Below the pieces are notes generated by a model. It was not told where the DNA came from, did no database searches, and saw only the letters and a program-made list of their open reading frames with translations. A stretch of 50,635 bases of DNA. Origin: Allomuricauda sp. (GTDB taxonomy: Bacteria; Bacteroidota; Bacteroidia; Flavobacteriales; Flavobacteriaceae). Of the stretch, positions 1-50,635 are shown piece by piece. The translations under genes and the position numbers were made by a program. Location of the stretch: NCBI GenBank assembly GCA_028284725.1, contig JANQRD010000232.1:1-50635 (forward strand), read 5' to 3'. Within the stretch, counting starts at the first letter, position 1. Every line of letters starts with the position of its first letter.

Positions 1-479
1 CCATCAGTTATAAATTCTGGATTGTAATAATTCCCCTGATCGTTCAAAATTTCCCAATAGTCAAAACCTTGGGGTTCACCATGCAGGTGCCACTTACCAA
101 CAATTGCCGTTTCATATCCCAATGCTTTCAAATATTTGGGAAGGGTGGCCTGATTGCCATTGAATCGCTCCCCGTTCATGCGAAATCCGTTGATGTGACT
201 ATGCTTCCCAGTTAAAATCACCGCCCTACTTGGACCACAAATGGAATTTGTACAGAAATTATTTTGAAAAATTGCGCCGTTTTTGGCGATTCGGTCGATA
301 TTTGGGGTCCGCGCATGTTGACCTAGTTGGTGCCCATAGGCACTTATGGCCTGAAAAGCATGGTCGTCGGACATAATGAAAACAATGTTCGGCGGGGCTT
401 TTTCTGTGGCAACTTCTTCCTTTTTCTCTTTACAAGCGGTACATACCAACAGCATGACCACCAATATTCTCAAGTTCAT
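1..479 (-). CDS. S1-family sulfatase, 3' end cut by window edge
   Basis: This gene is absent from the ORF track because it runs off the left edge. Reading the minus strand from the ATG at 479 gives 159 codons with no stop. The protein starts [16 protein letters not shown], a lipoprotein-type signal peptide, then [10 protein letters not shown] (metal-binding Asp pair of alkaline-phosphatase-fold sulfatases), the formylglycine motif CGPSR with its Cys at about residue 81, and GKWHLHGEP (catalytic Lys and His). The stretch [19 protein letters not shown] resembles GlcNAc-6-sulfatase-like S1 members (possibly S1_11), but the subfamily is a guess. It would cleave a sulfate ester in the periplasm or on the cell surface after its Cys is converted to formylglycine. 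It lies 66 bp after the GH3 gene in the same direction, so it may be the tail of that operon or the head of another locus. The sulfatase call is sure; the substrate is not known. Confidence 0.9.
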
Positions 480-545
480 CACTGCTGCTTTGAAGTTAAT
501 TTGATTTTGGATTGCACCCGAAAGGGATGTAGAAACACCATTGTC

Positions 546-2822
546 TTATTTTAGGGTAAAGGACACTGATAAAGTAGCATTGGAATCAGTTCCCACATAG
601 ATTTTGAACTCGCCCGGCTCCGATACAAACTCCAAATTGCTATTGTAAAATTTGAGATCATTCGCGGACAAAGTGATGGACACCTGCTTACTTTCCCCTT
701 TTTTTAGTATGACTTTCTTGAATCCCTTCAATTGTCTTTTAGGAGGTGTTATGGTCCGCACCATATCCTGTAAATACAACTGCACTACTTCTTCCCCATC
801 AAAATTTCCAGTATTTTTCAACGTAACGGTAGCTTGAATGGATTCACCCTGTGAGATTTCACTCTTGTTCAATTTTAAGTCTGTATATTCGAAAGAAGTG
901 TAACTCAATCCATGACCAAAAGGTATTAGGGGCGTATTTTCCGAATCGAGGTAATTGGATTTAAACTTTTGAAATTTATTTTCGGGAGCTGGCCGTCCTG
1001 TATTTTTTGCACTGTGGTAAATAGGGATTTGCCCAACGCTTCTTGGCCATGTAGTGGTCAATTTTCCTGAAGGATTGTAATCCCCAAAAACCACGTCGGC
1101 AATAGCATTTCCAGCTTCCACGCCTGGGTGCCACACTTGTAGGATAGCTACCGGCATCCCAAACTCTTCAGGAATGGTCAACGGCCTCCCGCTCATGAGC
1201 ACCAATGCTACAGGTTTATTGGTGGCCACCAATGCACGTATCAACTTTTTTTGACTCTCTGGAATCGAAATGTCTGTTCGGCTTGCCGCTTCCCCACTCA
1301 TTTCGGTGGCCTCACCAATCACGGCCACTACCACATCAGAAGATTTTGCGACCTCAACCGCCTCTTGCAGCATGATTTCGGGTGAACGTTCATCAATCGT
1401 TATTCTTTCACCAAAAACATTGACCTTTTTAGCAAATTCTGGGTCATCTGAAATGTTTGCTCCCTTAGCATAGGTTATAATCGCTTTCGGTGCTACACTT
1501 TTAAACCCTTCCAAAATGGTGATTGCCAGCTTCGTTTCACCTGTTGGGGCCCATGTGCCCAACATATTGTTTTGGTTATCGACCAATGGGCCAACCAACG
1601 CTATTTTGGCGTCCTTTTTAAGGGGAAGGATTTCATCATGGTTCTTAAGTAACACAAAAGAACGTGTTGCCAGTTTCCGCGCCAACTTTCGGTTTTCCTT
1701 AGTCAAAATATCTTTTTTTGGACGCTCTTTGTCCGAATATCGATAGGGGTCGTCCAACAAACCCGATATGTATTTTGCTTCGAGCACCCTACGGCAGGCA
1801 TTTGTAATTTCTTCTTCAGTCACTTTACCTTCCTCAACGGATTTTTTAAAAGTGGTGAGAAATCCTTCCCCAACCATATCCATATCCAATCCAGCTTTTA
1901 AGGCCAAAACGGAGACTTCTTGCAAATCGCCCAATCCGTGGGCAATCATTTCATTAACCGATGTATAGTCGGAAACAACAAAACCATCAAAGCCCCATCT
2001 TTTGCGGAGTAAATCGGTCAACAGCCATTTATTGCCCGAAGCAGGAATCCCGTCAATATCATTGAAAGATGTCATTGCACTGGACACACCTGCATCTATG
2101 GCTGCCTTATACGGAGGCAAATATTGGTTGAACATTTTTACTTTGCCCATATCCACCGAATGGTAATCCCTTCCGGCCTCTGGTGCTCCATACAAAGCCA
2201 CGTGTTTTACGCAGGCGAGCATGGTGTTCGGAGCAGATAAATTTTCTCCTTGATATCCTTTCACCATGGCTTCCACTATCTTGGAACCCAAATAAGGATC
2301 TTCGCCAGCACCTTCTGCTATACGTCCCCAACGTGGATCGCGAGCAATATCGACCATAGGGGAGAAGTTCCACATAATACCATCGGCAGTGGCTTCAGTG
2401 GCGGCCATCCGTGCTGCCTGTTGAATCAATTCCATATCCCAACTGCACGAAAGCCCCAAAGGCAATGGGTAGGTGGTTTTATAACCATGAATCACATCGG
2501 ACCCAATCAGTAAGGGGATCTTCAAGCGAGTGTTCTCAACCGCCAATTTTTGTGCCATTCGAACCCGCTCGGGACCTGCGACTCCAAAAATTCCTCCTAC
2601 TTGGCCCGCCTTGATTTTGACCTCAACATTCTTACTTACTACTGCGCCGGTGGCTACTCCACCCCCTGGGGTAAGCAGGTTCAATTGTCCTATTTTTTCT
2701 TCCAGGGTCATTTTCTGAAGAAGTGCCTCCACCTGAGGGATGCTTCCGCTTTGTTGGCCCCAAAGTATGACTACAAAAAATAAGTGGGCCAAAATGGTCA
2801 AGTATGCTGTTCTGTATCCCAT
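546..2822 (-). CDS. bglX: GH3 beta-glucosidase, exported (BglX-like)
   Basis: This 758-residue protein has full GH3 architecture: signal peptide (about 1-22, ending FFVVILWGQ), (beta/alpha)8 domain, alpha/beta sandwich and a C-terminal fibronectin-III-like domain (about 650-755). The nucleophile motif is GFVVSDY with Asp near residue 285. The likely acid/base is the Glu near residue 511 in MSGEAASR. Other landmarks are RDPRWGRIAEGAGEDPYL and KHVALYG. It should release glucose from the non-reducing end of beta-gluco-oligosaccharides in the periplasm. The gene follows two GH144-like glucanases at a 21-bp spacing, an arrangement known for beta-1,2-glucan (sophoro-oligosaccharide) degradation in Bacteroides. 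A beta-1,2 preference is therefore inferred from context, since GH3 sequence alone does not fix linkage. The GH3 call is firm; the symbol denotes family similarity only. Confidence 0.93.
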   Translation of the reverse strand: MGYRTAYLTILAHLFFVVILWGQQSGSIPQVEALLQKMTLEEKIGQLNLLTPGGGVATGAVVSKNVEVKIKAGQVGGIFGVAGPERVRMAQKLAVENTRLKIPLLIGSDVIHGYKTTYPLPLGLSCSWDMELIQQAARMAATEATADGIMWNFSPMVDIARDPRWGRIAEGAGEDPYLGSKIVEAMVKGYQGENLSAPNTMLACVKHVALYGAPEAGRDYHSVDMGKVKMFNQYLPPYKAAIDAGVSSAMTSFNDIDGIPASGNKWLLTDLLRKRWGFDGFVVSDYTSVNEMIAHGLGDLQEVSVLALKAGLDMDMVGEGFLTTFKKSVEEGKVTEEEITNACRRVLEAKYISGLLDDPYRYSDKERPKKDILTKENRKLARKLATRSFVLLKNHDEILPLKKDAKIALVGPLVDNQNNMLGTWAPTGETKLAITILEGFKSVAPKAIITYAKGANISDDPEFAKKVNVFGERITIDERSPEIMLQEAVEVAKSSDVVVAVIGEATEMSGEAASRTDISIPESQKKLIRALVATNKPVALVLMSGRPLTIPEEFGMPVAILQVWHPGVEAGNAIADVVFGDYNPSGKLTTTWPRSVGQIPIYHSAKNTGRPAPENKFQKFKSNYLDSENTPLIPFGHGLSYTSFEYTDLKLNKSEISQGESIQATVTLKNTGNFDGEEVVQLYLQDMVRTITPPKRQLKGFKKVILKKGESKQVSITLSANDLKFYNSNLEFVSEPGEFKIYVGTDSNATLSVSFTLK

Positions 2823-2843
2823 ATTCTCGATTTGGTCTATTTT

Positions 2844-4235
2844 TTATTGAAATCCCAATTTTTCCAATCCGGTTTGTACTTCCTCATTCTGCATGAACAA
2901 GTTCCATAAAAGTCCAGATCTGTGGTTTTCGATCATAATAATCTGTGGTCCTTGGTCAATGGCCAAGTAAGCTTCAGCAACCCAAAAATTGTATTCGGGG
3001 CTAAATGCATCGTAAAATCCCGCAGGACCCAACAATTTGTCTTTATTTTTATAGAAATAGTGCATTGCACTCAACGATTCCTCTGGGGTATAGGGAATAG
3101 AGCTTATGGCCGCTGTAGGTGATATGATCCCGGTATCGTTTGCAGGATGATGTGCGTTATATCCTAGATTTCCATCACTGTTTCGGGTGTAACTTGCGGT
3201 CAAGCCCCAGCAATCGGGACCATAGTCTTCAAATCCTTTTGGATTTTCCACACAGTATGAATAATTGATTTTGGAATGATTGACATTCACATTCCAGTAG
3301 TTCACATACTCATCCGAAAGGCCCTTTGGGTTGAGCCCTAAGTATGAATAGTGTGCCCAAAACAAGGGGCCACCATACTGCTGTGCACCGGGGTGATTGA
3401 CCAGTAACGGAATATCGTACTGTTCGTTTGATGAAGTTATGCCCCCATTGGATGCCCATCCACTGGTATACACTTCTTTGGAAATACCATAATCTGGGGA
3501 GGAAGCTGCCAAAACATAGGCAATCAGAACTTCGTTGTACCCTTTAAGTTCTAAATTGATACTAAAACCAACGTTGGGGCTCCAATGCCAATACAACGCA
3601 TTTTTATTTTGGGTGTACCAATCCCACTCCACACTTTTCCAAAGTTCATCGGCCAGTTGGGCCAACGCTTTTTCAGAATCGGTTCCATCCTTAAAATATT
3701 CCTTCACGCAAATTAGACCTTGTGCGAGAAAAGCGGTCTCCACTAAATCCCCTCCATCATCCAGAGGGCTAAAGGGAATCACCACACCAGTGTTACCATT
3801 GATCCAATGTGACCATGCCCCATGAAATCGGTCGGCACTTTCTAGAAAATTGAGAAGGGTTTCAAGTCGCTCAATGCCCTGTTCCCTTGCAATATATCCT
3901 CTTTCAATTCCGACCAAAATGGCCATAAGGCCAAAACCTGTACCTCCTGTAGCCACCACTTGTGCATCCCTACTTGGGTCGTCGGGATGATAGCGTTCCC
4001 TTGCTCCACCAGAGTTTTCCTCAGCAAAATCCCAAAAAAATTTGAAGGTCTCCTTTTGCACCAACTCCAACAACTCCTCATCACTTATTGAAGGATTTTC
4101 ATTGCCAGGGTCATCATCAGTACCTTGTTCACTAGGAATTTCAGTGGGCACGGGCACATAGGTATAGTCGTCCCCACTCCCGCAGGAAAAAATCAGCACA
4201 GAAAAAAACAATAAGGAAAAAAAGGATTTAGGCAT
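2844..4235 (-). CDS. GH144-like glucanase lipoprotein (PF10091), copy 1
   Basis: This 463-residue protein belongs to the glucoamylase-like family PF10091, an (alpha/alpha)6-toroid family that contains the GH144 endo-beta-1,2-glucanases. Landmarks are ETFKFFWDFAEENSG, GGTGFGLMAILVGIERG, DGGDLVETAFLAQGL, YWHWSPN, GGPLFWAHYSYLGL, CWGLTASY, ISPTAAISSIPYTPEES and the end motif QIIMIENHRSGLLWNLFM. The N-terminus (LLFFSVLIFSCGSGDD) is a lipoprotein signal followed by acidic residues, which suggests surface display by analogy with Bacteroidota lipoprotein export signals. The start at 4235 overlaps the stop of the upstream paralogue by 8 bp, so the two are translationally coupled. Beta-1,2-glucan is the most likely substrate, because a GH3 and a SusCD pair flank it. 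Another beta-glucan is possible, as parts of PF10091 are uncharacterised. Confidence 0.85.
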   Translation of the reverse strand: MPKSFFSLLFFSVLIFSCGSGDDYTYVPVPTEIPSEQGTDDDPGNENPSISDEELLELVQKETFKFFWDFAEENSGGARERYHPDDPSRDAQVVATGGTGFGLMAILVGIERGYIAREQGIERLETLLNFLESADRFHGAWSHWINGNTGVVIPFSPLDDGGDLVETAFLAQGLICVKEYFKDGTDSEKALAQLADELWKSVEWDWYTQNKNALYWHWSPNVGFSINLELKGYNEVLIAYVLAASSPDYGISKEVYTSGWASNGGITSSNEQYDIPLLVNHPGAQQYGGPLFWAHYSYLGLNPKGLSDEYVNYWNVNVNHSKINYSYCVENPKGFEDYGPDCWGLTASYTRNSDGNLGYNAHHPANDTGIISPTAAISSIPYTPEESLSAMHYFYKNKDKLLGPAGFYDAFSPEYNFWVAEAYLAIDQGPQIIMIENHRSGLLWNLFMQNEEVQTGLEKLGFQ

Positions 4236-5601
4236 CAGGTGCTAAATAGGGGCTGTCAAAGCCTAATTTTTTCAATCCTTTTTGTACATCCTTATTGGCC
4301 ATAAACAGTTTCCATAAAAGTCCACTCCTATAATTTTCAATCATAACCGGAATCGGTCCTTGATCAATGGCCAAATATCTTGGCAAATACCAATCATTTT
4401 CAAAACTGAATGCATCATAAGGACCATGCTTCCCTATCAAACTGTCTTGTTCGGTATAAAGAAAGCGTAAAAATTGCCCACTTTCTTTTGGGGTATATGG
4501 CATTGAGGAAAGTGCCGCTGTAGGCGAAATCACTCCCAAATCTATATCGGGGCGATGCCCCGCATATCCTTTCATAGAATAACTGGATGTCAATCCCCAG
4601 CAATCCTCGCCATAGCCTTTATAATCGTTCGGATTCTCAACACAATGTTTATAATGAATCAAAGCATGATTGACATTGAGCTTCCAGTAATCACCATATT
4701 GATCTTTCAATCCTTTTGGGTCGAGCCCTAGGTAAGAATAATGTGCCCAAAACAAGGGGCCTACTGGTGCATTGTCATGTTCGTAATGGTTGAGCTCAGT
4801 CTCAAGCCCGTAGTAGACCGTGTCTTTTGCAATTTTTCCATCTCTAGCCCACCCTTTTTCATACACTTTTTTGTCCACCGGATGGGTCGGGGATGCGGCA
4901 GCCAATACATACATTATCAAACCTTCGTTATAGCCGCCAACGGGAAAATCCATTTTCCAGCCATGATTGGGACTCCAGTGCCAATACAGTACATCTTCGC
5001 CATCTTTGGTGTACCAATCCCATTCAACTTCTTCCCATAATTTTTGAATTCGATCGGCCAATGCCATTTCCCTGGGAGTATCTTCATTGAGAAATTCCTT
5101 TACTGTAAGGAGGCCTTGAATCAAAAATGCGGTCTCCACCAAATCGCCCCCGTCATCATATTTACTGAAAGGGGCCGTACTGCCATCCGGCATCAGCCAG
5201 TGGGGCCATGCCCCATGGAATCTATCGGCTTTTTCTAAAAACCCCACCGCTTTTTCAAATCGTGAAATCGCTTGGTCCCGAGTTATGAAGTTACGCTCTA
5301 CTCCCACCAAAATGGCCATAAGGCCAAACCCAGAGCCTCCAATGGTAATAATTTCCTTATCATGGGTAGGATATATGTTGTCTAGATGGATTCGTTCATG
5401 GGCCAATCCCGAATTGGGTTCAGCACCATCCCAAAAATACTGGAAGGTTTGGTATTGAAGGGTGTCCATCAACATTTCATCCGTCCACTCCTTTTGAGCA
5501 ATTTCTTTTTGGCTTACTTGCTGTTTTTTGGTAGAAAGACCATTGCATCCCGCTACTACAGATGCAATGGCCACTACAATTGAAGATAAAATCAACCTCA
5601 T
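4228..5601 (-). CDS. GH144-like glucanase lipoprotein (PF10091), copy 2
   Basis: This 457-residue paralogue of the next gene downstream shares all the landmarks: YQTFQYFWDGAEPNSG, GGSGFGLMAILVGVER, DGGDLVETAFLIQGLL, YWHWSPN, VGPLFWAHYSYLGL, CWGLTSSYS, ISPTAALSSMPYTPKES and PVMIENYRSGLLWKLFM. Its lipobox (VVAGCNGLSTKK) is followed by neutral and basic residues, unlike the acidic CGSGDD of copy 1. This suggests, by inference only, a periplasmic-facing anchor and a division of labour between the copies. The family is known for endo-beta-1,2-glucanases, with some members acting in an exo fashion. It sits 44 bp after the LamG lipoprotein and overlaps copy 1 by 8 bp. The 5' leader contains the A-rich run AACTAACTAACTCG, which resembles elements near the two downstream SusD genes in this window. 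Confidence 0.85.
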   Translation of the reverse strand: MRLILSSIVVAIASVVAGCNGLSTKKQQVSQKEIAQKEWTDEMLMDTLQYQTFQYFWDGAEPNSGLAHERIHLDNIYPTHDKEIITIGGSGFGLMAILVGVERNFITRDQAISRFEKAVGFLEKADRFHGAWPHWLMPDGSTAPFSKYDDGGDLVETAFLIQGLLTVKEFLNEDTPREMALADRIQKLWEEVEWDWYTKDGEDVLYWHWSPNHGWKMDFPVGGYNEGLIMYVLAAASPTHPVDKKVYEKGWARDGKIAKDTVYYGLETELNHYEHDNAPVGPLFWAHYSYLGLDPKGLKDQYGDYWKLNVNHALIHYKHCVENPNDYKGYGEDCWGLTSSYSMKGYAGHRPDIDLGVISPTAALSSMPYTPKESGQFLRFLYTEQDSLIGKHGPYDAFSFENDWYLPRYLAIDQGPIPVMIENYRSGLLWKLFMANKDVQKGLKKLGFDSPYLAPDA

Positions 5602-5645
5602 TGAAAAAAAACTAACTAACTCGAAAAATTAAAGGTTACTAAGGA

Positions 5646-7439
5646 TTATAGATCCAAGTTCATCACTGATTGAACTTCTTCCTGGGTCAATGCCTTGTCA
5701 AAGAGTCTCAGCTCATCGATATAGCTCAAATCCGATCTATGGTTCCATTGTGTGAATCTAGGTACCCCCGAAGCAATGGAAAGTATGTCACAACCTGTCC
5801 AATCGACTCCCGTGAAGGCCCCTTGTGCTACAACTTCACCATCAATATAAACAACGCATTCGGAGTTTGAAATGGTAAACGCCAAGTGCACCCAATCGGA
5901 GGTGTCTGATGGAATGGAAGCTGTCGCACCACCATCAAACCAACTATCGGCTGTACCATTGCCCACGTTCAATTTAAATATCTGACCATCCCCGCCAGCT
6001 TCTCTAAAGAATCGGAAACCATTGGTACGAAGGTTTTGAACGTCGGGAAATTCGGGTCTTTCGGTATCGGGTGGACCCATGACCAAAATACCTGCTCTAT
6101 CGGGATCGGAATTTAGTTTGTACCACATGGTGGCACTAAACTCTTCGGTGGTCAAGCCATTTGTAGGAAATGTTAGATGGGCATCTGCAGCACCTGCATA
6201 GGCATTGCCTCCCGCTGCACCTTCCCCTGCAAAACCAGGGCTCCCAACTACAGTGGCATCACTGCTTGAAAACATTTCCTTGTTATCGCCATCAAATGGC
6301 ATATAGAACATTTCACCGTCAAACGTACCTACGAAGCCACCTGCCTCGGTCGTCATAATGCTTTGGATCTCACCTTGTGAAAGTGCTCGATTGAACATGC
6401 GGAGTTCGTCCATGTTGCTGTGGTCAGAAAGGTGGTTCCATTGTGTAAATCTTGGTACTCCCGACATTATGGAAAGGAGGTCGCATCCGGTCCAATCCAC
6501 TCCGCCCACCAAATCACCTTGGCTGACAATCTCTCCGTTTATGTAGACAGTAGCCTGATTTTGGGATATGGTAAATGCCATATGCGTCCACCCGGCATCC
6601 GCTGGAAGGTCGGCAGCCTCACCACCGTCGAACCAGCTATCACCATCACCTCGACCAACATTGAGTTTAAAGCGTTGTTCCCCTCCTGCATTTTCCCGGA
6701 AAAACCTAAACCCGTTTGTTCTCAAATTTTGAATATCCGGAAACTCAGCTCTTTCGGTATCAGGTGGACCAATAACCAAAATACCGGCTCGATCAGGATC
6801 TGCATTCACCTTGTACCAAAAAACGGCACTGAATTCATCTCCCAACATACCTTCGGTCGGTAGGGAAAGGTATGCATCGGCCGCTCCGGCATAGGCATCC
6901 AAGCCAACAAAACCTTCTCCAGCAAAACCTGGATCCCCCACTTTTTCAGCGGGACGAATATTCACCAAGTCGAAGTAATCTCCATCAAAAGGCATGTACA
7001 GTACTTCTCCGGCATATATAGGCACATAAGCAGGTTCTTTTTCAAAATTTACAGTCTCAGAAGTAGTCTTGCCATCGATATCTGTAGCTCTTACCTCCAA
7101 CTCATGTACTCCATCGGTCAATTTATCATAGACCAAGTCATCCACAAGAACTCTTCGATAATCTTTAAAATCCGAATAGCTACGCAGCATACTTCCATCG
7201 ATCATAACATCAACGGATGCTACTTCAATATCGTCTGTTACCTCAAAATCAATCGTTACGGAGGTCACCACCTCAAGTACTTTGATCTTTGCTCCTTCCG
7301 CAGGAGCGTTTATAGTTACTGTAGGAGCACTGGCATCAGCACCTGAATCTACCGCTGTTATGGGGTCGATTCCTTGCTCACAGGAAAAGACCACGAGAAT
7401 GGCGGCCAGTAAAACCATGATTTGTCTTAAATTATTCAT
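5646..7439 (-). CDS. Surface glycan-binding lipoprotein: Ig-like domain plus two LamG-like domains
   Basis: This 597-residue lipoprotein (lipobox VVFSCEQGID, acidic after the Cys, so probably on the cell surface) has three parts. An Ig/cadherin-like domain lies at about 30-135 (APTVTINAPAEGAKIK ... VHELEVRATDIDG). Two LamG/concanavalin-A-like jelly rolls follow at about 145-365 and 375-597. The jelly rolls are internal duplicates: both carry AGAADA, DPDRAGILV.GPPDTER, LRTNGFRFFRE and SGVPRFTQWNH. The gene sits between susD and the two glucanases, the usual place for SusE/F-type surface glycan-binding proteins, so binding the PUL's polysaccharide is the likely role. A LamG fold can also be catalytic (GH16-like), but I see no ExDxE-type catalytic triplet, which favours binding. 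The domain call is good; the ligand is inferred from neighbours. Confidence 0.8.
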   Translation of the reverse strand: MNNLRQIMVLLAAILVVFSCEQGIDPITAVDSGADASAPTVTINAPAEGAKIKVLEVVTSVTIDFEVTDDIEVASVDVMIDGSMLRSYSDFKDYRRVLVDDLVYDKLTDGVHELEVRATDIDGKTTSETVNFEKEPAYVPIYAGEVLYMPFDGDYFDLVNIRPAEKVGDPGFAGEGFVGLDAYAGAADAYLSLPTEGMLGDEFSAVFWYKVNADPDRAGILVIGPPDTERAEFPDIQNLRTNGFRFFRENAGGEQRFKLNVGRGDGDSWFDGGEAADLPADAGWTHMAFTISQNQATVYINGEIVSQGDLVGGVDWTGCDLLSIMSGVPRFTQWNHLSDHSNMDELRMFNRALSQGEIQSIMTTEAGGFVGTFDGEMFYMPFDGDNKEMFSSSDATVVGSPGFAGEGAAGGNAYAGAADAHLTFPTNGLTTEEFSATMWYKLNSDPDRAGILVMGPPDTERPEFPDVQNLRTNGFRFFREAGGDGQIFKLNVGNGTADSWFDGGATASIPSDTSDWVHLAFTISNSECVVYIDGEVVAQGAFTGVDWTGCDILSIASGVPRFTQWNHRSDLSYIDELRLFDKALTQEEVQSVMNLDL

Positions 7440-7460
7440 CGTTCTTTTCTTTTTTTGTTA

Positions 7461-9011
7461 CTATTGGCTGTTTGCATTCTCCAAAATGGGAAACTGGTCT
7501 ACTTGTGCCTGCGGATAAGGTAAAAATGTCTTGTCCGCTGTAAATGTTCTGCCATCATAGCTCAGTTCATCGGAGCGTCCCAGTCTGATCATATCGTAAT
7601 ATCTTTTACCCCACTCCATACTTAATTCGGCGAATTTTTCATCTAAAACCTGATCCAGGGAAACCCCGGTCAAAGGATCCATACCGGCCCTTTCGCGCAC
7701 CATGTTCACCGCTTGGTCAGCTGACATACCTGAACCCGTAGCTCCCTGTGTTAGGGCTTCGGCATACATTAACAATATCTCCGCATAGCGTATGATGTTG
7801 AAGTCCTTATTACTCCCATAAGCGGTTCTGCCCGGAATCAACTGGTTGGAGGGTAGGTAGTGCTTGCCACTTGCAAACAATGCCCTTACATAATCGTTTA
7901 TAATATCACCGTCGCGGGTGGTGTTCGATACAAAGGCGGGTAGGTCGGCATAAGCCGGGTCTGACTGCAATTCAGCAATTCCCCTGTCAGTAAACAACAC
8001 ACTTGTCTCCAATCGTACGGTCTCGCCCCTATCCAACATAAACTTGATAAACTTCATACTGGGTTCAAAGAAGCCCCATCCACTGCTCGCACCTTCGATT
8101 GCGGGTGTCCAGTTTTGAGGTCCGTAGGGGTTATACAAATGTGCTTCCCGATCACCCTCACCCTGTCCAAAATCGGAGTATTGCATCGCTAGTATAATCT
8201 CGTCGCTCAGCTTTCCAGGGGTTTTGAAGAGTTCATAGTAATCCGGGAAAAGCGAAAACTCGCCTGAATTGATGATTTGTCCCGCTGCATCGGCCACTAT
8301 TTGATAGTTCCCTAATTCTTGATTGGCCAATGCTTTGATGGCCAATGCCGTGTACACGGTTGCACCACCGGGAAGGTCGGTTCTTTTGTTCGGATGTACC
8401 TCCAATAGAAACGGCATGGCTTCGTCCATTTGATCGGAAATATGCTGCATGACCTCCTGTTGGGTCGGTACGATTTCCAAATCCAAAAGCTCCGCAGTGT
8501 CGGAAGAGGTAGGTATAAAAACATCGCCCCACACCTGTGAAATATGGAACAACATGATGGCCCTGATTACTTTGGCCTCTGCGACAAACCGGTCGCCCAA
8601 AGCAACACCATCTGCATCCGCCAATTCTTGGTATCTGGCAATCTGTTCCATGGCGGTATGGGCGGAGATTACATCGACGTACACATTTTCCCAAAGGGAA
8701 TTGTACATCCAATAATCCTTGTTGTAGTTGAACAGGTCGGTCTCGGCAAAATCTGGCTGATCACCCAAGCCCCCTGCATTTACATCATCCCCCCTAACAG
8801 CAATCAGCAATGGTTGTTCCCAACCTCTTGATTGAAAGGCTTCGTACACTCCAATCAGGGACAATTCCATATCCTCAGTTTTTGTGAAATCAGTCCCTCC
8901 GGCAAAATTGTTGTTCAATTCCGGTTCGTCCAGCTTGTCCGTACACGCCACAATGGCCATCGAAAGAAAGACCATTAGTGTATACATCTTCGTTTTGTTT
9001 AGCAGTTTCAT
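7461..9011 (-). CDS. susD: SusD/RagB-family glycan-binding lipoprotein of the glucan PUL
   Basis: This 516-residue SusD-type lipoprotein has lipobox MAIVACTDKLDEPE, with acidic residues after the Cys as in surface lipoproteins. Typical family features are the early FTKTEDMELSLIGVYEAFQ helix, AEAKVIRAIMLFHISQVWGDV (TPR-like segment), FNIIRYAEILLMYAEALTQ and the C-terminal LSMEWGKRYYDMIRLGR. SusD caps the SusC barrel and captures oligosaccharides at the outer membrane. It starts 10 bp after the SusC stop, the standard SusC-SusD pairing, and is followed 21 bp later by the LamG lipoprotein. The sequence is clearly divergent from the two SusD copies at the right end of the window, consistent with a different ligand. 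The symbol denotes family only. Confidence 0.94.
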   Translation of the reverse strand: MKLLNKTKMYTLMVFLSMAIVACTDKLDEPELNNNFAGGTDFTKTEDMELSLIGVYEAFQSRGWEQPLLIAVRGDDVNAGGLGDQPDFAETDLFNYNKDYWMYNSLWENVYVDVISAHTAMEQIARYQELADADGVALGDRFVAEAKVIRAIMLFHISQVWGDVFIPTSSDTAELLDLEIVPTQQEVMQHISDQMDEAMPFLLEVHPNKRTDLPGGATVYTALAIKALANQELGNYQIVADAAGQIINSGEFSLFPDYYELFKTPGKLSDEIILAMQYSDFGQGEGDREAHLYNPYGPQNWTPAIEGASSGWGFFEPSMKFIKFMLDRGETVRLETSVLFTDRGIAELQSDPAYADLPAFVSNTTRDGDIINDYVRALFASGKHYLPSNQLIPGRTAYGSNKDFNIIRYAEILLMYAEALTQGATGSGMSADQAVNMVRERAGMDPLTGVSLDQVLDEKFAELSMEWGKRYYDMIRLGRSDELSYDGRTFTADKTFLPYPQAQVDQFPILENANSQ

Positions 9012-9021
9012 AGTTCTTTTT

Positions 9022-12000
9022 TTAAATTTTTACATTCACACCAATAGTATAGACGGCCGGTATAGGATACGTTTCGTTGTCAACACCATTGGGTACTTCA
9101 GGATTAAATCCATTGTAGTCAAATAAAGTAATAGGCTTTTCAGCAGTAGCGTAAACCCTTATCTGGGGCACATTGTTAAGCTCCCCATTTTTATTTATGG
9201 TATAACCAAGTGTTATATTCTGAATTCTTATAAAATCCCCATCTTCTATGAACCAGGTGTTCAACCGTTGGTTCCACGATTTACGGATACCCGCCGAAGA
9301 GGGATAACTGTTGGTACTTCCTTCCCCATTCCATCGGTTCACGGCAAAGTCGCGATCCCAGTTAGAGTCATTGAAAAAGATGACCTCTCCCCGTTTTCGA
9401 TTGAGGATGGAATTGCCGCCTTGACCCACTGCACTAGCAGAAAAATCCCAGGCTTTATAGTTTATACCGATGTTGAATCCAAAGGTATAAGAGGGTAAAA
9501 ACGACCCTAGGACCGTGCGGTCGTCATCAGTAATGTCGCCATCTCCGTTGATATCGCGATAGATAAAATCACCCGGAGCCAAACCATTGGCAACGGCCAC
9601 CGGGTCTGCCTGTATTTGTGCATCGTTTTGGTACACCCCGATAACCTCACGGCCATAAAATGCGAATATGGATTCCCCAACAATGGAGCGCTGTCTAAAT
9701 TCCGCAGTACCTGCGTCCAAAAATTCGGCATCGCCCAGACTCAACACTTCGTTATCCAGGGTGCCCAGATTACCACCTATAGTATAGCTGAAATCATCCG
9801 AAACCCTTTTGCTCCAGTTTAAGGCAAGTTCAAATCCTTTATTTCTGATTTCCCCTATATTCTGTCGGGTAACACCGGGAATCAGCGGGCGCTCAACCGG
9901 AATTACGGCATCTTTGGTATCACGTATGTAATAGTCGGCTTCCAAGGAGAGGTTGTTATTGAATAAATTGGCAGAGATACCAAAGTTAATTTCCTCAGTG
10001 ACCTCCCATTTCAGAGCAGTAAAGTCACTACTGGTGTTTAATCCGCTAAAAAAGACATCGCCCAAGGCGGTAGTCACCACTTCCGAAGTAATCGATCCTT
10101 CACTGGATGGCACACGATCATTACCCAACTCACCCCAACTTCCACGGAGTTTGAGGAAATTCACCACATTATTGTCTGGAAAGAAAGATTCGCTGGAAAC
10201 GACCCAACCTGCTCCCACGGTTGGAAAATAGCCCCATTTTTCTTGATATTTATTAGTGCCATCCGCCCTGAATGTACCATACAGTAAATAGCGGTTATCA
10301 AAATTATAGGATACCCTACTAAAATAGGAAAGCCCAAATTCCCGCGCTCCCCCATCGGTGGTAACCCTTTCCCCATTCTCTTCTTCCACGATAGTCTCTG
10401 CCAATTCAATAAAGTAGGCTTCAGGCCCCGTTAATGGGAAATTTAATCCCTTAACTTGAATCAAATCCAAAGCTTCATCCCTAAAGGAAACCCCTCCCAA
10501 AACAGTTAAATTGTGCTTGCCAAATGCTTCTGTATAGGTCAAGGTATTGTCCCATATCTGATTGGAGGTTGTGGTTTCCCTTTTTAAAAGGGATGCGTCT
10601 TCTCGCTGAAAGTTGTTGCCAATAAAGTAAGGAAGTCGTACCTCACGTCGATTTGTGTTCTGAAAATTATGATTATAAGCTGTCCTGAATTTTAGCTTTT
10701 CGGGAATGAAATCAATCTCAGCGTAAAAATTTGCCAGGATACTCCTTGTCTTTTCCCTGTTTTCGCTGAAATCCATAATCGGGAATGGATTTTGACTGCC
10801 TCGATAACCCAGATCCTGCGCATTGGCATAAGGGGTGGGAAAGACATTTGGATCTTCCGCAAGTATGGGATCTATCACCGGTAAAATGGGCACGGCAAAA
10901 TAGGCTCGTCTCCATGCCGAGTCCTCTGCATCAAACCTGGTAGAATTGCTCAATACCATATTGCCTCCAACTTTTAGCCAATCATTTACCTGAAAATCAA
11001 TCTTACTACGTAAGTTGAATCGTTCAAATTCATTTTTCATTTTCAGGATACCACCCTGCTCAAAATAGTTGGCCCCAATGGCGTAGGTAGCATTTTCACT
11101 GCCGCCAGTAATCCCAACATTATGATTTTGAATAATCGCCAATCGGGTCACCTCGTCGTACCAGTCTGTGTTTACATCGGGAACGTTGGGATTTACCCGA
11201 CTACGCCCATAACGCTGCATGGCATTTAAGATAAACTGCACGTCGGGATCTGAACCGGATTCCACCGCCAAGGTGGCAAATTGCTCCGCATTGGCCATTT
11301 GGAGAATATTTTGTGGTACCTGATAGCCCGTGTACCCATCGTAGGTGATTTGGGGTTTTTGGTTAAAACTCCCTGATTTGGTCTCTACCAAAACCACTCC
11401 ATTGGCGGCACGCACTCCATAAATAGCGGCAGCTGAAGCATCTTTCAATACGGTAATGGAAGCAATATCCGAAGGATTCAAAAATGCGATATCATTAAAG
11501 AAGGCACCATCAACTACAAATAAGGGTGCACTTGGATCTACCTCATCATTCAGGTTGGGGTCGTAGGACCCAACACCCCTAACCCGCACAGTAGGTGATT
11601 GTCCCGGACCACCATTATTTACAATCTGTAATCCCGCGACCCTTCCTTGCAATGCCTGCATGGCTTGACCCACCGGAGCTATATCCAATACTTCAGAATC
11701 TACTGTTGTAATAGCAGAAGTAAGGTCTTTTACCTTTAACTCCCCATAACCTACCACCACTACCTCGTCAAGGGTCTGCGTATCCTCTTGAAGTGAAACG
11801 TTTATGGTTGTTTGTCCGTTTATCAGTACTTCCTCTGGTTTGAAACCGATATAACTGAACACCAATGTACCATTACTTGGAACCGCGTCCAAACTATAAT
11901 TACCATCGAAATCGGTTTGGATTCCCGTTGTTGTACCTTTTAGGATAACATTGGCACCTGGCATGGGCTCCCCTTGGTCGTCGGTTACAGTTCCCGAAAC

Positions 12001-12081
12001 CGTTATTGTATTGTCTTGGGCCAAAACACCTATCTGAGCCAACAAAAACAAGATTAGCAATAATGAATGTTTTATTTTCAT
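9022..12081 (-). CDS. susC: SusC/RagA-family TonB-dependent transporter of the glucan PUL
   Basis: This 1019-residue protein has a signal peptide (MKIKHSLLLILFLLAQIGVLAQ), a carboxypeptidase-regulatory-like domain (about 26-105, GTVTDDQGEPMPGANVILKGTTTG), the TonB-box region (TLDEVVVVGYG), a plug domain (about 115-230, with VLKDASAAAIYGVRAANGVVLVETK) and an outer-membrane barrel ending YTIGVNVKI. It imports oligosaccharides in a TonB-driven way together with the SusD encoded next. It has no N-terminal STN domain, so it should not signal through FecR, unlike the SusC near 40 kb. Regulation more likely comes from the propeller/LuxR regulator encoded 234 bp upstream on the same strand. Substrate is inferred to be beta-1,2-gluco-oligosaccharide from the neighbouring GH144-like and GH3 genes. 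Confidence 0.95.
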   Translation of the reverse strand: MKIKHSLLLILFLLAQIGVLAQDNTITVSGTVTDDQGEPMPGANVILKGTTTGIQTDFDGNYSLDAVPSNGTLVFSYIGFKPEEVLINGQTTINVSLQEDTQTLDEVVVVGYGELKVKDLTSAITTVDSEVLDIAPVGQAMQALQGRVAGLQIVNNGGPGQSPTVRVRGVGSYDPNLNDEVDPSAPLFVVDGAFFNDIAFLNPSDIASITVLKDASAAAIYGVRAANGVVLVETKSGSFNQKPQITYDGYTGYQVPQNILQMANAEQFATLAVESGSDPDVQFILNAMQRYGRSRVNPNVPDVNTDWYDEVTRLAIIQNHNVGITGGSENATYAIGANYFEQGGILKMKNEFERFNLRSKIDFQVNDWLKVGGNMVLSNSTRFDAEDSAWRRAYFAVPILPVIDPILAEDPNVFPTPYANAQDLGYRGSQNPFPIMDFSENREKTRSILANFYAEIDFIPEKLKFRTAYNHNFQNTNRREVRLPYFIGNNFQREDASLLKRETTTSNQIWDNTLTYTEAFGKHNLTVLGGVSFRDEALDLIQVKGLNFPLTGPEAYFIELAETIVEEENGERVTTDGGAREFGLSYFSRVSYNFDNRYLLYGTFRADGTNKYQEKWGYFPTVGAGWVVSSESFFPDNNVVNFLKLRGSWGELGNDRVPSSEGSITSEVVTTALGDVFFSGLNTSSDFTALKWEVTEEINFGISANLFNNNLSLEADYYIRDTKDAVIPVERPLIPGVTRQNIGEIRNKGFELALNWSKRVSDDFSYTIGGNLGTLDNEVLSLGDAEFLDAGTAEFRQRSIVGESIFAFYGREVIGVYQNDAQIQADPVAVANGLAPGDFIYRDINGDGDITDDDRTVLGSFLPSYTFGFNIGINYKAWDFSASAVGQGGNSILNRKRGEVIFFNDSNWDRDFAVNRWNGEGSTNSYPSSAGIRKSWNQRLNTWFIEDGDFIRIQNITLGYTINKNGELNNVPQIRVYATAEKPITLFDYNGFNPEVPNGVDNETYPIPAVYTIGVNVKI

Positions 12082-12315
12082 GAATGTTCAAAAATTGAGT
12101 TAGAATATTACCAAATTAGCAAAGAGCTATGGTGTTTGGTGGATTTGACATTACATAACAATTACATCATAAAAAACCGCATTGAAAGGCCATATTTCAC
12201 AGGATTTGTGTGGTGGCGTGTCAAATTTTTAAAAAAAACTTTAACACTGTGATGTATTAATGATGTAGCTCGGTAAACAGCAAAATTGTATCCGAAATCT
12301 GACAAACATCAAACC
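12082..12315. promoter_or_regulatory. Intergenic region upstream of the glucan-PUL susC
   Basis: This 234-bp AT-rich gap between the regulator stop and the susC start should hold the PUL promoter. I found no exact minus-strand TAnnTTTG box in it. It contains TGATGTATTAATGATGTAG at 12250-12268, with two TGATGTA copies bracketing TATTAATG. Very similar words occur upstream of the regulator gene (see separate entries). No convincing hairpin was seen. Confidence 0.4.
12250..12268. promoter_or_regulatory. Candidate regulator-binding site upstream of susC
   Basis: The site reads TGATGTATTAATGATGTAG. Its 10-mer TGTATTAATG recurs as the reverse complement (CATTAATACA) at 15111-15120, and a rearranged version, TGATGTAGTATTAATGTAG, lies at 15188-15206. 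Both of those are upstream of the PUL regulator gene. Shared words upstream of a regulator and its likely target suggest a common operator. The region is AT-rich, so chance similarity cannot be excluded. Confidence 0.35.
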
Positions 12316-15087
12316 CTAAAAGGTGATCAGAAAGTTTGAGAGGTTTTCAGATCCATCCAAACTTAACTTTTTCCGCAACCTGTAACGATGTATCTCAACC
12401 CCTCGAATGGAAATTGCCATTAAAGGTGCTATTTCCTTAGTTGATAGGTTCATTTTTAAATAGGCACACAATTTCAAGTCCTTTGGCGTTAGCGATGGAT
12501 AAGATTTTAGGAGTCTTTCAAAAAAATCTTCGTGTAGCTCTTTAAAATTCATTTCAAAACGCTTCCAATCCTCAGTATCCTTTATGGAACTGTTCAGTTT
12601 CCGCATAAAAGATCGATAACGTTGCGAATTGGAGAACTTGTCCTTGTTCATGAGAAGTAGATTTTTCAACTCTAAAATGATTTCATTCTTCTTTGCAATA
12701 TTCAAGGTCGTGTTGGCCAACTCGTTTTGCTTTAATTTGATTTCCCTGCCGAGTTTTTCCTTTTCCAGTTTGGCAAGTCGCTCCTGCTGTTCTTTTTCCA
12801 TCTGTTCCTCCAATTCCAATTGCCTTCTTTTCAATTTGATTCGATTGTATCGACGGACAAGAAGTACGGTCCCCACGGCCAACGCAACATATAGAAAGAT
12901 GCTTGCTTTTGACAGATACCAGGGAGGGGAGATTTCAAACCTGATTGTTTTTGGTTGGGATACTTTATTTCCCAAACCAACTGTTGAAATTTCAAAGGAA
13001 TAATCGCCATGTGGCAAGTTTTGAAACGTAATAAATCCCGATTCCGCAAACTCTGAATATTCTTTCGGACCCTGCAGTTCATAATGGTACCGGGAATTGA
13101 TCAATTTGGGAGAAGCTACTGAAATTGTAATGTCACGGGAATGCTTATACGGTATTTGCAAAACCTCACCGGCAAGCAGGGAGTGTGTATTTTTTTCATC
13201 TTTCAAAACATTCAGTTGTGGTGCGGGCAAGTCCAGTTCCTCCGATTGTCTAAGCAGGTCCGATGTGTTGATTCTTGCAAACCCATCACTCAATGAAACC
13301 AATACCGTGGAATCACTGGTCTTGACGATACGTTGCGAATCCGGTATCAGCCGCTCCCGTATAGGTGTATCGGTAACCAACAAGCTGTCCATTTTCAAAT
13401 CTGTATAAATGAGCTCTTTTTTCCCTACACCATTTACGAACCAAAAGTGATTGTCGTCGTAAAACAAGAGTTCATTGCCGGTGTACCTATTGAATTCATC
13501 AAAGCTGATGATACGGTCGGTAATGGGGTCGTACTTAAACCATTCACCCTCACTGTAAAAAGCAATCTGATTTTTTATGTTGTATATCCGAACGTTGTAC
13601 TTACTGGGTACTTTGCTTCCGTTGAACTGCTGTATTCGCTGTACTTTATGGTACGTATCGCCAAAATGTACCCTAAAGTATCCCTTGTAGGGGTGTATAG
13701 CCCATAATATTTTTGGGGTTTCGAAGCAAATTTGCTTCACCGGGAAATCGATTCCATCGATTCTCGAAACGGACCACGCGCCATTTGTGTTTTTTTCAAA
13801 AAGAGCCAGGCCAATATAGGTGCCCTGGATGTATGCGGCACTTTGTTCGGGAATCTTTTTGATTTGGTATCCCCCTGAAAGTGAAGAGACCAAATTGAAA
13901 GTACCGTCCTCTATTTTGTAGGTCCCCGTATTGTGGCCCACAAGCAAATCGCCTTCAAACTCCTCCAAATCCCATACATGACCCTGGGAACCATCTATAA
14001 AATTCAACTTATCATCCTCAAAACAGAAAACACCAGTATTACTGCCCAGATACAGCTTTTCGTTAAACTGGGCCAAATCATAGACTGTTCCCAAAACACC
14101 CGAAAAATCGGTGTAATAGGCAATGGGATTATTCAATTTTACCCTGGCCAACCCATTATCAAGACCCAACCACAGCTGATCCTGATATTGAAGCATAGAA
14201 AGAACCGTATTGTTTTGGAGCCCGGAGGCCCTGTTGAATACTTGTGCATTTTCCGACGCTGTATCGAATAGATACATCCCATTTTTAATGGTGCCAAAAG
14301 CAATTTTGCCATTCCCCAGATCCAACATTTTATTAAGTTGGTGGGCCTTTAGGTCATCATTAATTTTTGCAGTCCAGGGTTCAATGGTTTTGCCATTAAA
14401 AAAATAGCAGCCATTCAGCTTGGTACCAACCAGAAGACCGTCGTCCAATAAAATCATGTCAGTAACATTCTTGTCGGACAACTGTTCCTGACCTTCAAGA
14501 GGAATGAGCTCGTCATCCGCTAGTTCAAAAAGTCCCATGTCCCCTGCCGCTACAATGATTCTTTTGTTGTACCGGATAAAGTCAGATATAATCTGTGGAG
14601 GATGCACCACCTTGATTTTCCCATTCCTGAAGATATAGATCGATGCGAACGAACGGAATAAAATGGCATCATCCAGAGGTAATATTTCCCATAATTCCTC
14701 ACTGGTGAACGAATACTCGTTGATAAGATGTGTCAACGAGTTATAGTGGAGCTTTCCTATTTTATCTTTCTTCCAATAACCTAATTCTTCATATGAACCC
14801 GTGTAGATACTATCACCAACGGTTGCCACCGACCTAATGATGGTATTGTCCGGCAGCTTGTTAAGAATCCATTCCTCACCATTGTAATGCAGTAATCCCT
14901 TATTGTTCGCCACAAAAAGTTCCCCATCATTGTTCACGGCCAAGCCCCAATTTTTACTGCCGCCTCCATACTCCGACAACTTGTAGTTGTATACGGGTGG
15001 TAATATGTTTTGAGCAAAGGCAAAGAAGGGTAAAAGAAAGAACAGTATTCTTACTTTGAACCTAAAAGAAATTGGTATTGCATGCAT
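12316..15087 (-). CDS. Membrane sensor-regulator: beta-propeller, Y_Y_Y domain, LuxR-type HTH
   Basis: The ORF track starts at 15186, but I place the start at the ATG at 15087. That gives MHAIPISFRFKVRILFFLLPFFAFAQ, a proper signal peptide, whereas the extra 33 residues look like translated leader and contain a candidate operator. The resulting 923-residue protein has periplasmic two-component-regulator propeller repeats (such as GLAVNNDGELFVANNKGLLHYNGEEW), a Y_Y_Y/Ig-like domain (YHYELQGPKEYSEFAESGFITFQNLPHGDYSFEI), one membrane helix at about 720-745 (IFLYVALAVGTVLLV), a long coiled coil and a C-terminal HTH (SLTPKDLKLCAYLKMNLSTKEIAPLMAISIRGVEIHRYRLRKKL). There is no histidine-kinase or receiver domain, so it is not a classical hybrid two-component system. 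It probably senses an oligosaccharide in the periplasm and activates the susC operon just downstream. Confidence 0.85.
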   Translation of the reverse strand: MHAIPISFRFKVRILFFLLPFFAFAQNILPPVYNYKLSEYGGGSKNWGLAVNNDGELFVANNKGLLHYNGEEWILNKLPDNTIIRSVATVGDSIYTGSYEELGYWKKDKIGKLHYNSLTHLINEYSFTSEELWEILPLDDAILFRSFASIYIFRNGKIKVVHPPQIISDFIRYNKRIIVAAGDMGLFELADDELIPLEGQEQLSDKNVTDMILLDDGLLVGTKLNGCYFFNGKTIEPWTAKINDDLKAHQLNKMLDLGNGKIAFGTIKNGMYLFDTASENAQVFNRASGLQNNTVLSMLQYQDQLWLGLDNGLARVKLNNPIAYYTDFSGVLGTVYDLAQFNEKLYLGSNTGVFCFEDDKLNFIDGSQGHVWDLEEFEGDLLVGHNTGTYKIEDGTFNLVSSLSGGYQIKKIPEQSAAYIQGTYIGLALFEKNTNGAWSVSRIDGIDFPVKQICFETPKILWAIHPYKGYFRVHFGDTYHKVQRIQQFNGSKVPSKYNVRIYNIKNQIAFYSEGEWFKYDPITDRIISFDEFNRYTGNELLFYDDNHFWFVNGVGKKELIYTDLKMDSLLVTDTPIRERLIPDSQRIVKTSDSTVLVSLSDGFARINTSDLLRQSEELDLPAPQLNVLKDEKNTHSLLAGEVLQIPYKHSRDITISVASPKLINSRYHYELQGPKEYSEFAESGFITFQNLPHGDYSFEISTVGLGNKVSQPKTIRFEISPPWYLSKASIFLYVALAVGTVLLVRRYNRIKLKRRQLELEEQMEKEQQERLAKLEKEKLGREIKLKQNELANTTLNIAKKNEIILELKNLLLMNKDKFSNSQRYRSFMRKLNSSIKDTEDWKRFEMNFKELHEDFFERLLKSYPSLTPKDLKLCAYLKMNLSTKEIAPLMAISIRGVEIHRYRLRKKLSLDGSENLSNFLITF

Positions 15088-15110
15088 ACAAAAGTTGAGG
15101 TTAAAATCAA

Positions 15111-15120
15111 CATTAATACA
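15111..15120. promoter_or_regulatory. TGTATTAATG word (reverse complement) in the regulator leader
   Basis: CATTAATACA, whose reverse complement is TGTATTAATG, is identical to the core of the candidate site upstream of susC at 12253-12262. It lies 23 bp upstream of the chosen regulator start at 15087. This supports treating the region as leader DNA rather than coding sequence and hints at autoregulation. The evidence is sequence identity over 10 bp only. Confidence 0.3.
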
Positions 15121-15187
15121 TGAATATACAAAACATACATTTTGGCAAAAAGGGTTCGAAAAGCCGAAAACTATAAACTCGGCCACT

Positions 15188-15206
15188 TGATGTAGTATTA
15201 ATGTAG
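15188..15206. promoter_or_regulatory. Candidate regulator-binding site upstream of the propeller/LuxR regulator
   Basis: The site reads TGATGTAGTATTAATGTAG. It shares TGATGTA, TATTAATG and a terminal TGTAG with the site upstream of susC at 12250-12268. It lies about 100 bp before the regulator start at 15087. This fits an autoregulatory operator, inferred from word sharing only. Confidence 0.3.
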
Positions 15207-15283
15207 TTTTTTTTAGCGGTGACCTCCCTTCTTACTTTTAGAAGACTTGTAGTGCCCACGTATTATGTCTGTGCCAAAAAAGA

Positions 15284-15314
15284 TTTGATATAATTGATAT
15301 ATCAATTATATTTG
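15284..15314 (+). promoter_or_regulatory. Bacteroidota-type promoter of the marR operon
   Basis: A TTTG at 15284-15287 (-33 element) and TATATTTG at 15307-15314 (matching the -7 consensus TAnnTTTG) are separated by 19 bp, the expected Bacteroidota spacing. The -7 box ends only 5 bp before the ATG at 15320, so transcription would start at or very near the start codon and the mRNA would be leaderless or nearly so. A 24-bp palindrome overlaps both the spacer and the -7 box. Confidence 0.7.
15288..15311. promoter_or_regulatory. 24-bp perfect palindrome, probable MarR operator
   Basis: ATATAATTGATATATCAATTATAT is a perfect inverted repeat centred between 15299 and 15300. It fills the spacer between the -33 and -7 elements and covers the first half of the -7 box. 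MarR dimers bind palindromes of this type and usually repress their own promoter, and the marR gene starts 8 bp further on. Autorepression by steric blocking of the sigma factor is the natural reading. Confidence 0.7.
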
Positions 15315-15319
15315 TATCA

Positions 15320-15790
15320 ATGATAAAGACCATCCCAACATCCCGATTGGAACATGTGCCCTTTTATATCTTGGAAAAGGCCATCAAATCCTACCGTCAG
15401 TTTGCACAGCGCAATCTCAAGGAAGTCAATAAGGATATCACTATCGACCAGTGGTTGATCTTGAAGACCATATACGATAACCCTAATAGCAGCCAACGTG
15501 AAATAGCGGAGAATGTTTTTAAGGACGTAGCCTCGGTTACCCGTATGATTGAACTATTGGTGACCAAAGGGTTTTTAGCAAGGTCATTACATACCGAAGA
15601 TAGACGGAGATTCGGCCTAGAGCTGACTTCGAAGGGCAGGAAGGTACAGGAAGACCTAATGCCAGTAATCCTGCAGAACAGAAATATCGCCCTTGATGGA
15701 TTGAGCGCAAAAGAAATAGAGACCTTAAAGAAGCTCTTGCATAAAATCATCAATAATTGCACAAAAGTAAAACATCAAAAAGCGAAATAA
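15320..15790 (+). CDS. MarR-family transcriptional regulator
   Basis: This 156-residue winged-helix regulator has the usual MarR length. The HTH is at about 55-80 (SSQREIAENVFKDVASVTRMIELLVTKGFL), followed by the wing (HTEDRRRFGLELTSKGRKV) and a C-terminal dimerisation helix. It starts a rightward operon with an S41 peptidase (2-bp gap) and an HExxH lipoprotein. The 24-bp palindrome over its promoter suggests autoregulation, probably relieved by a small ligand I cannot name. It is divergent from the propeller/LuxR regulator. The start at 15320 fits the promoter position and a leaderless transcript. The family call is firm; target genes beyond the operon are unknown. Confidence 0.92.
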   Translation: MIKTIPTSRLEHVPFYILEKAIKSYRQFAQRNLKEVNKDITIDQWLILKTIYDNPNSSQREIAENVFKDVASVTRMIELLVTKGFLARSLHTEDRRRFGLELTSKGRKVQEDLMPVILQNRNIALDGLSAKEIETLKKLLHKIINNCTKVKHQKAK

Positions 15791-15792
15791 TC

Positions 15793-17124
15793 ATGAGAAA
15801 AATCTCAATGCTACTCCTAGCATTTATGTACGGGATGTTCCAACCTTCCCTTGCACAAACAACTGTTGAGAAGCTTACCGGAAAAGAACAAAGGGAAGTT
15901 ATTGACTCCATTACCACGATTCTTGAGGCCAATTATATCTTCCCTGAGGTAGCTTCAAAAATGAACACCCTTCTACAGGATAAACTTAAACAGGGAGCGT
16001 ACAAAAAAATCAGTGATCCAAGCGAATTTGCCCAACTCTTGACGACTGATCTTCAATCCATCAGCAAAGACAAGCATCTACGGGTACGTTTTGATCCCGA
16101 TGGTATTGCTCAAAGAAGAAACGCATCCCTCTCGGCCTCGGACAGTATCGCTTTTGCGGAAAGACAATTGATCAGAAGGAGAGCTGGTAACTACGGCTTT
16201 AAAGAAATCCGTATTCTGGATGGCAACATAGGTTACCTCAACCTAACCGGGTTTTCTTCTGTGGATGAGGAAGCGGGCGCTACCGCCCAGGCAGCGATGA
16301 ATTTCTTAAGCAATACCGACGCCTTAATCATCGACCTTCGTCAAAATGGCGGTGGAAACCCGTCCATGATACAATTGATCACCAGTTATCTCTATGGTCC
16401 CGAACCAATACATTTAAACAGCTTTTACAATAGACCTGAGGACTCCCATTCACAAACATGGACCCTCCCCTATGTTCCCGGGAAACGCAGACCGGATGTA
16501 GACGTTTATGTATTGACCAGTGCGAATACTTTTTCGGCCGCTGAGGAATTCAGTTATAACCTCCGTAATCTGGAACGTGCCACTTTAATAGGTGAAACTA
16601 CCGGGGGTGGCGCACATCCTGGAGGTACACAAATTGCCACGGACAGGTTTACGGTTTGGGTTCCCACTGGTCGGGCCATAAACCCAATTACAGAGACCAA
16701 TTGGGAAGGTGTGGGGGTCGAGCCTCATATCAAGGTGTCTGCCAAAGAGGCCTTGAAAGTGGCAAAGATCACAGCTTTGGAAACGATTTTGAAACGCTCC
16801 GATATCGAAAAAAACTTTCATCTGCAATGGGCACTGGACGGTTATAAAGCGGAAAAAGATGCCGTAGTAATCGATACAGCTACACTGAAGTCATATACTG
16901 GAGATTTCGGCCCAAGAAAGATCCGTTTTAAAGAAGGTATGCTTTATTATCAAAGGGAAGGCAATCCAGAACACGAACTCATACCCATGAGTAGAGATAT
17001 GTTCAGAATCGCTGAGATACCTTACTTCAGACTTCAAATACTCAAGGAGCAAGGGAAAGCGGTTGGACTTCAAGGTTTATACAGCAACGGCAGAACAGAT
17101 AAAAACATGAGGTCCGAAAATTAG
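15793..17124 (+). CDS. Exported S41-family serine peptidase (TSPc domain)
   Basis: The ORF track starts at 15757, but the ATG at 15793, 2 bp after the marR stop, gives a proper signal peptide (MRKISMLLLAFMYGMFQPSLAQ) and a 443-residue protein. A helical N-terminal domain (EVIDSITTILEANYIFPE...) resembles those found in retinoid-binding-protein-like S41 members. The catalytic tail-specific-protease domain follows, with IGYLNLTGFSS, ALIIDLRQNGGGNP and TSANTFSAAEEF; the nucleophile is likely the Ser of FSAAEE near residue 248. GETTGGGAHPGG is another family landmark. I see no clear PDZ domain. The last roughly 100 residues form an extra domain (YTGDFGPRKIRFKEGMLYY) seen in several Bacteroidota S41 proteins. 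It probably hydrolyses peptides in the periplasm under MarR control; the substrate is unknown. Confidence 0.88.
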   Translation: MRKISMLLLAFMYGMFQPSLAQTTVEKLTGKEQREVIDSITTILEANYIFPEVASKMNTLLQDKLKQGAYKKISDPSEFAQLLTTDLQSISKDKHLRVRFDPDGIAQRRNASLSASDSIAFAERQLIRRRAGNYGFKEIRILDGNIGYLNLTGFSSVDEEAGATAQAAMNFLSNTDALIIDLRQNGGGNPSMIQLITSYLYGPEPIHLNSFYNRPEDSHSQTWTLPYVPGKRRPDVDVYVLTSANTFSAAEEFSYNLRNLERATLIGETTGGGAHPGGTQIATDRFTVWVPTGRAINPITETNWEGVGVEPHIKVSAKEALKVAKITALETILKRSDIEKNFHLQWALDGYKAEKDAVVIDTATLKSYTGDFGPRKIRFKEGMLYYQREGNPEHELIPMSRDMFRIAEIPYFRLQILKEQGKAVGLQGLYSNGRTDKNMRSEN

Positions 17125-17243
17125 TGCCAAACCAGCCAACGCTGTCCCTTGCAGTACGGATGAAGGGGTTTAACCACGCGCATCAAACAGTTAAGAGGTG
17201 TAACAAAAGTTTTCTTGGAATCTCTCTAAGAAAACAACCAATT

Positions 17244-18302
17244 ATGAAAAAGCAAGTTACACTTCTACAAATTTTACTGTTTACATCTACTTCCGTATTG
17301 CTCTCATCTTGTGCGAATAAAACCAAAAAAATGGATGAAGCGGTAGCCGAATGTTTTTCACCATGTAACGATGAGGGCTATGTTTTTTGTTACCAAGACA
17401 TTGCTAATTTTCGCGAGACCCTTGATGTAATGCAATCTGGCGGAGACACCTTAGCCGCATTTGAAACCTATTTTACCAAAGCGTCACCAGGAATGAAAGG
17501 GTGGATCTCCAGATATAATTGGACACCAGATAAATTGGCCAAAAGAGTGGCCAAACAGCCCAAGTACTATGCATCCTTAGCAAATGTTGACGGTGAACTC
17601 AAAAAGTTGGAAAAAGAGATTTCCATGCATTATGATAAGATAAAATCACTTTATCCTGCCGAATTCGTTGCTATTCCTCCTACCTACTATTTCATCATGT
17701 GGGGCGGCGGAGGCAGCATAGAATTGACCGGCAATATGATCAGTATGGACTATTTTGGGTATAACGACACCTTGGACTTGAGTGAATTTGAGCAATATGG
17801 GGGGCTTTTTCCAAAAGGCTCTTTCCCTTTGGTGAGTGTTGAAGATGTTCCCCAGGTCGCTGTGCACGAAGTGGTTCATCTTTTTCAAACCTATCTGCAG
17901 GGTGAAATTGATTATGTTTCCATATATCTGGAAGATTCCAAAAATACGATGTTGGCCTATGCTATCCGTGAGGGTAGTGCTGAATTTCTCACGGATTTGG
18001 CTACTGGCCTAAAAGATCCAAAGAAACACAACTACGGTAACACCCATGAAAAAGAACTCTGGGAAAAATTTAAACCCTTATTAAACAAGCGTCCCGATGA
18101 TCACAAAGGCTGGTTTTCAGGAAGGTCCGACACCAACCCTGATTGGCCATGGCAAATTGGATACTACGTAGGTCACAAGATGACCGAACATTATTACAAT
18201 ACCGCTGAGGACAAGGATAAAGCTTTGCTGGATATATTCACAGCTAAGGAAGAAGCCTTGTACCAAAAAATTGCTGATCTGTACGATACAAAGTTTCAAT
18301 AA
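17244..18302 (+). CDS. Lipoprotein with HExxH zinc-metallopeptidase-like motif (DUF2268/GldB-like)
   Basis: The ORF track begins at 17124, but its first 40 residues look non-coding. The ATG at 17244 gives MKKQVTLLQILLFTSTSVLLSSCANK, a clean lipoprotein signal, and a 352-residue product. AVHEVVHLFQTY contains HExxH (His208, Glu209, His212 in the shorter numbering), and the downstream REGSAEFLTDLATG (Glu near 243) fits a gluzincin-type third zinc ligand. The pattern resembles DUF2268/GldB-like predicted Zn-dependent proteases of Bacteroidota. It follows the S41 peptidase gene after a 119-bp gap that shows no clear terminator, so it may share the MarR-controlled transcript. Two exported peptidase-like proteins under one regulator suggest peptide processing or defence at the envelope. 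The motif is plain; actual peptidase activity is inferred. Confidence 0.75.
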   Translation: MKKQVTLLQILLFTSTSVLLSSCANKTKKMDEAVAECFSPCNDEGYVFCYQDIANFRETLDVMQSGGDTLAAFETYFTKASPGMKGWISRYNWTPDKLAKRVAKQPKYYASLANVDGELKKLEKEISMHYDKIKSLYPAEFVAIPPTYYFIMWGGGGSIELTGNMISMDYFGYNDTLDLSEFEQYGGLFPKGSFPLVSVEDVPQVAVHEVVHLFQTYLQGEIDYVSIYLEDSKNTMLAYAIREGSAEFLTDLATGLKDPKKHNYGNTHEKELWEKFKPLLNKRPDDHKGWFSGRSDTNPDWPWQIGYYVGHKMTEHYYNTAEDKDKALLDIFTAKEEALYQKIADLYDTKFQ

Positions 18303-18381
18303 TGCATACTAAAAACCGGAATTGCTATATCCAATCTCTCAAATCCTATTTTGGGATGGAAAGAGTTGACCCAGTTTGTTT

Positions 18382-19539
18382 CTAAGGCTTTATCTGCCCT
18401 TCCTTGATCATTGATGGAGTGACAACCGTCCTAAATCCCAAATGCTCCAAAGACGAATCCATACTTGTTGCCATTCTGGCGGAGACACGATAACTTGCAC
18501 AATAAGAGGCGTTGCACAAAAAAGAGCCCCCCTTCATTATTTTTTCCTTGGCATAAGGATTTTGTTGGTTGAACGGATTTTCCGCACCCTTCGGATTCAC
18601 CCTAGTTTGACTGTCTTTGTATTGCCTCTCATAGTACTTGCTATTGTACCAATCACTGGTCCATTCCCAAACATTGCCGGCCATGTCGTATAGGCCAAGG
18701 CTATTGGGGCCATACATTTTTACGGGCGCACTTCCCTCAAAACCATCATTTATGAGATTCTCAACAGGAAAATTTCCTTCCCAAGTATTCGCTTTTTTAT
18801 CCATTATTGAAATATCATCACCCCAGAAATAAATAGTGCTCCGATTTTTCCCCCTAGCGGCCAGTTCCCATTCAGCCTCAGTGGGCAATCGTCTGCCCGC
18901 CCACTCACAATAAGCCAGTGCATCTTCATAGGCGATGTGTACCACTGGATAATTTTCCTTGCCTTCAATGGAGCTGCCCGGTCCTTTGGGGTGCTTCCAA
19001 TTTGCTCCTATAGTCCATTTCCACCATTGGGAAAAATCGTAAAAGTTGGGAACGGGCTCCGCAGTTTTTTTGAACGTCAGTGAACCTGGTTTTAGGATAC
19101 TGTCATGGGGCCTTGGCGTCCCTTCGGGCAGTTGTTTCTTCATTTCCTCCCAGTCGATTTCCCGTTCGGCAACGGTTATATAGCCCGTTTCTTCCACAAA
19201 TCGGGCGAATTGTACATTGGTCACCTCGGTAATATCCATAAAAAATCCATCTACGGCCACGCTATGTCCTGGTTTTTCATGTTGCAGGGCCATCTTGTCA
19301 TGTGGAACCGCACCTTGTTTGAAGGTACCTCCCGGAATCCATACCATGCCTACTGGCATTTTGGATACCTTGGGCATCTCTACGATTAAATTAATTTCTT
19401 GACTGCCGGTATCAGACCTTTCTGGTTTAAGTGGTTTTTTTACTTGGGATTTTTCGGCAATCCGTTCTTTGCATCCGGTAACTGAGTATGCCATAACTAT
19501 TATAATCATCCAAGCTGTTAATCGTATTTGATTTTTCAT
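18382..19539 (-). CDS. Exported formylglycine-generating enzyme (FGE/SUMF1 family)
   Basis: This 385-residue protein has the FGE-sulfatase domain (PF03781) from about residue 60, starting MVWIPGGTFKQG, followed by DITEVTNVQFARFVEETGY, EDALAYCEWAGRRLPTEAEWELAARG, YDMAGNVWEWTSDWY, and GGSFLCNASYCASYRVSARM near the end. The two cysteines (about 342 and 347) match the catalytic CxxxxC pair of true aerobic, copper-dependent FGEs, so this is likely an active sulfatase maturase rather than a lectin-like relative. The N-terminus (MIIIVMAYSVTGCKER) is a lipoprotein signal, placing it in the envelope where the exported sulfatases fold. It converts the Cys of CxPxR to formylglycine. It is the last gene on the strand after LacI and seven sulfatase genes, which explains its presence. 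The gap to LacI is 269 bp, so it may have its own promoter. Confidence 0.88.
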   Translation of the reverse strand: MKNQIRLTAWMIIIVMAYSVTGCKERIAEKSQVKKPLKPERSDTGSQEINLIVEMPKVSKMPVGMVWIPGGTFKQGAVPHDKMALQHEKPGHSVAVDGFFMDITEVTNVQFARFVEETGYITVAEREIDWEEMKKQLPEGTPRPHDSILKPGSLTFKKTAEPVPNFYDFSQWWKWTIGANWKHPKGPGSSIEGKENYPVVHIAYEDALAYCEWAGRRLPTEAEWELAARGKNRSTIYFWGDDISIMDKKANTWEGNFPVENLINDGFEGSAPVKMYGPNSLGLYDMAGNVWEWTSDWYNSKYYERQYKDSQTRVNPKGAENPFNQQNPYAKEKIMKGGSFLCNASYCASYRVSARMATSMDSSLEHLGFRTVVTPSMIKEGQIKP

Positions 19540-19808
19540 TTCTTTTAGCCAATTACATATCTAAAATTCCAATCTATTTTTGTTTAACGAAAGTTATAAG
19601 ATTTTCAATCAATTCCATCACTCCAAAACTCATTTTACAATTTTGTTCCCAAACAATGCATCTATCTCTATTTGTACAATAGCTGCACCATCAATTCCTG
19701 TAAATCGTTAAATGGGTGTATCGTGTGTGTAAGCCATTAGTTCTACGCCATAAGCCAAAATACCTACCAAAAAAGAGCATATATGAGAACCCGTATTACC
19801 ATTGTTGA
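19540..19808. other. 269-bp gap between lacI and the FGE gene
   Basis: I see no ORF with coding character here. I found no exact minus-strand TAnnTTTG box and no strong hairpin. It may hold a separate FGE promoter or LacI operator that I could not recognise. Confidence 0.4.
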
Positions 19809-20855
19809 CTAATTGTCGAATAAAAAATTTGGTTGTCTGGTTGTTTCCCTTAAGATCAATTTATGTTTGATGGCTATTTTTTTTGGCACTAAATCACGAT
19901 CCTTGTTCAGTATTCGTAGCACCAATCTATCCAAAGCCCTTTCCCCTATTTTTTTGGCCCTTTGGCTTACCATAGTAAGTGATGGGTATATGTTTTGCGA
20001 CATTTCACCATTGGTAAAACCAATAATTGAAACTTCATTGGGAATCATATAACCTTTGCGCTGCAAATGGCCATGCGTCTTAATTGCCCCCAACTCATCA
20101 GTTGCAATTATTGCATCAATAGAATTTTCATTCAGCACCTTATTCAGTTTGTTTTCAAATCCGTCATATCCATTGAGTTCAATTGTGAAAGCTTTCAACC
20201 TGAATCCAGTACTTTTTTTAAGGCAACAAAATTCTTCTTTGAACCCGGCCATTCGGTACTGGCTAACGCTAGTTGCCTTTATCGCGGTCAAAAAAACAAT
20301 ATTCCTGCATCCTGTATCCACCAAATACCTAAGTGCAGACCTACCGGCCTCAAAATCATCAAGTACAACTTTATCACACTCAACATGGTCACAAACTCGG
20401 TCTACCATTACCATTGGCACATGCATATTCAACCTTGTCAAATGGTCATTTATACCAGCAGATTGTGTCTGTTTGGATAACGACATAATCACCCCATCTA
20501 CAGAGTGGTTCATAAAACTATCTACCAACTTCCTTTCCATATTCAGAGACTCGTTCGAAAAACAGATATAACTCCTCAAGCCCCTTTTCTTAGCCCTGGC
20601 TTCAATACCTTGCACCATTATCGAAAAAAAAGAACTGGATATATCTGGCACTATAATACCTATGGAGCCAGTATTCTTACTTTTGAGTGCTCTAGCTGTA
20701 CTATTGGGCTTATAACCTTGCGCAATGGCGATCCTCTTGATGCGCAAACGGGTATTCATGCTTATCTCTGGGCTGTTGTTGAGTGCCTTGGATACAGTTG
20801 ACACTGATACATTGGCAATGCATGCTATTTCTCTTATGGTGGTATTAAAACCCAT
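19809..20855 (-). CDS. LacI-family transcriptional regulator
   Basis: This 348-residue LacI/GalR-type regulator has an N-terminal HTH and hinge (about 5-60: TIREIACIANVSVSTVSKALNNSPEISMNTRLRIKRIAIAQGYKPNSTARALK). A periplasmic-binding-protein-like effector domain follows (GSIGIIVPDISSSFFSIMVQGIEARAKKRGL ... SLSKQ ... MVMVDRV ... DDFEAGRSALRYLVDTG ... IIATDELGAIKTHGHLQRKG). It sits between the four-sulfatase cluster and the FGE gene on the same strand. The probable role is repression of the sulfatase/FGE genes, relieved by a sugar released during degradation. No matching palindromic operator was found by eye in nearby gaps. The family call is firm; the regulon is inferred. Confidence 0.93.
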   Translation of the reverse strand: MGFNTTIREIACIANVSVSTVSKALNNSPEISMNTRLRIKRIAIAQGYKPNSTARALKSKNTGSIGIIVPDISSSFFSIMVQGIEARAKKRGLRSYICFSNESLNMERKLVDSFMNHSVDGVIMSLSKQTQSAGINDHLTRLNMHVPMVMVDRVCDHVECDKVVLDDFEAGRSALRYLVDTGCRNIVFLTAIKATSVSQYRMAGFKEEFCCLKKSTGFRLKAFTIELNGYDGFENKLNKVLNENSIDAIIATDELGAIKTHGHLQRKGYMIPNEVSIIGFTNGEMSQNIYPSLTMVSQRAKKIGERALDRLVLRILNKDRDLVPKKIAIKHKLILRETTRQPNFLFDN

Positions 20856-20970
20856 GATTTTTTATAATTGCACAGTCAAAACCTGAAATAACTCCCTTCT
20901 TTCTTTTTTGAATTCCCCGAATGACCTCAAGAATATAATTATGCCTTTGAAAATTGCTCTTTTTAGTTTT

Positions 20971-22401
20971 TCAATTTGAATTTTTACTCGCATGCAACAT
21001 TTGGTCAAGGCGCATCGATAGTTCATCCTTTATGTTTTTGTAATCAGTCTGTCTTGCAAGATTTCTCCATTCAAGGGAATCAGTTTTATGATCATATAGC
21101 TCTTCCGAGCCGTCTCTATACCTTATGTATCGCCATCTTTCTGTTCTAATGGAATTTTCTCCCTCTCCATTTTGTGTCAAAGAAGGGTAATCCCATTCAA
21201 CGTCTGAATCCTTGAGCAAGGGTAACAAGCTTCTACCATCATTCTTTGTGTTTTGAGGTAATCCTGCCAATTCCAGCAAAGTGGGGTATAGATCAATAAG
21301 ATTGACCGTTCTGCCTGTTCGTGATTTCGAAGTAGTGAGCCCTGGAGCTTTTATGATCAAAGGCACCCTACAGGCTTCTTCCCATAATGTGAATTTCTTA
21401 TATCGGAGCTTTTCACCTAGATGCCACCCATGATCACCCCATAAAACCACTATGGTATTCTCAAAATATGGACTTTTCTCAAGCGCGTCCAGAACAACGC
21501 CAACACAATGATCAGCATATGCAATATTTGCCAAATAGGCACGAACGGCCTCCCTTTCTTTCCCATACTTTTTAATTGTTTTATACTCAGAGGTAGCCTC
21601 TTTATAATTCCCAACGTCTTCAAGATCAGTCTGAAGTATTTTGGGCATTTCCAAGCTATCCGGAACAAAGAGGTCAAAAAACTCTTTGGGGACTCTCCAT
21701 TTCAAATGCGGCCTATAAATACCAAGACCTATAAAAAAAGGTTTATCATGTTCTTGAAATAAAAGGTCAGCGGCCCATTTTGCATTTAGATAGTCTTTCG
21801 TCTCTTCAATTGGAATATCCACCCCTGCCCAATCCATATTATTGGGCATTTCCCCTTTTGGTATGCCATTTTCCAGGAATCCCTCTTTTATATTTGGCTC
21901 ACCATAAGTGCCCGAAATGTTTTCCCATACATCCCAAGTGTGGTTGCCATTTAAATGCTCATGATACACTTTGCCCCTGGAAAAGGTTTTATACCCATAT
22001 TTTGAAAAGTACTGGGGCATCATCAGTGAGTTTTGTATCAACGTCACTTCAAACATTTCTTGGCCATTTTGGTATACCCCACTGGTCGAGGGTCTATAAC
22101 CCGACAGAATCGCAGCACGTGATGGGTTACAAGCCGGAGCCGCAGTATACGCTCTTTCAAATACAAGTCCTTGTGCAGCAAGCTTGTCCATATTTGGCGT
22201 ATAGGCTTGGGGGTGCCCTTCCAAAAACCCTGTCCAGTCATTCAAATCATCAACGGAAATAAACAGAATATTGGGTGTCTTCTTAACTTCTTTTTTTTCG
22301 GAAGCCTCGAAATCCTTGCATCCATTTAAAAAAATGGACAAACAAGCAAAAATGATTGAAAAAAGGCATCTTGACCATCTCGGTTTTTGTGTCTCGTTCA
22401 T
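20971..22401 (-). CDS. S1-family sulfatase lipoprotein, iduronate-2-sulfatase-like (CNPSR)
   Basis: This 476-residue sulfatase has lipobox SIFLNGCKDF, metal site NILFISVDDLNDW, formylglycine motif CNPSRAAILSG (Cys near 91), GKVYHEH and the second metal site VVLWGDHGWHLGEKLRYKKFTLWEE. This last form, together with VNLIDLYPTLLELAGLP, resembles iduronate-2-sulfatase-like S1_7 enzymes. It removes a sulfate ester from a released oligosaccharide, probably in the periplasm. It is the last of four consecutive sulfatase genes (12-bp gap upstream), followed by lacI after 115 bp. CxPSR is a canonical FGE recognition motif, and an FGE is encoded nearby. The exact sulfated position attacked cannot be read from sequence. 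Confidence 0.9.
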   Translation of the reverse strand: MNETQKPRWSRCLFSIIFACLSIFLNGCKDFEASEKKEVKKTPNILFISVDDLNDWTGFLEGHPQAYTPNMDKLAAQGLVFERAYTAAPACNPSRAAILSGYRPSTSGVYQNGQEMFEVTLIQNSLMMPQYFSKYGYKTFSRGKVYHEHLNGNHTWDVWENISGTYGEPNIKEGFLENGIPKGEMPNNMDWAGVDIPIEETKDYLNAKWAADLLFQEHDKPFFIGLGIYRPHLKWRVPKEFFDLFVPDSLEMPKILQTDLEDVGNYKEATSEYKTIKKYGKEREAVRAYLANIAYADHCVGVVLDALEKSPYFENTIVVLWGDHGWHLGEKLRYKKFTLWEEACRVPLIIKAPGLTTSKSRTGRTVNLIDLYPTLLELAGLPQNTKNDGRSLLPLLKDSDVEWDYPSLTQNGEGENSIRTERWRYIRYRDGSEELYDHKTDSLEWRNLARQTDYKNIKDELSMRLDQMLHASKNSN

Positions 22402-22413
22402 TGCCTATAATTT

Positions 22414-24066
22414 TCAGTTTTCTGTTTTGACTTTTTTAATGGAGACCTTTTTTAGGTTTTTTCCTTCATCATCCAAGTAGAAAGGTTCAAAATCGCTTTC
22501 CGAGACCCAACCTGCCTTAGGGTTTTTCCCGTTCATGTAGTCCTCATAAAAATTGCTCGACTTCACGAGCGGGTAGCTTTCATAGAGGTGGCCATAGCCT
22601 TGTATTCTGAGATCATTTTGGGCCTTCAAATGGTGATAAAGTTTCTCTTTTAGTTGCTGTTTAATACTTATAAGGTTTTCTTCCTGTCCCAGATTATTCA
22701 TGCAATACGGATCTTTCTTAATATTATAGAGTTCTTCAGAGGGTCTTTTGCCAAAATTCAACTTCCAAAATTTTTTGCTGATGCCTTTTCGTCTCATTTC
22801 GAGTATTTGGGTCTTAGTGGGACTGCCATCTGAGTTGAGATAGCCGGTCTCGGGATTCCCTGAAGGCCATCTGTCCACTTCAAAATTCCGGATGTAGAGC
22901 ATTGAATCTTTGTAAATACCCCGGATGGGATATCCTTGATCTTTAGGTCGACCCACATCGTGACGTTCTTTGCCAACAATTACATAATCGCGCCATTTTT
23001 CTATGGCACCCGATTTTTCTGACCTGATAATCCCCATAATGCTTTTGCCGGTCGCGGGATGCATTCCTGAAGTGTTCCATTCCACTCCCGCAGCTTCCAA
23101 AACCGTTGGGGCCAAGTCGATAAAACTTATGAAATCCTCAATTTTTCTACCCTTCACTTTCATCATCTCAGGCCATGAAATCGTCATGGGCACATGGTTA
23201 GCCTTTTCGTACTGGTCACCCTTTACCCTTGGGAACGGCATACCATGGTCCGAGGTGACGATAATCAATGTGTTTTGGAGCTCTCCTTTCTTTTTTAAGA
23301 GCTGTAAGACCTTCTGAATATGTTTGTCGAAAGATTCAATTTCAAAGGCATAATCGAGCATATCGTTTTGTACGACCTCATTTTCAGGCCAATATGGAGG
23401 GAAATCCTGAATCATATCGGTCGTTTTTTTGGCCAACCCTGCCCCGCTGCCATATTCATAACCTCTATGCGGTTCTAAAGAACCGATCCAAAAGCTCCAA
23501 GGTTTTCCTTTTGGCACACTATTTAAAAAGTCCTGAAAATTTCCACTGTAGTCATTGTCCGAAATATGGGGCGTAGGCGGCTCCAAGGTCTTTGCATCAA
23601 AAAGCGGCCCAAGCAATTGTCTTGGCTTTCCATCTGATGTCAGCGCTGCTCCGGGGGCATAACCTTTACCAGTATATCCTGTAGCATAACCATGCTCAGC
23701 CAATACTTCTTGGTAAGTTTTGAACTTTGGCGGAAAATAGATGACGTGGTTTGCGGCCGCATCGAGCTGCCATGGATTTCTTCCGGTAAGGATAGATGCC
23801 CTAGAAGGGGAGCATTTGGCATTAGGAGTATACGTATTGCTAAAAAGAATACCGTCTTTTGCAATCTTATCGAAACCAGGGGTGTTCACGTATGAACTTC
23901 CATAAACGCCCAAATCCAGTCCTGCATCATCAAAAACCAAAAAGAGAATGTTCGGTCGGGAATGTTGGGTCTCTTCTTGCCCCCAGATCATAATCGCGGA
24001 TAAAAAATAGAGCAAAGCCAAAAGCTTGGTGGTTTTAGGAAGATTATGATTTAATTTTAAGATCAT
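22414..24066 (-). CDS. S1-family sulfatase, heparan-N-sulfatase-like (CSPSR, possibly S1_8)
   Basis: This 550-residue exported sulfatase has a signal peptide ending AIMIWGQ, NILFLVFDDAGLDLGVYG, formylglycine motif NAKCSPSRASILTGRNPW (Cys near 85), TGKGYAPG in place of the GKWH seen in most of its neighbours, and VTSDHGMPFPRVKG. The GKG(Y/W)xPG form and overall layout resemble sulfamidase-like S1_8 proteins. Its ATG overlaps the stop of the upstream sulfatase by 4 bp (ATGA), so they are translationally coupled. A 12-bp gap follows. S1_8 members act on varied substrates, including algal glycans, so N-desulfation should not be assumed. Confidence 0.9.
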   Translation of the reverse strand: MILKLNHNLPKTTKLLALLYFLSAIMIWGQEETQHSRPNILFLVFDDAGLDLGVYGSSYVNTPGFDKIAKDGILFSNTYTPNAKCSPSRASILTGRNPWQLDAAANHVIYFPPKFKTYQEVLAEHGYATGYTGKGYAPGAALTSDGKPRQLLGPLFDAKTLEPPTPHISDNDYSGNFQDFLNSVPKGKPWSFWIGSLEPHRGYEYGSGAGLAKKTTDMIQDFPPYWPENEVVQNDMLDYAFEIESFDKHIQKVLQLLKKKGELQNTLIIVTSDHGMPFPRVKGDQYEKANHVPMTISWPEMMKVKGRKIEDFISFIDLAPTVLEAAGVEWNTSGMHPATGKSIMGIIRSEKSGAIEKWRDYVIVGKERHDVGRPKDQGYPIRGIYKDSMLYIRNFEVDRWPSGNPETGYLNSDGSPTKTQILEMRRKGISKKFWKLNFGKRPSEELYNIKKDPYCMNNLGQEENLISIKQQLKEKLYHHLKAQNDLRIQGYGHLYESYPLVKSSNFYEDYMNGKNPKAGWVSESDFEPFYLDDEGKNLKKVSIKKVKTEN

Positions 24067-25889
24067 TTCATCGTAGATTTTAATTGTCCTTTTCTTTTAT
24101 CATCGCCTTTTTTATAGGATTCCCAACCTCCTACACTTTCTGCCTTCGGCAACACATGGATCCTCTTAAATTCTTGGACCATCAAAGCTTTCATTTCCTC
24201 TACTTTCTCCGGATGCTCATGAGCAAGGTCATTGGTCTCTGAACGATCCTTCTTAATGTCGTACAATTCAAATTTTGCATCTTCTTTGAAACCATTCGGG
24301 GTAAAAACATTTTTGCGACTTACCAGTTTCCAGTCCCCGATACGAATCGCTGGGTATCCCCAGTGCTCAAAGGTCAACACACGGTCGGCACTAGCCTGGC
24401 CGTTTAGGATCTCAAAAAGACTTATCCCTTCCATAGGAGTAATAATGTTTCCGTTATACTTGCTGGGATATATGGCATTGGCCACGTCAACACATGTGGC
24501 CATGACATCGTTGAAATGGGCGTAGCGATTGTTGAAAATGGCACCTTCTTCTAGCTTTCCCGGCCAATGTGCAATGAACGGGGTACTTATGCCCGCCTCA
24601 TGTGTAAACATTTTGTAAAGTGAAAAAGGAGTGTTACTGGCATTCGCCCATCCCGAACCATAACTGAACAACGGACCGTCTGGACCACCCAGTCGCTCCA
24701 AGCTTTCACCTTTATGCAACACATTGGGATTCAATAAGGAATTACCATGCACACGGGCATTAAGGTCGGGATATTCAAAGCCAAAAGTATCCCATTCACC
24801 ACAGGCACCATTATCACTCAAAAAAAGGATCAATGTGTTTTCGAGTTCTCCATTGTCCTTTAAATATTGAATGATACGACCGATATTTTGGTCCATATTG
24901 TCGACCATTCCGGCATATACAGCCATTCTTTTGGCAAGGTCGGCCCGCCTGTCTTCATCCAAAAGATTCCACGCCGGGTTTTGTTTTCCATCACCCGGAA
25001 TACCTTTGCCAATGGCACTTTTTGGCCGGACCATCTGACTTCTTTCAGAAAGCTGAACGTCTTGTGTGACCACGCCCAATTCTTTCATCCTTTGAAATCG
25101 CCTGGCGCGTATGGTATCCCAACCCACACTGTAGGTGTCGATATATTTTTCAGAGTCTTTTGGCCAAGCCTGCACCGGAAAATGAACGGCCTGATATGAA
25201 ACGTACATGAACCAAGGTTGATCGGGGGTTTCCTGACCCATCTGCAAGAAATCTAAAGTGTAATCTGTGATGGCGTCGGTTGCAAAGAACTCACCTTCTT
25301 TGTATTTGCGTTCTTCTCTTCCTTTAGGAAAGCGTTGCATCCACTTAGGTTCAAAACTATCCACACCATAATCTTCGAGAAATCCATAGAATTCCTCAAA
25401 ACCCCTGTCAGTGGGTCCAGGATAGTTCACGTGCCACTTACCGGCACCAAACGTTCGGTACCCAGCCTCTTTCAACACTTCGGCAATAGTTACTGTGTTT
25501 GAAGTCAATTTGCCCCTATACCCCGGGAGATCCCTATCTTTGGCGGCCATTTCGCCCATTCCAGCCTGATGGGGATAGAGCCCCGTCAATAATGAAGCAC
25601 GGCTGGGGCAGCATCTAGCGGAATTGTACATTTGGGTAAATCTCACACCATTTGCAGCAAGATCATCAAGGTTCGGCGTATTGATTTCACCGCCATAGCA
25701 ACCCAAATCGGAATAGCCCAAATCATCGGCCAAGATGACTAGTATATTGGGCCTGTTTTTTATATCGGTGTTTTCTTGAACGTTGTCCATTAGTTTTTTA
25801 TCTCGACAACTGAACAAAGGCGACAAGATGAGAATAAGCAACAGAATTAGTTGTAATCGCTCTCTTTTATTGGTTATCGGTTTATTCAT
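24063..25889 (-). CDS. S1-family arylsulfatase-like lipoprotein (CCPSR)
   Basis: This 608-residue lipoprotein (lipobox SPLFSCRDKK) has ILADDLGYSDLGCYGGEINTPNLD, formylglycine motif ARCCPSRASLLTGLYPHQAGMG (first Cys, near 93, is the modified residue), GAGKWHVNYPGPTDRGFEEFYG and LFLSDNGACGEWDTFG. This is an AtsA/arylsulfatase-type S1 layout, probably S1_4. Its neighbour 25906..27564 is clearly related, sharing GYSDLGCYGGEINTP and GLYPHQ, so the two are paralogues. It overlaps the downstream sulfatase by 4 bp and is 16 bp from the upstream one. Exo-desulfation in the periplasm is likely. The sulfatase call is firm; the substrate is unknown. Confidence 0.91.
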   Translation of the reverse strand: MNKPITNKRERLQLILLLILILSPLFSCRDKKLMDNVQENTDIKNRPNILVILADDLGYSDLGCYGGEINTPNLDDLAANGVRFTQMYNSARCCPSRASLLTGLYPHQAGMGEMAAKDRDLPGYRGKLTSNTVTIAEVLKEAGYRTFGAGKWHVNYPGPTDRGFEEFYGFLEDYGVDSFEPKWMQRFPKGREERKYKEGEFFATDAITDYTLDFLQMGQETPDQPWFMYVSYQAVHFPVQAWPKDSEKYIDTYSVGWDTIRARRFQRMKELGVVTQDVQLSERSQMVRPKSAIGKGIPGDGKQNPAWNLLDEDRRADLAKRMAVYAGMVDNMDQNIGRIIQYLKDNGELENTLILFLSDNGACGEWDTFGFEYPDLNARVHGNSLLNPNVLHKGESLERLGGPDGPLFSYGSGWANASNTPFSLYKMFTHEAGISTPFIAHWPGKLEEGAIFNNRYAHFNDVMATCVDVANAIYPSKYNGNIITPMEGISLFEILNGQASADRVLTFEHWGYPAIRIGDWKLVSRKNVFTPNGFKEDAKFELYDIKKDRSETNDLAHEHPEKVEEMKALMVQEFKRIHVLPKAESVGGWESYKKGDDKRKGQLKSTMK

Positions 25890-25905
25890 ATTAAGTCAAT
25901 TGTTT

Positions 25906-27564
25906 TTATTCATCTTTCCACGGCCATGGCTTGGCGTTGGTCCTCACTGCCCATGATTCCCATTCGCTACGCAATTTCTCTGCGATATTGGGGTACTGGT
26001 CTATGATATTATTGGTTTCTGTTCGATCCAATTCCATATTGTAGAGTTCAAGCCGAGCATTATCTCCTCTGTCTGAGGTAACTATTTTGTATTTTCCTTT
26101 CCGAACGGCTTTTCGCCCCAAATGTTCCCAAAACAGTGTTCTTTCGATTTCAACATCTTCATTGAACATTGGTTTCAAGCTCACTCCTTCCATTGGGATA
26201 ATGGTTTGGCCATTAAACTGTTTGGGATATTCTGCCTTGGCAACATCGATACAAGTGGCCATTAGATCAATGACATGCGACACCTGTTCTCGTTTTTCGT
26301 TTTTAGTTTTTATGCCCTTTGGCCAGTGGACAATCAAAGGTGATGCAATACCTCCCTCATGTAGAAATCTTTTGTAATAACGAAAAGGAGCATTGGATGC
26401 AGAGGCCCAAGATTTGCCCACACTGAGATAGGTGGTATCTGCTCCCGGAATAATGCTTGGCAAATTGAATCTATGTATTTTCCTTCCATCGGGTGTAGCA
26501 GTAGGAATATTTTGTTTCCACCATCCGTGGTTTACTATGTCTTCGGCACTTGCTCCATTGTCGGAAAGAAAAAAAATCAATGTGTTGTCGAGTAGTTTTT
26601 GTTCCTTCAACATGGTGATTATGCGACCTATCCCTTGATCCATCCGATCCACCATGGCCGCATGAACCTGCATACGAGACGCCTCCCAAAGTTTATTTTC
26701 AGCTTGTGACCATTCAGGAACATCAGATTCCTTCTCAGAAAGTTTTGCTTCTTTATCGAGTAATTCTTCTTCAATCAAATTATGCAACCGATTCTGCCGA
26801 AGCCTATCCCAGCCTTTGTCATATGCAGTATCGTACTTTTTTATGTCTTCTTCCAAGGCATGTAATGGCCAGTGTGGTGCAGAGTAGGCCAAATACATGA
26901 AAAAAGGATTGGAAGCTTCTCTCCTATGTGTTTTCAACATGGCTATGACAGAATCTGTAACTGCATCCGTGTAATAAAAATCCTCCGAAGGGACTGGTAG
27001 GAGTCGGTTGTCTTTTGTAAGTGTTTTGGTATGATAATAGCCACTACCACCAAAACCATCTAAACTACCATAAAATTTGTCGAACCCTCTTTGCAACGGC
27101 CAATTGTGCTTCTGGTCGCCATCCATAAATGCGGTAAGGTGCCATTTGCCGGAGAGGTAGGTATGATACCCCGCCCCTTTGAGCACTTCTGCGATTGTAA
27201 CGCTTTGCCCATTTAAATCGCCCCGGTATCCTTTTAGCCCCAAATCTTTGTTCATGGCCCCGATTCCAGTTTGGTGTGGATACAGACCACTTATCAGGCT
27301 AGCCCGAGTAGGTGTGCACCGGGCATTGTTGTAGAATTGCGTGAATCTAATTCCGTTTTCGGCCAATAGATTAAGGTGCGGGGTATTGATCTCCCCACCA
27401 TAGCAACCAAGGTCGGAATAGCCCAAATCATCGGCCATAATAAGCAGTATGTTGGGCCTATCATCTTGTTTTGCCACCTCCTTTGATTCCTTTTTAGGGG
27501 TACAGCCAAGTACAATTGCCGCTCCTAAAAGAACCATTGTGTTTAATTTTAAACTACCTATCAT
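25906..27564 (-). CDS. S1-family arylsulfatase-like lipoprotein with CTPTR motif
   Basis: This 552-residue lipoprotein (AAIVLGCTPKK) has IMADDLGYSDLGCYGGEINTPHLN, ARCTPTRASLISGLYPHQTGIG (Cys near 83), LSGKWHLTAF and IFFLSDNGASAEDI. The usual Ser of CxPSR is Thr here, a tolerated change because Cys, Pro and Arg are kept. It is a paralogue of the adjacent downstream sulfatase and probably belongs to the same S1_4-type subfamily. It lies between the metallophosphoesterase gene (33 bp) and that paralogue (16 bp), well within the operon. Confidence 0.91.
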   Translation of the reverse strand: MIGSLKLNTMVLLGAAIVLGCTPKKESKEVAKQDDRPNILLIMADDLGYSDLGCYGGEINTPHLNLLAENGIRFTQFYNNARCTPTRASLISGLYPHQTGIGAMNKDLGLKGYRGDLNGQSVTIAEVLKGAGYHTYLSGKWHLTAFMDGDQKHNWPLQRGFDKFYGSLDGFGGSGYYHTKTLTKDNRLLPVPSEDFYYTDAVTDSVIAMLKTHRREASNPFFMYLAYSAPHWPLHALEEDIKKYDTAYDKGWDRLRQNRLHNLIEEELLDKEAKLSEKESDVPEWSQAENKLWEASRMQVHAAMVDRMDQGIGRIITMLKEQKLLDNTLIFFLSDNGASAEDIVNHGWWKQNIPTATPDGRKIHRFNLPSIIPGADTTYLSVGKSWASASNAPFRYYKRFLHEGGIASPLIVHWPKGIKTKNEKREQVSHVIDLMATCIDVAKAEYPKQFNGQTIIPMEGVSLKPMFNEDVEIERTLFWEHLGRKAVRKGKYKIVTSDRGDNARLELYNMELDRTETNNIIDQYPNIAEKLRSEWESWAVRTNAKPWPWKDE

Positions 27565-27597
27565 CTCAATATTTGTGGCGCTTTAGTTGTTCCTGTC

Positions 27598-28698
27598 CTA
27601 CTCTTCGAGGAAACAGCCTGTCTTTTTCTTGTTCTCTATATTCGTTGTCTTGTCGATTATCATGGTTCCAATGGTTCTAAAACCCTTTTTCTTGGCCTCG
27701 GGAGTAAATTCTATACTCAATGATTTTCTGTCCACTACTTCTGGAATGACATCAATCTCCTTTAGCTCCAACTCCATTTTGTTCCCGGATACCCTGCCGA
27801 CCAAATAGTTTACCGTGGGGTTCCATCCAAAAAGACTTCCATGCGCGATTTGCTGTACGCTATTTTTCTCGGTGCAGGTTACGTCATGTACCTCTCCACA
27901 GAGATAGAGATCTACTTTATATTTGGACAAAGTCCGCCATAAGGGGGATTCCTCGGATTTTTCCAACATCATTCCGCTGGAGTGCATTCGGTTAACTGGA
28001 CCAAGTATTGGGGTGTGACCCATAACAATAATATGGTCTACCTCTCGGTTCTTTTCCAATACCTTATCCAGCCATTTTAATTGTTTGCCCGTGACCTGGG
28101 CGACAATATGACCCTCATCACCCTTACCAGGCTCGAACACATCGACAGCTATAAAAAGACTGTTTTTATGTATGAAGTAATATGCTAAGCCTTTCATATG
28201 ATCTGGACCATTCAAGGGCATTTGCATATATTGCCTGAACTGTTGTTCAAAGACAGGTACCAATTTTGCCTTTTCTTTTGGCCACGGATTGTCGCCAATC
28301 TCGTGATCGCCCACAGCCACATAGTATTTTAGGCCATGGGCCTCCATCCTTGCCTTCCATGCTGGATAAAAAATTGCGGCTTCTGCTTCGATACCATCTT
28401 TGGTGGGTTCCAATTTACTTGGCCATCTTCCATTGACTAAATCTCCAGCTACCAATACGAAATCGGGATTTTCAGCCTTTACAGCATTTAGAAAAAAGGC
28501 CAACCCTTCTTCAAAACCAGGATGCGGGTAGTATGTGTCTTTGTTCAGAAAATCGGGCACGCTTACAAATGTCCAAGTCTTCTGTTCGTTGACAACTTGT
28601 GATTGTGTTCTACAGGAACCGAACATCAATAACAGACAGCAGAGAAAAAAATCCCTGTAAATCTGATTTTTTATGCGATCATTAATCAATCTCCTCAT
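27598..28698 (-). CDS. Calcineurin-like metallophosphoesterase lipoprotein
   Basis: This 366-residue lipoprotein (LLMFGSCRTQ) shows most metallophosphoesterase motifs in order: VAGDLVNGRW (GDxxN), VAVGDHEIGDNPW (GDHE in place of GNHD/E), IIVMGHTPI (GH) and YLCGEVHDV (GxxH). Motif I is unusual: VSVPDFLNKDTYYP keeps an Asp but lacks the common DxH, a little like purple-acid-phosphatase relatives. It would hydrolyse a phosphomonoester or diester in the envelope using a two-metal site. Tight packing between a two-module glycosidase gene (22 bp) and sulfatases (33 bp) suggests it acts on the same glycan or on an intermediate carrying phosphate. No phosphate-bearing substrate can be named from sequence. 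Confidence 0.82.
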   Translation of the reverse strand: MRRLINDRIKNQIYRDFFLCCLLLMFGSCRTQSQVVNEQKTWTFVSVPDFLNKDTYYPHPGFEEGLAFFLNAVKAENPDFVLVAGDLVNGRWPSKLEPTKDGIEAEAAIFYPAWKARMEAHGLKYYVAVGDHEIGDNPWPKEKAKLVPVFEQQFRQYMQMPLNGPDHMKGLAYYFIHKNSLFIAVDVFEPGKGDEGHIVAQVTGKQLKWLDKVLEKNREVDHIIVMGHTPILGPVNRMHSSGMMLEKSEESPLWRTLSKYKVDLYLCGEVHDVTCTEKNSVQQIAHGSLFGWNPTVNYLVGRVSGNKMELELKEIDVIPEVVDRKSLSIEFTPEAKKKGFRTIGTMIIDKTTNIENKKKTGCFLEE

Positions 28699-28720
28699 TT
28701 TTTTCTACACACTTATTTCT

Positions 28721-31297
28721 TTAGTCATCAAAGCCCAAATCCTCTCCTTTATGAACGGCCAGACCTATTTGCTCCTTGCTCAGTTTACGCCCGTTGTACC
28801 AGAGCATCCACTGGTCGTTTTCTTCATCAAATATGACATAGGGTTTATAACAGGCATCCCGGTCCCATCCTTTTTGACTTGTTTTGATGATGGGGTTTTG
28901 AGGGTGTCGTTCCCAATCGGATATTCCGTCCCTTGAGCGCGCCACACCTATCTGTGCCCAATGCACATCATGGAAACCGATATAGAACATATAGTACCAG
29001 TCCCCATGCTTGACCACTTGGCATGCGGTGACTTTTTCATACTCCCAATCACTGTTTTTATCGGCTTTAAAAATGGGATTACCAGTATGTTTGTCCCATT
29101 TAAGACCATCTTTGCTTGAGGCATAACCAATGGCGTCGGGCTCATATTGCTCCCCGCCTGAATACCACATCTGATAAAGACCACTGGACTCATCCCATAT
29201 CACATGAGGGCACATGATGGCATTTTTTTCCCATGGGACATCGGGTTTGATAACCGGTTGTTCTTGGGCTCTTTCCCAGTCGATACCGTCCGCACTGGTG
29301 GCTAGACCAATTTCAGACCTACTTTCGGGTTTGGATATCTGCCCTGTGTACCACATCTTGTAGTCCCCATCGTCCTTGATCACCACGGGGCGGTTTACTC
29401 TGTCCTCCCATTTGGAACCCGTGTTCGGCCCCAAGGAAATTCTTGGGGTATCCCAATTCTTTCCAGCAGGACTTTCAACCAACGCGATGCTTTTTTCTGG
29501 TCGCCAAGAGAACCACATTCGGTATTTGTCATCTTCCTTTAACAGGGAAACATCAAAACAGGTTCCTAAATCACCTCCCAAGACAGGGTTACCTTCATAT
29601 TTTTCCCACCCCGCATTCGTTTCTTCATATGATGTAGTGACCGGAGGCAACTTGACCTCTATTTTGTCCAATGCCGTCTTGGCGGAGACTTTTTCCCCAT
29701 TTACAAAAATCATCAACCCCTTACCTAAATCATATCGCTCACCAGTCTTGTCATAGACCACAGCTATTTTTCTACCTCGATATAAAATATTGTCCATTCG
29801 AAAATAATCCCACTTACCTTCAGGGACTAAAGGATTGACTTCAAGTATTTCATCTGCCCGAGGTCTTAGACCAATCAAACCTGTTACCACAAGGTCTATA
29901 AAACCCGAGTGGTTATAATGGATGCCCCGATCCTTATCCTCCCTATCGTTCTCATACATGATTTTGCGGGAAATCCAATCTCCCGTATTGGGGTCTATGC
30001 TTTCACCTATCCAATTCACTTCTTTCCCATCATCAAACCCAAGTTTGTGGGCTGCTGCATAATCATGCAATACTTGTAGATAGTCCTGTTTGTCCACAGT
30101 GCTTTGTTCATAGCCATTCAGCAGATTGGCCATGGCAATCAGGGCCTGTGTGGTTGCAAAAGGCCATGAGGGGCCGTTCCAGAAGCACATATGTCCATTC
30201 TCATACATGAAATCAGGATGGCGTTGTTCCGCAGTGGTAAGGCCGTTCGAGGTATAGAAACCGTCTTCATCCATAAGCTCAGACCATGCCTTTTCGCCGG
30301 TGGAGTCCGGGATGTTGAAATACCACGGAATGTAGCCCGTCAACTCTTTTGCGTCTGACAATGTTGGACTGGCCGACTGATCTATGGAGGATTTAAAGAA
30401 CTGTGCATTTTCGTCCCATAAATGTTCTTGTATCAATAATTTGAGCTGTACGGCCTTGTCCAGGTATTTTTGTTGAATATTTTCCTCCCCGGCCAGTTCG
30501 GCAATCTTTGAAAGTGCCAATGCGTTGGCGTACATATAAGAATTCGTGGCCACCCTGAATCCTTTGTGTGCGAGGCCCGCCCTATAGACCTCTTTGTGCA
30601 AAAGGTTGCCTTTCTTAACTATGTCGGGCACTCCGCTGATACTGAATTCCATGCCCTCACGGGTATCGATGCTCCAGAACAGACCCTGTTCCGTCATGTG
30701 CTTTTTTTCAAAAGATTCATAGAAATCGACCATTTTGGGAAGCAGTGCAGTAAGAGACTCCTTATCCTTGGTCACCAAATATCTTTTGTACAATGCATCG
30801 ATGATCCAGTTGGAGTAGCGGTCCACCTGCCCTTTTTCAAACCAAAAATTGGAATAGTCGTCCAGGTAACTGGTTTCATGAAACCATCGAAACTCGTTGT
30901 ACTGGTGTCCTACGGGGCAGACAATGGTATTGGCCGGCCCGGACCAGGGCACATCTGGCAAAAATTCGGTCATCACAAAAGATTCCCTGGTCTTTTTGAT
31001 ATGCTTCCGCAATGTCCACCATCTAAAATAGTAGGTGTTCTCTATGGTACTGTCCGGACACTCGAATAAGGGAATCTGTCCTTTAAGCCAGGCCCAAGCC
31101 TTGTCGTTTGTCACATAGGATTTGGTCGCATACCTGTCTTCAGCATTGAACTTTTCAATGTAACCTTTGAACTTATCCGAATCCATCTGAGCGAACTCTA
31201 CTTTTTGCGTCTCTTTCTTTTCTTGCTCTTTACAACTGTGGATTTGTGCGAGTATCATCACCAGTAGAACAATACCTATTACTTTGTTTTTTTTCAT
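28721..31297 (-). CDS. Two-module glycosidase-like lipoprotein: six-hairpin toroid plus five-bladed propeller
   Basis: This 858-residue lipoprotein (MILAQIHSCKEQ) joins two folds. Residues about 60-560 look like an (alpha/alpha)6 six-hairpin glycosidase related to GH63 and mannosylglycerate-hydrolase-type enzymes (PNTIVCPVGHQYNEFRWFHETSYLDD, WNGPSWPFATTQALIAMANLL, GIHYNHSGFIDLVVTGLIGLRPR), ending with a small beta domain (RGRKIAVVYDKTGERYDLGKGLMIFVNGEKV). Residues about 570-855 are a GH43/GH32/GH130-like propeller with repeated blades (KYRMWFSWR, DYKMWYTGQ, LYQMWYSGG, WYYMFYIGFHD, QWMLWYNGR) and repeated NP.(I/V/L) turns. I cannot assign a family to either module. The gene lies in the middle of the sulfatase operon, so both modules probably cleave bonds exposed by desulfation. 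The fold calls are moderately sure; activity is unknown. Confidence 0.7.
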   Translation of the reverse strand: MKKNKVIGIVLLVMILAQIHSCKEQEKKETQKVEFAQMDSDKFKGYIEKFNAEDRYATKSYVTNDKAWAWLKGQIPLFECPDSTIENTYYFRWWTLRKHIKKTRESFVMTEFLPDVPWSGPANTIVCPVGHQYNEFRWFHETSYLDDYSNFWFEKGQVDRYSNWIIDALYKRYLVTKDKESLTALLPKMVDFYESFEKKHMTEQGLFWSIDTREGMEFSISGVPDIVKKGNLLHKEVYRAGLAHKGFRVATNSYMYANALALSKIAELAGEENIQQKYLDKAVQLKLLIQEHLWDENAQFFKSSIDQSASPTLSDAKELTGYIPWYFNIPDSTGEKAWSELMDEDGFYTSNGLTTAEQRHPDFMYENGHMCFWNGPSWPFATTQALIAMANLLNGYEQSTVDKQDYLQVLHDYAAAHKLGFDDGKEVNWIGESIDPNTGDWISRKIMYENDREDKDRGIHYNHSGFIDLVVTGLIGLRPRADEILEVNPLVPEGKWDYFRMDNILYRGRKIAVVYDKTGERYDLGKGLMIFVNGEKVSAKTALDKIEVKLPPVTTSYEETNAGWEKYEGNPVLGGDLGTCFDVSLLKEDDKYRMWFSWRPEKSIALVESPAGKNWDTPRISLGPNTGSKWEDRVNRPVVIKDDGDYKMWYTGQISKPESRSEIGLATSADGIDWERAQEQPVIKPDVPWEKNAIMCPHVIWDESSGLYQMWYSGGEQYEPDAIGYASSKDGLKWDKHTGNPIFKADKNSDWEYEKVTACQVVKHGDWYYMFYIGFHDVHWAQIGVARSRDGISDWERHPQNPIIKTSQKGWDRDACYKPYVIFDEENDQWMLWYNGRKLSKEQIGLAVHKGEDLGFDD

Positions 31298-31332
31298 TCT
31301 GATTCGTTGATTGTATTATTGTTATTGCGCTC

Positions 31333-32814
31333 TTATTTTATATTTCTTATCTGTTGGACTTTTATACTCAAGCTGTCGACCAGTGTTTTGTTTTCTTCAA
31401 GCTCCGCTACATTTATGGTTTCATCAGGGTCTTTTAAGTGATCATAAAGCATACTAGCCAGTGAGGTACCGTTTTCAGAAAACCACTCTGTATAGGCATA
31501 TCGGTCTGTTTTGATGAAATCGGAGTTTTTCCACCTTCCGTAGATTGCTTCTTTTCCCTTAGAATTGGGGTTGTCCAATAAATGTGCGAAGCTCTCGCCC
31601 TGTAGATGCTCCGGCTTCGGTAATTTGGCCAAATCCGTAAGGCTGGGATAGATGTCCACAAATTCCACAAGGCCCTGTATTTTATGTCCTCCTTTTCTGT
31701 CTGGAATGGATACAATCAGAGGAGCTTGCATGGCTACATTGAATGTTGAATGTTTGCACCACAGCCCATGTTCACCCAAACTCCAGCCATGATCTCCCCA
31801 TAAAACAATAATGGTATTGTTGGTCAAATTCAATCGATTAAGTTCATCTATGACCAGCCCTATTTGAGCATCAACATAACTAACACTGGCATAATAACCA
31901 TGAATCAGTGTACGGGCCATTTCATCGGAAACCCCTCCATCTTTGGGAATGTCATCGTAAGTACGAAGTTCCGAGAAACTGTGTCGAGCTACTTCAGGAC
32001 CATGGATTGGAAACTTTATAGAACGAGAAGACCCAATAGTGTTGGGGTCATGCATATCCCAATAGCCATTTGGTGCGTTGAAGGGAAGGTGGGGTCTGAT
32101 AAACCCAACTGCCATAAAAAATGGGGTGCCGTCCTGTGATAATAATTGAAGCTTTTCAATGGCCTTTTTGGCAATTTTTCCATCGTGGTAAGCACTGTCA
32201 ACTGCTTCTGCTTTTTCGTATGAAGGTTTTTTTTCTTTGTTTTTAGGCAATTGATAATTCAATCTTTGCCTACCAGGTGATCCCGGTTCAAAGGCCTGGG
32301 GGTTCCATGGAGGCTCGGTCCAGCTTTGCAGGGCATCATCCTGCCAGTGATGGACCACCTTCCCTAAGCTCAGTGTACTATATCCATTGTTCTTAAAAAG
32401 CTCAGGAAGTGTAATGATTCCAGGAGCATCTTCATTGATATAACTTTTATAAGTGAGAAAACGATTGGGAGTAGGTCGCAGACCGGTTAAAATACTGGCT
32501 CTCGATGCCCCACAGACGGGTACGTTGCAGTACGCTCTTTCGAATAAAAAACCTTTTTTGGCGAGTGCATCAATATTGGGGGAATGTACCTGTGATTTGC
32601 CGTAACAACCTAGTTCGGGACGCAAGTCGTCCACTGCAATAAAAAGCACATTGGGCCTTTGATTAGAGTGTTCTTTTAGCTTGGTTTTTGAAACGGTACA
32701 CCCAGCCAGGAACATTAAGGTCATAACGGTGCCATACTTTGCTAAAGGCATTTTTGGACCCATACAGAAATCCCAAAGTTCAAGCATTGTATGTTTCATA
32801 TTTCTTATTCCCAT
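31333..32814 (-). CDS. S1_7-type sulfatase lipoprotein with CGASR motif, copy 1
   Basis: This iduronate-2-sulfatase-like sulfatase is 493 residues from the ORF start. NVLFIAVDDLRPELGCYG and CNVPVCGASRASILTGLRPT (Cys near 101) mark the active site, with LGKVVHHW and IIVLWGDHGWSLGEHGLWCKHSTFNVAMQAPL. The formylglycine motif has Ala where most sulfatases have Pro. It is a close paralogue of 44235..45788. The first 20 or so residues look superfluous: starts at 32763 or 32751 give the lipoprotein signal (M)PLAKYGTVMTLMFLAGC, and the longer start overlaps the upstream GH36-like gene by 10 bp. A start at 32763 is my preference, but I keep the ORF coordinates. The gene lies between GH36 and the two-module glycosidase, so it may expose their substrates by desulfation. 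Confidence 0.9.
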   Translation of the reverse strand: MGIRNMKHTMLELWDFCMGPKMPLAKYGTVMTLMFLAGCTVSKTKLKEHSNQRPNVLFIAVDDLRPELGCYGKSQVHSPNIDALAKKGFLFERAYCNVPVCGASRASILTGLRPTPNRFLTYKSYINEDAPGIITLPELFKNNGYSTLSLGKVVHHWQDDALQSWTEPPWNPQAFEPGSPGRQRLNYQLPKNKEKKPSYEKAEAVDSAYHDGKIAKKAIEKLQLLSQDGTPFFMAVGFIRPHLPFNAPNGYWDMHDPNTIGSSRSIKFPIHGPEVARHSFSELRTYDDIPKDGGVSDEMARTLIHGYYASVSYVDAQIGLVIDELNRLNLTNNTIIVLWGDHGWSLGEHGLWCKHSTFNVAMQAPLIVSIPDRKGGHKIQGLVEFVDIYPSLTDLAKLPKPEHLQGESFAHLLDNPNSKGKEAIYGRWKNSDFIKTDRYAYTEWFSENGTSLASMLYDHLKDPDETINVAELEENKTLVDSLSIKVQQIRNIK

Positions 32815-34925
32815 TTGTATTTGTATAATCCGTAGCTATTTTTTTTCGGAAGTTCAAATTCAATGCTTCCATTTGTGCCTGTGGTGGTTTTGAAATCCTG
32901 GCCCTGGCCAAGAATGTTGGCAATAGTGATGTTTTTCCCTTTTGGGAGCCATGTGTCAATAGTGGCATTTTGGTTTTCAGTATTTTCCCTAAAAACCAGA
33001 AAGTACCCTGTATTGTTCTTGCCTATGGACTGGAAACCAGTCCATGATCTGCCCGACGGCTCTTCCCCAATGGGCAAGATGGTGCCCGAATGCATATCGT
33101 GCATGTGCTTTTTGTATTCCTTTACGGTTTGGGCAATCGAAAATGCCCCTTCAGGTAGGTTGCTCCCCTCGAACCAGGCCAGAGGCTGTCCCATCATGGT
33201 TATTGCGAATTGATAGTCAAAGGGAAGATTGTATGGTGCAAATGAATTTTTTTCACCATATTTTTCGATATTTCTCCACTTGTTCAAAAATTCAAGTTGA
33301 AATCCCTCGATAGGCACATATCGAGCAAGCATCCATGCATTCCTAAGGGTCCAATGTGGATAGTAGTTGACCCAATCGGTATACCTATTTTCCAAAAAAA
33401 CATTGCCATATTCCTGCATATAGTGATAACCTGCCCGTCTACCTGCGGTAGCATCCAAATTAAAGACCACCTTTCCCTTAGTCTCCTCCAGTACTTTATC
33501 AAAAAGCTTTCGTAAATTAATCTCAGCCTCTTTATCCGGCAGTTCGATGCCATCAATTTTGAAATTGGTAATATTGTAGTTCTTATGGATTGAAAGGAGT
33601 ATCTCCGCATCTTGTTCCCAGTTTTCATAACTATTGGCATCGCTTGGGTGAAACCAAAGCGCTAATCGAACGCCGAGTTTTTCCGCTTTTTTTAGAATAG
33701 GCTCCAGTCCATTCGGAAAACGTTCTGGGTGTGGTCGCCAACTCTCGGCATCCCATTGGCTCCACAATTTGCCAGTTGGATCCTTTGAATTCTTGGAAAG
33801 CCCTTTTTGCCAACCGTCATCAAGCTGAAAATGCGAAATCCCCATTTTTGCAGCAGCTTCAAGTTCCCTTAGCGCAAAGTCCTCGTTCAACTTTCCGTCT
33901 TGGCCACGATCGCCCCAAGTATTCATCATGATCATCTCATCGCGGTCAGGGTCAATTATCCGTAGGTTTTTTTGATAGGTCCTTAATGCGGTAAGTTTAG
34001 ACAACTCATCCGTTGTGGCGACACCTAAAACAACACTGTAGGCCCTAGTCCACTCTTCTTTTTTTATATCCGATGATGCCAGTCCCAATCCGATTGCTTG
34101 AATCTCGTTCGATTTGGAATAAAAATCGTATCCTGGATAGTGTAATTGCTTATCCGAAAGCGGGGCTTCCTTTACCATAAACAGTTGTTCGCCATTGCTT
34201 AAATCTTTTGCAAACAGCAGGTTTCCCTTTAACAACAATGGCCTGGTAAAAGCGAAAAAAGAAGTTTTATCCACAAGCGTATTGTTGATGTCGGTCACAT
34301 CCTTGAAATCAACCAATTCAAATTTCCAATGGCCATGATCAAAGGTTAACTTATCCAGAACGGGAAAAGGGCTTTCTTTTTCCAATTGTTTGAGCATCTT
34401 TTTTTCCACTCCAGACATTCCATCAATAGCAGTCTGGGCTGTAGTCCAATCTCCTTCAGCAATCCCCTTCACATAAAAATCACAAGCAATTGCCGGAGTA
34501 TACGGATAGATTCGAAACACTTTTTTTAAAAAGAGCTGGCCATATCCCACTGTCACCTCTGCCCGCAAATGTTCGGGAAAAATACTTGTGCTCTCTATCC
34601 ATGTTGTCTTAAAAGTCCCTCCACCAATTTGTTTTGATTCCGATGGAAAAGAGCTAGCTCGATTGTCCCCAATAAGATGCCATTTTTGGTCATTTTCCCT
34701 GTTTGTTATAAAGGTGGCTGCCAAATCACCATTGTTCCATAAAAAACCCCTTTCAATCTTGCTGTTGCCGATGCGAAGCGTATCATTTCTAAGCTCAGTA
34801 TAGCAATCCTTAAACTGGTACGACTGCCCATTGGTTTGACCATAGAAAAGAAAAGCCACCAGAAAACCGAAGAGTATTTGCCCGATGCAGGTATCTCCAT
34901 GTATTGACTTGGGAATTTTGCTCAT
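32805..34925 (-). CDS. GH36-like alpha-galactosidase, exported
   Basis: This 706-residue protein has a signal peptide ending FYGQTNGQ and a clan GH-D layout. The N-terminal beta-sandwich (about 35-320) is followed by the (beta/alpha)8 barrel (about 330-600) with MMNTWGDRG, ISHFQLDDGWQ, GVRLALWFHP and ITNFKIDGIELPDKEAE, and then a C-terminal beta domain. The Asp of NFKIDG (near residue 458) is the likely nucleophile. GH36 and GH27 enzymes cut alpha-galactosides, and related branches cut alpha-N-acetylgalactosaminides. It is separated by 1 bp from the aldose-1-epimerase gene, which would process released galactose, so an alpha-galactose-containing glycan is inferred. The family is quite divergent, so substrate specificity could differ. 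Confidence 0.8.
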   Translation of the reverse strand: MSKIPKSIHGDTCIGQILFGFLVAFLFYGQTNGQSYQFKDCYTELRNDTLRIGNSKIERGFLWNNGDLAATFITNRENDQKWHLIGDNRASSFPSESKQIGGGTFKTTWIESTSIFPEHLRAEVTVGYGQLFLKKVFRIYPYTPAIACDFYVKGIAEGDWTTAQTAIDGMSGVEKKMLKQLEKESPFPVLDKLTFDHGHWKFELVDFKDVTDINNTLVDKTSFFAFTRPLLLKGNLLFAKDLSNGEQLFMVKEAPLSDKQLHYPGYDFYSKSNEIQAIGLGLASSDIKKEEWTRAYSVVLGVATTDELSKLTALRTYQKNLRIIDPDRDEMIMMNTWGDRGQDGKLNEDFALRELEAAAKMGISHFQLDDGWQKGLSKNSKDPTGKLWSQWDAESWRPHPERFPNGLEPILKKAEKLGVRLALWFHPSDANSYENWEQDAEILLSIHKNYNITNFKIDGIELPDKEAEINLRKLFDKVLEETKGKVVFNLDATAGRRAGYHYMQEYGNVFLENRYTDWVNYYPHWTLRNAWMLARYVPIEGFQLEFLNKWRNIEKYGEKNSFAPYNLPFDYQFAITMMGQPLAWFEGSNLPEGAFSIAQTVKEYKKHMHDMHSGTILPIGEEPSGRSWTGFQSIGKNNTGYFLVFRENTENQNATIDTWLPKGKNITIANILGQGQDFKTTTGTNGSIEFELPKKNSYGLYKYKWE

Positions 34926-34926
34926 C

Positions 34927-36111
34927 TTATTGTTTTAGGATATCAAATTTGTAGACAGTGGTGTGGTGGTAGGTTTGGCCAGGATTTAACACAGGACTGG
35001 GAAAGTGCACCTTGTTTGGAGAGTCAGGAAAGAATTGGGACTCCATGCAAAAACCACCGTGTTTGACAATGGGCTTGCCATATTTGCCAATCTGTGTCCC
35101 ATCAAGAAAGTTTCCGGTATAGAATTGCAAGCCGGGTTTTGTAGTAAACACCTTTAGAATTCTTCCCGATGTTGGCTCAGTCACCTCTGCCGCAATCCCC
35201 AACTCGTTTCGCTCTAAATTGTTGAGTACAAAATTGTGGTCATAACCTCCCATGACACGGTCAATTTCTTTGCCTATGGATTTTGATGTCAAAAAATCCA
35301 TCGGAGTGCTTTTTACGGAAAGGATTTCACCTGTCGGAATGAGCGTTTCATCCACTGGCGTATAAAAATCGGCATTGATATACACCTCATGTCCCAAGAC
35401 ATGTTGCATTTCATTTGCATCATTCCCCACACTATTAAGATTGAAATAGGTGTGATTGGTAAGGTTGATGACAGTGGTTTTGTCTGTCCAGGCCTTATAT
35501 TCTATGATTAGTTCGTTCTTATCCGTTAGACTATAATCGACCTGTATGTCCACATTCCCTGGATAGGCAGACGAATCCTCTGAGCTATGGTAGGTAAGTC
35601 TAAGTTTTTCGTAAGGGTCTCCATCAATAATTTCTGAGAACCAAAGCACTTTATCAAAACTTTCTCTTGAACCACCATGCAAATGGTGAACACCATTGTT
35701 GACAGTTAGATTGTATTCACGACCATTCAAATCGAATTTTGCGTTACCTATTCTATTGGCATACCTTCCAACTAAAACACCGAAGTAAGAAGTGTTTTTG
35801 TTGAGCAATTCCTTAAAGGATCCATATCCGATGACAATGTCTCCGCTTTTTCCATGTTTATCCAGGGTATGGATGGAGACCACCGTGCCCCCATAGTCGG
35901 TTATCTTTACTATTGTTCCATTGGTGTTTTTTAAAGTAAAAAGAGAGACTTTTCTACCATCCGGCATGGTACCGAAATCCTCTCTTGAAATATTGGAAGG
36001 TTCACTTCCTTTATTACTATGCCCAGTCAATGTCATCATACATAGCATAATAGCTAAAAAAAGCCGTTGTCTTAATTCTTTATGTGCACTCTTAAATCCC
36101 ATGTCGATCAT
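34927..36111 (-). CDS. galM: Aldose 1-epimerase (galactose mutarotase), exported
   Basis: This 394-residue protein belongs to the GalM beta-sandwich family: TLKNTNGTIVKITDYGGTVVSI, NRIGNAKFDLNG, NNGVHHLHGG, VINLTNHTYFNLN, MGGYDHNFVL and the C-terminal ESQFFPDSPNKVHFPSPVLNPGQTYHHTTVYKF. The two His of GVHHLHGG and NHTYFN and the Glu of CMESQF fit the known catalytic set. A signal peptide (RQRLFLAIMLCMMTLTGHS) shows it is exported, as in other Bacteroidota PULs. It interconverts alpha- and beta-anomers of free hexoses, probably galactose from the adjacent GH36-like enzyme. The ORF start or the Met at residue 4 could be used; the difference is trivial. It lies 19 bp downstream of a sulfatase gene. 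Confidence 0.92.
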   Translation of the reverse strand: MIDMGFKSAHKELRQRLFLAIMLCMMTLTGHSNKGSEPSNISREDFGTMPDGRKVSLFTLKNTNGTIVKITDYGGTVVSIHTLDKHGKSGDIVIGYGSFKELLNKNTSYFGVLVGRYANRIGNAKFDLNGREYNLTVNNGVHHLHGGSRESFDKVLWFSEIIDGDPYEKLRLTYHSSEDSSAYPGNVDIQVDYSLTDKNELIIEYKAWTDKTTVINLTNHTYFNLNSVGNDANEMQHVLGHEVYINADFYTPVDETLIPTGEILSVKSTPMDFLTSKSIGKEIDRVMGGYDHNFVLNNLERNELGIAAEVTEPTSGRILKVFTTKPGLQFYTGNFLDGTQIGKYGKPIVKHGGFCMESQFFPDSPNKVHFPSPVLNPGQTYHHTTVYKFDILKQ

Positions 36112-36130
36112 ATATAGGCTTTTCCTGAAT

Positions 36131-37585
36131 TCAATATCTATCTATTTCATCACCATCGCGTGGTGCAATTTGATCTTCATACGGCTTTATACCACTAATG
36201 TGATTTTCTGCAAGTTGTCTTAACTCTTTAACCTTTTCAGGATATTTATCCGCCACGTTGTACTGTTCCGAGGGGTCCTCACCCAGGTGAAACAACAATG
36301 GAGGGGTATGTTCCATGTTGTAATATTTTCGAAACCCAGCAATTCCCCTGGTCTTAAAATGAAGTTTAAAATTCCCCTTACGTACCGCAAAAAGCTGTCT
36401 GCCTACGTAGAAGAACATTTCTTTCCGACCACTTTCATTTTTCTCAAACAACGTTGGGGTCAAATCATATCCATCCATCTCCCTATCATCTGGAAAAGAG
36501 GCACCGGTAATCTTGCATATGGTAGGGAATACATCCAAGGTGGCCGCCATATCCCTAATAATCCCATTTTTCAGTTTACCTTTCCACCTAAAAATGGCAG
36601 GAACCCGCATGCTTCCTTCCCAAGTCTCACCTTTGCTTCCCCTAAATTGCCCAGCGGATCCACCATGTTGATCCAACATTTTCCAAGGTCCATTGTCTGA
36701 AGTAAAAATCACCAGTGTGTTTTCTTCCAAACCTTCTGCCTTTAATGCCTGCATTACTTGTCCTAAACTCCAATCAATTTCTTCGATGACATCACCATAA
36801 AGACCTCTCTCGCTTTTTCCCTCGAAAGATTGGGAAGCAAACAACGGTACATGGGGCATACTGTGCGATAGAAAGAGGAAAAAGGGTGACCTCTTGTTCT
36901 CTTCAATAAATTTTATGGCTTGCTGGGTAAACCTTTTGGTTGCCGTATGTTGTTCGAATGGACGTTCGATGATTTCCTCACCTTCCATCAGCGGAACATT
37001 GTAATATGAAGTTTTCGGATTCTGATAAAGTACCTTTGTCATCTTTTGGGTCTTGTTCATATCATTACTGTAGGGAATGCCATAGTAGTAGTCAAAACCA
37101 TTACCTGTAGGCAGGTATTTTGTGTCCTTGTGCCCCAGATGCCATTTACCAATACAGGCGGTTGCGTATCCAACATCTTTTAAAGATTCGGCAATCGTAA
37201 TTTCATCTGCAGGCAGCCCCCTCACGGAAGATGACCAAAAAACACGCCTTTTATCGCTGCACATACCGTTGCGTATCGGTAAACGACCTGTCAATAGTGC
37301 AGCTCTACTGGGAGTGCAGACACTGGCTGCCACATAAAAATTCGTCCATCTTTGACCCTCATGGGCCAATTGATCTATATTCGGTGTGTTAATGGTTGGA
37401 TGACCATAGACTGATGCATCACCATAGCCCATGTCATCTGCCAAAATAAGGACAATATTGGGCTTTTTCCTTGCTTGTGGGTTTTGTGCTGAGGAAATAG
37501 TGCCAAGCATCATCATCATCAAAAGGAGTAAAACCTTCACTTTTTCAATTTTGTATTCACTGAATGTGGACATTGTTATGGCCAT
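36131..37585 (-). CDS. S1-family arylsulfatase-A/GALNS-like sulfatase (CTPSR)
   Basis: This 484-residue exported sulfatase has a signal peptide ending MLGTISSAQ, IVLILADDMGYGDASVYGHP, ASVCTPSRAALLTGRLPIRNGMC (Cys near 90), CIGKWHLGHKDTKYLPTGNGFDYYYGIPYSNDM, LVIFTSDNGPW and GSKGETWEGSMRVPAIF. The YGIPYSNDM and GETWEGSMRVP segments are typical of arylsulfatase A and N-acetylgalactosamine-6-sulfatase-like S1 members. It is the first gene after susD1, beyond a 221-bp gap that holds a hairpin, and is followed 19 bp later by galM. It probably removes a galactose-type sulfate, but that reading rests on context. Confidence 0.92.
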   Translation of the reverse strand: MAITMSTFSEYKIEKVKVLLLLMMMMLGTISSAQNPQARKKPNIVLILADDMGYGDASVYGHPTINTPNIDQLAHEGQRWTNFYVAASVCTPSRAALLTGRLPIRNGMCSDKRRVFWSSSVRGLPADEITIAESLKDVGYATACIGKWHLGHKDTKYLPTGNGFDYYYGIPYSNDMNKTQKMTKVLYQNPKTSYYNVPLMEGEEIIERPFEQHTATKRFTQQAIKFIEENKRSPFFLFLSHSMPHVPLFASQSFEGKSERGLYGDVIEEIDWSLGQVMQALKAEGLEENTLVIFTSDNGPWKMLDQHGGSAGQFRGSKGETWEGSMRVPAIFRWKGKLKNGIIRDMAATLDVFPTICKITGASFPDDREMDGYDLTPTLFEKNESGRKEMFFYVGRQLFAVRKGNFKLHFKTRGIAGFRKYYNMEHTPPLLFHLGEDPSEQYNVADKYPEKVKELRQLAENHISGIKPYEDQIAPRDGDEIDRY

Positions 37586-37806
37586 ATTTGATTGATATCT
37601 GTTCCCGTTAGAAGGGCTTTTAGATTTTTTGGGGGTTCATAGATTGTTTTTAAAGTCTTGTATAGAGGAATTGCCGATAAAGACAACCGTTGTAATTTTA
37701 ATCACGAAGGGTGCTCCCATTGCAAAAAGAAATGCGGAAGTACCCCTCTCGTGACTAAAAAACTAACTCAAACTAATAACTCTCGAAATTGCTTACAGTT
37801 TTCTTA
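37586..37806. other. 221-bp gap between susD1 and the following sulfatase
   Basis: This gap has no coding character. Next to the susD1 stop it contains AACTAACTCAAACTAAT (37761-37777), shared with the gap after susD2, then an imperfect hairpin at 37702-37754. It probably holds an mRNA-processing or partial-termination site that lowers downstream expression relative to susCD, and possibly a promoter for the sulfatase operon. Confidence 0.5.
37702..37754 (-). terminator. Imperfect hairpin downstream of susD1
   Basis: On the plus strand TCACGA (37702-37707) pairs with TCGTGA (37749-37754), and GGGT (37709-37712) pairs with ACCC (37742-37745), with further CT/AG and CC/GG pairs closer to the loop. 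Read in the gene direction it follows susD1 and is followed by TTAAAATT, a weak U-tract. It may partly terminate or protect the susCD message rather than fully stop transcription. Confidence 0.45.
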
Positions 37807-39312
37807 TCAATATCCATCGTTTTGGGTTAGATTGGGGTTGATTATTATCTCACTCGCTGGAATGGGATACAAGACTTTATGTGGAGCAATACCATCTTGT
37901 GCAAATTCATCTTGTGACATTACTTCAAAGAAAGTGCCCCAGCGTACCAAATCAAACCTTCGCTTTAGTTCATAACAAAGTTCCAGTTCCCTTTCCAACC
38001 AAACTGCATCTCTAAATTCTTCTTGGCTTAAACCGGCCAATGGTGGCAAACCCGCCCGATCACGAATTTCATTGATGGCCTCATAGGCATCTGTTGTAGG
38101 GCCGTTTGCTTCGTTCTCAGCTTCGGCAATCATTAAAAGAACTTCTGCATATCGGTATATGGGAAAATTGTTTGGAGCTCTCCTGCCAAAATCCCTCCAG
38201 GCGTTATAGTCCCTACCAGAATCGAAGAATTTTCTTGTGAACGGTCTTTGTTCCTTAGGGTTTCGGCCCTGATTAAATTCTAAATAGTTGTATACCCTTG
38301 GCGGTGATGTGTTTGACCCAGTCTCGGTGCTGAGTATAACGGTATCCAAAGAAACCAACTGTCGCTCATCACCGGTGGTAAACTTGTTAAAGAGGTCCAA
38401 ACTGCCAATGAACTGGGCAAAACCTGATTGGTAACCGATAAAATTAGGTCTGGTGAACGCATTAACCACTGTACGAGTTCCCGAGTCTGTCATATCCCGT
38501 TGCGTCGAAAAAATATGCTCTGGGCCATTTTCATTGGCAATTAGCCATAAATCACTATAAGGTCTTACCAAAGAATAGACGCCCATATCTTTTATTTCCT
38601 TGGCTTTGGCTGCAGCCAAAGCCCACATGCTTTGATCTTGTACGGGGGAACCCGCCATGGTAAGATACACATGTGCCAAAACAGTTTTGGTCAATCCTTC
38701 TGTGGGCAGTCCAGGTCTTCCTAAATCTACACCGGCCATTAAGGTTTCCGCTTCTGTCAAATCCTGGATTATTTGAGCATAAACCTCCAAAATCGGGGTT
38801 CTGGTAACATCAAGTCCGGACTCCACATTGGATATGGATTCGGTCACCAAAGGTACATCGCCGAACAGTTGCACAAGATGAAAGTAGGCCAAGGCCCTTA
38901 GTGTTAGAGCGGCCCCGCGATACCCCGGAATCCATTCCTCATCACGACCTTCCAATGCCTCCATGATCTGGTTCATGGCATTGACCGTAAAATAATTGGT
39001 CTGCCAGACCGATAAAATAGGATCACTATCATTTAAAAATGTATAATGATCTAAGTCTCCCCTTTCGTTTCCAGGTAAAAACTTACTGTTGCCATGGTCC
39101 GCCCCAAAGCCGACCACCTCTAAAAAAAATCGCCCATAGTAGGCATTATCGGCCTGCCTGTCAAGCACTCCTCCCATAATCTGTAAAACATCATTTTCGG
39201 AAGACGGGAATGTCGCCGGGGTCAAAAAGTCTTTTGGTTCTTCCTCCAAAAAATCAGAGCATGCGGTTACCAAAAGCAGTATCATTATAAAAGCTAATAT
39301 TTTTCTGTCCAT
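37807..39312 (-). CDS. susD: SusD/RagB-family lipoprotein, copy 1 of the sulfated-glycan PUL
   Basis: This 501-residue SusD has lipobox LLLVTACSDFLEEEPKDF, rich in acid after the Cys and so likely surface exposed. Landmarks are LTPATFPSSENDVLQIMGG, YRGAALTLRALAYFHLVQLFGDVPLV, FPIYRYAEVLLMIAEAENEANGP, INEIRDRAGLPPL and LERELELCYELKRRFDLVRWGTF. It is a close paralogue of 46057..47562 and pairs with the STN-type SusC 21 bp upstream. It binds glycan at the outer membrane and hands it to SusC. Sharing almost the same motifs with copy 2 suggests related but not identical ligands. Confidence 0.94.
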   Translation of the reverse strand: MDRKILAFIMILLLVTACSDFLEEEPKDFLTPATFPSSENDVLQIMGGVLDRQADNAYYGRFFLEVVGFGADHGNSKFLPGNERGDLDHYTFLNDSDPILSVWQTNYFTVNAMNQIMEALEGRDEEWIPGYRGAALTLRALAYFHLVQLFGDVPLVTESISNVESGLDVTRTPILEVYAQIIQDLTEAETLMAGVDLGRPGLPTEGLTKTVLAHVYLTMAGSPVQDQSMWALAAAKAKEIKDMGVYSLVRPYSDLWLIANENGPEHIFSTQRDMTDSGTRTVVNAFTRPNFIGYQSGFAQFIGSLDLFNKFTTGDERQLVSLDTVILSTETGSNTSPPRVYNYLEFNQGRNPKEQRPFTRKFFDSGRDYNAWRDFGRRAPNNFPIYRYAEVLLMIAEAENEANGPTTDAYEAINEIRDRAGLPPLAGLSQEEFRDAVWLERELELCYELKRRFDLVRWGTFFEVMSQDEFAQDGIAPHKVLYPIPASEIIINPNLTQNDGY

Positions 39313-39333
39313 AATTTCAATTTTTTAACTTGT

Positions 39334-42300
39334 TTAAAAGGTCAGGCTTAACCCAACATTATAAATCTTTACCCCAGGAAAACCTCCATGGTCATATCCT
39401 AAAAGGATGTTCTGATTTGAAAGGTTCTGATCTCCTCCCCTCGAATTGATTTCAGGATCATAACCGGGGTAATTCGTAATTGTAAATAGGTTTTGACCAC
39501 TCACATACACTCTAGCTGCCTTCATTTTCAATCTATCCAGTAAAGGTTTTGAAAAATTATACCCAAGTGATAGGTTCTGTAAACGGATATAAGATCCATC
39601 GTGTATGTATCTGCTCGACATGGCGCCCGGGTTTTGGCCCAGGCCTTGAACGGTATTGCTGCTTCCCTCACCATCCCAAAAATCGAGTACCGAGGCCAAA
39701 GAATTTCTAGGCTCTCCCACAAAGGATAGATTGTATTCCGTAGTCCAAAAAACATCATTGCCCTGTACACCCTGTAGGGTAAAGTCAAGGTAGACGTTCT
39801 TAAACGATATATTATTGGTAAAGCCCCAAACGAAATCGGGCTGCGCATTGCCAATGATGGTTCTATCATCTGATGTGATAGCACCATCTCCGTCAACATC
39901 CCTGAATTTTACACGCCCTGGGGCTGCTGCAGGGTCATCTATGGCATCAACCTCTGCCTGGTTCTGGTAAATACCGTCAAATATGAATCCGAAAAAGGAA
40001 CCCAAAGGTTCTCCAGGGGTTAGAATACCACTATCACTTATATCTTGAAAAGCAGCACCAGATGAAAGAATTAGATTTTCATCACCACCCAAATCCAACA
40101 CTTTATTCTTATTGAAGAAAATATTAAAATTGGTATTCCATCTAAAGTTGTCATTTGCAAAGTTTACAGTGTTCAAGGCAAACTCAAATCCTTTGTTTTC
40201 CATACTACCAATGTTTTGAGTCTGGCTATCAAAGCCGGTATACTTTGGCAAATCTTTGTTGAACAAAAGATCCTCGGTCTTCTTGTAATAGTATTCTGCG
40301 GTAAAATCGATACGCTGGTTAAAGAGACCTATGTCAAGCCCAACATTGTATGAAGTTGTTGTTTCCCATTTCAGGTCATTGTTTGCAATCCGGCTTGGTA
40401 TGGCACCGTTAAGAAACACTTCATTTCCAAAATTAAAGGCCAAGCCAGACTGGTAAGCCGCTAAAGACTGATAGGGTTGAATCGCTTGACTTCCAGTGAC
40501 ACCGTAACTTCCTCGTAGCTTAAGGTTACTAATGGTCTCACTGTCCTTCAAGAAGTTCTCTTGACTAATGCGCCATCCGACTGAGGCTGATGGAAAATAA
40601 GCCCATTTGTTGTTTTGCGCGAATACTGAAGCCCCATCTGCCCGAAACGAAGCAGAAAGCAAATATTTACCGTCAAAGGCATAATTTATTCTTCCTAAAA
40701 AGGAAGCTAAGGTTCTTCGGTCAAAAAAAGTAGCTGCAGGGCCGATATTGGTAGCCAACTGTATTCCGTTAAAGCCCAACTCATCGCTCGAGAAACCTGA
40801 TGCACTTGTTGAAAGGCCTTTGTTTTCAATTTCTTGAGTGGTGAAACCCGCCAGAACGTTCAAATTATGTTTATCATTGAATGTTGTGGAATAATTAAGC
40901 GTGTGCTCGACCAAGAAATCGGTTCTATTACGTGTGTTTACATTGGCAAAACCTTGATTAAGGGCTGCTTGCAGCTCACGCCCATCATAGCGTTGCTGTA
41001 GAAAATCTTGGAGTATGTAACCAAAATTGAGCTTATAGGTCAGTCCTTTGAATATGTCCAGTTCCCCATATAAGTTGCCGAATAAATAATTGGTCGTACG
41101 AACATCCTGCCTATCATCGATCAGTCGAATCGGGTTATCCAATATCTGCTGAAATTCATTAAATGAAGGCTCGCCTGTTTCTGGGTCAAAGACAGGTACT
41201 GCAGGTGATGAAACCAAAGCGGTAAAAGTTACCGGGCTTCCAGAGTTTCCAAAGCCCTCATTCATTTTCACCAAGTTGTTCACTGTTCTCGAAAACGACA
41301 GATTATTCCCTATCCTAATGCTTTTTCCTAGTTTATGCTCTAAATTCAGCCTTAGGGTGGCCCTATTAAAATCCGCATTGGTAATCACACCTTCTTGATC
41401 GAAATAGTTCATTGAAAACAAATAGTTTGTATTTTCACCGCCCCCCGAAACCGAAAGTTGATAGTTTTGAATAGGTGCGGCCTGAAATATCTCATCTTGC
41501 CAATCGGTATCGGCTTGTAAAGGAAGGTCTACTTGTCTTGAGAGGTCATTGGCGTTGAGCAAGGTCGCCCATTGATCTGCATTCAACACATCAATTTTCT
41601 TATTTACCGTCTGAATTCCACCAAAAACATCCAGGTTGATCGTCGGTTTTCCTGTTCTTCCTTTTTTGGTGGTCACTATAATAACTCCGTTTGCACCCCG
41701 AGATCCGTAGATAGCGGTCGCAGAGGCATCCTTCAACACCTCTAAAGAAGCTATGTCGTTGGGATTGATGAAGGTTAAATCACCCCCGATCAATCCATCA
41801 ATTACAATCAAAGGGTTGTTGTCTCCTTGAATGGAATTGCTACCTCGAATACGGATTTGTACGGTCCCTCCGGGATGACTTGAGGTGGAACTGATCTGTA
41901 CACCCGGTGTTTGGGCCTTTAATCTTTCCTCAACCCTTGGAGCATTGATGCTATTGATTTGCTCATCATCCAAAGAGACTATGGCACCGGTCAAATCACT
42001 TTTTGCCTGGGTACCATAACCTATTACCACCACTTCATCCAGACCTGAAGTACTTTCCTGTAGCGATACATTTATATTGGTCTGCCCATTAACTGGCACC
42101 TCTCTTGTCGCAAATCCGATATAGGACACCACCAATGTAGCGTTGGCATCTGCAATGGATATTGAAAAATTTCCATCGAAGTCAGTTACAACACCGTTGG
42201 TGGTACCTTTCTCCACAACATTGGCGCCTGGCAAAGGAGTTCCATTTGAATCCGAGACCTTTCCAGAAACCTGAATTTGATCCGGCTGCTGTGGTGGTTT

Positions 42301-42702
42301 TGATTGTTTTACCGGTTTCGTAACTTTTGGTAAAGTGTTCGTTGGAGTAAGTACAATCTGTTTCTCAATAACTTTGTAAATAGCGACTCCATTTGAAAAA
42401 AGCTCCCTCAATACATTGTCTATCCGCTGCCTTTTTACTCTTATGCTTACTCTTCGGTTCAGATCAAGTTCTTCGCTACTGTAGAAAAACTTGAATTCTG
42501 AAACCGATTCAATTTCATTCATAACCTCCAAAATGGAGGCATCGTTCATGTTTAGTGTGATTTTTGCTCTTTGAGCATATCCCGACTCTGCCTGTAACTG
42601 AAAAAATGTGGTTAATATGAGCAGTAGTGAGATTTTCATCTTTAAGTCAAACTTTGGGAATACATACTTCCATAGTTGAGGGAAATTCCTTAGTTTTTTC
42701 AT
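39334..42702 (-). CDS. susC: SusC/RagA-family TonB-dependent transporter with STN signalling domain, copy 1
   Basis: This 1122-residue protein has a signal peptide (ISLLLILTTFFQLQAESGYA), then an STN domain (about 45-115, ITLNMNDASILEVMNEIESVSEFKFFYSSEELDLNRRVSIRVKRQRIDNVLRELF). A carboxypeptidase-regulatory-like domain (VSGKVSDSNGTPLPGANVVEKGTTNG), plug (VLKDASATAIYGSRGANGVIIVTTKKG) and barrel follow, ending KIYNVGLSLTF. STN domains relay substrate binding to a FecR anti-sigma protein, and a fecR-like gene lies directly upstream. It imports oligosaccharides with SusD copy 1. Its plug and barrel are near-duplicates of SusC2 at 47581, for instance SINAPRVEERLKAQTPGVQ in both. Confidence 0.95.
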   Translation of the reverse strand: MKKLRNFPQLWKYVFPKFDLKMKISLLLILTTFFQLQAESGYAQRAKITLNMNDASILEVMNEIESVSEFKFFYSSEELDLNRRVSIRVKRQRIDNVLRELFSNGVAIYKVIEKQIVLTPTNTLPKVTKPVKQSKPPQQPDQIQVSGKVSDSNGTPLPGANVVEKGTTNGVVTDFDGNFSISIADANATLVVSYIGFATREVPVNGQTNINVSLQESTSGLDEVVVIGYGTQAKSDLTGAIVSLDDEQINSINAPRVEERLKAQTPGVQISSTSSHPGGTVQIRIRGSNSIQGDNNPLIVIDGLIGGDLTFINPNDIASLEVLKDASATAIYGSRGANGVIIVTTKKGRTGKPTINLDVFGGIQTVNKKIDVLNADQWATLLNANDLSRQVDLPLQADTDWQDEIFQAAPIQNYQLSVSGGGENTNYLFSMNYFDQEGVITNADFNRATLRLNLEHKLGKSIRIGNNLSFSRTVNNLVKMNEGFGNSGSPVTFTALVSSPAVPVFDPETGEPSFNEFQQILDNPIRLIDDRQDVRTTNYLFGNLYGELDIFKGLTYKLNFGYILQDFLQQRYDGRELQAALNQGFANVNTRNRTDFLVEHTLNYSTTFNDKHNLNVLAGFTTQEIENKGLSTSASGFSSDELGFNGIQLATNIGPAATFFDRRTLASFLGRINYAFDGKYLLSASFRADGASVFAQNNKWAYFPSASVGWRISQENFLKDSETISNLKLRGSYGVTGSQAIQPYQSLAAYQSGLAFNFGNEVFLNGAIPSRIANNDLKWETTTSYNVGLDIGLFNQRIDFTAEYYYKKTEDLLFNKDLPKYTGFDSQTQNIGSMENKGFEFALNTVNFANDNFRWNTNFNIFFNKNKVLDLGGDENLILSSGAAFQDISDSGILTPGEPLGSFFGFIFDGIYQNQAEVDAIDDPAAAPGRVKFRDVDGDGAITSDDRTIIGNAQPDFVWGFTNNISFKNVYLDFTLQGVQGNDVFWTTEYNLSFVGEPRNSLASVLDFWDGEGSSNTVQGLGQNPGAMSSRYIHDGSYIRLQNLSLGYNFSKPLLDRLKMKAARVYVSGQNLFTITNYPGYDPEINSRGGDQNLSNQNILLGYDHGGFPGVKIYNVGLSLTF

Positions 42703-42817
42703 AATTTTGAATTGATTTTAGTTAGTTTACTTACGACTAGATCATTTGACAATCGGAAAGTGTTGCACCACTTTCCGATTTTTTTTGTTTCATAGGCTCA
42801 AGGGTTAAGGTTGTTAT
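42703..42817. other. Gap between fecR and susC1, containing a 12-bp stem-loop
   Basis: This 115-bp spacer holds a perfect stem-loop (42751-42780) and an AT-rich susC leader including TTTAGTTAGTTTACTTACGAC. No exact TAnnTTTG promoter was seen on the minus strand. It is a possible site of differential expression of fecR and susCD. Confidence 0.45.
42751..42780. terminator. Perfect 12-bp stem-loop between fecR and susC1
   Basis: AATCGGAAAGTG (42751-42762), loop TTGCAC, CACTTTCCGATT (42769-42780). On the plus strand it is followed by a T-run (42779-42786) and so looks like an intrinsic terminator, although no plus-strand gene lies before it. In the minus direction used by fecR and susC it is preceded by A residues and followed by GTCAAATG, so it is more likely a leader or attenuation stem than a full terminator. 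Confidence 0.55.
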
Positions 42818-44050
42818 TTATTTTGTTACTGATTTTTCCTTTCTTTCGGTTATTATAATTCTCCCGTCATCAACAATGAAGTCAAATGGGGTGTGCTCGT
42901 CAAAGACTCTCAATATGATGTCCAACGACTCATGCTCAAAAGTTCCCGTAAATCTCTTGCTATCGAGAGCGGAGAAGTGATTGTTGATCTGGATATCAAA
43001 ATGACGTTCAAGCTCTTTTAGTATTAAATCAAAACGGTCATTGACAAAAAGCAATTTATTGTCTTTCCACGCAATATATTTAGACACATCTGCCTCTTCG
43101 ACCGCAATGGTATTATCCTCAAAAACGGCACGCTGGCCAGGCTCTATTTTAATGGGCACCAATGCCTCTTCATTATTTGACCTATAGACCCCAACACTGC
43201 CCTCAACCAAAACCGTTGAAGTATTGTTTTCGTTTTTGTAGCTGGAGACATTAAACTCGGTACCGTAAACCTGAGTGTTCATTTCGTCCGTAATGACTGT
43301 GAATGGATGATCTTCGTCTTTTTGTACCGAGAAATAAGCCTCTCCATCCAAATAGACATTTCTTGGTTTTCCTTCTAAAAAGTTTACCGGATAACGCAGA
43401 TTGGAACCAGAATTTAAAAAGACTCGAGAGCCATCGGACAAAACCAGTTCAAACTTTTTACCATAGGGAACCGTCAATTGATTGTACTCTATAATTTTGG
43501 AACTTGAGTTTCTTTCCTGATACAATAAAGTGTTTTGATTTTGGGTAACAACAATCTGGCCCTTGGCATTTTTCACTACTTCATTAGTACTTTCCTCCAA
43601 TATTTTGACAGTCCCGTCTTCGAGTTCCAAAGTAATTTGGGAATCTGAGGGCAAGGCCGTATTGATTGCCTTAAAGGGATTTAAAAAATAAAGGCTAAGA
43701 CTTACCGTGATCAGTCCAACAAATACAGCCGCCACTCTCAGCCACGGTAAGCTTTTGACCTTCGTACTGAGTTTATGCTTGCTGATTTCGGAAGCTATAT
43801 CTTCCCTCCTCTCTACAATGTTGCGCCACATGGCGTCAAAATCCTCACTGGAAAGTTTTTCATTGTCAAAATTCAGCAGGAGTATGAACCGCCTTGCCTT
43901 TTCAACCATTTCCTCCTTGTTGGGATGGTCCTTTATCCAATTCTCCCAAAAATTATTGGCCATAGGATCAGTATCCAAGACCCATTTTTGGAAATATTCA
44001 TCTTTTATAAAATCCTCTTCGGAGTAGTCTGTATACTTCATTTTCATCAA
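42818..44050 (-). CDS. FecR-family anti-sigma factor
   Basis: This 410-residue inner-membrane protein has a cytoplasmic N-terminus (FQKWVLDTDPMANNFWENWIKDHPNKEEMVEKARRF), one membrane helix at about 103-123 (VAAVFVGLITVSLSLYFL), a FecR domain (LTVPYGKKFELVLSDGSRVFLNSGSNLRYPVNFLEGKPRNVYLDGEAYFSV) and a C-terminal DUF4974 domain (LILKELERHFDIQINNHFSALDSKRFTGTFEHESLDIILRVF). In known systems the N-terminus binds an ECF sigma factor and releases it when the STN domain of a paired SusC senses substrate. The partner here is SusC1, encoded 115 bp downstream. No ECF sigma gene lies next to it in this window; a sulfatase gene occupies the usual place. Start 44050 or the second Met is possible. Confidence 0.92.
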   Translation of the reverse strand: MMKMKYTDYSEEDFIKDEYFQKWVLDTDPMANNFWENWIKDHPNKEEMVEKARRFILLLNFDNEKLSSEDFDAMWRNIVERREDIASEISKHKLSTKVKSLPWLRVAAVFVGLITVSLSLYFLNPFKAINTALPSDSQITLELEDGTVKILEESTNEVVKNAKGQIVVTQNQNTLLYQERNSSSKIIEYNQLTVPYGKKFELVLSDGSRVFLNSGSNLRYPVNFLEGKPRNVYLDGEAYFSVQKDEDHPFTVITDEMNTQVYGTEFNVSSYKNENNTSTVLVEGSVGVYRSNNEEALVPIKIEPGQRAVFEDNTIAVEEADVSKYIAWKDNKLLFVNDRFDLILKELERHFDIQINNHFSALDSKRFTGTFEHESLDIILRVFDEHTPFDFIVDDGRIIITERKEKSVTK

Positions 44051-44234
44051 TGCGAAATCTTCTCAAGTATCAATTTCTAATTAGTAAGAGAGTGATTTTG
44101 CCATTTTACTTAAAAAAATGTGAATTTTTTTTCAATTTTATATTTGAAGGACACTATTACATGAAGTGTGAAGCATGTTTTTGAAACGTCAATGACCATC
44201 ATATACGGGATTTATCCAAATTTTCAGATTGTAC
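44051..44234. other. 184-bp gap between a sulfatase gene and fecR
   Basis: No ORF with coding character, no strong hairpin and no exact minus-strand TAnnTTTG were found. The gap probably holds the fecR promoter. A plus-strand TATATTTG match at about 44140 points away from fecR and has no gene to serve. Confidence 0.35.
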
Positions 44235-45788
44235 CTACTGAATCTTACGTTGTTTCAGTAAAAGTTTGCTGAAGCCATTTACCAAATCGCCGTTCTTCGG
44301 AATTTCGGCGATGTTGATAGTTTCGTTGGGATCATTGTGATGGTCATAAAGCATTCGAGCTTTTGGGATGCCATCTAGCGTATACCATTCAGTGTAAAGA
44401 TATCTATCCGTTTTTATCACATCGGCATCCATCCATCTACCAAACAAGGCCTCTTTGCCCTTTGCTTTTGGGTTTTCCAGGAGATAGGCAAAACTATCGC
44501 CTTGAAGATGGTATGGCCTGGATAAGCCAGCCATATCACATAAAGAAGGGTAGATATCGACGAATTCCGTCAGGGCTTTTATTCTTTTACCACCTTTTTT
44601 ATTGGGCGTCTTTATGATCAAGGGAGCATGCATGGCCACATTAAATGTGGAATGTTTGCACCAGAGGCCATGGTCTCTTAGACTCCAACCATGATCTCCC
44701 CAAACCACAACAATGGTATTTTTCTCAAGTCCGGACCTTTTTAGTTCTTCCATTACCAGGCCAATCTGCGCGTCAACATAACTTACACATGCATAATAAG
44801 CATGAATCAACGAGCGGGCCATTGCATCCGACATAGGTCCGTTCGAAGGGATGTTGTCATACCTCCGCAACTCATCAGAATTGTGTCGTGCTTTATCGGG
44901 AACGTTTTCAGGGTATTGCATAAAATCGGGAAACTTGATCTTGCTTGGGTCATACATGTCCCAATACTTGGCGGGGGCATTGAAGGGAAGGTGAGGTTTT
45001 ACAAAGCCCATTGCCAAGAAAAAGGGTTGCTTATTCTCTGCGAAGTGCTTTAAATGCGCTATGGCCTTGTTGGCTATTTTCCCATCGAGATAAGCACTAT
45101 CTGCGACTTCGGCTTTCTCAAAAGGAGGTGATTTGTCTTTGTTCTTCGGTAGCTGATAATTATGCCTTTGTCTACTTGAACTTCCTGGCTCGAATATTCT
45201 CGGATGCCAAGGGGGTTCGCTCCAGCTATCTAAGGCATCGTCTTGCCAATTATGCAGTATTTTCCCTAAACTCAATGATGTATATCCGTTGTTCTGGAAA
45301 TGCCGTGGCATGGTAACCACATGGGGCGCATCATCGTTTATATAACTTTTGTGAGTCAAGAAACGGGTTGGATTGGGCCTAAGACCGGTAAGTATACTGG
45401 CTCGCGAGGCCCCACAGACAGGAACGTTACAATAGGCGCGTTCGAAAAGGAAGCCCTGATCGGCCAGCTTATCGATGTTTGGAGAGTGTACTTGCGATTT
45501 TCCATAACAACCCAATTCGGGTCGCAAATCATCTACCGCTATAAAGAGAATATTCAAGGGTTGATTCCTTGGACCGGTAGGGGGTTTTTCAAATTCTTTA
45601 TCGAATTCATTTATGCTTTTGGGATGCCCAGACAACGATGATATAGCCTTGTTGTTGGCCGAGGGGAAAACATTCACCTCTTCTTTCTCCCCCTCCTTGC
45701 CAATTTCTTTCTTCGAAAAACCCAAAAGAAATACTAGGGCAAGCAGCCCTGGCATGCCATAGAACATTAACTTATGTTTCATTTTCAT
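44235..45788 (-). CDS. S1_7-type sulfatase with CGASR motif, copy 2
   Basis: This 517-residue iduronate-2-sulfatase-like protein is a close paralogue of 31333..32814. Shared segments include NILFIAVDDLRPELGCYGKSQVHSPNID, AYCNVPVCGASRASILTGLRP (Cys near 125), WGDHGWSL.(D/E)HGLWCKHSTFNVAM and FVDIYPSL. The motif has Ala in place of the usual Pro. The N-terminus (LMFYGMPGLLALVFLLGFSKK) lacks a lipobox Cys, unlike copy 1, so it is either a soluble periplasmic protein or an inner-membrane-anchored one. An acidic/Ser-rich linker of about 50 residues precedes the catalytic domain. It lies between susD2 (268-bp gap) and fecR (184-bp gap). Confidence 0.91.
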   Translation of the reverse strand: MKMKHKLMFYGMPGLLALVFLLGFSKKEIGKEGEKEEVNVFPSANNKAISSLSGHPKSINEFDKEFEKPPTGPRNQPLNILFIAVDDLRPELGCYGKSQVHSPNIDKLADQGFLFERAYCNVPVCGASRASILTGLRPNPTRFLTHKSYINDDAPHVVTMPRHFQNNGYTSLSLGKILHNWQDDALDSWSEPPWHPRIFEPGSSSRQRHNYQLPKNKDKSPPFEKAEVADSAYLDGKIANKAIAHLKHFAENKQPFFLAMGFVKPHLPFNAPAKYWDMYDPSKIKFPDFMQYPENVPDKARHNSDELRRYDNIPSNGPMSDAMARSLIHAYYACVSYVDAQIGLVMEELKRSGLEKNTIVVVWGDHGWSLRDHGLWCKHSTFNVAMHAPLIIKTPNKKGGKRIKALTEFVDIYPSLCDMAGLSRPYHLQGDSFAYLLENPKAKGKEALFGRWMDADVIKTDRYLYTEWYTLDGIPKARMLYDHHNDPNETINIAEIPKNGDLVNGFSKLLLKQRKIQ

Positions 45789-45910
45789 ATTTATGTATTA
45801 AATACTAATGGTAAACTTATATTTAAAAAGTGCTCGACTATTGCCTGTTTTAAATTTCTGTTTTCAGGCCATTCCGCCAAAGCATTGTATTGGATCCTTT
45901 TTAATCTTTT

Positions 45911-45961
45911 AAAAGAGCACCCCATCCCCAATTGCATTTTTGGGCACGGGAATGCTCTTTT
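45911..45961 (-). terminator. Hairpin downstream of susD2
   Basis: AAAAGAGCA (45911-45919) pairs with TGCTCTTTT (45953-45961), with C-rich and G-rich arms inside (CCCATCCCC against GGGCACGGG) allowing further pairing. In the minus direction the stem ends in a run of T, like a bidirectional intrinsic terminator. It probably ends or dampens the susC2-susD2 transcript before the sulfatase gene. Confidence 0.55.
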
Positions 45962-45973
45962 CTCAAATTAAGA

Positions 45974-45991
45974 AACTAACTCAAAACTAAT
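45974..45991. repeat. AACTAACTCAAAACTAAT element, second copy at 37761-37777
   Basis: AACTAACTCAAAACTAAT here and AACTAACTCAAACTAAT at 37761-37777 differ by one A. Each lies between a susD stop and the hairpin that follows it. They may be remnants of the duplication that made the two susCD sets, or a conserved 3' element. Confidence 0.5.
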
Positions 45992-46056
45992 TTGTAGTGC
46001 TCTCCTTATGTGGAAAACCAGTCTCAATATCTTTACATCTCTTTTGCCAAATTGAA

Positions 46057-47562
46057 TCAATACCCAGGGTTTTGGGCAATGTCTGGGCTTACATTAATCT
46101 CAATTGCTGGAATGGGGTATAGTATGTTATGCGGTTGAATACCATCTTTTGCAAATTCGTTCTGTGACATTACATCGAAAAATATCCCATATCTCACCAA
46201 ATCAAAACGCCGTTTTAGTTCAAAATTCAACTCAAGTTCCCTTTCCAATCGAACAGCGTCCCTAAATTCCGTTTGATCCATTCCCGACAACGGTGCCAAG
46301 CCAGCTCTGTCCCTAACTTCGTTGATGGCATCATAAGCATCTTGCGTAGGCCCATTGTTAGCCTCATTCTCCGCTTCTGCAATAAATAGCAGTACCTCGG
46401 CGTATCTGTAAATAGGAAAATTTGTTGGAAGCCTTCTGCCAAAGTTTCTAAATTCATTGTACGGTCGGTCCGAATCAAAGTACTTTAGACTGTAAGGCCG
46501 TGTTTCCTTAGGATTGTTGCCTCCATTGAATTCGGTATAGTTCCAGATCTTTATCGGGGAATCCGCCGAGGCCGTTTCTGTACTAACGATCAGTGTATCG
46601 AATGAAGCATCACGCCGCAAATCTTCATCGGAATACTTGTTGTACAAATCCCAATTCCCATTGTAATTTGAAGTTCCAGATTGATAGCCAACAAAATTTG
46701 GTCGTGTCCTCGCCGGAAAAAAGGCCATAAAAGTACGATCGGCCGAATTCCGTTGGGTAGAAAAAATATGTTCAGGCCCATTTTTGTTGGCTATAAGCCA
46801 CAAATCGGAAAATGGCCTTACCAAGCTGTATCTTCCCAGGGCCTTGACCTCTTTGGCCTTGGCCGCTGCCAAAGCCCACTTTGACCCGTCTTGTAAAGGA
46901 AACCCGGCCATGGTCAAATACACATGGGCCAACAAGGTCTTGGACAAACCTTCGGTAGGCAATCCTTCTCGACCAAGATCGACATTCTGCAATAAGGTTT
47001 CCGCTTCCAATAGATCTTGCTCGATCAGCGCATAGACCTCTTCAATCGGACTTCTTGTAACCCCGAGTCCTGATCCCAAATCGGCTATAGGCTCTGTCAC
47101 AATGGGAAGATCGCCGAAGAGTTGAACCAAATGAAAATATGAAAGCGCCCTTAGTGTCAATGCCGCCCCTTTGTAGCCTGGGATCCAACCCTCATCCCTT
47201 CCCTCTAGGGACTGCAGAATCTGATTCATTGCATTAATACTGAAATAGTTGGTTTCCCACAATGAAAGTATTCTCGGGTTATCGGTCAAAAAAGTATAAT
47301 GCTCCATGTCTCCCCTAATATTACCAGGTAAAAATCTGGAGGTGACGTGGTCAGCACCATAACCAGCTACGTCCCATAAATCCCTGTCATAGTAGTCGTT
47401 GGAAGCAAATCTTGTCATTACGCCTCCAATGAGCTGTACCACGTCGTTCTCCGTATTGGGAAAATTGTCGGGAGACAAAAAGTCTTTAGGTTCTTCTTCC
47501 AATGAAGTGCTGCAAGCACTCGATATTACAATTAAGATCGTATATATAATTACTTTTTTCAT
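46057..47562 (-). CDS. susD: SusD/RagB-family lipoprotein, copy 2 of the sulfated-glycan PUL
   Basis: This 501-residue lipoprotein (VISSACSTSLEEEPKDF) is the same length as copy 1 at 37807. Matching segments are EEEPKDFL, YKGAALTLRALSYFHLVQLFGDLPIV, GLPTEGLSKTLLAHVYLTMAG, FPIYRYAEVLLFIAEAENEANNGP and LERELELNFELKRRFDLVRYG. The middle part (about 275-330), likely the ligand-facing region, differs more than the flanks, so the two copies may prefer different oligosaccharides. It pairs with SusC2, 18 bp upstream. Confidence 0.94.
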   Translation of the reverse strand: MKKVIIYTILIVISSACSTSLEEEPKDFLSPDNFPNTENDVVQLIGGVMTRFASNDYYDRDLWDVAGYGADHVTSRFLPGNIRGDMEHYTFLTDNPRILSLWETNYFSINAMNQILQSLEGRDEGWIPGYKGAALTLRALSYFHLVQLFGDLPIVTEPIADLGSGLGVTRSPIEEVYALIEQDLLEAETLLQNVDLGREGLPTEGLSKTLLAHVYLTMAGFPLQDGSKWALAAAKAKEVKALGRYSLVRPFSDLWLIANKNGPEHIFSTQRNSADRTFMAFFPARTRPNFVGYQSGTSNYNGNWDLYNKYSDEDLRRDASFDTLIVSTETASADSPIKIWNYTEFNGGNNPKETRPYSLKYFDSDRPYNEFRNFGRRLPTNFPIYRYAEVLLFIAEAENEANNGPTQDAYDAINEVRDRAGLAPLSGMDQTEFRDAVRLERELELNFELKRRFDLVRYGIFFDVMSQNEFAKDGIQPHNILYPIPAIEINVSPDIAQNPGY

Positions 47563-47580
47563 ATCTATAATTTTATTTTT

Positions 47581-50500
47581 CTAGAATGTCAGGTTGAGAC
47601 CGATATTATAAATTTTCACCCCTGGAAAGCCTCCGTGATCATAGCCCAACAATATATTCTGATTGGAAAGACTGTCGTTGCCTCCCCTTGAGTTGATCTC
47701 AGGGTCATATCCTGGATAGTCGGTTATGGTAAACAGGTTTTGACCACTGATATAAATTTTTGCGTTTTGCAGTTTTAGTCTATCAAGTAGGTTTTTTGGA
47801 AGATTATATCCGAGAGAAAGATTCTGAAGTCTTATATATGAGGCATCATGGATATATCGGCTTGACATATCTCCCGGTCCTTCACCAAGACCTTGAACAG
47901 TGTTACTTGTACCTTCACCATTCCAGAAGTTTCTTATCGAAGCCAAAGAATTGGATTCGCGCCCAACCCTTGAAAGTTGAAACTCGGTAGTCCAAAAAAC
48001 TTCATTACCCTGTACTCCTTGTAAAGTAAAATCCAGATCAATGTTCTTATAGGAAATGTTATTGGTCAGGCCCCAAATAAAGTCGGGTTGGGCATTGCCG
48101 ATAATGGTCCGGTCCTCGGAATCTATGGCTCCATCACCATTGACATCCCTAAATTTCACACGTCCGGGGGCCGCACGGGGATCATCTATGGCATCTACTT
48201 CTGCCTGGTTCTGGTAGATACCGTCAAAGATAAATCCATAAAATGAACCCAGTGGTTCGCCAGGGGTTAAAATACCACTCTCACTTATCTCGTTGAAAAC
48301 GGAACCTGAGCTCAATATCAAATTTTCATCTCCCCCTAGATCGAGGACTTCATTTTCGTTAAAGAAAATATTGAAATTCGTATTCCATTTAAGGTTTTCG
48401 CTATTTATATTAACTGTATTGATAGCGAACTCCATGCCCTTGTTAAGCATACTTCCAATATTCTGTACTTGACTGCTGAAACCTGAAAACCGGGGGAGTT
48501 CCTTATCGAATAGCAAATCCTCCGTCTTTTTGTAGTAATATTCCGCTGTAAAATCTATTCTTTGGTTGTAAAGCCCCAAATCAAGACCAATGTTGTACGA
48601 AGTGGTGGTTTCCCATTTCAAATCGTTATTTGCAATTCGGCTTGGTATCGATCCATTTAAGCCAACCTCTTCACCAAAAACTATGGGAACACCAGACTGG
48701 AACGCTGCCAATGACTGATATGGCTGAATGGCCTGACTCCCTGTAACACCATAGCTGGCCCTGAGTTTAAGATTACTTATGGTATTACTCTCATTCAAAA
48801 AGTTCTCTTCACTAATACGCCAACCTATGGAAGCTGAAGGAAAATAGGCCCATTTGTTGTTTTTCGCGAAAACAGAGGATCCATCTGCCCGGAAAGAAGC
48901 AGAGAACAAATATTTACCATTATAGGAATAATTGACCCTGCCCAAGAAAGAGTTCAAAACCCTTTTGTCAAAAAAAGTTGATGCAGGCCCAAGGTTTGTG
49001 GCCAATTGTATCCCATTAAATCCAAGTTCATCGCTGGAAAAGCCCGTCGCACTGGTGGACAATCCTTTATTTTCGATCGTTTGGGTCGTATATCCGGCCA
49101 AGATGTTCAAATTATGTACATTATTCAGGGTCTTGGAGTAGTTCAAGGTATGCTCCACCAAATAATCTGTTTGATTTCTGGTATTCACATTGGCGAAACC
49201 GAGGCCCAATACACCCACAAGTTCCCGACTATCATATCGCTGCTGTAAAAAATCCCTTAGGATATACCCGAAATTGAGTTTATAGGTCAGTCCTTTCACA
49301 ATTTCAAACTCTCCAAACAGATTTCCAAAAAGATAATTGGTGGTCCGTACGTCATCCCTCTGATTGACCAATCGAACAGGATTTTCCGCAATCGGCTCAA
49401 ATGGATTGTAAGCAAACGTATTTATGGACTCATCAAATACCGGATAAGCAGGGGAAGAGATTAGAGCTGCAAAGGTCACAGGACCGCCCGATCCCCCAAA
49501 TCCTTCGTTCATCTTTACCAAATTGTTCAAGGTTCTGGAAAATGAAAGGTTATTTCCTATTCTAAATCGATTCCCTAACCTTTGTTCAAGATTCAATCGA
49601 AGGGTCGCACGGTTGAAATCGGCATTTTTTATGACACCTTCTTGATCAAAATAATTCATTGAAAAAAGATAATTGGTGTTCTCGTTGCCACCTGAAAAGG
49701 AGACCTGATAGTTTTGTATGGGTGCTACTTGAAAAATTTCATCCTGCCAATCTGTATCGGCTGCAATCGGACCATCAAGATTGATTGAATTGGGGTTCTG
49801 GTTCAACAAACTTGTCCATTCTTCAGCATTGAGCAAATCTATCTCTTTATTGACCGTTTGTATTCCGCCATACATATCAAAATTGACAGCCAGTTTCCCT
49901 GATCTGCCTTTTTTTGTGGTCACAATGATTACACCATTGGCCCCTCGCGATCCATATATTGCTGTTGCCGAGGCATCTTTCAACACCTCAAGCGAAGCAA
50001 TATCATTGGGGTTTATAAACGTCAAATCCCCACCTATCAAACCATCAATTACAATTAGCGGATTGTTGTCTCCCTGAATTGAATTACTGCCTCGAATACG
50101 GATTTGCACTGTACCACCTGGATGATTCGATGTTGAACTAATCTGCACACCAGGGGTCTGTGCCTTTAATCTTTCTTCGACCCTTGGAGCATTGATGCTA
50201 TTGATTTGTTCATCATCCAAAGAGACCAAGGCCCCGGTAAGGTCGCTCTTTATCTGTGTGCCATAACCGATTACAACCACTTCGTCCAACCCAGATGAAG
50301 TTTCCTCCAAAACGATGTTCAAGGTTGTCTGTCCATTTACAACCACCTCTTTTGTGGCATACCCAATATAGGAGACTACCAATGTGGCATCTTCATCGGC
50401 TAGATCAATAGTGTAGTTTCCGTCAAAATCGGAGACGACACCATTATTTGTGCCCTTTTCCACAATATTGGCTCCCGGTAATGGGGTTCCTGACCTGTCG

Positions 50501-50635
50501 GTTATTCTCCCTGTCACCTTGATTGGATCTTGTTCCACGCCAATATCTTGCGCTTGATCGGTCGGCGGGGGGTCATCTGCTCTGGGAAGAAGGTAAATAA
50601 GCCGATCTGAAATGTTATAGACTGTATTTGTTGAT
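47581..50635 (-). CDS. susC: SusC/RagA-family TonB-dependent transporter, copy 2, 5' end cut by window edge
   Basis: The ORF track starts at a GTG at 50538, but the frame stays open to the window edge. It reads TNTVYNISDRLIYLLPRADDPPPTDQ before the carboxypeptidase-regulatory-like domain (VTGRITDRSGTPLPGANIVEKGTNNG). The upstream text resembles the end of an STN domain in SusC1, so the real start is outside the window. Plug (VLKDASATAIYGSRGANGVIIVTTKKG) and barrel (ending KIYNIGLNLTF) are near-duplicates of SusC1. It would import oligosaccharides with SusD copy 2 and, if STN is complete, signal to an anti-sigma factor. A gene for its own FecR and sigma factor may lie just beyond the right edge. 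Confidence 0.93.
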   Translation of the reverse strand, partial: STNTVYNISDRLIYLLPRADDPPPTDQAQDIGVEQDPIKVTGRITDRSGTPLPGANIVEKGTNNGVVSDFDGNYTIDLADEDATLVVSYIGYATKEVVVNGQTTLNIVLEETSSGLDEVVVIGYGTQIKSDLTGALVSLDDEQINSINAPRVEERLKAQTPGVQISSTSNHPGGTVQIRIRGSNSIQGDNNPLIVIDGLIGGDLTFINPNDIASLEVLKDASATAIYGSRGANGVIIVTTKKGRSGKLAVNFDMYGGIQTVNKEIDLLNAEEWTSLLNQNPNSINLDGPIAADTDWQDEIFQVAPIQNYQVSFSGGNENTNYLFSMNYFDQEGVIKNADFNRATLRLNLEQRLGNRFRIGNNLSFSRTLNNLVKMNEGFGGSGGPVTFAALISSPAYPVFDESINTFAYNPFEPIAENPVRLVNQRDDVRTTNYLFGNLFGEFEIVKGLTYKLNFGYILRDFLQQRYDSRELVGVLGLGFANVNTRNQTDYLVEHTLNYSKTLNNVHNLNILAGYTTQTIENKGLSTSATGFSSDELGFNGIQLATNLGPASTFFDKRVLNSFLGRVNYSYNGKYLFSASFRADGSSVFAKNNKWAYFPSASIGWRISEENFLNESNTISNLKLRASYGVTGSQAIQPYQSLAAFQSGVPIVFGEEVGLNGSIPSRIANNDLKWETTTSYNIGLDLGLYNQRIDFTAEYYYKKTEDLLFDKELPRFSGFSSQVQNIGSMLNKGMEFAINTVNINSENLKWNTNFNIFFNENEVLDLGGDENLILSSGSVFNEISESGILTPGEPLGSFYGFIFDGIYQNQAEVDAIDDPRAAPGRVKFRDVNGDGAIDSEDRTIIGNAQPDFIWGLTNNISYKNIDLDFTLQGVQGNEVFWTTEFQLSRVGRESNSLASIRNFWNGEGTSNTVQGLGEGPGDMSSRYIHDASYIRLQNLSLGYNLPKNLLDRLKLQNAKIYISGQNLFTITDYPGYDPEINSRGGNDSLSNQNILLGYDHGGFPGVKIYNIGLNLTF

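Follow-up and report, generated by a model that had tools for sequence, protein, structure and literature searches.

The gene at positions 28721-31297 of the window (the whole stretch of 50,635 nucleotides that was analysed) encodes a lipoprotein in which a GH142 domain is fused to a five-bladed β-propeller. This fusion is a new architecture with a candidate new GH family in its propeller, and not a new kind of system. The most likely account, to which we give about an even chance, is that the protein is a two-module, bifunctional exo-glycosidase acting on desulfated oligosaccharides. The fusion and its halves are located as follows:

28721..31297 (-): GH142-propeller fusion lipoprotein, 858 aa (Pfam, phmmer, Foldseek)
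29663..31192 (-): GH142 half, aa 36-545, (α/α)6 barrel and C-terminal β-sandwich
28724..29632 (-): five-bladed β-propeller half, aa 556-858, without a recognised CAZy family

The open reading frame is intact (ATG start, zero internal stops), and Cys22, the likely lipid anchor, is retained in most relatives. Pfam matches were obtained for MGH1-like_GH (239 bits, aa 123-464), Glyco_hydro_65C (aa 481-537) and Glyco_hydro_43 (PF04616; 44.1 bits, cut-off 32.2, aa 570-839), the last being a broad model. The AlphaFold model of the full-length protein was of moderate quality (pLDDT 70), at which the module interface is unreadable. When it was searched with Foldseek, 5mqr (GH142) ranked first, followed by 6m5a (GH121) and then by propellers of GH130, GH137 and GH43. 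The initial annotation had described a single lipoprotein composed of a six-hairpin module and a GH43/GH130-like propeller, which was borne out by Pfam, AlphaFold and Foldseek. An artificial fusion made during assembly was ruled out because the assemblies of two other species carry the same fusion at 74-75% identity. Overall, the fusion was present in 3 of 73 Flagellimonas genomes (carriers include F. flava DSM 22638 and Flagellimonas sp. 389), always within a sulfatase/galactose locus, and in no further genome among 301 of the family.

GH142 half and its lineage

The N half of the fusion plainly belongs to GH142. In a phmmer search against solved structures, aa 41-541 matched 5mqr_A (BT1020) with 384 bits, and the full model matched 5mqr in Foldseek with an E value of 2e-37 and 38% identity. 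The phmmer score against GH121 HypBA2 was 39 bits. The earlier view that neither module could be placed in a known family therefore does not hold for this half, but it does for the propeller, which stayed unplaced by both sequence and catalytic residues.

GH142 is a small family. The only characterised activity that we found for it in the literature is β-L-arabinofuranosidase, with the pectin RG-II as substrate, and its catalytic residues are stated as not identified (PMC7263609). The BT1020 residues near the bound β-L-Araf are Glu694, Tyr702, Gly805, Trp943 and His1019 (PMC7263609). Four of these five sugar contacts are retained in the fusion as E111, G215, W373 and H463 (in four BT1020 contacts, the chain and the paper are off by one in their numbering). 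The fifth, Tyr, is W118 in the fusion, and the same swap occurs in the other GH142 lineage that is not of RG-II type. Residues E111, E217, E432 and D211 were invariant across 19 relatives, and W373 and H463 were also invariant. The motifs suggest that E432 corresponds to the general base of GH63/GH78/GH37 and that E217, which lies within the A' region, corresponds to the acid of GH63.

The three fusions formed a separate clade (support 100/100) in a tree built from 32 GH142 domains. Another clade comprised the BT1020-type GH143-GH142 proteins together with single GH142s of RG-II loci, and a second lineage was also distinct from the fusion clade. By this sequence tree, the fusion GH142 is a deep lineage of its own, outside the RG-II clade that holds the characterised activity. 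Because the fusion GH142s cluster apart from that clade, the RG-II substrate is not simply transferable to them. When 19.5 kb was read around five single GH142 genes of the RG-II-type clade, a stand-alone GH143 was nearby in all five. In marine Flavobacteriaceae (loci L070, L071, L072, L073 and L076), GH143 and GH142 are separate adjoining genes, and BT1020 is the fused form found in Bacteroides-type genomes.

Fold, family and constraint of the propeller

AlphaFold and Foldseek, which the initial annotation had proposed as checks, gave GH142 5mqr as the top match of the full-length protein and, for the propeller alone (aa 556-858), a five-bladed model (pLDDT 93.5, pTM 0.92) with GH137 BT0996 as its first match (E 5.7e-15), followed by GH43 and GH130 structures. 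Sequence profiles showed a weak preference for GH130 phosphorylases. In its modelled fold, the propeller is nearest to GH137, GH130 and GH43, yet it is unplaced in any known family. Under a GH137 profile made from nine member proteins it scored 44-48 bits, compared with 607-690 bits for GH137 members. This is the level of general propellers (30-58 bits), so the propeller is not GH137 by sequence, and membership was rejected. Profile-profile comparison with GH137 gave an end-to-end match (98.8%). GH143 was rejected at an hhalign probability of 12% over 55 residues only. GH130 was rejected because the E-D-P-R motif with the catalytic Asp is missing, its position reading V-N-R-P, and no PF04041 (GH130) match was obtained in the propeller at E values up to 0.01. 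The Asp-Asp-Glu triad of GH43 was likewise rejected, with two of its three acids missing: the triad sites fall on the inner strands of blades 1 to 3, and only the first still carries its acid (D582), the others being R636 and C696. Stretches of the propeller include GGEQYEPDAIGYA and IGFHDVHWAQIGVAR.

The best match to the propeller among 395 genomes of the class had ~35% identity at 107 bits, and shorter pieces reached 41%. No propeller of the fusion type was found at E 1e-25 among 396 genomes of the phylum, none above 71 bits in plasmids, and none in viral contigs. Stand-alone proteins of 410-450 aa from other Bacteroidota (L036, L037, L039, L040 and similar) have many MWYxG blades and a weak GH130 match, and form an uncharacterised group; several of them carry type IX sorting tails.

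Comparison of the three fusion species gave pS values of 0.76-0.86, at which synonymous sites are saturated, and pN values of 0.09-0.18. Nine of the ten pocket-facing inner-strand (strand-start) and B-C-loop stretches of the propeller are nearly invariant, and its identity between species (77-84%) is above that of the GH142 half (72-77%). The near-invariance of the pocket-facing stretches means that the propeller is not a relic. Thus, neither of the outcomes that the initial annotation had set against its proposal, characterised families with known substrates for both modules or a relic module, was found: the GH142 substrate is probably not transferable, and the propeller is strongly constrained.

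GH137 also suggests where the propeller acids may lie. Structures 5mt2 and 5mui of BT0996 show a Glu/Gln difference at residue 240, which identifies E240 as the mutated GH137 residue. The profile alignment puts E240 at propeller D721, at 22% identity and across repeats in which the register can slip, and one GH137-propeller alignment was shifted by one blade. From a weak alignment, propeller E658 is near the loop position of E159, which we take to be the second GH137 acid. Position 658 is acidic in all three fusion species (E, E and D), and most of the surrounding loop is variable. E658 and D721 may plausibly form an acid pair of the GH137 kind.

The main rival explanation, which is possible if rather doubtful, is that the GH142 half alone is catalytic and that the propeller has lost catalysis and serves as a binding module, holding a sulfated or anionic chain by its conserved basic residues. 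Such residues (H698, H776, H779, R837, K838 and K818) do lie on the loop face, and the presence of R636 and C696 where GH43 has its blade-2 and blade-3 acids points in the same direction. Moreover, a GH142 of the same genus (L031 553-3102 in G308, adjoining a GH97-like gene) has F5/8-like domains, judged by eye, fused at the same C-terminal place, so an addition at the C terminus may be a binding module. However, GH137 is itself a five-bladed propeller that works without the GH43 triad, and the conserved acids D582, E716, E719, D721 and D777 on the same loop face suggest more than binding. A catalytic propeller is the reading that we retain below.

Gene locus, substrate and proposed function

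The fusion gene sits tightly between sulfatase and phosphoesterase genes in a minus-strand locus (18382-50538), which also contains:

18382..19539 (-): FGE-sulfatase (formylglycine-generating enzyme-like) protein
19809..20855 (-): LacI-type regulator, operon end
20971..27564 (-): four further sulfatases (20971, 22414, 24063, 25906)
27598..28698 (-): calcineurin-like phosphoesterase, next operon gene after the fusion
31333..32814 (-): sulfatase carrying a C-x-A-S-R motif, preceding the fusion gene
32805..34925 (-): distant GH36/GH27 (α-galactosidase-like) glycosidase
34927..36111 (-): aldose (galactose) 1-epimerase
36131..37585 (-): sulfatase
37807..42702 (-): one SusD/SusC pair
44235..45788 (-): seventh sulfatase
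46057..50538 (-): second SusD/SusC pair

Each of the seven sulfatases retains the motif C-x-[PA]-[ST]-R. No lyase or recognisable endo-hydrolase was found in the locus, in agreement with the earlier description of an operon lacking both. All three fusion loci have in common SusC/D, the epimerase, the GH36-like gene and sulfatases. A 77% identical phosphoesterase gene also follows the fusion in sister locus L004, and galK and galT follow the sister loci, one of which additionally has a symporter. The locus is probably for the use of a sulfated, galactose-rich algal glycan. Its two SusC/SusD pairs are closely related, suggesting a duplicated uptake system. A separate locus in the window (546-12081) resembles one for β-1,2-glucan utilisation: it encodes GH3, SusC/D, a Laminin_G_3 lipoprotein and two proteins with PF10091, which is glucoamylase-like, as in endo-β-1,2-glucanases.

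Neither L-arabinose isomerase (AraA) nor GH127/GH146 gave a match in the three fusion genomes (two 99% complete, the window's own 89%), and therefore the β-L-arabinose release of BT1020 is not simply transferable to the fusion. Galactokinase was present in all five genomes compared. Flagellimonas G345 has both AraA and GH127/GH146, and in its locus L068 (3-13042) GH137, two GH127, an epimerase, GH2, GH142 and a sodium symporter stand side by side as a ready β-L-arabinofuranoside cluster. AraA and GH127 were also undetected in G323, whose second-lineage GH142 lies near two sulfatases. Judged by the isomerase route and the gene company, a galactose-rich substrate for the fusion has moderate support.

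Enzymes may also release sugars that their host cell leaves unused. The GH142 half could remove β-L-arabinofuranose merely as a decoration, like BT1020 on RG-II, with no growth on this sugar. This explanation concerns the substrate and is compatible with either view of the propeller. We regard it as rather unlikely, even though the active-site residues are retained and β-L-arabinofuranosidase is the sole characterised GH142 activity that we found (PMC7263609), because the fusions fall outside the clade of RG-II type, their locus is without RG-II enzymes, and sugar release is normally paired with use of that sugar. Less probable still is that the propeller belongs to GH137 after strong divergence, with both halves acting as β-L-arabinofuranosidases on the same β-L-Araf-bearing glycan: GH137 is the top Foldseek match, E240 aligns with D721, and GH137, GH127 and GH142 lie side by side in G345, but the propeller scores no better than general propellers under a profile that gives members >600 bits, and AraA and GH127/GH146 are undetected in the fusion genomes.

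In the bifunctional exo-glycosidase that we favour, two glycosidase modules would be held at the membrane by the lipid anchor. The GH142 half would cleave off a terminal sugar of furanosyl type, either L-arabinofuranosyl or a galactan residue of like shape, via E111, E217 and E432. The propeller would be a second, unclassified five-bladed glycosidase, its pocket probably using acids in the strand B-C loops and not the GH43 triad; these would be E658 (blade 2) and D721 (blade 3), as thought for E159/E240 of GH137. Once the seven sulfatases had acted, the two modules would trim adjacent residues of oligosaccharides derived from a sulfated marine polysaccharide rich in galactose. Two sequential cuts on desulfated oligosaccharides, as the initial annotation had proposed, are plausible by analogy, and BT0996 (GH137+GH2) is a precedent for two catalytic modules in one protein (PMC9843283); BT1020 likewise combines GH143 with GH142.

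More tentatively, the propeller may found a new GH family with non-GH43 acids and, joined to a GH142 whose specificity has shifted (e.g., to a galactofuranose-like residue), form a bifunctional enzyme acting on a sulfated marine galactan. If so, the galactan targeted has a structure not yet matched to enzymes. As a candidate for a new GH family, the propeller is clean and expressible, and together with GH142 it could offer access to a sulfated algal galactan whose locus has no visible lyase or endo-enzyme. The separate GH142 lineage in sulfatase loci without detectable AraA suggests that GH142 specificity is wider than recorded.

Comparison with known systems

HypBA2 (GH121 β-L-arabinobiosidase, 6m5a) has a barrel and C-domain related to the N half of the fusion and was the second full-length Foldseek match; its low phmmer score makes it a distant relative from a different family. 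GH130 β-1,2-mannoside phosphorylases (Teth514_1788, 9fj8; 7fip) are the best sequence-level PDB matches of the propeller and similar in fold, whereas the propeller is without their E-D-P-R signature, catalytic Asp and PF04041 match. BT0996 (GH137-GH2, 5mt2/5mui; RG-II β-L-arabinofuranosidase/β-glucuronidase) is the best fold match of the propeller and also a fusion of two catalysts, and its E240 aligns, if weakly, with an acid of the propeller (D721). However, the propellers share ~20% identity, that of the fusion lies outside the GH137 profile, and the partner domain in BT0996 is GH2. BT1020 (GH143-GH142, 5mqr; RG-II degradation in Bacteroides thetaiotaomicron) resembles the fusion in combining a GH142, homologous over its full length, with a propeller in one secreted protein. 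In BT1020 the propeller is N-terminal and belongs to GH143, unrelated at the family level, whereas the order is reversed in the fusion; the GH142 lineages also differ, and the fusion is encoded in a sulfatase/galactose locus and BT1020 in an RG-II locus.
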